From NCBI GenBank assembly GCA_016929295.1, contig JAFGJB010000126.1:1-36538 (forward strand): a DNA stretch of 36,538 bases. Reading direction: 5' to 3'. Each line of letters opens with the position of its first letter. The stretch's first letter is position 1. Position numbers and translations under genes: made by a program. This stretch comes from Candidatus Zhuqueibacterota bacterium (GTDB lineage: Bacteria > Zhuqueibacterota > Zhuqueibacteria > Residuimicrobiales > Krinioviventaceae). Positions 1 to 36,538 of the stretch are shown here, piece by piece. The notes beneath the pieces are model-generated. The model did no database searches and was not told the origin of the DNA. It saw only the letters and a program-made list of their open reading frames with translations.

Positions 1-210
1 ACCACGATAGGTGCGGAAGGTCTGCCCGTTGTTGATGGACAGCATTTCCTCAAGGCGGACGCTGCCGGAGAATTTGCTGACGCCATTGACTCCCTGCTGA
101 GGAACGCTGATGTGCGCGCGCGTCTGTCGCGCAACGGCAGAGAGCTGGTGGAGAAGAACTTTACCTGGGAAAAGGTGGCTGATGCGTTTGCTGAACTTGT
201 GAATTTTTAA
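1..210 (+). CDS. Glycosyltransferase family 4, C-terminal fragment (5' end outside window)
   Basis: Only the last 69 codons are present; the reading frame is open from base 1 and stops with TAA at 208-210. The visible residues (T-I-G-A-E-G-L near the start, then a D-A-A-E-F-A-D-A-I stretch, R-L-S-R-N-G-R-E and a terminal F-T-W-E-K-V) are typical of the C-terminal Rossmann domain of GT-B, GT4-type glycosyltransferases. There the E-G-L/P segment contacts the sugar nucleotide and the final helix folds back on the N-terminal domain. The donor and acceptor cannot be told. It is separated from the next gene by an intrinsic terminator, so it belongs to an upstream transcription unit. Confidence 0.8.
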   Translation, partial: TTIGAEGLPVVDGQHFLKADAAGEFADAIDSLLRNADVRARLSRNGRELVEKNFTWEKVADAFAELVNF

Positions 211-309
211 GCTGCGCGTCAAAAGATTGCAGTAAAAAACGGACCGGGAGAATGCTCGTGTCAGTACGAGACGCGGCGCTTTTCTCCGTCACTTTATGTT
301 TTGCACAAG

Positions 310-342
310 AGGAGCTGTGTATGATTACACAGCTCCTTTTTT
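310..342 (+). terminator. Rho-independent terminator
   Basis: A perfect 11-bp stem (310-320 with 327-337), a 6-nt loop (ATGATT) and a run of six T (337-342). It lies 100 nt after the stop of the partial glycosyltransferase gene and closes that transcription unit before the carbamate kinase gene. Confidence 0.88.
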
Positions 343-480
343 GTTTCAGGGGTGGCGCCGTGCCCATGATTGCTCGCTGATTTGCGGATCGCTGGATGCA
401 GTCGAGTCTATGCGTGCGAAATCTCTTGATTTTCACAGAAAAAAGGCAAAAATTGCTGCAAAATGGCAAGGTGCACAATT

Positions 481-1434
481 ATGAATCATCAACGGGGCAA
501 AATTGCTGTTGTCGCTCTCGGCGGCAACGCCATCACCAGAGAATTTGAAGAAGGCAATATCTATGAGCAATTCGCCAACACTCGCCGGTCGTTGTTGGGA
601 GTCGCACAGCTCATCGAGGCGGGCTATCGGTTTGCCATCACCCATGGCAATGGGCCGCAAGTCGGCAATTCCCTGATTCGCGTTGAAGCCACCAGAGATA
701 TACTTCCCCCCATTCCCCTGGGTGTTCTGGTGGCGGATCTGGAAGGCGGCATGGGATATATGATCGAGCAATCGCTGCAAAACAAGCTTCATTATCGCGG
801 TGTTGACCGGCAGGTGGTGACGCTGCTGGCGCAGGTGATTGTAGACAAGAATGATCCATCCATTTTAAATCCAACAAAATTTGTCGGGCCATTTTATCAA
901 AAGGACGACATCGAAAACATTGCCAGGGCGCGGAACTATAAGATCAAAGAAGATTCAGGACGCGGCTATCGACGAGTTGTGCCGTCGCCGCGGCCGCTCA
1001 GGATCGTCGAGCTGTTGACGATCAAGCAATTAGTTCACGCAGGCATCATCGTCATTACAGCCGGCGGCGGCGGCATTCCAGTCTATATCGAGGCAGATGG
1101 GACTTACGAAGGCGTCGATGCGGTAGTTGATAAAGATTTGACATCCGGGATACTGGCTGCTGATATTGAAGCAGAAGAACTTTATATATTAACATCCGTC
1201 GAAAAAGTAGCCTTAAACTTTGGCAAAAAGGAGATGACATTTTTGTCGCGATTGACTGCAGATGAGGCCAGGACTTATCTGCAGGATGGGCAGTTCCCGC
1301 CAGGGAGCATGGGGCCCAAGATAGAAGCAGCGATCAGTTTTCTTGAAAAAGGCGGCAAAAAAGTGATCATCACAGCGGTTGAGAAATTGCCGGATGCTCT
1401 CGAAGGTCGTACAGGGACATTTATCTTCCCCTGA
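481..1434 (+). CDS. arcC: Carbamate kinase
   Basis: A 317-aa amino-acid-kinase fold protein of full family length. It interconverts carbamoyl phosphate + ADP and carbamate + ATP in the cytosol, usually in arginine-deiminase or purine catabolism. Recognisable family segments are A-L-G-G-N-A-I at the N terminus, T-H-G-N-G-P-Q-V-G, V-P-S-P-R-P, T-A-G-G-G-G-I-P-V and D-K-D-L-T-S, with the C-terminal E-G-R-T-G-T. The start at 481 is chosen over the in-frame ATG at 463 because AAGGTG (468-473) sits 7 nt upstream. No arcA, arcB or other carbamoyl-phosphate enzyme is nearby, so its pathway role here is unknown. It is preceded by a terminator and followed by a 540-nt non-coding stretch, so it is probably monocistronic and unrelated to the polysaccharide operon. 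Confidence 0.93.
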   Translation: MNHQRGKIAVVALGGNAITREFEEGNIYEQFANTRRSLLGVAQLIEAGYRFAITHGNGPQVGNSLIRVEATRDILPPIPLGVLVADLEGGMGYMIEQSLQNKLHYRGVDRQVVTLLAQVIVDKNDPSILNPTKFVGPFYQKDDIENIARARNYKIKEDSGRGYRRVVPSPRPLRIVELLTIKQLVHAGIIVITAGGGGIPVYIEADGTYEGVDAVVDKDLTSGILAADIEAEELYILTSVEKVALNFGKKEMTFLSRLTADEARTYLQDGQFPPGSMGPKIEAAISFLEKGGKKVIITAVEKLPDALEGRTGTFIFP

Positions 1435-1976
1435 TCTCGTCTGCGAAAGCCATTTTTATAGCGACAAAATTCAAAATATTTTGTCTATTTTGAAATTTCG
1501 GGAACAAAACAAAACGCGCCTTTGTTATTCTTTTTAGTTGGGCATCCTCTGATTAAGCATCCTTCCAAATTTTCTAACAAACCTAAAAGATGAGTTAGAG
1601 CCTTTAAAAAGGCAAATCTTCACTGGTTGTGGTAATCCTTGTTAGAATGAAGGAGGTGCGAAAACAAAAACCAATAAAAGAATTTCCTATATTGAAGCAT
1701 CTTTAGTTGTTGCAGCATGACAGACATTGCTTCGTAAGGTGATTGTGGGATTTATGTGGATTAGGAAGTTGGGGAACCACATACGTAGCTAATACGAATT
1801 CCATTCTGCCGACATTCTTTTTTTCCTTTCCTGTGCTAAAGTGTCTCTGCTAAAACTTGTCGAACTCGTATGCTGTAGCATGTAACGTATTGACAAATGT
1901 GTGAACATCGGTCGCATCGTGATGTCGAACGGATTAAGCCGTTGATGCGGTGAATATTTTTTCACAGTTGTAATTG
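1435..1976 (+). other. Long non-coding leader upstream of the polysaccharide operon
   Basis: 542 nt without a convincing gene. It holds an AT-rich 9-bp palindrome (1470-1478 / 1486-1494, not followed by a T-run), a short GCCTTT/AAAGGC hairpin (1600-1613), an isolated AAGGAGGTG (1650-1658) with no usable reading frame behind it, and the palindrome ATGCT-GT-AGCAT (1870-1881). TTGACA at 1890-1895 could be a -35 box, but no good -10 lies at 16-18 nt. The operon promoter is presumably here. No JUMPstart/ops element was seen. Confidence 0.5.
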
Positions 1977-2744
1977 ATGTTGGTGATTGCCGTGAGAAAA
2001 TTGGCTCCTATAGCAAGAGTTACACTCTTTTCTTTCTTGGTCTGTTGCCTTGGTTGTTCCTCCCATACGCAATTGAATCGACGACACTCGTCCTATGGCC
2101 AGATACAATTGCCAAGAAATGATTCCGTGACCATATCGGATCCGGTCTATACTTTTGGCATTGATGACCTCATCGAAATAAAATTCTTTGATAATGATCA
2201 GTTCAATGAAATATTGCGGGTTCGTCCGGATGGACGCATCAGCTTGCCCAAGTTAAACGAGATATTCGTCCTTGGCATGACGCCGACCCAGCTGGACAGT
2301 TTTATCACCGCTGCTTATGCAAAGATCATTCAGCAGCCGGACGTCACTGTCATTGTCAGAGAATTCGGCGCCCGGCAGGTCTTTGTGCTGGGAGAGGTGA
2401 ACTCGCCGGGCGGATATCCTGTTCATCGAAATATGACGCTCCTGCATGGCATTGCAGCCGCAGGCGGCTTCAAGATGAGCGCCCAGCCAAAAAGCATCAT
2501 GATTTTAAGGCGGAAGAACAGCCATATCCTGGCAGCATACAAGATCGATGTCACTCGCTCATACAAATTTCAGGAATCGTATGCGATGAGCTCCGATCCG
2601 TTGATCTATTCGATGGATATCATCTATGTGCCCAGGACCTACATTGCCAGCGCCGGCACTTTTTTGAATCAGCTCTACGATATCATTTTGCCACCATTCG
2701 ACACCTATCTGCGGGCAATGTGGTACAGCGATTGGGCACGCTAA
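1977..2744 (+). CDS. Wza-like polysaccharide export (OPX) outer-membrane lipoprotein
   Basis: A 255-aa protein. The first ~27 residues form a signal peptide with a basic n-region (R-K), a hydrophobic core and a Cys-rich end (C-C-L-G-C), consistent with lipoprotein processing, although the lipobox is not canonical. A Poly_export domain (about residues 50-135: F-G-I-D-D-L-I-E-I, V-R-P-D-G-R-I-S-L-P, G-M-T-P-T-Q-L) is followed by an SLBB-type segment (V-F-V-L-G-E-V-N-S-P-G-G-Y-P). Family members form the outer-membrane channel for capsule or EPS export together with a Wzz/Wzc co-polymerase, which is the next gene. It is shorter than E. coli Wza (about 380 aa), so it has fewer periplasmic domains. 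The start is uncertain: ATG 1977 follows an in-frame TTG at 1974 and no clear ribosome-binding site is visible. It is the first gene of the operon. Confidence 0.88.
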   Translation: MLVIAVRKLAPIARVTLFSFLVCCLGCSSHTQLNRRHSSYGQIQLPRNDSVTISDPVYTFGIDDLIEIKFFDNDQFNEILRVRPDGRISLPKLNEIFVLGMTPTQLDSFITAAYAKIIQQPDVTVIVREFGARQVFVLGEVNSPGGYPVHRNMTLLHGIAAAGGFKMSAQPKSIMILRRKNSHILAAYKIDVTRSYKFQESYAMSSDPLIYSMDIIYVPRTYIASAGTFLNQLYDIILPPFDTYLRAMWYSDWAR

Positions 2745-2785
2745 GATCGACGATCGACGGACGGATACAATTGTATTCAATTTTT

Positions 2786-2829
2786 GCCACCTCACTTGTT
2801 TCGCACGAGAAGGATGTAAGTGAGATGGC
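2786..2829 (+). other. Hairpin in the spacer between the OPX and co-polymerase genes
   Basis: A 12-bp stem with one mismatch (2786-2797 with 2818-2829) and a 20-nt loop, in a 131-nt spacer that also holds the perfect palindrome ATACAATTGTAT (2765-2776). No T-run follows, so it is not a standard terminator. It could affect mRNA processing or the relative expression of the two genes. The role is inference. Confidence 0.4.
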
Positions 2830-2875
2830 GGAGCAGTAGCCGGAATTTCAGATGTATGAACATGACAGGTGAAAT

Positions 2876-4396
2876 ATGGTCCATCATATCATGAATTATG
2901 AAGAAAAAGAAGCGCCCGTTTCGTTGCTGCATATCGTCACGATTGTCTTTAAGCATAAATGGATTGTCCTTTCCTTTTTCTTTGGCATCGTCGGCATTGT
3001 GACGCTCGGCAGTCTGCGAACGACAAAGATCTATGAAGCGCGGTCAAAATTTATCGTCGAAAAAGAAGGTGAAAGTGAAAAAGCCTTGCTTTTGCAGGTG
3101 AATGTTCCTTCTCAATATGAAAAATATGACTGGATAAACGCCGAGATTGAAATTCTCAAAAGTCGCCCGGTGGCGATGCGCGTCGTGAAAGAACTGGGAT
3201 TTGATCAAAACGCGCACCCGGTTGAGCAACTGGCGCCGAACGATTCTGACATTATTCTGGAGAGAAGCGTCAAGAGTTTTCAGAAAGGAATGCAGGTTGA
3301 GGTGGCAAAGAACAGCAATGTCATCGAAATCAGCTACAAAGATCAGGATCCGGTCATGGCGACGAATGTCGTCAATTCGGTGATCAATGCCTATGTCGAA
3401 TATCGTTCCGAACTGTACGACGAATCCGAAACCTACAAATTTTTTGAAGAGCAGATGGAGATCACTGATAGAAAACTACAGGATCTGGAGCGCGATCAAT
3501 CCGATTTCAAAAGAAAGCAAAATATGTTTTCACCCGAGGCGCAGAGAGAAATCTTGCTGACAAGATTGGCGGATTATGAAAAGAAACTGACGGATGTGCG
3601 GACCGAGAGACGACGCAAAGCCGCCATCCTCAATGTCATCAAAGGCCAGCTGGGAGAAGGAGATGGTCAAACGACTCCGGCGATCGAATCAAACGACAGC
3701 CCGGTGAAATCGATGCATGTGACAAAATTGCGCGGCGAGCTGTTGGACCTCGAATTGAAGCGCGAAATCGCTTTGCAGAAATTCACTCCGGAATATCAGG
3801 AGGTCATAAATCTCGACAGGCAGATTGCCGCAACAAAGGCAAAACTAGCAAGTGAAGTCGGGAAATTGTTGGAAATTGAAGAGATTACTATCCTGTCGCT
3901 CAGCGCTGAGGAAAATGTACTGCGTCAGTCCATCGAGAACACGAGCAATGAGATGAATGAACTGGCACAAAAAGAATATGAGTACTCGCAGATTAGCCGC
4001 GGACTGGAGGATAATCGCGAGATCTATTCCATGCTGCTCAAGCAACGCGAGGCAGCGGGCATTTCGCGAGCCAAACATCAAAAAGGCGTCAGCGTCAAAG
4101 TCATAAGTCCCGCTGTGGTGCCCGATTTCCCGTTGAATCCACAGACAAAGCTCAAGATCGCGATCGCCGCTGTTTTAGGCGTGATTTGCGGTCTGGGACT
4201 CGCATTTTTGCGCGAATATTTTGATCACACTTTTACTTTTCCCGAAGAGATTGAAAGATATATCGGCCTCGTCGTTCTGGGCTCGGTTCGGGAATTCAAT
4301 GAGAGGATCATTCACATGCCGATCACTGACAGGACGCGGCGTGAGTTGGTGCAAAACAGCCAGGTGGATGCACTGCCCGATCTGTGGATCACCTGA
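2876..4396 (+). CDS. Wzz/GumC-like polysaccharide co-polymerase (chain-length determinant)
   Basis: A 506-aa inner-membrane protein. It has a cytoplasmic N terminus, a first membrane helix at about residues 29-47, a Wzz-type domain, a long periplasmic coiled-coil region (about 170-400, rich in E, K, R, Q and L), and a second membrane helix at about 426-445. That helix is preceded by the typical Pro-rich V-V-P-D-F-P-L-N-P segment. The short cytoplasmic tail has no kinase domain; an ATPase-like protein is encoded separately just downstream, the split arrangement also seen in Gram-positive CpsC/CpsD. Such proteins control polymer length and connect the Wzy polymerase to the OPX channel. ATG 2876 has AGGTGA 3 nt upstream, which is short; ATG 2891 is the alternative. 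Confidence 0.9.
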   Translation: MVHHIMNYEEKEAPVSLLHIVTIVFKHKWIVLSFFFGIVGIVTLGSLRTTKIYEARSKFIVEKEGESEKALLLQVNVPSQYEKYDWINAEIEILKSRPVAMRVVKELGFDQNAHPVEQLAPNDSDIILERSVKSFQKGMQVEVAKNSNVIEISYKDQDPVMATNVVNSVINAYVEYRSELYDESETYKFFEEQMEITDRKLQDLERDQSDFKRKQNMFSPEAQREILLTRLADYEKKLTDVRTERRRKAAILNVIKGQLGEGDGQTTPAIESNDSPVKSMHVTKLRGELLDLELKREIALQKFTPEYQEVINLDRQIAATKAKLASEVGKLLEIEEITILSLSAEENVLRQSIENTSNEMNELAQKEYEYSQISRGLEDNREIYSMLLKQREAAGISRAKHQKGVSVKVISPAVVPDFPLNPQTKLKIAIAAVLGVICGLGLAFLREYFDHTFTFPEEIERYIGLVVLGSVREFNERIIHMPITDRTRRELVQNSQVDALPDLWIT

Positions 4397-4456
4397 TCCC
4401 GTTCCATATAATCGACTTTGATCAATCACCATTCCATTTTGCGGAGGTTCACATCA

Positions 4457-5305
4457 ATGGACTATATGATGGATGCCAGGCAGCAGAGGCGAACGCAACA
4501 GGGCGCTGTCACGATCGTGTTGCCCGTGGAGAGCATCGGTCAACAGAAAGGATTACACCATGCAAAGAGATCAAAACCGTTCACACCCGATCTGCTGTAT
4601 GGACTCAACGATAGCGCCATGTATGATTTTCAAAGAATATTGGAAAATATTTTATCCCTTCGCCAAACACATAACATGCAAATTATCGGCATGACCTCGG
4701 CGCATTCGAATGAAGGCACCTCGACGGTGATCGGCGCGCTCTCTCTTCTCGCCGCGGCGCGGCAAAATCACCAGTCGCATAATGCAAAAACCAACGCCTG
4801 TAAAGAATCACTGCTGAAAAAAGCGACTGTTCCTTTTCAGAATGTTCTCCTGATAGACACACAGCTGAAACATCCGACGCTGCATACGCTGTTCGGTGTC
4901 GATATCCAGCCGGGTTTGAGCGACTATCTGGAGTCTCGAATAAATCTGCGCGCCAGCATCAGAAACATCGCAAACTCTCGCTTGCGCTTCATGCCGGCCG
5001 GACAAATGACGGAGCAACCGCTCTATCACCTCTATTTTGATGTTTTTTATGATCTGTTGGAGCGGATCAAGCCCTATATTTATCTGATTCTTCTGGATAT
5101 TCCTCCTTTGCTCGAATATGCCGAAGGCATTACACTGAGCAAGCTATGCGATGGCATTATATTGAATATTAAAAGCGCTACGACGCGCTGGGAATCCGTT
5201 CAGGAAGCAAAGAATTTGGTCGAAAAGGCCAATGTTAAAATAGTCGGGACCATTCTGAATAAACGAAAATCATATGTCCCCAAATGGATGTCTCGCTGCC
5301 TGTGA
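4457..5305 (+). CDS. BY-kinase/CpsD-like ATPase with a degenerate Walker A motif
   Basis: A 282-aa MinD/ParA-like protein of the bacterial tyrosine kinase family that partners Wzz-type co-polymerases. Recognisable parts are the Walker A region at residues 80-90, the Walker A'-like strand (V-L-L-I-D-T-Q-L-K-H-P, near residue 130), the Walker B/D-I-P-P-L strand, and the C-terminal V-K-I-V-G-T-I-L-N. The P-loop reads T-S-A-H-S-N-E-G-T-S-T: the usual Gly-Glu-Gly-Lys-Ser has become Asn-Glu-Gly-Thr-Ser, so the phosphate-binding Lys is Thr88. There is no Tyr-rich C-terminal tail. It may therefore be a structural or regulatory pseudokinase rather than an active autokinase (inference). ATG 4457 is chosen over 4418 because GGAGG-type sequence (4443-4447) lies 9 nt before it. 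Confidence 0.83.
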   Translation: MDYMMDARQQRRTQQGAVTIVLPVESIGQQKGLHHAKRSKPFTPDLLYGLNDSAMYDFQRILENILSLRQTHNMQIIGMTSAHSNEGTSTVIGALSLLAAARQNHQSHNAKTNACKESLLKKATVPFQNVLLIDTQLKHPTLHTLFGVDIQPGLSDYLESRINLRASIRNIANSRLRFMPAGQMTEQPLYHLYFDVFYDLLERIKPYIYLILLDIPPLLEYAEGITLSKLCDGIILNIKSATTRWESVQEAKNLVEKANVKIVGTILNKRKSYVPKWMSRCL

Positions 5306-5369
5306 TGATGGCTGCGTGGACAGAGGGGCCGGCATCCGATCATTATCAGCATTGTGAAAAGGCCACCCA

Positions 5370-7208
5370 TTGAATAAATATCTCAAAAGTAATTTCCTCC
5401 TCGAAATTGCACTCTATCTTTTATCCTTTGCACTGTCGTACGTTTTCGCATTTTACGTCAGGTTGGAGGGCAATATCCCGCCGGAAACCTGGGCTTATAT
5501 CCGCAAAACGTTACTGCTGGTCGTTCTGGTCAGAGCTGTCAGTTTTATCCTGTTCAAGGTGTTCCACGGCCAGTGGCGTTACTGCAGCATCCTGGATGTG
5601 ATCGCGATCATAAAGGCGGTGACTCTCAGCTCAATGGTGCTGGTCTGCACCTTCTATTTCATCTTCACCTTTCAATATCTGCCGAGAACTGTCTTTATCA
5701 TCGATTGGATGATTGTCACATTGATGGTATGCGGCATTCGCTTTTCAAGACGGCTGCTGAAAGAGCTTTTACTGAATACATCCCGCAGCATAAAGAGAGT
5801 GTTGATTGTCGGCGCCAATGATATTGGCAAAAATCTCATCAATGAGATGAAGTCGAATTGGGATAGCGGCTACTATCCGGTCGCGCTCGTTGATGATGAT
5901 GTGAAAAACCTGAATCAGGTTTTTTACGGCGTCAAAGTCGTTGGCACCCGCATGAGCATACCGCACATTGCCAGCACCCAAAAAATAGACGAGATCATCA
6001 TCGCATTGCCGCATGCGTCGGGAAAAATTATCCGGGAGACGACCAGCTTGTGTCGTCTCTCGCATAAACCATTCAAAATTTTGTCCACGACGAATGGCCA
6101 TATTGATCAACAGACGCTCATCAACCGCATCCGCAAGATTGATATCCAGGATTTGATCGGCCGGAAACAGATTTATATCAACTTTGCAGAAATAAGAGAG
6201 TTTTTTCACGACAAAAGAATTTTAGTCACCGGGGCGGCGGGTTCCATCGGTTCCGAATTATGTCGTCAGATCGCCCAGTTTGATCTGGCGAAATTGATAA
6301 CACTGGATCGATCGGAGAATGGCCTTTTTTATCTGGATCGGGAGTTGCGCGAGTCTTTTCCGGATTTGGATTTTTCCCTGGCTTTGGCCGATATCACTGA
6401 CTATGCTGAAACCAACAGTTTCTTCTCTCGATTCAGACCGCATATCGTTTTTCATGCCGCCGCTTACAAGCATGTGCCAATGATGGAACAACACCCCTAT
6501 CAAGCGGTCAAGACCAACATCTTGGGAACCAAAAATGTGCTCGATATTGCCCTGGAGAATGGCGTTGAGAAATTTGTCATGATATCAACCGATAAAGCCG
6601 TCAAACCGACCAGTTTGATGGGTTTGACAAAAAGAGTTGCGGAAGATATTGTCAAGAGCGCCAATCAAAAAGGCATGACAAAGTGCTTGTCCGTACGCTT
6701 TGGCAACGTCATCGGCAGCAGTGGCAGTGTGATCAGGGTCTTTGAAGAGCAGATCAGAAAGGGCGGACCCGTGACGGTCACACATCCGGATGTGGCGCGT
6801 TATTTTATGTCGATACCCGAAGCGGTTTTGTTGGTCCTGCAGGCCGCGTCGCTGGGAAGCGGCGGCGAAGTCTTTATTCTTAAAATGGGCGAGCTGGTGA
6901 AAATATATGATCTGGCAAAAGAACTCATCATGTTGGCAGGATTGACGCCCAATGAGGACATACAGATCGAGTTCACCGGCCTGCGACCCGGTGAAAAGAT
7001 CATTGAGCAGCTATGGGAAGAGTCGGAAAAATGTACAGAGGCGGTGAATGAAAATCTTTATATCGTCAAAAACCATGCTGCTCCCGTGACAGCGGATGAA
7101 AGTTATATCAAAGAATTGCTGACCCTCGCGATCAAGGAATCGTCCGCTCAAAATGGTTTCAAGGACAGATTGAGGGCCGTCATCTATGAAGGCGATCTCG
7201 TGACATGA
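5370..7208 (+). CDS. Membrane-bound nucleotide-sugar 4,6-dehydratase, WbpM/CapD family
   Basis: A 612-aa protein of the usual long-form length. Four membrane helices fill roughly residues 8-125. A first Rossmann fold begins at V-L-I-V-G-A-N-D-I-G (144-153). The catalytic SDR domain begins at L-V-T-G-A-A-G-S-I-G (285-294). The active-site region S-T-D-K-A-V-K-P-T-S-L-M-G-L-T-K places Met417 and Lys421 in the Ser-Met-Lys arrangement of WbpM, instead of Ser-Tyr-Lys. The family converts UDP-GlcNAc to the 4-keto-6-deoxy sugar, the precursor of QuiNAc, FucNAc or bacillosamine-type residues. The aminotransferase two genes downstream could use that keto sugar. The start codon is TTG (5370) with AAAAGG about 7 nt upstream. 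Confidence 0.92.
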   Translation: MNKYLKSNFLLEIALYLLSFALSYVFAFYVRLEGNIPPETWAYIRKTLLLVVLVRAVSFILFKVFHGQWRYCSILDVIAIIKAVTLSSMVLVCTFYFIFTFQYLPRTVFIIDWMIVTLMVCGIRFSRRLLKELLLNTSRSIKRVLIVGANDIGKNLINEMKSNWDSGYYPVALVDDDVKNLNQVFYGVKVVGTRMSIPHIASTQKIDEIIIALPHASGKIIRETTSLCRLSHKPFKILSTTNGHIDQQTLINRIRKIDIQDLIGRKQIYINFAEIREFFHDKRILVTGAAGSIGSELCRQIAQFDLAKLITLDRSENGLFYLDRELRESFPDLDFSLALADITDYAETNSFFSRFRPHIVFHAAAYKHVPMMEQHPYQAVKTNILGTKNVLDIALENGVEKFVMISTDKAVKPTSLMGLTKRVAEDIVKSANQKGMTKCLSVRFGNVIGSSGSVIRVFEEQIRKGGPVTVTHPDVARYFMSIPEAVLLVLQAASLGSGGEVFILKMGELVKIYDLAKELIMLAGLTPNEDIQIEFTGLRPGEKIIEQLWEESEKCTEAVNENLYIVKNHAAPVTADESYIKELLTLAIKESSAQNGFKDRLRAVIYEGDLVT

Positions 7209-7224
7209 TCGGCAAACCACGCTT

Positions 7225-8172
7225 ATGTCAATGGCAATCTTGACAGCTTTGCTGACCGATCAGCTGATTATCCCCGCCCTGTTTTGCTATGTGCTGACGC
7301 TAGCGCTGATGCCGGTGAGCATGAAACTGGCGCATTTTCTCCACGCTGTGGATATGCCGGGCGACATCAAAATTCACCAACACGCGACGCCGCGCCTGGG
7401 GGGATTGGCCATTTTTGTGAGCATCATGATATCCATGAGACTCTTTCCCTCCCTGACGCATGCTCTGCCTCTCAATGGCCGCATATTCATTGTTTTGAGT
7501 TTGTCCGGCATTTTTCTGCTGGGAGTAATTGATGATGTCGTGAATTTAAGACCGGGAACGAAATTGGCCTTGCAGATCGGCTGCACCCTGATTGCCGGAA
7601 CAGGCATGGCGATTTTTTATCCGTCCACTCAGGTGGCGCACCTGATAGCGGTCTGTTTCTTCCTGCTTTTATTCACAAATTCATTCAATCTCATCGACGG
7701 CATGGATGGCCTGGCAGGATCGCTGGCGATGATATTGGCCTTTGCCATTGGCATCATTGCATCATTGACGGGCAACTGTTTTGTCCTGTTTGTTTCCATC
7801 CTCGTCGCGAGCTGCTCGACCGGTTTTCTTTTCTATAATCTCAATCCGGCGCGCGTGTTTCTTGGCGACTGTGGCAGCACATTGATTGGATTCACATTAG
7901 CGATTTCATTGAGCATGCTGTGGCTCAATTCTGCCCAACGATATTCCTTCATCCCACTCATCGTGTTGGCGGGCGTGCCTCTTTTTGACACATTCCTCGT
8001 CCTCGTGAAAAGGAAAACTAGACACAAGCCGCTCTTTGTCGGCGACCGAAATCATTCATACGATGTGCTGCTGCAAAAAGGCTTCACGGTTCATCAAACC
8101 CTGGCAATCTTGTGCGTCATCTCTTTTGTCCTCGCATCACTCGGAGTTACTATTTTTTTACTTATAACCTGA
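7225..8172 (+). CDS. WecA/TagO-type undecaprenyl-phosphate sugar-1-phosphate transferase
   Basis: A 315-aa polytopic membrane protein of the MraY/WecA (PNPT) superfamily. Signature blocks are the Asp pair G-V-I-D-D-V (D103, D104), N-S-F-N-L-I-D-G-M-D-G-L-A (152-164), F-L-G-D-C-G-S-T-L-I-G and the cytoplasmic His box G-D-R-N-H-S-Y-D. The family transfers a HexNAc-1-phosphate from UDP to undecaprenyl phosphate. It is the only recognisable priming enzyme in the window and so the likely initiator of the repeat unit. It starts 16 nt after the dehydratase stop; ATG 7231 is an alternative start. Confidence 0.92.
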   Translation: MSMAILTALLTDQLIIPALFCYVLTLALMPVSMKLAHFLHAVDMPGDIKIHQHATPRLGGLAIFVSIMISMRLFPSLTHALPLNGRIFIVLSLSGIFLLGVIDDVVNLRPGTKLALQIGCTLIAGTGMAIFYPSTQVAHLIAVCFFLLLFTNSFNLIDGMDGLAGSLAMILAFAIGIIASLTGNCFVLFVSILVASCSTGFLFYNLNPARVFLGDCGSTLIGFTLAISLSMLWLNSAQRYSFIPLIVLAGVPLFDTFLVLVKRKTRHKPLFVGDRNHSYDVLLQKGFTVHQTLAILCVISFVLASLGVTIFLLIT

Positions 8173-8184
8173 GGGGAAAAAATC

Positions 8185-9399
8185 ATGATCAAAATTCCGC
8201 TCTCAAATCCGTATCTCACGGCCCTGGAAAAAAGGCTGGTTCTGCAGGTGTTGAACAGCTCCCAATTGAGTCAGGGCCCGCAACTGGAGAGGTTTGAAAA
8301 CAAAATGGCCCAATTTGTCGGCAGCCGTTACGGCATTGGCGTGAACAGCGGCACCAGCGCATTGCATCTGTGCATAAAATCTCTGCAAATAGGCGAGAAC
8401 GATGAGGTCATTACCACACCGTTCAGTTTCATCGCCTCGGCAAATTGCATTCTGTACGAGAGGGCGCGGCCGGTGTTTGTTGATATCAATCCGAACACCT
8501 ACAACATCGATGTGGATCGCATCAGCGAAAAAATTACGGCCAGGACCAAAGCGATATTGCCGGTCCATGTATTCGGCTTGCCATGTGATATGGTGAAAAT
8601 CCGCGCGATCGCCAAAAAGCACCATTTGTATGTCATCGAAGACGCCTGCGAAGCAATAGGTGCCGAATGCTTGATGGATGTCGTGCCGGCGGGTCAAGCG
8701 ATCAAATTGATCCCCCATAAAGTTGGCTCGATTGGCGATTGCGGAGTCTTTGGATTTTATCCCAACAAGCAGATCACCACCGGTGAAGGAGGCATGATCG
8801 TCACAAATGACAAGGATATTGCCATGAACTGCCGATCGTTGCGCAATCAGGGCCGCAGTGAGCATTCCATGTGGCTTGAACATGAGCAATTGGGATATAA
8901 TTACCGTCTGAATGAAGTGAGCTGTGCACTCGGCATAGCCCAATTGACGAAAATCCATCTCCTGTTAGCGGCACGAGCGCGGGTGGCCAAATGGTACAAC
9001 GAACGTATGCAGCACCTGCCTGATGTCGTCATTCCAGGTCGCAGCGGGCGCTGCCATCGCAGCTGGTTCGTCTATGTCATTCGCTTGCGAGATCATTTCG
9101 GCAAAAAAGATCGCGATAAAATTTTAAGCAGTCTGAAAAGCCACGGCATTGACTGCCGGGAATATTTTCCGCCGATTCATCTGCAGCCGTTTTACGTGAA
9201 AATGTTCGGTTACAAGAGAGGGGATTTTCCCAATGCAGAGAAAGTGGCTGACCGTACAATCGCGCTGCCGTTTTTTACTACCATGACTGAAGCGCAGGTG
9301 CATCATGTGTGCAAAGTCCTCTATCGGATTTTGCGCGACTATAAATATGTCCGTCACGATTTCATGACAATCACCAACAATCAAATCATGGTCAATTGA
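8185..9399 (+). CDS. DegT/DnrJ/EryC1/StrS-family PLP aminotransferase
   Basis: A 404-aa sugar aminotransferase-fold protein. Visible are G-V-N-S-G-T-S-A-L-H (cofactor phosphate binding), the P-V-H-V-F-G strand, V-I-E-D-A-C-E-A-I-G with the PLP-ring Asp153, and F-Y-P-N-K-Q-I-T-T-G-E-G-G with the Schiff-base Lys195. These enzymes transfer an amino group from glutamate to a keto sugar nucleotide, here most simply the product of the WbpM-type dehydratase. Compared with typical members there is an insertion of about a dozen residues before G-S-I-G-D-C-G (around 162-180). A GAGGGG ribosome-binding site overlaps the preceding stop codon. Confidence 0.92.
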   Translation: MIKIPLSNPYLTALEKRLVLQVLNSSQLSQGPQLERFENKMAQFVGSRYGIGVNSGTSALHLCIKSLQIGENDEVITTPFSFIASANCILYERARPVFVDINPNTYNIDVDRISEKITARTKAILPVHVFGLPCDMVKIRAIAKKHHLYVIEDACEAIGAECLMDVVPAGQAIKLIPHKVGSIGDCGVFGFYPNKQITTGEGGMIVTNDKDIAMNCRSLRNQGRSEHSMWLEHEQLGYNYRLNEVSCALGIAQLTKIHLLLAARARVAKWYNERMQHLPDVVIPGRSGRCHRSWFVYVIRLRDHFGKKDRDKILSSLKSHGIDCREYFPPIHLQPFYVKMFGYKRGDFPNAEKVADRTIALPFFTTMTEAQVHHVCKVLYRILRDYKYVRHDFMTITNNQIMVN

Positions 9400-9404
9400 A
9401 GCAG

Positions 9405-10346
9405 ATGGCCCCCTCGTCAAAAAATATCCCCCTGGTCACGATCGGCATGCCGGTCTATAACGCCGAGCGATACGTGCGCCAATCGCTAGAGTCGCTGCGC
9501 CGGCAAACGTACGATCATTTTGAGCTTATTATCGCGGACAATGCGTCAACCGACGCGACCGTTGATATTTGTCAGGAATACATCCGGGATGACGCGCGAA
9601 TCTCTCTTGTCCGCAGTGATGTCAATCTCGGCGCAGCAAAGAACTATAACAAGGTTTTTCATCTCGCACAGGGCGCCTATTTCAAGTGGGCGGCGGCCGA
9701 TGACCTGTGCGCAGCCGATTATCTGCAGCGCTGCGTCGATGTGCTTGAAAACGACGCGAGCGTCATTCTCGCCTACTCCAAGACCACCATTATCGACGAG
9801 CACGGCGATAAGTTGAAAGACTATGATGATGGTCTGCATTTGAAATCAAAATCCGCCAGCGGTCGATTCCTGCAGCTCGTCTACAGCGTTGGCGAATGTA
9901 ATGCGGTGTTCGGAGTGATTCGCTCCAGTGTGCTGAAAAAAACTCGACTGATTGGTAATTATATTGGCTCTGATGTCTGTCTGCTGGCTGAATTGAGTCT
10001 GCTGGGGCGGTTCTACGAAATCCCGGATTACCTCTTCTTCCGGCGGCATCATCCGGCAGCATCGAGCTATCATAAAGATGTCGAGAGTCAACTGCAGTTT
10101 TTTGATCCCTCTTTAAGCGGCCGGCTCGTTTTGCAGACATGGCGACATTTGTTCGAGCACTTTAAAAGCATTAAACGTGCTGATATCCAGGCGACGCAAA
10201 AATTACTGCCGACGCTGTACCTGTTGGGTAGTCTGGCCGTCAGCAGTGACAAATATGTCAAGGAGCTCATCACCGCCGGCGTAGTTCATGTCGGCAGATT
10301 CGCTCATAAAATTCGTGCCTCTCATTTACAGCGAGGAATAAGATGA
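9405..10346 (+). CDS. Glycosyltransferase family 2
   Basis: A 313-aa GT-A enzyme. The N-terminal half carries V-T-I-G-M-P-V-Y-N-A, L-I-I-A-D-N-A-S-T-D and A-A-A-D-D, the equivalent of the D-x-D metal/nucleotide site. No membrane helix is evident, so it probably acts on lipid-linked intermediates at the cytoplasmic face. ATG 9405 lies just after the previous stop; an in-frame TTG at 9396 overlapping that stop would add three residues. The 3' end overlaps the next gene by 4 nt (ATGA). The sugar specificity cannot be read from the sequence. Confidence 0.88.
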   Translation: MAPSSKNIPLVTIGMPVYNAERYVRQSLESLRRQTYDHFELIIADNASTDATVDICQEYIRDDARISLVRSDVNLGAAKNYNKVFHLAQGAYFKWAAADDLCAADYLQRCVDVLENDASVILAYSKTTIIDEHGDKLKDYDDGLHLKSKSASGRFLQLVYSVGECNAVFGVIRSSVLKKTRLIGNYIGSDVCLLAELSLLGRFYEIPDYLFFRRHHPAASSYHKDVESQLQFFDPSLSGRLVLQTWRHLFEHFKSIKRADIQATQKLLPTLYLLGSLAVSSDKYVKELITAGVVHVGRFAHKIRASHLQRGIR

Positions 10347-11116
10347 AAGTAGCTATTCTGGCGGGCGGCTACGGCACCCGTCTGGCGGAGGAGACGGAAA
10401 TCCGGCCAAAACCGATGGTTGAAATCGGCGGATATCCGATTCTCTGGCACATCATGATGACCTATTCGCACTATGGGTACAATGATTTTGTCATCGCCCT
10501 GGGCTACAAAGGCGATGTTATCAAAAGATATATGCTGGATTATTGCGCCCTCAACAGCGATCTGAGAATTGATTTTGAGAACGGCGATGTCAAATCGCAC
10601 AAGTCATTCAAGCAAAACTGGAAAGTTGATCTGGTCGACACAGGAAAGAAAACCCAGACCGGCGGCAGAATAAAGCGGCTGGCGCCCTATCTCGACGCCG
10701 CGACCTTTATGCTCACGTGGGGAGATGGTGTGTGTGATGTCGATATAGGCAAACTGTTGGCATTTCACCGAGATCATGGCAAGTTGGCCACCGTGACCGC
10801 CGTGCGGCCTCCCGCGCGATACGGTTACATGAGGTTTAAAGGTGAGCAAGTAGTGCAGTTCACCGAGAAACCGCAAATAGGAGAAGGTTGGATCAATGGC
10901 GCTTTTTTTGTGCTCGAGCCCGGCGTCTTTGACTATATCAACGGCGATGATACGGTGTGGGAGCGCGATCCGCTGGAAAATCTCGCCAAAGATGGCGAAC
11001 TCATGGCCTATCGACATACGTCATTTTGGCAATGCATGGATACGTTGCGCGAAAAATACATCCTGGAATCGCTGTGGCAATCGGGCAAAGCACCATGGAA
11101 AATATGGGAGAATTGA
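10343..11116 (+). CDS. rfbF: Glucose-1-phosphate cytidylyltransferase
   Basis: A 257-aa nucleotidyltransferase of family length. The N-terminal signature A-I-L-A-G-G-Y-G-T-R-L, the P-K-P-M-V-E-I-G-G pyrophosphorylase lysine block and I-L-W-H-I-M are characteristic of the CDP-glucose pyrophosphorylase branch (RfbF/DdhA). It makes CDP-glucose from CTP and glucose 1-phosphate, the first step to CDP-linked 3,6-dideoxy or C-branched sugars. It overlaps the preceding glycosyltransferase by ATGA and has GAGGA at 10333-10337. The next genes (SDR, then C-methyltransferases) would be its pathway partners. Confidence 0.93.
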   Translation: MKVAILAGGYGTRLAEETEIRPKPMVEIGGYPILWHIMMTYSHYGYNDFVIALGYKGDVIKRYMLDYCALNSDLRIDFENGDVKSHKSFKQNWKVDLVDTGKKTQTGGRIKRLAPYLDAATFMLTWGDGVCDVDIGKLLAFHRDHGKLATVTAVRPPARYGYMRFKGEQVVQFTEKPQIGEGWINGAFFVLEPGVFDYINGDDTVWERDPLENLAKDGELMAYRHTSFWQCMDTLREKYILESLWQSGKAPWKIWEN

Positions 11117-11117
11117 T

Positions 11118-12173
11118 ATGCGTGTACTTGTAACTGGACACAAGGGATACATCGGAACTGTCATGGTGCCAATGTTGCTGGCGGAAGGCTATGACGTCGT
11201 CGGCCTCGACAGCGATCTCTACAGACAATGTACGTTCGGCGATGTTCGCCTGGCCGTTGTGCCGGAACTGATCATGGACATTCGGGATGTGCATCGGGCT
11301 GATCTCTTTGGCTTCGACGCCATCATTCATTTGGCGGCGCTCTCCAACGATCCGCTGGGTGACTTGAATCCGCAGTTGACCTATGAGATCAATTACCGGG
11401 CAACGGTTCGCTTGGCGCGCCTGGCGAAAAAGGCGGGGGTGCGACGTTTTTTGTTTTCGTCATCCTGCAGCACCTATGGTGCGGCCGGCGACGATATGCT
11501 GACCGAGGATGCGGCTTACAATCCGGTCACGCCCTATGGCCATTCCAAAGTCCTGGCCGAACAGGCGGTTGCCAGGTTGGCGGACGCGGATTTTAGCCCG
11601 GTGTTTCTGCGCAATGCGACCGCCTATGGTTTTTCGCCACGATTGCGTTTTGATCTGGTCCTCAATAATCTGGTCTCCTGGGCGTACACTACCGGCCATG
11701 TGCATCTGAAGAGCGATGGCTCGCCATGGCGTCCTATCGTGCACATTGAAGATATCTCCCGCGCCTTCATCGCGGCGCTGCGCGCACCAATCGAGCTCAT
11801 CGACAATCAGGCGTTCAATGTCGGCATCAATTCGGAGAACTATCAAATTCGCGACCTGGCGCGCATCGTGAAAGAGACCGTGCCAAACTGCGACGTCGAA
11901 TTCGCCGCGGATGCGTGTCCTGACAAGCGCAATTATCGTGTCGATTGCAGCAAGTTGCACAACACACTTGCAGCATTCCGGCCGCAGTGGAATGCCGCCA
12001 AAGGCGCCCGGCAAATCTACCAGGCCATCAAGCGGAACGGCCTACGGTTAGAAGAGTTCGAAGGGCAAAAATATAAACGCGTCGATCATATCAAATATCT
12101 GCTCAAGAGCGGTCGTCTGGACAAGACGTTGCGCTGGAAGAGTCCGGTGAAGCATGCCCTGGCGCAGCCGTGA
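11118..12173 (+). CDS. NAD-dependent epimerase/dehydratase (extended SDR)
   Basis: A 351-aa extended short-chain dehydrogenase. It has the N-terminal cofactor motif T-G-H-K-G-Y-I-G (6-13), the H-L-A-A-L-S-N-D-P segment, the active-site serines F-S-S-S-C-S-T-Y-G (about 113-121) and the catalytic Y140-x3-K144 (Y-G-H-S-K). The open frame extends upstream inside rfbF, but the start at 11118 is fixed by the cofactor motif and by GGGAGA at 11106-11111. Given the neighbours it probably acts on a CDP-hexose or its methylated derivative (4-keto reduction, epimerisation or dehydration). The exact reaction is not determinable. No typical RfbG-type CDP-glucose 4,6-dehydratase is present, so this protein may fill that step. 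Confidence 0.88.
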   Translation: MRVLVTGHKGYIGTVMVPMLLAEGYDVVGLDSDLYRQCTFGDVRLAVVPELIMDIRDVHRADLFGFDAIIHLAALSNDPLGDLNPQLTYEINYRATVRLARLAKKAGVRRFLFSSSCSTYGAAGDDMLTEDAAYNPVTPYGHSKVLAEQAVARLADADFSPVFLRNATAYGFSPRLRFDLVLNNLVSWAYTTGHVHLKSDGSPWRPIVHIEDISRAFIAALRAPIELIDNQAFNVGINSENYQIRDLARIVKETVPNCDVEFAADACPDKRNYRVDCSKLHNTLAAFRPQWNAAKGARQIYQAIKRNGLRLEEFEGQKYKRVDHIKYLLKSGRLDKTLRWKSPVKHALAQP

Positions 12174-12209
12174 TGCGGATATGATCAGCATTGGCGAATG
12201 GAGAGTGAC

Positions 12210-13457
12210 ATGACAGATGATAAAATTGCCTGCCGATCCTGCGGGCAGAAGAGCCTGGAGGAGATATTATCCTTTGGCCGCACGGCATTGGCAGATCGAC
12301 TGCTGACAAAAGATCAACTGGATAAACCAGAGCCCAGCGCTCATTTGGAACTGGTGTTTTGCCCGGCCTGCTCCCTCGTTCAGATCACCGAAACAGTGCC
12401 GCCCGAGGTGTTGTTTGATGAACACTACCCCTATTTTTCCTCTGTTTCAAAGACGCTGCTATCGCACTCGCGGGAGAATGCCCTGGATCTGATTGCACGA
12501 CAAAAGCTGGGTTCAAGCAGCCTGGTCATTGAGCTCGCCAGCAACGACGGTTATATGCTGCGCAATTTTGTCGAAAAAGAGATACCCGTCCTCGGCATCG
12601 ATCCGTCAAAGGCGCCGGCACAGGCAGCCCAGGACGCCGGCATCCCAACGCTTTGCACTTTTTTCACTAAAGAGCTCGCCCATATCCTCAAAAAGGACCG
12701 CATGGCCGACCTGATCATTGCAAATAACGTCCTGGCACATGTCGCTGACCTGAACGGCTTTGTCGATGGTATGGCCACGATACTAAAGCCGGACGGCCTG
12801 ATCGTCATTGAGGTGCCATACGTCGTTGATCTGGTGCAACAATGTGAATTTGACACCATCTATCACCAGCATTTGTGCTATTTTTCCGTCACCGCTCTTG
12901 ACCGGCTGTTCAGAAACCACCGCCTTTTTTTGAATGATGTCAAACATCTGGACATTCACGGCGGCTCCCTGCGACTCTACGTTTCCCATAGCGAGAATGT
13001 CCAGCAGGCCGTCGCGGGCTATTTACACCGGGAGCGGGAGCAGCAGGTCGATCGCCTGGTTTACTATGAGGATTTCGGTCGCCGCGTCCAGTCTATACGA
13101 CAAACATTGATGGAAAAACTTGAATCGCTCAAAAAAGAAGACAAACGAATTGCAGCTTATGGCGCAGCAGCAAAGGCGACCACGATGCTCAATTATTGCG
13201 GCATCGACAAACGATATATTGACTATGTCGTCGATCTCAATCCGTTTAAACATGGACAATATATGGGCGCTAACCATCTGCCCATCTACCCGACAGCCAG
13301 GCTTTTGCAGGACAGACCCGACTATGTTCTGCTGCTTGTGTGGAATTTTGCCAGTGAGATACTGCAGCAGCAGCAGGAGTATCAAAGACTGGGTGGCCAA
13401 TTTATCATACCTATCCCTGAATTGCGGATCGTCTCGTCTGGAGTCTATTATGAATGA
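12210..13457 (+). CDS. SAM-dependent sugar C-methyltransferase (TylC3/TcaB9 type)
   Basis: A 415-aa three-domain protein. It has an N-terminal zinc-binding module (C8-x2-C11 and C51-x2-C54), a Rossmann SAM domain (V-I-E-L-A-S-N-D-G, 106-114) and a C-terminal C-methyltransferase domain (A-A-Y-G-A-A-A-K, then V-V-D-L-N-P). The family adds a methyl group to C-3 of a 4-keto sugar nucleotide. His177, Tyr218 and His221 match the catalytic residues reported for TcaB9 (His181, Tyr222, His225 by offset), but the Glu of the Y-H-E-H motif is Gln220 here. ATG 12210 has GGAGAG just upstream; ATG 12198 is less likely. It overlaps the next gene by 8 nt. Confidence 0.88.
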
Positions 13458-14661
13458 ATTTAGCCAGGATCTTCAAGTTGAATCCACCGTTGTTAGACAG
13501 CATATGTGTCCCAGCTGTGGTGATGGCAGGATGTCACTGTTTTATGCTGTAGAAAATGTTCCGGTGCACAGCAACCTGATGCAACGCAGCGAACAGCAGG
13601 CGCGCGACTTTCCAGTCGGCGATATTCATCTCGGCTGGTGCGAAAACTGCGGCTTTATAAGCAACACCGCCTATGATGCAAATTTTAAAAATTACTCTCC
13701 CATCTATGAAGACCAGCAAAGCTTTTCGCATACCTTCAACTCGTTCAGCGACGACCTGGTCACTCGACTCATACTCAAACATGCTCTTCATGACAAGGAT
13801 ATCATCGAGATCGGTTGCGGCAAAGGCGATTTCCTCGTGCAACTCTGCGAGCGCGGCAATAATCGCGGCATCGGCATTGATCCGGCCATCATAGAGGATC
13901 GAGTCCATCACAACGGACAGATCAGGTTCATCAGGGATTATTACTCGGAAAAGTACAGCTCTCTCCAGGGCGATGTCTATGTCTGCCGGCACACCCTCGA
14001 ACACATCCACGAGACTGGCGTTTTTTTGCGTATCTTGCGACGATCTATCAGAGATCGCAACGCTTTGGTTTTCATTGAAGTGCCGGACGTCCGACGCGTA
14101 TTAAAAGAAAAAGCCTTTTGGGATATTTATTACGAACACTGCAGCTATTTTACCGCCGGTTCGCTGGCGCGACTGTTCCGTCGCAGCGATTTTGCAGTGA
14201 CGGATTTGTGGTTTGGATATGACGACCAATATCTGCTCATAGAAGCGCAACCCGCTGATAGTGGCTCAAACGGCCACTATCAGTTGGAAGAGTCTGTCAA
14301 TGACCTGAAGAGAGAGGTTGACGATTTTGCGACTCTGATCACGGCGCAACTCGAGGATTGGCGACAAGCGCTCGATCGAATGCGCGCGCAACATAAAAAA
14401 ATGGCGATCTGGGGTTCCGGTTCAAAATGCGTTGCGTTTTTAACCACCCTGAAGAGCAACATTGAAATCGACTGCATCGTCGATATCAATCCCTACCGCC
14501 ATGGCAAATTCATCCCCGGCCTCGGCTTGCCGGTTTCGCCGCCGGCAGCGCTCGCATCTGTTCGTCCCGATGTTCTCATCATCATGAATCCGATCTATAA
14601 ACGCGAGATCGAAAAGGAGCTCGGTAAAATGGATTTGAAACCGCAACTATTATGTCTGTGA
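13450..14661 (+). CDS. C-methyltransferase-family protein, second of three in tandem
   Basis: A 403-aa protein with the same three-part layout as its upstream neighbour: zinc-type Cys pairs C20/C23 and C64/C67, a SAM motif [10 protein letters not shown] (118-127), and a C-terminal domain with A-I-W-G-S-G-S-K and I-V-D-I-N-P. The catalytic-loop equivalent reads Y227-Y228-E229-H230, so the Glu-His pair is intact while the first His is Tyr. Its closest relative in the window is the following gene; they share V-P-V-H-x-N-L, G-D-I and C-E-N-C-G-F-I. The open frame extends far upstream, but ATG 13450 has GGAG 7 nt before it and the family N terminus begins there. Probably a methyltransferase on a sugar or lipid-linked glycan. 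Confidence 0.85.
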
Positions 14662-15827
14662 GTCGCTTCAAGTGCCCGGTCTGCGCGTCATCCGCTCTGC
14701 GGGCATTTTACACAGTACGGCACGTGCCCGTGCACTGCAATCTGTTGTGGAATGATCGCACGAGCGCCCGCGCGTGCCCCCGCGGCGATATCGAGCTGGC
14801 AATCTGCGAGAATTGCGGCTTTATCACCAATGTCTGTTTTGACGAAAAGCTGACCCGTTATTCCCGGCAATATGACAACTCGCTCTTTTTTTCATCAATC
14901 TATCGTGAATATGCCGAACAATCTGCCGCTGATTTGATCAGCCGATACAATCTCTGTCAAAAGACAATTATAGACATCGGCGCCGGGCAGGGAGATTTCC
15001 TTCTTCTGCTCTGCCGGATGGGACATAATTGGGGCATCGGTTTTGATCCGGCAGTCGATGAAGCACGGGCCGATGAAGTGAAAGATCATGTGCTCTTCGT
15101 TCGTGACACCTATTCCGAGCGCTATTCGCATTATCAGGCCGATCTGTTCTGCTGTCGACATGTGCTCGAACATATTCAATATCCCGGACAACTCTTGTCA
15201 ACCATTCAACATGCTACCGCTGGAAATTCGGCAGCCGCCGTCTACTTTCAGGTCCCCAACAGCGACTATACGCTGTCCGAACACGCCATATGGGACATCA
15301 TCTATGAGCATTGCTCCTATTTCACCCCCTTCTCCCTCTCTTACACCTTTGCCAACAACGGATTTATCGTTCAGGAGACGGTTGTCGAGTTTGGCGAGCA
15401 ATATCTGTCGTTGTATGCTCTGACGTCCGGCAATCGGGAGATGGCAAGGTTGCCTGATGTGAAAAGCCGGTGTGATGATGCGATAGGGGAGTTACAAATG
15501 AATGCTGACAAGCTCATCAAGGAGTGGAATGCGCGTTTGCAAAGGATGAAGGACAAGAAATCAACGGTCGTCATGTGGGGGGCGGGATCAAAGGGGGTGT
15601 CGTTTCTCAATATGGTGGAGATGGGAGAGTACATCTCGGCCATCGTCGATATGAATCCCGCGAAGCAAGGACGTTTTGTCCCGGGCTCTGGGCACCTGAT
15701 CCTGTCGCCAACAGAGCTCGTTCGCATCGATCCGGATAGGATCATCGTGGCAAATCCGCTTTACGTCAATGAAGTACGACGTTCCGTGAGACAATTGAAA
15801 CTGCACGCTGAAGTGGTGCCGCTATAA
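14652..15827 (+). CDS. C-methyltransferase-family protein, third of three in tandem
   Basis: A 391-aa paralog of the preceding gene, which it overlaps by 10 nt. It has Cys pairs C8/C11 and C52/C55, a SAM motif I-I-D-I-G-A-G-Q-G-D (106-115), E-H-C-S-Y-F-T in the catalytic loop (E219, H220) and C-terminal V-M-W-G-A-G-S-K with I-V-D-M-N-P. The position matching the TcaB9 catalytic Tyr is Ile217, with Tyr one place later, so its chemistry may differ from a standard C-3 methyltransferase. The divergence suggests two successive duplications with specialisation. Which sugar each enzyme uses is unknown. Confidence 0.85.
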   Translation: MSVSRFKCPVCASSALRAFYTVRHVPVHCNLLWNDRTSARACPRGDIELAICENCGFITNVCFDEKLTRYSRQYDNSLFFSSIYREYAEQSAADLISRYNLCQKTIIDIGAGQGDFLLLLCRMGHNWGIGFDPAVDEARADEVKDHVLFVRDTYSERYSHYQADLFCCRHVLEHIQYPGQLLSTIQHATAGNSAAAVYFQVPNSDYTLSEHAIWDIIYEHCSYFTPFSLSYTFANNGFIVQETVVEFGEQYLSLYALTSGNREMARLPDVKSRCDDAIGELQMNADKLIKEWNARLQRMKDKKSTVVMWGAGSKGVSFLNMVEMGEYISAIVDMNPAKQGRFVPGSGHLILSPTELVRIDPDRIIVANPLYVNEVRRSVRQLKLHAEVVPL

Positions 15828-18085
15828 TGAGCGCAACCGTCAGAAAAACTGCTCTGCGATATTTAATCACTTTCCTCCTGGCTGCCCTGGCGCTCGACTG
15901 GCCGGCCGCCTGTCAAATAGGCGACGATTTCTCCGGCATCCGTTCGGACGATTTTTCCTCTGCGGAACTCAATCCGCAGATATGGAAATTTATCGATCCG
16001 GTCGGTGATGCGGCATATCAACTGACCGGCTCGCATTTGAAAATCTTTTTGCCGCAAGGATCGGATCACGACATCTGGCGCACCGGCAATAGAGCTGCCC
16101 GGCTCATGCAGCCGGTGTATGATGCGGATTTTCAGGTCGAGGCGCATTTTGACATGCAGCTGTTCAAACAGTACGCCATGCAGGGCATACTCGTTGAATG
16201 CGATGACGACAATTTCATCCGCTTCGAGTTCAACAGCACGTCGATGGATTTGCGAATATATGCGGCAACTTTTGTCGATGGCGAGCCGCGCACCCGCGCG
16301 CTGGTGACGATTGAGCAGCATAACCTGGGCTATATGCGAATTGCGCGCAGCGGCGATGAGTGGATACAGAGCTATTCCTGCGACCGGCGAGAATGGCATG
16401 ACGGCGCCACGTTCACTCATCCGATTACAGTCACCGCAATTGGACTTTATGCCGCCAATGCCGGTTCTTTCCCCACTGTGACCGCCTCCATCGACTATTT
16501 TTTCAATCAGGCGATGCCGATTCATCCGGAAGATAAGGTCACGGCTGTGCCGCAAAAACCTGCGCGCGTGGCAGCGGACGCCGTCTCCATGTCGGAAATT
16601 TGTCTCGGCTGGACCGACAACAACGATGAGGAAGATTGCTATTTGATCGAGCGCAGCAGTGATGGCAGATCGTTTATCAGGATCGCTGGTGTCAGCGCCA
16701 ATACGACGGAATATATTGACAAGATTGAAAACAATCCCCTGGGTGATTATACCTATCGGGTAGCTGCCTCGAACGTTTTAGGAGAGTCGGACTATAGCGA
16801 CCCCATCACAGCAACGGTCACCTCAACGCCGGTCATCACTTTTTTCTATGGTGATGTGCAAAAATTTGGTCATCTCGGCATGCCGCAGCGCACGGTCAAT
16901 GTTTTGGGAAATATCTCCGATGCCGACACACTGAACCACGTGACTTTTACACTGAACGACGCTGCAGCAGAGTCGCTGAAAATCGGCGCCGATCGCATGC
17001 GCCTCGCTTGTGCCGGCGATTTTAACATTGAAATTGAACCGCAGCAGCTGAGACCGGGGGAGAATAGCCTGCAGGTCCGCGCTGTGACAAAGGAGCATGC
17101 CGTCGCGACAAAAACAATCCGCCTACTGTGGTGTACAATGCCCTCACCGCCGCTGTGCAACTATACGATCCAATGGGACACGGTCACAGCCATTCAAAAT
17201 GTCGCCCAGGTCGTTGACGGCAAATGGAAGATCGCCAACGGCCAACTCCAAAGTGCGGCAGTGGGATTCGACCGGCTGGTGGCGATCGGCGATACAACCT
17301 GGCGTGACTATGAAATCGTCGTGCCGGTGACGCTGCATAACTTTTATCCGCGATCAGGTGAAGGAAGCAGCCCGGGCGTCGGCATTTTAGCCCGCTGGAA
17401 GGGACATACCGGCGATGACAAACCTCGACTGGGTCATCCTTACGGCATCCTCGCCTGGTATCGCGCCACGTCGTCGGACAGAGACGACTATCGTCTATGC
17501 ATGTATGCGAACGGCGATCAACTAGTGGCCGAGGATCTGTCCGGCCGCAAACTCGATCTGAACAGATCCTATCTGTTCAAATTGAAGGCGCAAACAGTCG
17601 ATGACAAAAAAACACGCTATAGTCTCAAAGTGTGGCCACAGGTCGAGTCGGAGCCGAATGATTGGACCCTGACGGCCACAGTGGCCGGCCCGGTGGCGGG
17701 CTCGGTCGTTTTACTGTCTCACAAATCGGACGCCGCCTTTGGGGATGTCAAGATCAGCGCTGTTCAGGCCGCTGCTGTCGCGAACAACCTGGATGAAGCT
17801 GCAAAAGATGACCATATAGCGCCCGATTTTCATCCCAATCCGTTTAACAGCATGACAAGGATGACCATCCGCTTGACCGGGCCACAAATGATTCGGTTGC
17901 GGATATTTAACGTGCTGGGAGAATTGCTGGTCGTGCCGTTTGATTCAGAGCTGGCAGCCGGTGAACACCTCTTGTCCTGGAATGGACGTGATCAACATGA
18001 TCGACTGGCAGCGAGCGGCATCTACTTTTATACGCTGGACGCAGGATCATCCCGGTTCGCCGGCCGCTTGGTGCTGGTGCGGTGA
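15827..18085 (+). CDS. Secreted lectin-like multidomain protein with T9SS-type sorting domain
   Basis: A 752-aa exported protein. A signal peptide (about 1-30: R-K, then L-I-T-F-L-L-A-A-L-A-L) precedes a concanavalin/LamG- or DUF1349-like beta-sandwich (about 40-225). An FN3 domain follows (about 245-330, with L-G-W-T-D and Y-T-Y-R-V-A-A-S-N), then an Ig-like segment, a second concanavalin-like domain (about 435-650) and the C-terminal FlgD-like sorting domain (about 667-752: H-P-N-P-F-N, L-R-I-F-N-V-L-G-E, A-S-G-I-Y-F-Y). It is predicted to reach the cell surface and bind or process carbohydrate. The ATG overlaps the methyltransferase stop by one base (TAATG), so it is translationally coupled into the polysaccharide operon. 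No catalytic residues were recognised. Confidence 0.8.
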   Translation: MSATVRKTALRYLITFLLAALALDWPAACQIGDDFSGIRSDDFSSAELNPQIWKFIDPVGDAAYQLTGSHLKIFLPQGSDHDIWRTGNRAARLMQPVYDADFQVEAHFDMQLFKQYAMQGILVECDDDNFIRFEFNSTSMDLRIYAATFVDGEPRTRALVTIEQHNLGYMRIARSGDEWIQSYSCDRREWHDGATFTHPITVTAIGLYAANAGSFPTVTASIDYFFNQAMPIHPEDKVTAVPQKPARVAADAVSMSEICLGWTDNNDEEDCYLIERSSDGRSFIRIAGVSANTTEYIDKIENNPLGDYTYRVAASNVLGESDYSDPITATVTSTPVITFFYGDVQKFGHLGMPQRTVNVLGNISDADTLNHVTFTLNDAAAESLKIGADRMRLACAGDFNIEIEPQQLRPGENSLQVRAVTKEHAVATKTIRLLWCTMPSPPLCNYTIQWDTVTAIQNVAQVVDGKWKIANGQLQSAAVGFDRLVAIGDTTWRDYEIVVPVTLHNFYPRSGEGSSPGVGILARWKGHTGDDKPRLGHPYGILAWYRATSSDRDDYRLCMYANGDQLVAEDLSGRKLDLNRSYLFKLKAQTVDDKKTRYSLKVWPQVESEPNDWTLTATVAGPVAGSVVLLSHKSDAAFGDVKISAVQAAAVANNLDEAAKDDHIAPDFHPNPFNSMTRMTIRLTGPQMIRLRIFNVLGELLVVPFDSELAAGEHLLSWNGRDQHDRLAASGIYFYTLDAGSSRFAGRLVLVR

Positions 18086-18166
18086 GGCTGAAAGAATGAT
18101 CACAAATTTGCACCGCTATCGTTTGAATGGACAAGTTGCCTGTGCACACTCCAGCGGACCGGTTTG

Positions 18167-19030
18167 ATGCGAAAGCTTTATTTCGAGGATCGTGTGACTG
18201 AAACAAATATCGCCAATCTTTTCTGGACAGGGGGCTGGGATTCGACTTTTCGACTGCTTCAGCTTCTCCTGGTGGAAAGAAAAAAGGTGCAGCCTTACTA
18301 CCTGATCGATCCCGACCGCCCGTCACTGGCCATGGAATTGCGAACGATGCGCGATATTAAAATAAAGCTGTTCGAGCAGCATCCGGAGACGCGCGAGATG
18401 CTCTTGGCGACAAGGTTCAAACACATTGCCGATATAGAACCGAATGCCATGATAACGGAGAACTATGAAAAGATATGCGAAAAGACAGCCCTGGGTTGCC
18501 AGTATGAGTGGTTGGCCAGATTTGCGCATGAACAGCGCATTCAGAATCTCGAACTTGCTGTCGGGCAGCCGGATGGCGCCTTATATCAAATCCTGGTGCC
18601 TTTTGTCATCCGTTCACCGTACAGTCAAAACACATTTGTGTTGGATGAAAAATTTTGCGGGCTCGCGGTCTATGAGCTTTTCAAGGCGTTTGCTTTGCCG
18701 CTGTTCAATCTGTCGAAAATGCAAATGAAAAAGATCTCTCAAGAGAACGGCTATTGTGACCTGATGAGTTTAACCTGGTTTTGTCATCAGCCATGGAAAA
18801 ACAGGCCGTGCGGCGTGTGTCGACCCTGCATCTGCACCCGCGGAGAGGGAGTGGGGAGATCTTTCCCTCTTGCCAGTCGCTTGCGATACATGTTCTACAT
18901 TCGGCTGGGTATGAAAGCGAATTTTCACACTCTTTTTCACTCTGTAAAAAAGGTGGGATATTTTGCCGGCTCTCTAAAGAGCAACAAGATGCATTTCCAA
19001 GACATTGCTGAAATAACGACGAATGGCTGA
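18167..19030 (+). CDS. QueC-like PP-loop ATPase in the polysaccharide operon
   Basis: A 287-aa protein. The N-terminal PP-loop reads W20-T-G-G-W-D-S-T27, the S-G-G-x-D-S motif of ATP-pyrophosphatases. Near the C terminus, C206-x8-C215-x2-C218-x2-C221 has the same spacing as the zinc site of QueC (7-cyano-7-deazaguanine synthase), followed by a C-T-R-G-E segment like the QueC C-x-x-R. QueC turns a carboxylate into a nitrile via an adenylated intermediate. No other queuosine genes are here, and the protein is longer than QueC (about 220-230 aa), so a role in converting a carboxylated sugar to an amide or nitrile is possible (inference). ATG 18167 follows an in-frame TTG. It overlaps the flippase gene by 8 nt. 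Confidence 0.72.
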   Translation: MRKLYFEDRVTETNIANLFWTGGWDSTFRLLQLLLVERKKVQPYYLIDPDRPSLAMELRTMRDIKIKLFEQHPETREMLLATRFKHIADIEPNAMITENYEKICEKTALGCQYEWLARFAHEQRIQNLELAVGQPDGALYQILVPFVIRSPYSQNTFVLDEKFCGLAVYELFKAFALPLFNLSKMQMKKISQENGYCDLMSLTWFCHQPWKNRPCGVCRPCICTRGEGVGRSFPLASRLRYMFYIRLGMKANFHTLFHSVKKVGYFAGSLKSNKMHFQDIAEITTNG

Positions 19031-20522
19031 TAAGAATATTCTAAATGAATCTTGCTCAAATTCGGCGATCCAGGGCATCCGATGGAATGCCTTGGGTGAA
19101 TATAGCACGCAAGGCGTCACCTTTGTCATCTATATCGTCCTCGCCAGGCTGCTTGAGCCGCACGATTTTGGCTTGCTCGCCATGGCCATGATCTTTATCG
19201 GCATCACCGACTTGCTATCCCGTCTTGGCACTAACACCGTTGTCATCCAGCAAAAATCTCTTTCCCAGGAACTCTTGAGCAGTCTGTTCTTTTTGAATCT
19301 TGGCATGGGACTTGTCGTCGGGGTGCTCCTCATAGGTTTAAGCCCCTTCTTGGGATGGCTCATAAAGAATCCGGCTGTGACGCCCATTTTGCAAATTCTG
19401 TCCGTCACTTTTGTCATTCAGGCAATTGGATCGGTTCACAACGGTTTATTGCGGCGAAAACTGTTGTTCAATCGAATCGCCATTTTAAATTTTTCCGTTG
19501 CCATCATCAAAGGTGCCGTTGCCATATGCCTTGCTCTGTTGGGCTATCGGGTATGGGCGCTTGTCATAGCTGTCATTGTGGCTTCCATGCTGCGGACGCT
19601 GTTTTTATTCATCGCCACAGGTTGGTCACCCAGTTTTTGTCTTGACTGGGCGGAGATCCGACGTGTGAGATCATTTATCTACAACATCACCGGATTCGGC
19701 CTGTTCAATTCATTCGCCAGTCGTGCCGGTAATTTTCTCATCGGTCGATTTCTGGGGGCAGCATCTCTTGGAATTTATTCGATAGCCTTCAAACTCTTTA
19801 CTCTGCCAAATCAATATGTCTCACATGTCGTCGGAAATGTCCTCCTGTCAGCTTTGTCAGCCGTTCAAGAGAATAATTCACTGCTGCAAAAAAAATACTT
19901 GCGCGCCAGTGCGGGAATTGCCCTCATCACATTTCCGCTCTCAATAGGACTGGCACTTGTAGCAAAACCATTCGTGCTGACGCTTTACGGCGACAAGTGG
20001 AGTGCGGCTGCTCCCATCATCACGATCCTGTCACTTGTCGGTTCAATTCACTCGATCGCGGTCATTTCCGGTAATATTTTTATCGCCAAGGGACGAACGC
20101 GATTATGGCTGGGGTGGGGAGTGTTTTCGGGAACAGTATCGTCCTTGAGTGTTTTGTGCGGTTTGCCCTGGGGACTGATGGGAGTGACCGTCGCCTATGC
20201 TTTTTCATCTATCATTCTCGTGTACGTCAGTTTTATAATATCGTGTCGTCTCATCGATCTCAGAATGGCCGATTTTATTTCAGTCTTGATGCCTTATCTC
20301 AGAGCGACACTTATCATGGCGGCAGTGGTGATATTACTGCGAGTCTTGTTTGAGCATTTTTTCTTCCCTCCCGTCATAGTATTAGCCGGCTGCATTTGTG
20401 GTGGATTGTTGGCGTACAGTTTTATAATGCTGATGACTCGTCCGCCCGCATTTGTCGATCTTGCCGCTATCCTCACGGCCAAATGCCCTGCTTTTGTGCG
20501 CGTGAGATCGATGAGCCGATGA
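19023..20522 (+). CDS. Wzx-type polysaccharide flippase (PST family)
   Basis: A 499-aa polytopic membrane protein with about 12-14 hydrophobic segments along its length. The N terminus (G-I-R-W-N-A-L-G-E-Y, then V-L-A-R-L-L-E-P-H-D-F-G-L-L-A) is characteristic of the WzxC/TuaB/RfbX branch of the MOP superfamily, which flips undecaprenyl-linked repeat units to the periplasmic face. It pairs functionally with the polymerase at 23700. It starts inside the end of the PP-loop gene (8-nt overlap). Confidence 0.93.
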   Translation: MADKNILNESCSNSAIQGIRWNALGEYSTQGVTFVIYIVLARLLEPHDFGLLAMAMIFIGITDLLSRLGTNTVVIQQKSLSQELLSSLFFLNLGMGLVVGVLLIGLSPFLGWLIKNPAVTPILQILSVTFVIQAIGSVHNGLLRRKLLFNRIAILNFSVAIIKGAVAICLALLGYRVWALVIAVIVASMLRTLFLFIATGWSPSFCLDWAEIRRVRSFIYNITGFGLFNSFASRAGNFLIGRFLGAASLGIYSIAFKLFTLPNQYVSHVVGNVLLSALSAVQENNSLLQKKYLRASAGIALITFPLSIGLALVAKPFVLTLYGDKWSAAAPIITILSLVGSIHSIAVISGNIFIAKGRTRLWLGWGVFSGTVSSLSVLCGLPWGLMGVTVAYAFSSIILVYVSFIISCRLIDLRMADFISVLMPYLRATLIMAAVVILLRVLFEHFFFPPVIVLAGCICGGLLAYSFIMLMTRPPAFVDLAAILTAKCPAFVRVRSMSR

Positions 20523-20553
20523 GTGTATTTTTAATTCAGTGGGATCTTTGATC

Positions 20554-21477
20554 ATGGCGCCATTTTTTAGCGTCGTCCTGCCAACGCACAATCGAGGGCA
20601 TTTTCTTCGCGAGTCGATAAAAAGCGTGCTGACGCAAACGTTCGGCGATTTTGAGCTGTTGGTCGTTGACGATAGCGGCAGCGAAATGACGAGAGAGATA
20701 ACTCGGTCATTTTCTGATGATCGTATAAAATATGTGCTGAATGAGAGGCGACAAGGCGGCGCCGGAGCGCGCAATGCTGGCATATTTTCAGCCCGAGGTG
20801 AATGGATTGCTTTTCTGGATGATGATGATATCTGGCTGCCCGAAAAATTGTTCAAGATGGCTGAAAAGATCAAATCCGCCGATGCCGATGTCGGCCTTTT
20901 ATATTCCGGGCATGCTTTTTACGATTTTGATTGTGATAAAGTTAAATCGCAGGCGCTACCGCAACACAAAGGCTGGCTATTTCATGAGCTTTTATATAAA
21001 AATATCATCGGCGGATTCAGCAGCGTGATCATCCGCAGGGACATCCTGCTGAAAATAAATGGCCTGGACGAAAATTTTCCGGCATTCCAGGACGGGGAAT
21101 TGTTCGTCCGAGTTGCAGAGATTGCCAAAATTGACTTTGTCAGAGAAATCCTGGTCTATATTCGCGTTTCCAATGAGGATCGTATCTCTTTTGATCGAAA
21201 AAAGAAATTGGCGGCTTTTGTGCAATTTGACAAAAAGTACAGTCAACAGATAAAGAGATGTCATCGGCTAAAGCATCGTTCATCCGCAAGAATTTTTGCC
21301 TATGCTGTTCTGCAGAGAAATATGGCGATGGCGTTGAGGGTGCTGCCGCGGATTTTCGGTTTATGTGCGAATGGCTCGACCATCGTCAGCCTGGCGCGAT
21401 TTTTTAGATCAGAATTATGCCATCATCCTCAAAAAGCTCGTATAGATGAGAATCAACATGTCACATCGCACTCCTGA
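20554..21477 (+). CDS. Glycosyltransferase family 2
   Basis: A 307-aa GT-A enzyme. S-V-V-L-P-T-H-N-R at the N terminus, L-L-V-V-D-D-S-G-S and the metal-binding cluster F-L-D-D-D-D-I-W-L-P-E-K-L are all clear. After the catalytic core comes a typical acceptor-domain helix region and a basic C terminus. ATG 20554 with GGGA at 20541-20544 is preferred over an in-frame GTG at 20539. The end overlaps the CapA gene by up to 32 nt. Substrate unknown. Confidence 0.9.
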   Translation: MAPFFSVVLPTHNRGHFLRESIKSVLTQTFGDFELLVVDDSGSEMTREITRSFSDDRIKYVLNERRQGGAGARNAGIFSARGEWIAFLDDDDIWLPEKLFKMAEKIKSADADVGLLYSGHAFYDFDCDKVKSQALPQHKGWLFHELLYKNIIGGFSSVIIRRDILLKINGLDENFPAFQDGELFVRVAEIAKIDFVREILVYIRVSNEDRISFDRKKKLAAFVQFDKKYSQQIKRCHRLKHRSSARIFAYAVLQRNMAMALRVLPRIFGLCANGSTIVSLARFFRSELCHHPQKARIDENQHVTSHS

Positions 21478-22621
21478 TACGACGGTGCTCATCGGCGGCG
21501 ATGTCTGTCCCGGACGAAGAAATTTGCCATTTTTCATCGACGGCGACGCGCACAGCTTGTTCAATGATCTGTTGAACGACTTTGTCAGCGCAGATCTCTC
21601 CATGATTAATCTTGAATGCCCGCTCATCGAAAAACATACTCCTATCGACAAAGTTGGCCCCACGCTTGGAGCGGACAGCCGCGCTATTCGTGCCATCGGA
21701 GCAGCGGGAATCGATATTGTCCTTTTGGCCAATAACCATATCATGGATCATGGGCCAGCCGGATTGGCAAATACTTTGAATGTTCTCAAAAACGCGAAAA
21801 TTACCACCGTCGGGGCGGGTAAAAATATAGAGGCGGCGCGACAAGTCGTCATTAAAAAAGTGAATCATTTGAGAATCGGACTAGTGGCAATGGCTGAACA
21901 CGAATTTTCTATTGCCACGGAAAATTCAGCGGGCGCCAATCCATTGGATTTAATCGAATACAGTCGCATTGTGCGCGCGAATAGAAAACGGCTAGATTAT
22001 TTGATCGTGATCCTGCACGGCGGCAGTGAATACTATTCCTATCCGAGTCCAAACTTGAAAAAGACATGCCGCTTCCTCGTCGAAACGGGCGCGAATGCGG
22101 TTATCGTTCAGCACCCACATTTTCCCGGCTGCTACGAAAAGTATCAGGATGCCTACATCGTCTATGGGCAGGGAAATCTCATTTTCGACAGCGCCGGCAA
22201 GGATGAGATGTTTTACCTCGGATATCTCGTCAAGCTGAGCATTGCTGCGAATCTTTGTGCAACGATCGATATTATTCCATATGAGCAATCAAAGACCTGT
22301 ATCGGCGCCCGCGGACTGCAGAACGAAAAAAAGCAATTGTTCATGGAATCGCTTCGGGAAAGATCGGCCAGGATTCATGATGACGCTTTTTTGATGAAAA
22401 ACTGGCTGGAATTTTGTGAGACAAAAAGAAGCTTTTATCTCGGCAACATGTTCCTTGGCAACGCGCTGTTGCGCAAGCTGAATAAAAATGGCGCACTCCT
22501 CAAACTGTTCAAGGACGCAAAATCATTATTGACGATTCGCCATTTCATCTCGTGTGAAACGCATCAAGAAGCCATCCTGACAATTTTGCAGGATGAAAAG
22601 ATTCAGAACAAGGTATTTTAG
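21446..22621 (+). CDS. CapA/PgsA-family metallophosphoesterase-like protein (first copy)
   Basis: A 391-aa protein of the CapA family (poly-gamma-glutamate capsule protein; calcineurin-like fold). All family blocks are visible: G-G-D-V-C-P-G-R, I-N-L-E-C-P-L, L-A-N-N-H-I-M-D-H-G, L-H-G-G-S-E-Y, V-Q-H-P-H-F and G-Q-G-N-L-I-F-D. Unlike Bacillus PgsA there is no N-terminal membrane anchor, so it is probably cytosolic. ATG 21446 or 21458 are both possible. It is followed after 3 nt by an ATP-grasp ligase, an unusual pairing. The C-terminal 120 residues lie outside the phosphoesterase fold and were not recognised. CapA members also occur in sugar-polymer loci, where their substrate is unknown. Confidence 0.87.
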   Translation: MRINMSHRTPDTTVLIGGDVCPGRRNLPFFIDGDAHSLFNDLLNDFVSADLSMINLECPLIEKHTPIDKVGPTLGADSRAIRAIGAAGIDIVLLANNHIMDHGPAGLANTLNVLKNAKITTVGAGKNIEAARQVVIKKVNHLRIGLVAMAEHEFSIATENSAGANPLDLIEYSRIVRANRKRLDYLIVILHGGSEYYSYPSPNLKKTCRFLVETGANAVIVQHPHFPGCYEKYQDAYIVYGQGNLIFDSAGKDEMFYLGYLVKLSIAANLCATIDIIPYEQSKTCIGARGLQNEKKQLFMESLRERSARIHDDAFLMKNWLEFCETKRSFYLGNMFLGNALLRKLNKNGALLKLFKDAKSLLTIRHFISCETHQEAILTILQDEKIQNKVF

Positions 22622-22624
22622 CGG

Positions 22625-23716
22625 ATGGTTGTTGTGCAGCGAAAGAATATAAAACTGGCCATACATGACGCGCCGGGAGGATTTTCGGATCGGTGGATTC
22701 GCTACTGCTGGCAAAAAGGCCTGGCTCACAAGATTGTCGATTGCTTCGCTGTCGATCTATTTGGCCAGCTCAGAGATGTCGATGGTCTGTTGTGGCACTG
22801 GACGCACGATAATAGTGCGGGTCAGTTGGTGGCACGACAGATCATCACATCGGCAGAGATGGCGGGCATAAAGGTGTTCCCCAATCGGCAGACGTGCTGG
22901 CATTATGATGATAAAATAGCGCAAAAGTACGCGCTCGAGGCGATTGGGGCGGCCATTGTGCCATCACATGTTTTTTTTGATGAAGAACAAGCCTGCCAAT
23001 GGATCAACACAACCGACTATCCCAAAGTGTTCAAGCTGCGGTGTGGCGCGGGCTCGCGCAATGTCAAGCTGGTGACATCGCAGAAACAGGCGATCGCTCT
23101 CTGCAAGACGGCATTTGACTGTGGATTCGATGCCAAAAATGGTTATTTTGATGATTTCCAGACGAAATTGCGGAAGAGCAAACGTCCGGCAGAACTGTTA
23201 AGCAAAATCAGGCGATTTCCCGCCACTTTGGCCGCGATTCGCAAACAACGCGCGCACTCGCCAAAGCAAATAGGCTATATCTATTTTCAGGATTTTATGC
23301 CGGGCAACGCTTTCGATACCAGAGTGACCGTCATAGGCCACAGAGCTTTCGGCTGCGTACGGCAAAATCGGCCCAATGATTTCAGAGCATCGGGAAGCGG
23401 CATGATCAATTACTCGAGGGACAATGTCGATGTGAGATGCATTGAAATGGCTTTCACTGTCTCCAGTCGATTGAAGGCGCAGTGTTTGGCATATGATTTT
23501 CTATTTGACGAGAATCATCGTCCACGGATCAGCGAGTTCAGCTATTGTTTTCCGCCAAAGAACAAATACATGTATCCGGGTTATTGGGACGATTCATTGA
23601 CCTGGCATTCTGCCTATGTCTGTCCCGAATACTTTATCATTGAAGATCTGATAAAAGATATTTTGTCGAGCAAGCCTCATCCGGTCCGTGAAGAGATTTA
23701 TGATCCGGCTTTTTAA
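22625..23716 (+). CDS. ATP-grasp family ligase
   Basis: A 363-aa protein with ATP-grasp character. F-P-N-R-Q-T-C-W-H-Y-D-D-K at about 90 leads into the ATP-binding subdomain. Y-P-K-V-F-K-L-R-C-G-A-G-S-R-N-V (about 135-150) holds the nucleotide Lys and Gly loop, and F-Q-D-F-M-P-G-N-A-F-D-T-R-V is the equivalent of the family E-F-x-x-G-x-D-x-R-V segment. Near the end, Y-D-F-L-F-D-E-N and I-S-E-F-S-Y match the metal-binding region. Such enzymes join a carboxylate to an amine through an acyl-phosphate, suggesting an amino acid or amine attached to a carboxylated sugar (inference). It lies between CapA and the polymerase gene and overlaps the latter by 17 nt. Confidence 0.78.
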   Translation: MVVVQRKNIKLAIHDAPGGFSDRWIRYCWQKGLAHKIVDCFAVDLFGQLRDVDGLLWHWTHDNSAGQLVARQIITSAEMAGIKVFPNRQTCWHYDDKIAQKYALEAIGAAIVPSHVFFDEEQACQWINTTDYPKVFKLRCGAGSRNVKLVTSQKQAIALCKTAFDCGFDAKNGYFDDFQTKLRKSKRPAELLSKIRRFPATLAAIRKQRAHSPKQIGYIYFQDFMPGNAFDTRVTVIGHRAFGCVRQNRPNDFRASGSGMINYSRDNVDVRCIEMAFTVSSRLKAQCLAYDFLFDENHRPRISEFSYCFPPKNKYMYPGYWDDSLTWHSAYVCPEYFIIEDLIKDILSSKPHPVREEIYDPAF

Positions 23717-24974
23717 TAAAGTAAAAACCAACACGGTCTGCTTTGCGGACAATCGTATTGTGCCCGGCAACCTGTTTGAATGGCTGCTGTTGCCATTCAT
23801 CGTTGGTCTGTTGACGCTCAGTCATTTACCGGGATTTTCCAAAATAATGGTCGTCTATGGATTTGGCTTTGGCGCCTTGTATGTGCTGAATATTCTCTAT
23901 TTTAAAAAAAGGCCGAATATCCCGCCTGAAGTTATCCTCTATCTTTTATGGATCGCCTGGTCATTGACCGGAATGATCAACGCACCTGACCGCAGCGTCT
24001 ACTGGCAGGGATTGACGACGCTGCTGCAAATGGCCGTCATGATAATAGTCATTGCCGGCATCACCGCAACCTATCGCAATCTGAACGTCGTTCTCGCAGC
24101 CATCCTGATCGGCGGCCTCATCGTGGCGCTTTCAGGTTTTGTCTCCGGCGAATTTCAATTGGCGAGCGAGCTCGAGTCAAAAAGTCGCGCCACCGGTCTG
24201 ACAAACAATGCAAACAGCTTTGCCTACAGTTTGTTATTCATCATTTTTTCAAGTGTCTATTTTTTTCGCCACAACCGTGGCTTGTTGAAACAATTTGTCC
24301 TGGCTGGCTTTTTTGTCTGTGCGGTCGTCGGCATTGTCTATTCGGGATCGAGAAAAGGATTCCTCGGTCTTTTATTTTTCATCGCTCTGCTATTCTTCTT
24401 AACAAAGGGTAAGTATTTATTGCGCAAGCCGCTCTACAGCTTTTTATTGTTCACCTCTCTGTTTTCCGTCGTCTATGCCGGCACCAATTTTGTGTTGGCC
24501 AGAACCTATTTGGGCAAGAGAATGACGTACACCGCAAGTGAAGGGGCGCCCACACGCGTTCAAATGTATAAGGAGGGCTTTGAGCTCATTCGACAATACC
24601 CTCTGACCGGGGTGGGATTGAATAATTATCGCGTTTTCTCCTCTTTTGGCAAATACTCTCATTCTGATTACATTGAAGTCGCTGCCAATACCGGGCTGGT
24701 CGGCTGTGCTCTCTACTTTGCAGTTTATCTCCTGTTGTGGCTGCGCCTGAAAAGACTGAAATCAAGATACGGTCATGTCGAATTGACCTTTTTCATTGCT
24801 TTTGCCAAAGCATCCATTTTTACAATTCTTGTGCTTGGATTTGGCAGGCCGAATATCGCTTCCAAGATCACCTGGTGCTTTTTAGCAGCACTTGTGGGTT
24901 ATAGCTGGGCAATTGAAAAATCATTGCGATCAATTGACCGAGGGACTGCAAAAGTTTGTCTTCATTCGCATTGA
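23700..24974 (+). CDS. O-antigen polymerase/ligase-family protein (Wzy-like)
   Basis: A 424-aa membrane protein with about 10-12 hydrophobic segments and a large periplasmic loop. The Wzy_C/O-antigen-ligase core is recognisable: Y-S-G-S-R-K-G in the membrane region, then R-V-Q-M-Y-K-E-G-F, Y-P-L-T-G-V-G-L-N-N-Y and S-H-S-D-Y-I-E-V-A-A-N-T-G-L-V-G. It would polymerise flipped repeat units, controlled by the Wzz-like protein, although a ligase role cannot be excluded. ATG 23700 (AAGAGA just upstream) overlaps the ATP-grasp gene by 17 nt; GTG 23688 is an alternative. Confidence 0.9.
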   Translation: MIRLFNKVKTNTVCFADNRIVPGNLFEWLLLPFIVGLLTLSHLPGFSKIMVVYGFGFGALYVLNILYFKKRPNIPPEVILYLLWIAWSLTGMINAPDRSVYWQGLTTLLQMAVMIIVIAGITATYRNLNVVLAAILIGGLIVALSGFVSGEFQLASELESKSRATGLTNNANSFAYSLLFIIFSSVYFFRHNRGLLKQFVLAGFFVCAVVGIVYSGSRKGFLGLLFFIALLFFLTKGKYLLRKPLYSFLLFTSLFSVVYAGTNFVLARTYLGKRMTYTASEGAPTRVQMYKEGFELIRQYPLTGVGLNNYRVFSSFGKYSHSDYIEVAANTGLVGCALYFAVYLLLWLRLKRLKSRYGHVELTFFIAFAKASIFTILVLGFGRPNIASKITWCFLAALVGYSWAIEKSLRSIDRGTAKVCLHSH

Positions 24975-25005
24975 TTGTGGATTTACTATTTAATATGGCC
25001 TAGTC

Positions 25006-26214
25006 ATGAAAATCCTGCCGGCACAAATTTTTCCCGATTTTCCGGAGGATCTGCCACTGCTCAATATCGTGCAGCGGCAAGCTGCTGCTCCGCATGTCCG
25101 CATCTGCGCGGGGGGAGATATGAGTTTTTCCGGCAAAGTTGCGACGGTGCTGGAAGAGCCCGGCGCCAATCCTTTCAGTGAAATATCACCGCTGTTGCGC
25201 TCTTCTGACATCGTCTTTGCCAACCTCGAGTCCACGATTCGCACCGGCAATGAGCAACTGTCCATGTTCACCTCGCCAAAAAGCTGCCTGGATATTCTGA
25301 AAAATGCCGGCTTTTCGATACTGCATCTGGCGAACAATCATATTTATGATCATGGGCCTGAAGGATTGGCCGCGACAATTATGGCCCTCCGCCGCTGCGG
25401 GATCGTGCCTTTGGGCGCGGGAGAGACGGCCGAGGGATCGCGACGTCTTGTGCGGACGGATGCAAACGGATTGCGCATCGGCTGGCTCGGCTGCGGCCGC
25501 ACGCATGTGATGCAGCAAGATCATGGGTCACATTTTTGGGAATTTGACGAAAAGTCGATTCTCGAGGCAACCCGCAGTGCTGCAAAAGAGGTCGATATCC
25601 TCGTTCTTTCACTACACAAAGGATTCATGGACGTTGATTTTCCCGCTCCGGAAGACAAGATTCTTTCTGAAAAATTGATAGGCGCCGGCGCCGATCTGGT
25701 GCTCATGCACCATGCCCACGTCTTGCAGGGCATTCAATCGCTGCACGGCGAAGGGCTTGTCTGTTTCTCCCTGGGAAACCTTCTCTTCGATTCCAGCGAA
25801 GGCTACATCACGCCCTCCGGCAGGCAACAAGAACAAGATTCCTCTGCCATATTTGTTTTTGATTTCGACAGGGAGGGATTGGCGGCCGCATTTCTTTTGC
25901 CGATCTTTGTTGATCAGGATCAAATGATACGATTCGCCACAGGCGCACGCGGGCGAGAGATTCTGCAGAGAGTGATACAGATCAGTGAGTGTCTGAGCGA
26001 TAATTATGCAGAGCGCTTTATAGAGCAAAGAGTCGAGCGAAATTTCAGTCACGGCGTCCGAATGCTCTCCTATCACGCGACTCGAGGTCATTTTAAGATT
26101 GTTTGGGATATACTGAGATGCGCTCGGCCAAAACATTTTGCTCTGCTTTGCCGCTGGCTTTTACAAAGAATCGCGCGGATGAAAAAACACCCGCTTATGA
26201 CGTCCGGGCGCTGA
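25006..26214 (+). CDS. CapA/PgsA-family metallophosphoesterase-like protein (second copy)
   Basis: A 402-aa paralog of the protein at 21446. Blocks: G-G-D-M-S-F-S-G, A-N-L-E-S-T-I, L-A-N-N-H-I-Y-D-H-G-P-E-G-L, M-H-H-A-H-V and S-L-G-N-L-L-F-D. The metal ligands (Asp, Asn-His, His-x-His) are kept. However, the usual H-W-G/H-G-G-x-E block of the first copy reads L-H-K-G-F-M-D here, so the substrate pocket differs. It has no signal peptide or membrane helix. Having two divergent CapA proteins around an ATP-grasp ligase and a polymerase suggests they act at two steps or on two substrates. Confidence 0.87.
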   Translation: MKILPAQIFPDFPEDLPLLNIVQRQAAAPHVRICAGGDMSFSGKVATVLEEPGANPFSEISPLLRSSDIVFANLESTIRTGNEQLSMFTSPKSCLDILKNAGFSILHLANNHIYDHGPEGLAATIMALRRCGIVPLGAGETAEGSRRLVRTDANGLRIGWLGCGRTHVMQQDHGSHFWEFDEKSILEATRSAAKEVDILVLSLHKGFMDVDFPAPEDKILSEKLIGAGADLVLMHHAHVLQGIQSLHGEGLVCFSLGNLLFDSSEGYITPSGRQQEQDSSAIFVFDFDREGLAAAFLLPIFVDQDQMIRFATGARGREILQRVIQISECLSDNYAERFIEQRVERNFSHGVRMLSYHATRGHFKIVWDILRCARPKHFALLCRWLLQRIARMKKHPLMTSGR

Positions 26215-26226
26215 AAGGACAACGCC

Positions 26227-27411
26227 TTGCATGGCATGACGAGAAACCCTGATATCGTTTTTATCGCCGGCACCCTTGGCCTGGGCGGAGCGGAGAGACA
26301 ACTCTATTATGTATTGCAGGCGCTGAGACGGAATGGCATGACGCCAGTCGTGCTGAGCATAACCTCGGGCGAGGCGTGGGAAGACAAAATACGCGAGTTG
26401 GGTGTTCAAGTCAGGTGGATCGGGCGCTGTAAATTTCCGCTTGTCAGATTGCTCTCTATATTATTGCTGCTTTTAAGGCATCGTCCTGAAATAATTCAAA
26501 GCGTCCACTTTCACACGAATCTCTATACAATGCTTGCCGCCAGACTGTTGCACGTTTTCGAAATCGGGGCTATCAGAAATGATGCCTATGGCGAGGTGAG
26601 ACGACTCAAGCGCTGGGGCGGACTGTTATTGCATTCGCCCAGAGTGCTTTTTGCCAATTCGGCGCACGGCATAAAGAACGCCATCGACCTGGGCGTTCCG
26701 CCGGCGCGATTGCGGCTATTGCCAAATGCCGTCGACAGCTCGATCTTCAAACCATCGCGGAAGAAGCATGACGGCAGCGTCCATGTCGTGACCATCGGAC
26801 GCCTGGCGCCGCAAAAAAGAATGGACCGCTTTTTGGCAGTATTCAAGCGCGTCACTTTGCAACGATCGTTGCAAGTGGATGTGAAAGGGACAATTGTCGG
26901 GAGTGGACCGTTGCGAGAAGAGCTTTTGGCTTATGCGCGCGAATTGCGGCTCTTCCCCCGGTTCGTTCAACTGCGAGAGAGTACGGACGATATTCTATCT
27001 GTTTATCGTGATGCCGATATTTTGGTTTTGACCTCGGACTATGAAGGCACTCCAAATGTTGTGCTGGAAGCGATGGCCTGCGGCCTGCCGGTGGTGGCTT
27101 TTGGCATTGCGGCGATTCGCGAGATCATCTGTCACGCGGAGACGGGCATCATTGTAGAACCCGGGGACATCTCGGCAATGGCAAATGTCATTGTGTCGCT
27201 GGCAAACGATAAAGAGTGGCGTGAATCCATTGGACGTCAGGCCCGCAGATATATTTTAAAGAGTCGTTCTCTCGATGTCTTGGAGAAAAACTTGTCTTCC
27301 TATTATGGCGGGATCATTGCCCCGCCGGCAATTTTGCCCTCTCCGCCGCAGGTGGTGATGGAAAAAAATGTGAGCGTATGCCATTCTCTTTTCGGCAGTC
27401 AGCGTGGATAA
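26227..27411 (+). CDS. Glycosyltransferase family 4
   Basis: A 394-aa GT-B enzyme. The N-terminal G-L-G-G-A-E-R-Q-L binds the acceptor or phosphate, V-V-T-I-G-R-L-A-P-Q-K-R-M-D opens the second Rossmann domain, and E-G-T-P-N-V-V-L-E-A-M-A-C-G-L-P-V-V is the E-x7-E donor site. The TTG at 26227 has AAAGGA 7 nt before it and is taken as the start; ATG 26236 is in frame but further from the ribosome-binding site. It overlaps the next gene by 8 nt. Confidence 0.9.
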   Translation: MHGMTRNPDIVFIAGTLGLGGAERQLYYVLQALRRNGMTPVVLSITSGEAWEDKIRELGVQVRWIGRCKFPLVRLLSILLLLLRHRPEIIQSVHFHTNLYTMLAARLLHVFEIGAIRNDAYGEVRRLKRWGGLLLHSPRVLFANSAHGIKNAIDLGVPPARLRLLPNAVDSSIFKPSRKKHDGSVHVVTIGRLAPQKRMDRFLAVFKRVTLQRSLQVDVKGTIVGSGPLREELLAYARELRLFPRFVQLRESTDDILSVYRDADILVLTSDYEGTPNVVLEAMACGLPVVAFGIAAIREIICHAETGIIVEPGDISAMANVIVSLANDKEWRESIGRQARRYILKSRSLDVLEKNLSSYYGGIIAPPAILPSPPQVVMEKNVSVCHSLFGSQRG

Positions 27412-28447
27412 ATCGATTTTAATCATCGGCAATTTTTTATCCGCCACAAGAGGGGTGCGCAGCATTTGTGAAGACCTGTCCGAGCAGTTGGCGCTACATG
27501 GCTGGTCGGTGGTGAAGACATCGTGCAAATCCGCACGCATCCCTCGTCTGAGCGATATGCTCTATACGGTCTGGGCTAAACGTCGAGAATATGTCATTGC
27601 TCATGTCGATGTTTTTAGCGGCAAAGCGTTTTACCTGTCACAGATCGTCTGTTTTTTTCTGCGTCTATTGCGAAAACCGTTTGTCCTTTCATTGCACGGT
27701 GGCGGTTTGCCACAATTTGCTCGCCGGCATCCGGCTCGCGTCAAACGATTATTCGCCGCCGCGACTGCCATTACGGCGCCATCATCATACCTGACAGAAA
27801 AGATGAAGCCTTTTTGTGACGATATTCGTTTGATACCTAACCCCATCAATCTGGATTTGTACGAGTACAAAGTGAGAAGAAAAAGCTCCCCCTGTCTCGT
27901 TTGGCTACGTTCATTCCACACTATTTATAATCCGCTTCTGGCGCCAAAGGTGATCGCGCTGCTCGCCAAAAGGTTTCCTGATATCCATCTGACCATGATC
28001 GGACCGGACAAGGGCGACGGCAGCAAAAAACGCACGCGAGAACTGTCCGTGCAGTTGGGCGTGCACCATCATCTCACTATCGCGGAACGGATTGCCAAAT
28101 TGGACATTTCAAAAAATTTGAACGCCGCTGATATTTTTATCAATACCACGAGCATTGATAACACGCCGGTCACTGTGCTCGAAGCGATGGCATGCGGATT
28201 GTGCATTGTGAGCACAAACGTCGGCGGCATACCCTATCTTTTGCATCATCAGGAGGATTCGTTGCTCGTGCCTCCTGATGATCCGCAGGCAATGGCGGAT
28301 GCGATAGAGCGTCTTTTACGGGACGATCAGCTCGCGGAAAAACTGTCCAGGAATGCGCGCCAACAGGTTGAGAAATTTGCCTGGCCGCGCGTGATGTGCC
28401 AATGGGAATCGCTACTGTGCACGGTTGCCGGGGGAAAATGGGCGTGA
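27404..28447 (+). CDS. Glycosyltransferase family 4
   Basis: A 347-aa GT-B enzyme beginning with GTG (M-D-K-S-I-L-I-I-G-N-F). L-S-L-H-G-G-G-L lies in the first domain. The donor-site block reads N-T-P-V-T-V-L-E-A-M-A-C-G-L, with Asn where the usual first Glu stands, while the second Glu is kept. It overlaps its neighbours on both sides (8 and 10 nt), so it is translationally coupled in the operon. Sugar specificity unknown. Confidence 0.88.
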   Translation: MDKSILIIGNFLSATRGVRSICEDLSEQLALHGWSVVKTSCKSARIPRLSDMLYTVWAKRREYVIAHVDVFSGKAFYLSQIVCFFLRLLRKPFVLSLHGGGLPQFARRHPARVKRLFAAATAITAPSSYLTEKMKPFCDDIRLIPNPINLDLYEYKVRRKSSPCLVWLRSFHTIYNPLLAPKVIALLAKRFPDIHLTMIGPDKGDGSKKRTRELSVQLGVHHHLTIAERIAKLDISKNLNAADIFINTTSIDNTPVTVLEAMACGLCIVSTNVGGIPYLLHHQEDSLLVPPDDPQAMADAIERLLRDDQLAEKLSRNARQQVEKFAWPRVMCQWESLLCTVAGGKWA

Positions 28448-29850
28448 ACAAGCATATTCTATCCTTTTATCATCATTCGCCTTATTTTATGCGCTGCGTC
28501 GCCGCTTCCGTGCACTGCTGCGGCTTGTATTCGTGGAGATATGGCAGCGATACGGACGGTATGGTCGAGGAGGCCCTGGCGCGCGAAGAGTGGAGCTCCG
28601 AGCGTTGGCAAGCCTGGCGGGAAGAAAAGCTGGAGCAAACACTTGAACTGGCGGCGAGGAATGTCCCTTATTACCGAGAGCACTGGTCAAAACGGCGCCG
28701 ACAGGGTGAGCGAGGCGCTCACAAATATCTGCAGAATTGGCCGATTCTGCAAAAGAGCGAGGTGCGGAAAAATCCGGCTGCTTTTATTGCAGATAATTTT
28801 CAACGCCGTCACCTGTTGCCCGAATACACCAGCGGCTCGACCGGTACGCCGCTGGTCATCTATAAGAGCAGAGCAAGCCTGCGAGCATGGTATGCGCTGG
28901 CAGAGGCGCGTTGGCGAAGGTGGTATGGCGTATCGCGCCAAGATCGCTGGGCTATTTTAGGCGGACAACTCATCGTCCCCGTCAAAAGAAAAAAGCCGCC
29001 GTTCTGGATTTGGAATCCCGTCTTCAACCAGCTCTACATGTCCTCCTATCATCTCTCCGACAGCTCTTTTCGCTTTTACGTTGCGGCGTTGATAAAGTAT
29101 AAAATCAGCTACATCTATGGCTATACGTCATCACTCTATGCGCTGGCGATGGATTGTCTGTCAAAAAAAGTAAAGATGCCGTCACTTGCCGTGGTGATCA
29201 CCTGCGCTGAACCGTTGCTGGACTATCAGCGCGACGTCATTGCAGAAGCTTTTCACTGTCCTGTTCGGGAGACTTATGGCTTGACCGAGATGGTCATCGC
29301 GGCGAGCGAATGCGAGCGGGGGCAGCTGCATCTCTGGCCGGAGGCCGGCATTTACGAGATTTGCGAGGATGGCAACGGCACTACCCCAGGCGGCGAGATC
29401 ATTTGTACGGGATTGCTGAACGCGGCGATGCCGCTCATCCGCTACCAGGTGGGCGATCGCGGCGCCCTTGACGATCAAGTGAGGAGCAGCTGTTCGTGCG
29501 GACGCGCGCTGCCCATTCTCAAGAATATAGATGGACGAAATGATGATGTTTTGTATACTGCGGATGGACGAAGAATCGGGCGACTCGATTTGATTTTCAA
29601 AGGACATTTGCCGCTCCGCGAGGCTCAGATTGTCCAGGAGACGCTGGGTCAAATCAAAGTCCTCTATGTTCCGACAGCGGATTTTAGTCAGAAAACGATC
29701 GATATCTTGCGGGAAAATATCCACGCGCACGTGGGCGACATACAAATTGTTTTCGAAAGAGTGGAAAAGATACCGCGAAACAAGGCCGGCAAATTCCGCT
29801 TTGTCATGAGCAAAATCCAGCCTCCCGACGCGGCAACAACTCTCCGTTGA
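28438..29850 (+). CDS. PaaK/CapK-like adenylate-forming enzyme
   Basis: A 470-aa member of the phenylacetate-CoA ligase-like (CapK) branch of the ANL superfamily. The phosphate-binding loop Y-T-S-G-S-T-G-T-P (about 130-138), the T-Y-G-L-T-E-M motif, the Y-Q-V-G-D-R-G aspartate block and the C-terminal R-N-K-A-G-K-F-R lysine segment are all present, so both half-reactions look possible. ATG 28438 with GGGGGA just upstream is chosen over 28396. CapK-like genes recur in capsule loci without a proven substrate; activation of an acyl or amino-acyl decoration is plausible (inference). It is the last gene of the dense operon and is followed by a repeat element. Confidence 0.86.
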   Translation: MGVNKHILSFYHHSPYFMRCVAASVHCCGLYSWRYGSDTDGMVEEALAREEWSSERWQAWREEKLEQTLELAARNVPYYREHWSKRRRQGERGAHKYLQNWPILQKSEVRKNPAAFIADNFQRRHLLPEYTSGSTGTPLVIYKSRASLRAWYALAEARWRRWYGVSRQDRWAILGGQLIVPVKRKKPPFWIWNPVFNQLYMSSYHLSDSSFRFYVAALIKYKISYIYGYTSSLYALAMDCLSKKVKMPSLAVVITCAEPLLDYQRDVIAEAFHCPVRETYGLTEMVIAASECERGQLHLWPEAGIYEICEDGNGTTPGGEIICTGLLNAAMPLIRYQVGDRGALDDQVRSSCSCGRALPILKNIDGRNDDVLYTADGRRIGRLDLIFKGHLPLREAQIVQETLGQIKVLYVPTADFSQKTIDILRENIHAHVGDIQIVFERVEKIPRNKAGKFRFVMSKIQPPDAATTLR

Positions 29851-30225
29851 TCCAGCTCATACGGCCAAATCGACGAGCAAGAGCGCCGCGAGATGGAATC
29901 TTTATATTCGACGGTTCTTCCGCAAAATGGGTACTTGGAACCGGCGAGGACACGAAGAAGCTTGGCGCGGCCTATGGCCGCAACCAAAAATATCCAAACC
30001 GCCGAGAAAAGTGCTTTGATAAAGATACGAGTGCACCGAGACCACCGAGAAAATAAATGAAACAAAACTTTAGATCTTTGTAAAAAAAATGTTTATCACG
30101 TTCACTCCATGCGCCATTATAGAAGAAAAAACGTCTGTTTTTCCTCTGTGGCCCTCGGCGTTCCCGGCGGTTGAGTGCGCGTTATACGGATGAACCTACT
30201 CGATGCAAAGAGGTGTTTTTACGAG
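29851..30225 (+). other. Non-coding gap after the main operon
   Basis: 375 nt without a supported gene. Most of it is the dispersed repeat element (29961-30172). The first 110 nt include a G-A-rich stretch (about 29936-29960) that resembles the outer part of the element. No T-tailed terminator hairpin was found directly behind the stop at 29850. Confidence 0.6.
29961..30172 (+). repeat. Dispersed intergenic repeat, copy 1
   Basis: It starts with a 46-nt core (29961-30006) that contains the hairpin GCGGCC-TAT-GGCCGC (29967-29981) and ends in ACCGCCGAG. The core matches the reverse complement of 36261-36306 at 43 of 46 positions. The element ends with an arm (30143-30172: CCTCTGTG, CTCGGCG, CCGGCGGTT) that is the inverted counterpart of the core-proximal ACCGCCGAG arm. 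The interior is longer and more degenerate than in copy 2 and contains further CACCGAG/CCACCGAG units (about 30033-30048). Confidence 0.75.
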
Positions 30226-31311
30226 ATGCAAAAGAACATCAAACCTGGAGTCTCTATCATCATCCCGGTGCGAAACGAGTTCAGATACATCCATGGTTGC
30301 CTGATGTCGATTCTCGCCATGGAGCCTGTGGATGGGGCGCTGGAGATTTTGATTATTGATGGTATGTCGGAGGACGGCACGCGCGCTATACTGGAAGGAT
30401 GGCGAGGACGCCATCCGGCGATAAAAATATTGGACAATCCGCAAAAACACGTCCCCGCTGCGCTCAATATCGGCATTCGTCATGCACAGGGTGACTGGAT
30501 CGTGCGCATGGATGCGCATGCCGAATATCCCAAAAATTATCTGAAACGATGTCTGGAAACGGCCATTCGCACCCAGGCGGAAAATGTCGGCGGCAGAGTG
30601 ATATCCCGGTGCCTGGATTCCGGCATCCAGGGGAAAATCATTCAGGCGCTGACGACAAATGTATTCGGCGTCGGCAATGCTCGATTTCGTCTTGGCGGGG
30701 CAGCCGGCTGGACGGATACCGTCGCTTTTGGCTGCTATCGCGCCGATGTTTTTCAAAAGATCGGCCTTTTTGATGAGCGGCTGCGCAGAAATCAGGACTA
30801 TGAATTCAATAAACGACTGCGCGCCGCCGGCGGACGGGTGTGGTTTGAGCCGTCCATTGCCGTCAATTATTATAATCAAACCACGCTGAAGGGCCTCGGA
30901 GGGCAGGCGCTCAAAACCGGCTGCTGGAATGTATGGACGTGGACTATTGCCCCCTATGCCTTCTCCTGGCGACATGTCGTTCCCTTGCTGTTTGTCCTGT
31001 CGTTGATCTTGGACATCCTGCTCATCGCCATCGCCCGGTCAGCGGCATGCCAATTGTTAGCGGCGACGGCCGCAGCGTATTTTGCTGTCGCATTTTTGGC
31101 AAGTTCGACGGTGATCGTCAAGCGGCGAAATTTACTTTACGCCTGTCTGCCATTTTTATTTTTCATCTACCATTTGACGTATGGTCTTGGAGAACTGTGG
31201 GGTATCGTATCATTGATCAGCGGAAAGGCGCCTGTCGGGATAACTTTAAAGAAAGCGCCGTGTCGGCATCGCAATCGAAAGATTTATGATCCGTTAAGCC
31301 ATCCAGGCTGA
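30226..31311 (+). CDS. ExoA-like glycosyltransferase family 2 with C-terminal membrane helices
   Basis: A 361-aa protein. V-S-I-I-I-P-V-R-N-E opens the GT-A domain; L-I-I-D-G-M-S-E-D-G-T and V-R-M-D-A-H-A form the nucleotide/metal site. F-G-V-G-N-A-R-F and V-A-F-G-C-Y-R, followed by L-F-D-E-R-L-R-R-N-Q-D-Y-E-F-N, are typical of succinoglycan ExoA-type glucosyltransferases. Two to three hydrophobic helices follow (about 262-330). Start uncertain: 30226 has AGAGGTG 10-12 nt upstream; ATG 30190 and GTG 30175 are in frame, the last directly abutting the repeat element. It may be transcribed separately from the upstream operon because the repeat intervenes. Confidence 0.87.
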   Translation: MQKNIKPGVSIIIPVRNEFRYIHGCLMSILAMEPVDGALEILIIDGMSEDGTRAILEGWRGRHPAIKILDNPQKHVPAALNIGIRHAQGDWIVRMDAHAEYPKNYLKRCLETAIRTQAENVGGRVISRCLDSGIQGKIIQALTTNVFGVGNARFRLGGAAGWTDTVAFGCYRADVFQKIGLFDERLRRNQDYEFNKRLRAAGGRVWFEPSIAVNYYNQTTLKGLGGQALKTGCWNVWTWTIAPYAFSWRHVVPLLFVLSLILDILLIAIARSAACQLLAATAAAYFAVAFLASSTVIVKRRNLLYACLPFLFFIYHLTYGLGELWGIVSLISGKAPVGITLKKAPCRHRNRKIYDPLSHPG

Positions 31312-31403
31312 TGAATGCATCCTTGAACGAGTGCTATTGGTACAATAGTTGCCTTTGTATCCATTGTCCCGTTTGTTGAAAATGTAAGACAGAAGGAAAG
31401 ACA

Positions 31404-33209
31404 ATGCGTGAAAAAGCAAACTCGCTAATGTTTCTCGTTGCGGCATTCATACTCATATCAAGCTCAAGTTTTGCGACAACTTTTTATGTGAGTGACAAAG
31501 GCAGCGATACTAATTCCGGAACGCAGAGTGCGCCGTTTAAAACGATTCAAAAAGCCGCCGATCGTGCGATCGCCGGCGATATCGTCCTGGTGATGGAAGG
31601 CGCCTATGCCGGATTTGTCCTCGAAAATAAAAAAGGCACGGCATCGAGCTGGATCGTCTTCAAGCCCTACAACGGACAAAAGGTCATCATCGATATCAAC
31701 ACTAATCCGTCATCAGTGCAGCGAGCAGTTGATATCATCAGCTCGAGCTACATTGAGGTTAACGGATTTGTCATGACAGATACAAATCCGTTATACGATA
31801 GCGACAATCCGGCTGATTACAGAACCGGAATAAATCATGAAGCCGTCAAGTTGAGTATGGAAGATTCCGACCCGCCATCGTACATTCGAATTATCAATAA
31901 TCATATATCTCATATTGGTTTCACAGCCATTTATGCCTCGTATTACGCGCACCATTGTGAATTTGTCAATAATGAAATCAGCCATGTCGGTTTGAGCAAG
32001 CGCGGTTATGGGATGTACATTGGTGGAGATGATCATATCATCCGTGGCAACACCATCAGTGACGCGTATGGTCACGCCATTCATGTCTATTCGGAAGGAG
32101 GGCCGAGACCGGATCGCAACATTATAGAAAATAACAGATGCTTTAATAATGGCCACATGGATTATGGCGCGGGCGAGCCGGATCCCAATGTCAGCAAGGG
32201 AAGAATAGGCGATGGCATCGTCGTCATGGGAGGCGGTGAAAACAATATCATTCAGAACAATCTTGTCTACAATAACATCTGTTGGGGCATCCGCTGCAGC
32301 GGCAGAAAGTCAAAGATCATCAATAATACCGCTTATAGTAACGGCTATCAAGGCATCTACCTGTATGACAATACAAATTCCATCGTCAGAAATAATCTGA
32401 GCCTGCGCAATAAAAGTGAAGGGACAACGCCGGGAAATGATTATATCGGCGCCGGCACTGTTCACGATCATAATTCGTGGAATTTAAATCTCGTTGATCC
32501 GCAATTCATCAATCCGGGTAACGGAGATTTTCATTTGCTCGACAATGCCACGGCGATAAACCGGGGCAGTGGCGATGGCGCTCCCAGCAGTGATTTTGAT
32601 GGCAATCCGCGACCGCTCGATGGCGCATGGGATCTGGGCGCGTACGAATACACGGGCGAATCATTTGCTGATCTCAAGATCGTTGATATCAAGATCACCG
32701 AGGTGAACGGATCGGATCAAGTGCCTCATGTCATTCCCGGTACATGGTACGATTTGATAGTCAGTTTTGCCGGCTGGAGCGACATCTCTTTCGCGGATGT
32801 CTGGCTGAGCCACAGCTCCAGTTCTGAAGGATCGGTCGCGAACCGGGGCGGGCGTTTTTTCGCCGAGAGCAATTATGTGCTGAGCTATTCGATCAGCACC
32901 GATCAGATTTGGGCCTGCGAAACAGAGGGATCGAACAAGAGTACAAATATCACCGGCCGATGCGGTCTCTATATTGACGACGACCAGGGAGAGTATGTTC
33001 AAAATAGTCAAGAGCAGTGGGCAAAGGCGCGATTCAGGTGGCTCGACAATGCATGGTCGGGACAATGGACAGTGCACGGTTATATTGTGACGAAAACGGG
33101 ACAAAAAACCGGCCTTTTTGCGACCGAAACAGAGATGCAAAGCAAGTTGTCCGATAATACACCTCCGAGCAAGCCTCAGGAAGTGCAAGTGCATTTCATC
33201 AACGATTAG
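31404..33209 (+). CDS. Secreted right-handed parallel beta-helix protein, possible polysaccharide lyase/epimerase
   Basis: A 601-aa protein. Signal peptide 1-24 ends S-S-F-A. A DUF1565-type start (F-Y-V-S-D-K-G-S-D-T-N-S-G-T and F-K-T-I-Q-K-A) leads into a parallel beta-helix to about residue 400, with many N-N-x-I/N-N turns (I-I-N-N-H-I, I-I-E-N-N-R, I-I-Q-N-N-L, I-V-R-N-N-L). An R-P-L-D-G-A-W-D-L-G-A-Y-E-Y segment closes the helix. A beta-rich domain with C-E-T-E-G and D-D-D-Q-G-E-Y follows (about 420-580). The last residues, P-P-S-K-P-Q-E-V-Q-V, look like the first strand of an FN3 domain that then stops at TAG; no sorting domain is attached. AAGGA (31393-31397) supports the start. Family members cut, epimerise or bind polysaccharides. 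Confidence 0.83.
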   Translation: MREKANSLMFLVAAFILISSSSFATTFYVSDKGSDTNSGTQSAPFKTIQKAADRAIAGDIVLVMEGAYAGFVLENKKGTASSWIVFKPYNGQKVIIDINTNPSSVQRAVDIISSSYIEVNGFVMTDTNPLYDSDNPADYRTGINHEAVKLSMEDSDPPSYIRIINNHISHIGFTAIYASYYAHHCEFVNNEISHVGLSKRGYGMYIGGDDHIIRGNTISDAYGHAIHVYSEGGPRPDRNIIENNRCFNNGHMDYGAGEPDPNVSKGRIGDGIVVMGGGENNIIQNNLVYNNICWGIRCSGRKSKIINNTAYSNGYQGIYLYDNTNSIVRNNLSLRNKSEGTTPGNDYIGAGTVHDHNSWNLNLVDPQFINPGNGDFHLLDNATAINRGSGDGAPSSDFDGNPRPLDGAWDLGAYEYTGESFADLKIVDIKITEVNGSDQVPHVIPGTWYDLIVSFAGWSDISFADVWLSHSSSSEGSVANRGGRFFAESNYVLSYSISTDQIWACETEGSNKSTNITGRCGLYIDDDQGEYVQNSQEQWAKARFRWLDNAWSGQWTVHGYIVTKTGQKTGLFATETEMQSKLSDNTPPSKPQEVQVHFIND

Positions 33210-33230
33210 AAAATCGCTAGTCGCACAGCT

Positions 33231-33851
33231 TTGAAATTCAGCACCTACAAGTTTCTGGTGTTATCCGACTTGTATCGTATCACGGGAAGCGTCAAAACGA
33301 TGGCTTTGCTGCGCACGTTGGTGTGTGGCGGGCCTTTCAAGTATAGTTTCTGGATGCGATCCTGTCAATACCTTGATAGCCATTCCCTTCTCAAGTATAC
33401 TTTTTTCCCGATTGCCTGGCTGTGGCTGCACCACTTGAATTACAAATTTGGTATTTCAATTTCTTACAAGACGCAGATTGGCAGCGGCTTTTATATTGGG
33501 CATTATGGCGGCATCGTCGTCAATAGCAAGAGCATCATCGGGAAAAATGTCAATATTTCTCATGGCGTCACCCTGGGTCTGGCCAATCGCGGCAGGAAAA
33601 AGGGCGTCCCCACCCTGGGTGACAATATTTATCTGGGGCCGGGCGCCAAGATAGTGGGTGCTGTGACGATTGGCAACAATGTCGCTATTGGCGCCAATTG
33701 TGTTGTGACCAGAGATATTCCTGATAATGCTGTTGTCATCGGCATCCCCGGCAGAGTTATTTCTCAAAGCGGAGCAAAGGGATATATCGTGCGAACGGAT
33801 TATGAGGATAAAATAAAGGCGCCATCGCGCGCTGACCAATGCGCAAAGTAA
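33231..33851 (+). CDS. CysE-like hexapeptide O-acetyltransferase
   Basis: A 206-aa left-handed beta-helix acyltransferase. The N-terminal S-D-L-Y-R-I-T-G and F-W-M-R-S-C-Q-Y belong to the serine-acetyltransferase-like family found in EPS loci. Hexapeptide repeats run from G-I-S-I-S-Y-K-T-Q-I-G (about 74) to I-G-I-P-G-R-V-I, with the catalytic His in I-S-H-G-V-T-L-G. It probably O-acetylates a sugar of the polymer. The start is TTG 33231; the reading frame is the same as the upstream beta-helix gene, separated by its TAG and seven codons. A weak ribosome-binding site suggests coupling to the upstream gene. Confidence 0.9.
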   Translation: MKFSTYKFLVLSDLYRITGSVKTMALLRTLVCGGPFKYSFWMRSCQYLDSHSLLKYTFFPIAWLWLHHLNYKFGISISYKTQIGSGFYIGHYGGIVVNSKSIIGKNVNISHGVTLGLANRGRKKGVPTLGDNIYLGPGAKIVGAVTIGNNVAIGANCVVTRDIPDNAVVIGIPGRVISQSGAKGYIVRTDYEDKIKAPSRADQCAK

Positions 33852-33863
33852 AATCGGCAGGCG

Positions 33864-34487
33864 CTATTTTTTCAGCACCAGCCGGCGAACCTCTGTATAA
33901 TCCTTGCCAATAAATCTCGCAAAATAAAGTCCTGTCGGCACCGCATTGCCCGCATCATCCCGCGCATCCCACTGGATGTTATATGTACCTGGAGCTTTGC
34001 TTTCACTTATCAACGATCTGATTTTTCGTCCCAGTACATCGAATATGACCAGCGAAATGTTTGCACGTTCCGGAACAGCATAAGTGAATGTCGTCGTCGG
34101 ATTGAACGGATTGGGATAATTCTGCTGCAGGGCGAATGTGGTTGGCAGCGATGCTGCGGCGCCGGCGCTTGACGGAATGTCCGCCAGAATATGCACCGGA
34201 TCGGAAAATTCACTGACGTTATGAGCCGAATCCACGGCGACAATTCGGTAATAATAGACGTAGCCAAGTTCAATATCGTCATCCAGGTACACGGATTCCG
34301 CAGCGGAGACGTTGGCTATTTTGGTTTCCACGTCCATTGAGGACGCTCTGTAGACGCCGTAATATTGTACGTCATGTTCCGGGTTGGGGCGCCAGGAGAC
34401 GTGAATGGCCGGTGCGGACAGTGCAGCGCAGCTTGAAACGAGGAGAACAGCTAATTTAAATCCGGGGAGAAGGGACGAATGCTTCAT
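33864..34487 (-). CDS. Small secreted FN3 + T9SS type A sorting-domain protein
   Basis: A 207-aa protein. Its signal peptide (1-25, ending A-L-S-A) is followed directly by I-H-V-S-W-R-P-N-P-E, an FN3 domain that lacks its first strand, up to about 105. A low-complexity linker leads to Q-N-Y-P-N-P-F-N-P (122-130) and the FlgD-like sorting domain with V-I-F-D-V-L-G-R and P-T-G-L-Y-F-A-R. It would be exported and sorted by a T9SS-type route. AGGA lies just upstream of the start. It converges with the acetyltransferase gene, with 12 nt between the two stops. The N-terminal half is paralogous to the gene at 34696. Confidence 0.85.
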   Translation of the reverse strand: MKHSSLLPGFKLAVLLVSSCAALSAPAIHVSWRPNPEHDVQYYGVYRASSMDVETKIANVSAAESVYLDDDIELGYVYYYRIVAVDSAHNVSEFSDPVHILADIPSSAGAAASLPTTFALQQNYPNPFNPTTTFTYAVPERANISLVIFDVLGRKIRSLISESKAPGTYNIQWDARDDAGNAVPTGLYFARFIGKDYTEVRRLVLKK

Positions 34488-34695
34488 GATCCTGCTTTCT
34501 GGTCGCTTGTGAAAAAATACGACTCGATGTTTTTCTTGATGAAAACGATTTTTGGCTTCGGAGCGCTACAATTTACGTGCCATGGTCAGAACCACCTTAC
34601 GGAACGTCAAGTGTTCATTGATCAATCGGCTGATGGCAAGCATGTTACAAGAATCAAACATATTACAGGCTACTATTACTCGTATTGGTAAATAC

Positions 34696-35610
34696 CTATT
34701 TGATGAATGTCATCCTTTTCATTTCCTGAAATGCGCCGGCCTGGAGATTGTAGAAATAGAGACCTGCGCTCAGATCGGTGGCGTCAAATGACACTTTGTG
34801 GGTGCCGGCCTGCAATGGCTGATCTACGACTCTGGCGACTTCGCGGCCGAGCAGATCAAATACGGCTAGCTTTACCTGACTATCTTGTTTCAGCTGAAAG
34901 ACAATTTGTGTCGATGGATTGAACGGATTCGGATAATTTTGCCCCAGGGCCCATTCTTTCGGGGCGGATACTTCAAACTGCACCATAGCAGAGTATTCGA
35001 ACGCGCCTTTTACATCGTTCTGTTTCAGACGATAAAAGTAGACTCCCTCTGTTGTCGCCTCCTCATCGATGAATTCGTAATACTGCGCTTCGGACGTCGT
35101 GCCACAGCCTTTGCGAAAGCCGATCTTTTTCCAGTTCAGATCATTGCCGATGGAGCGTTCAACATCAAAACCAAGATTGTTGGTCTCGTTCACTGTTTGC
35201 CATGTCAGGAGTAAAGCGTTGCTCACGCTAGTGGGCGCATATTGAACGGTGAAAGAGGCCAGCTCGACCGGCGTGGTATCGTCGAAAGATGAACTGCTGT
35301 CGGCCAGGATATGCGCCATGTCGGAGAACTCGCTGATGTTGTCCGACGAGTCCACGGCGACGATGCGATAGTAGTACACGGTGCTGAGGACAATGTCCTG
35401 ATCAACGAAGAGAGATTGTGACGCCGGCACCTGCGCAATTTCGGTCTCCGGATTCATCGACGATGCTCGATAAATACTATAATGTTTTATATCGGATTCG
35501 GGATTAAGCTCCCACGTGACCTGAATTGCGTAAGCGGACAAACGAGTCCAACTGCAGCATATGAAAGTGATGACAATGCAACTCTTGACAATGAACAACC
35601 GTGTTTTCAT
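34696..35610 (-). CDS. Secreted protein with two FN3-like domains and T9SS type A sorting domain
   Basis: A 304-aa protein. A signal peptide (1-26, ending R-L-S-A) is followed at once by A-I-Q-V-T-W-E-L-N-P-E, again an FN3 domain missing its first strand, closely similar to the neighbouring protein (Y-R-A-S-S-M, V-Y-Y-Y-R-I-V-A-V-D-S, S-E-F-S-D, H-I-L-A-D shared). A second FN3-like domain (about 114-213: V-E-L-A-S-F, L-L-T-W-Q-T) and the sorting domain (Q-N-Y-P-N-P-F-N-P-S from 224) follow. ATG 35610 is preferred over 35658 because CGGGGA lies upstream and the signal peptide then starts with M-K-T-R. A TATAAA at about 35693-35698 (minus strand) may belong to its promoter. Confidence 0.86.
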   Translation of the reverse strand: MKTRLFIVKSCIVITFICCSWTRLSAYAIQVTWELNPESDIKHYSIYRASSMNPETEIAQVPASQSLFVDQDIVLSTVYYYRIVAVDSSDNISEFSDMAHILADSSSSFDDTTPVELASFTVQYAPTSVSNALLLTWQTVNETNNLGFDVERSIGNDLNWKKIGFRKGCGTTSEAQYYEFIDEEATTEGVYFYRLKQNDVKGAFEYSAMVQFEVSAPKEWALGQNYPNPFNPSTQIVFQLKQDSQVKLAVFDLLGREVARVVDQPLQAGTHKVSFDATDLSAGLYFYNLQAGAFQEMKRMTFIK

Positions 35611-35776
35611 GCAATTTCCCCGAGAGTTTCTATGACTTAAAGTCGAACGTTTCTTCAAGACGACAGCTTTGTGGGACAGGAGGGCAACAATTTATATGCC
35701 ATCGAGCCTGGATTATTCAGAAAAGCCTCACGCGAAGACACCAAGACTTTTTAATCTGGCCATTAATTGTTTTGCC

Positions 35777-35875
35777 CCCAACAAGGGGTGGCTTGCAATC
35801 GCGAGATATCTGAAGTAATTGAAATTATTTTACTTGCAGCAATTCTCCAGCGTATCCGAGCGACCCCTTGTTGGG
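35777..35875. repeat. 13-bp perfect inverted repeat around 73 nt
   Basis: CCCAACAAGGGGT at 35777-35789 is the exact reverse complement of 35863-35875. Each arm can itself form a small hairpin (CCCC-AACAA-GGGG; CCCC-TTGTT-GGG). The unit has no coding capacity and could be a small mobile or regulatory element; its function is unknown. Confidence 0.55.
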
Positions 35876-36105
35876 ATGAATGTGAATCTAAAGGTGGCCG
35901 GATTAATAAATGAATCAGCATAGCAACAAAGATTTACAGCTATCGTTTACACGGTATCTAACCATAATAAAATCAAGCTTGGTGTCATTGTGTCTTCAAG
36001 GCTAAGGCACTTGTTTCATAATACATTTGTACGATACTGAAACACAATCAAGTCGGGGAAACGGGGAAAGCTCGCCGTGAAGCGGGGAGTGCAAGTGACA
36101 TGTTC

Positions 36106-36142
36106 GCTCGCATCACCCTTCACTTTTAAATGCGAGCTTTTT
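36106..36142 (+). terminator. Terminator-like hairpin
   Basis: An 8-bp perfect stem (36106-36113 with 36130-36137), a 16-nt loop and five T (36138-36142). It points along the + strand, although no + strand gene is recognised just upstream, so it may end antisense or read-through transcription. Confidence 0.5.
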
Positions 36143-36187
36143 CAAAAGGTGACAACATCGAGCTTTTTTAGTAAAATTTTAAAAGCC

Positions 36188-36306
36188 AACCGCCGAGTGC
36201 GCCGAGATTCGCAGAGATATTGCCCGATTTCGCTTCTTTTCCTCTGTGATTCTCGGCGCACTCGGCGGTTTTGATGTTTTTGGTTGCGGCCAAAGGCCGC
36301 GCCAAG
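36188..36306 (-). repeat. Dispersed intergenic repeat, copy 2 (inverted)
   Basis: The reverse complement of 36261-36306 matches the 46-nt core of copy 1 with three differences, including the hairpin GCGGCC-AAA-GGCCGC (36286-36300). Next to it a long stem-loop is formed by 36188-36216 and 36242-36270 (27 of 29 positions complementary, 25-nt loop), built from CCGCCGAG/CGCCGAG units. No transposase is encoded. Confidence 0.8.
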
Positions 36307-36328
36307 GTATTCTAAAACGTCATCTCAG

Positions 36329-36538
36329 CTAATTTTCCCCTGTTGGGTGTCTCCAGTAATCCGCGAACGTGATGCTGCCGCGGAAACTCTTTTTGATGAA
36401 CAGAAAACCGCCGACGCCCGCAAAGCTCGCCTGCGTGGTGTAAAAATCGCCGTCGGGCGTGTAGTGAAAGCGCACGCTGTTTGTCATCTCCTTGACTCGT
36501 GGCGGCAGCGGCTCGGTGGTGAACTCGTGCAGCACCGG
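36329..36538 (-). CDS. C-terminal end of an unrecognised protein (5' part outside window)
   Basis: The frame is open to the window edge, giving 69 residues before the TAG at 36329-36331. The visible part has alternating polar and aromatic stretches (S-V-R-F-H-Y, F-Y-T-T-Q-A-S-F-A-G-V-G-G-F-L-F) that suggest beta structure. I do not recognise the family. The GTG at 36535 is not a likely start, since the frame continues beyond the window. Its end lies 22 nt beyond the repeat copy. Confidence 0.5.
   Translation of the reverse strand, partial: PVLHEFTTEPLPPRVKEMTNSVRFHYTPDGDFYTTQASFAGVGGFLFIKKSFRGSITFADYWRHPTGEN

Follow-up and report, generated by a model that had tools for sequence, protein, structure and literature searches.

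Donor-strand complementation and exchange are described for chaperone-usher pili and TasA fibres (PMC10903470). The T9SS moves folded proteins (PMC9251779), and in translocon structures the sorting domain alone constitutes the well-resolved bound part (PMC10994853), which together make a non-covalently attached passenger plausible. Our literature search found no T9SS passenger carried by a separate sorting-domain protein and no natural split FN3. To our knowledge, split FN3 is so far known only from engineered fragment complementation. Here, we analysed a window (the whole stretch of 36,538 nucleotides of contig JAFGJB010000126.1 from a Candidatus Zhuqueibacterota bacterium) in which an FN3 domain is divided between a large β-helix protein and two small proteins carrying T9SS sorting domains. 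Comparative analysis and structure prediction indicate that the split FN3 is probably rejoined by strand donation, by which the T9SS sorting domain would be supplied in trans to a cargo lacking a CTD.

Results

The cargo protein terminates with an FN3 strand A

The window carries an exopolysaccharide locus (1974..31311, plus strand; Pfam assignments cover the genes from 1974 to 24974, and those beyond 24974 were read from sequence only), which encodes a Wza/SLBB export protein, Wzz/GNVR, sugar-nucleotide enzymes, glycosyltransferases, a Wzx-type flippase and a Wzy_C polymerase/ligase. SprA of the T9SS translocon was detected in the genome itself (G000:C315, 900 bits) and in all 12 other genomes tested. 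The cargo P0001 (31404..33209, plus strand) is a 601 aa right-handed β-helix protein with an Ig-like domain that is common to other tail-bearing cargos. The profile search gave β-helix and choice-of-anchor-Q matches and none to TIGR04183, PF18962 or CHU_C, so that no type A sorting domain was found on the cargo alone; a Sec signal is present, and no known outer-membrane export signal was found among the profile matches. The last residues of P0001 are SDNTPPSKPQEVQVHFIND (33150..33206, plus strand), directly followed by the stop, and this donor tail represents strand A of an FN3, in agreement with the first-pass annotation, which had read the protein as stopping after strand A without a sorting domain. 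In the predicted cargo model, the last 21 residues are disordered. P0004 (15827-18085), considered as a second cargo, was rejected because it possesses a sorting domain of its own.

Two adaptors run from strand B to a T9SS sorting domain

Two adaptors are encoded on the minus strand. Adaptor 1, P0002 (33864..34487), consists of a putative signal peptide, an FN3 without strand A (34179..34412; strands B, C, C′, E, F and G in the AlphaFold2 model, named by their order) and a T9SS type A sorting domain (33867..34121; TIGR04183, E 6.7e-9, 35.6 bits). Adaptor 2, P0003 (34696..35610, with the ATG start codon at 35610), likewise has a putative signal peptide and an FN3 from strand B (35299..35532, delimited by alignment, 58% identity to the P0002 FN3), followed by a second FN3-like domain of the PVELxSF type and then by the type A sorting domain (34699..34935; TIGR04183, E 4.4e-12, 45.8 bits). 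Both TIGR04183 scores lie above the cut-off of 23, assigning the adaptors to type A. Each N-terminus shows a hydrophobic stretch with an A-x-A-like site, as judged by eye only, and immediately past the signal peptide the mature proteins begin with (P)AIHVSW in P0002 and (Y)AIQVTW in P0003. The earlier claims that both small proteins run from strand B to a sorting domain, and that the cut falls at the same place in both, were therefore upheld.

The objection that the small FN3 might be complete by itself was addressed by structure prediction. The AlphaFold2 model of P0002 displayed a six-stranded FN3 (block-mean pLDDT 79-96) in which strand A is absent and the disordered linker leaves the strand-A gap unfilled, and the predicted acceptor fold is thus one strand short; the confidence for the six-stranded FN3 alone was high, giving no hint of instability, a point against strand donation. 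Foldseek searches with the adaptor model returned FN3 tandems as the best matches (E about 2e-5), in line with an FN3 fold, and RbmA of Vibrio cholerae was also among the matches. A Pfam search of the adaptors yielded no FN3 match at E 1 or better. The text on the Vpr fibril match (8jmw), searched by keyword, mentions neither FN3 nor donor strands.

The two halves fit each other in length and sequence

An uncut FN3 from this genome (L003: DNLPPLPPTGLLAFAGEYKVDLQW...) contains both halves within one chain. In the split form, the strand-A proline pair and the strand-B Trp are separated by 15+6 = 21 residues, and the same distance in 54 uncut FN3s in related DNA, collected by profile search, has a median of 20 (deciles 20-22). 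All ten cargo-adaptor combinations gave halves summing to 20-21 residues, and in the second phylum a shorter tail is compensated by a longer adaptor N-terminus; in several genomes without an adjoining adaptor, the best candidate adaptor yielded a sum of 17-19 only. With regard to sequence, native tails add 14-18 bits to the complete-FN3 profile, compared with 1.2-2.4 bits on average for random C-termini, and the P0001 tail gains 16-18 bits for P0002 and P0003 against this profile. A C-terminal strand-A motif was carried by 17 of 586 distinct ORFs of at least 200 aa, a set drawn from DNA enriched for tail-bearing proteins, versus 0.4 expected from shuffled C-termini. Collectively, a free donor strand of matching sequence and length is present at the end of another protein.

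The split recurs with unrelated cargos in four families and in a second phylum

Complete cargo-adaptor loci were found in four families (G000, G001, L074 in G046, L143 in G052, L141 in G054 and L157 in G024), and the contig end truncates one further pair, the seventh, in G037. The cargo bodies in the other families and in the second phylum are unrelated, and each paired adaptor carries a T9SS sorting domain that scores above the cut-off or close to it; the pairing rates are biased upward, because the adaptor was the route to three of the six complete pairs. The G052 pair is the only one in one frame (1289 aa). The adaptor profile alone led to strand-A-less FN3-sorting proteins in a second phylum (G154 and G295), where the glycan locus also encodes an unrelated cargo ending in ...PGQPPSPP(K/Q)NLRIRP and the stop. 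Using an independent profile of the Ig-like domain beside the tail, exactly one match per genome was obtained in 19 of 82 phylum members, and all 18 matches with a visible C-terminus end at the same point after strand A, the motif of G023 being degenerate. G073, an apparent exception with a full FN3 after the Ig-like domain, was dropped as its ORF runs off the contig.

For most Ig-type tail cargos, no adaptor was seen within the 5-10 kb inspected, and FN3s starting at strand B right behind the signal peptide make up 46 of the 124 scored FN3 starts in the phylum. Since such domains are common, and some have no known donor, the absence of strand A may be tolerated. These observations would suit an alternative in which the tail is a short docking motif for another partner, the strand-A-less FN3s are self-sufficient, and their co-occurrence in glycan loci reflects shared regulation only. 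We regard this as unlikely, because the tail fits strand A in both sequence and exact length, and because the adaptors alone, as the starting point, predicted the tail cargo of the second phylum.

Strand-A-less FN3s are also N-terminal on proteins of 1600-1825 aa beside pilus-assembly genes, again with no known donor, and on a 976-aa cadherin-type protein. Acceptors on such very long surface proteins, together with the extracellular fibres that donor-strand exchange makes in other bacteria (PMC10903470), could speak for completion of the FN3 by the tail only outside the cell, after separate export, with the purpose of joining surface proteins and not of T9SS piggybacking. This reading appears quite unlikely given that the cargo combines a Sec signal with no known outer-membrane export signal and that the adaptors of all pairs carry at least a near-cut-off sorting domain.

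The split is conserved and the tail evolves under selection

The sister species G001 has all three genes with the identical split, and its P0001 orthologue shows 59% identity over residues 9-600 with a conserved stop position. The pN/pS values of tail and body were 0.36 and 0.36 between G000 and G001, and 0.09 and 0.11 between G154 and G295; where no adaptor adjoins the cargo (G078/G081 and G065/G079), tail evolution outpaces that of the body, which counts against strand donation. As judged from these comparisons, the split is not a local accident, being kept in the sister species and recurring in four families and a second phylum. Of the two explanations offered by the first-pass annotation, a one-off rearrangement is not supported, because the stop is conserved, purifying selection on the tail equals that on the body, and the split recurs with unrelated bodies across families and in a second phylum; strand donation with the small proteins as detachable sorting adaptors appears the much better supported alternative, on the basis of the comparative data and the predicted structure.

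Fused homologues spanning the tail through to the sorting domain, looked for at the suggestion of the first-pass annotation, did not turn up: homologue searches of related genomes found no fused orthologue, and a scan of named genomes returned distant β-helix proteins only. Other bodies encoded in this genome do carry a fused FN3-second domain-sorting module (L003), as might be expected if a fused β-helix/FN3/sorting gene had been cut long ago and its pieces no longer interacted. Such a fission relic is highly improbable, as the tail is constrained as strongly as the body, both halves carry putative signal peptides and they are retained together in distant genomes. An assembly or frameshift artefact truncating a fused gene, conceivable in a draft genome of 367 contigs, is refuted by the orthologues, the stop position being identical in the independent genome of the sister species and in about 20 other cargos.

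Discussion

We infer tail-adaptor binding, periplasmic timing, co-secretion and surface anchoring as parts of the strand-donation mechanism. P0001 would reach the periplasm through its own Sec signal peptide with its C-terminal strand A unpaired, and the separately exported small adaptor would present FN3 strands B-G from its extreme N-terminus together with the T9SS type A sorting domain. Strand A of the cargo would dock beside strand B of the adaptor, at the position it occupies in an uncut FN3, so that the complex would resemble one protein nicked in the A-B turn, and the T9SS, for which SprA is present, would export or anchor the cargo together with the adaptor. The recurrence across two phyla suggests that bacteria attach an export tag post-synthesis instead of encoding it in one gene. 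As a tentative extension, the split FN3 might serve T9SS bacteria from two or more phyla as a general surface-protein connector, with C-terminal donors of strand A and N-terminal acceptors lacking it forming a plug-and-socket code that supplies CTD-less cargos with a sorting domain in trans, and with the long proteins that lack strand A and lie beside pilus-assembly genes as further sockets.

If strand donation is true, a protein whose C-terminus is a bare FN3 strand A would borrow a sorting domain for its secretion, and T9SS substrates could therefore not be listed from sorting domains alone. It would also represent a natural and modular use of split FN3, provide a compact test system for T9SS export of non-covalent complexes, and assign a function to many small FN3-sorting proteins of exopolysaccharide loci that lack an explanation so far.

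The arrangement resembles donor-strand complementation and exchange in that an incomplete β-sandwich would be completed in trans by a strand from the end of another chain. It differs from those systems in its FN3 fold, in which strand A is missing and would come from the C-terminus of a large cargo, in the T9SS sorting domain on the acceptor, and in that two different proteins would be joined instead of one being polymerised. RbmA, an exopolysaccharide matrix protein of Vibrio cholerae biofilms, shares the FN3 fold, but its FN3s are in tandem within one chain, and the text consulted on it mentions no in-trans sorting domain. Compared with T9SS type A substrates (TIGR04183/PF18962; PMC10994853), the adaptors are standard, with putative Sec signal peptides and in SprA-bearing genomes, whereas the cargo has no sorting domain and ordinary substrates have cargo and sorting domain in one chain. 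Dedicated partners also handle T9SS substrates in the case of type B CTD proteins with PorP/SprF-like or shuttle partners (PMC9143113, PMC12618676); those substrates already have a CTD, whereas here the partner would provide it. Finally, as in the hitchhiker co-export of signal-less subunits known for Tat hydrogenases and peroxisomes (PMC9251779), the targeting signal of a folded complex would reside on one subunit, but the machinery is another one, and in the present case a single split domain would provide the link.

An FN3 domain is divided between a beta-helix protein and two small sorted proteins

The beta-helix protein P0001 (31404-33209, plus strand) ends in SDNTPPSKPQEVQVHFIND without a type IX secretion system (T9SS) sorting domain, and the two small minus-strand proteins P0002 (33864-34487) and P0003 (34696-35610) begin directly after a signal peptide assigned by eye with AIHVSW and AIQVTW, respectively, and end in a type A sorting domain. 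Their genes form the end of an exopolysaccharide locus encoding Poly_export/SLBB, Wzz/GNVR, Polysacc_synt_2, glycosyltransferases, a Polysacc_synt_3 flippase and Wzy_C. At L003, the locus of the closest P0003 paralogue in the same genome, the common FN3-second domain-sorting module is fused to a different body and strand A is present (DNLPPLPPTGLLAFAGEYKVDLQW). Since L003 carries strand A uncut, the P0001 tail corresponds to strand A, and P0002 and P0003 each begin with strand B; this confirmed the first-pass annotation, by which the beta-helix protein stops after strand A without a sorting domain and both small proteins run from strand B to a sorting domain. A further product of the exopolysaccharide locus (15827-18085) is a DUF1349/FN3 protein of 752 aa that has a T9SS-type sorting domain of its own. 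A long near-perfect intergenic inverted repeat near the contig end (36189-36273; AACCGCCGAGTGCGCCGAGA ... TCTCGGCGCACTCGGCGGTT) may be a small mobile or dispersed repeat.

In the AlphaFold2 model of mature P0002, obtained with 12 relatives (mean pLDDT 84), the FN3 domain has six strands (residues 4-7, 16-25, 31-37, 42-45, 53-62 and 74-77), whose predicted order fits B, C, C', E, F and G with strand A absent. The linker (82-102) is largely disordered, so no residues of the protein's own would fill the strand-A gap; on whether the small FN3 is complete by itself, the prediction thus agrees with the split. Foldseek matches of this model in the PDB were FN3 tandems. A shallow cargo model, built from 5 sequences only (pLDDT 62), left the last 21 residues disordered and without secondary structure.

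The split is conserved and recurs within the phylum

In the sister species, the beta-helix orthologue is 59% identical, stops at the same position (...ADDTPPSKPQNVNVMFIKP) and is adjoined by both small proteins. Between the two genomes, pN/pS of the tail equals that of the body (0.36), which argues that the P0001 tail is not a decaying relic; between G078 and G081, and between G065 and G079, the tail changes faster than the body. In seven other genomes, proteins with P0001's beta-helix or Ig-like domain also end directly after a strand-A motif. A profile built on the Ig-like domain adjoining the tail and run on 82 genomes of the phylum, gave exactly one match per genome in 19 (L080-L098), and all 18 with a visible C-terminus end at the same place, the motif being degenerate in G023. 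The bodies of these proteins vary (beta-helix, FG-GAP-like, PKD). Among ~300 genomes outside the phylum, no clear relative and three weak matches were found.

Further pairs were found with an adaptor profile, which was made from the small proteins and covers their signal peptide and the FN3 from strand B onward. An adaptor lies immediately upstream of an Ig-type tail cargo in G046, and of cargos ending in DTLAPAAPKGLRAIFLSK in G054 (C244) and DDTTSPAAPTGLVVRIID in G052 (C47). The G024 cargo ends in QAPQPPENVQAEFVGG, the G037 cargo is cut by a contig end, and in G051 the adaptor lies near one contig end and the cargo near another, oriented such that they could be an unassembled pair. The G052 cargo (L143, 2300-5128) contains both a complete internal FN3 and a bare C-terminal strand A. 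G040 carries two adaptor-like genes in tandem (L146, 10148-11041 and 11265-11891), the second lacking the strand-B tryptophan (AQAVKLAG), and G069 and G075 each encode, near the tail cargo, a homologue of one and the same protein with a T9SS-type C-terminus (L078, 3682-5235; L079, 79-1566).

Tail and adaptor lengths add up to the spacing of an uncut FN3, also in a second phylum

In 54 uncut FN3s from related DNA, the first strand-A proline to the strand-B tryptophan spans a median of 20 residues (deciles 20-22). Across the split pairs, the residues of the tail and of the adaptor N-terminus summed to 20 or 21 in 10/10 combinations (for the window's phylum 15+6 or 14+6, for the other 12+8), with an uncertainty of one or two residues from cleavage sites assigned by eye. 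A profile built from 44 complete FN3s scored the adaptors 14.0-17.8 bits higher once the native tail was attached, versus a mean gain of 1.2-2.4 bits with random C-termini of the same DNA, a pool that included other tails; of 200 random C-termini, 0-2 did as well as the native tail.

With the adaptor profile as the only query, a search of 290 genomes around G322 yielded G154 and G295, which belong to a second phylum, each with strand-A-less FN3-sorting proteins (290-291 aa and 976 aa) in a glycan locus. A tail cargo was then sought because the hypothesis requires one, and an unrelated 866/873-aa cargo ending in EAGSPGQPPSPPKNLRIRP / EAGRPGQPPSPPQNLRIRP was found a few kilobases off in the same locus, which counts as a passed prediction. 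Tail and body of this cargo are equally constrained (pN/pS 0.09 and 0.11). Three proteins scanned in these genomes have sorting domains that score 20.5-24.5 bits, near the TIGR04183 cut-off of 23, and the translocon protein SprA is present in both genomes.

Reach of the pairing

Of 124 FN3 starts in related DNA, 46 directly follow a signal peptide and lack strand A. Among these are proteins of 1600-1825 aa next to PilD/PilB/PilC-like genes and small proteins not adjoined by a tail cargo; either their donors are encoded at other sites or they can do without strand A. For most Ig-type tail cargos, the 5-10 kb examined contained no adaptor, and candidate partners in some genomes without an adjacent adaptor gave sums of 17-19 (computed by hand). 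Given these lone acceptors, adaptor-less cargos, deviating sums and fast-evolving tails, the cargo-adaptor pairing is strong only for adjacent pairs and the second phylum.

Six genomes encode ~1780-1820 aa repeat proteins with a signal peptide, a strand-A-less FN3 and a T9SS-type C-terminus (L216, 3581-8932; L217, 4035-9377; L218, 2613-8057; L219, 2501-7855; L220, 634-6030; L222, 3862-9324), immediately upstream of genes resembling those for PilD, a response regulator, PilB and, where the sequence extends, PilC; they are a possible further socket and T9SS-pilus link. In a G029 glycan locus, a beta-helix protein (L214, 9292-10959) ends in DTSAPRSPQNIKISGSL, and no adaptor lies within 8-9 kb of it.

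Proposed mechanism

The first-pass annotation had offered two accounts of the split, rearrangement of a larger protein or, marked as speculative, strand donation. The split itself held up as conserved and recurring; a decaying relic did not. From sequences and predicted models, strand donation with detachable sorting adaptors, in which binding is putative, is the best explanation. Because each has its own putative signal peptide, cargo and adaptor would meet in the periplasm. The donor ends and the acceptor begins on either side of the A-B turn, so docking of the tail would recreate a normal FN3 with a nick. Folded proteins are exported by T9SS (PMC9251779) and translocon structures show the sorting domain as the bound part (PMC10994853), so a non-covalently attached sorting domain could take the cargo through. 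No description of a natural split-FN3 sorting-adaptor arrangement was found in the literature searched; judged here from sequence and single-chain models, it would work like donor-strand complementation.
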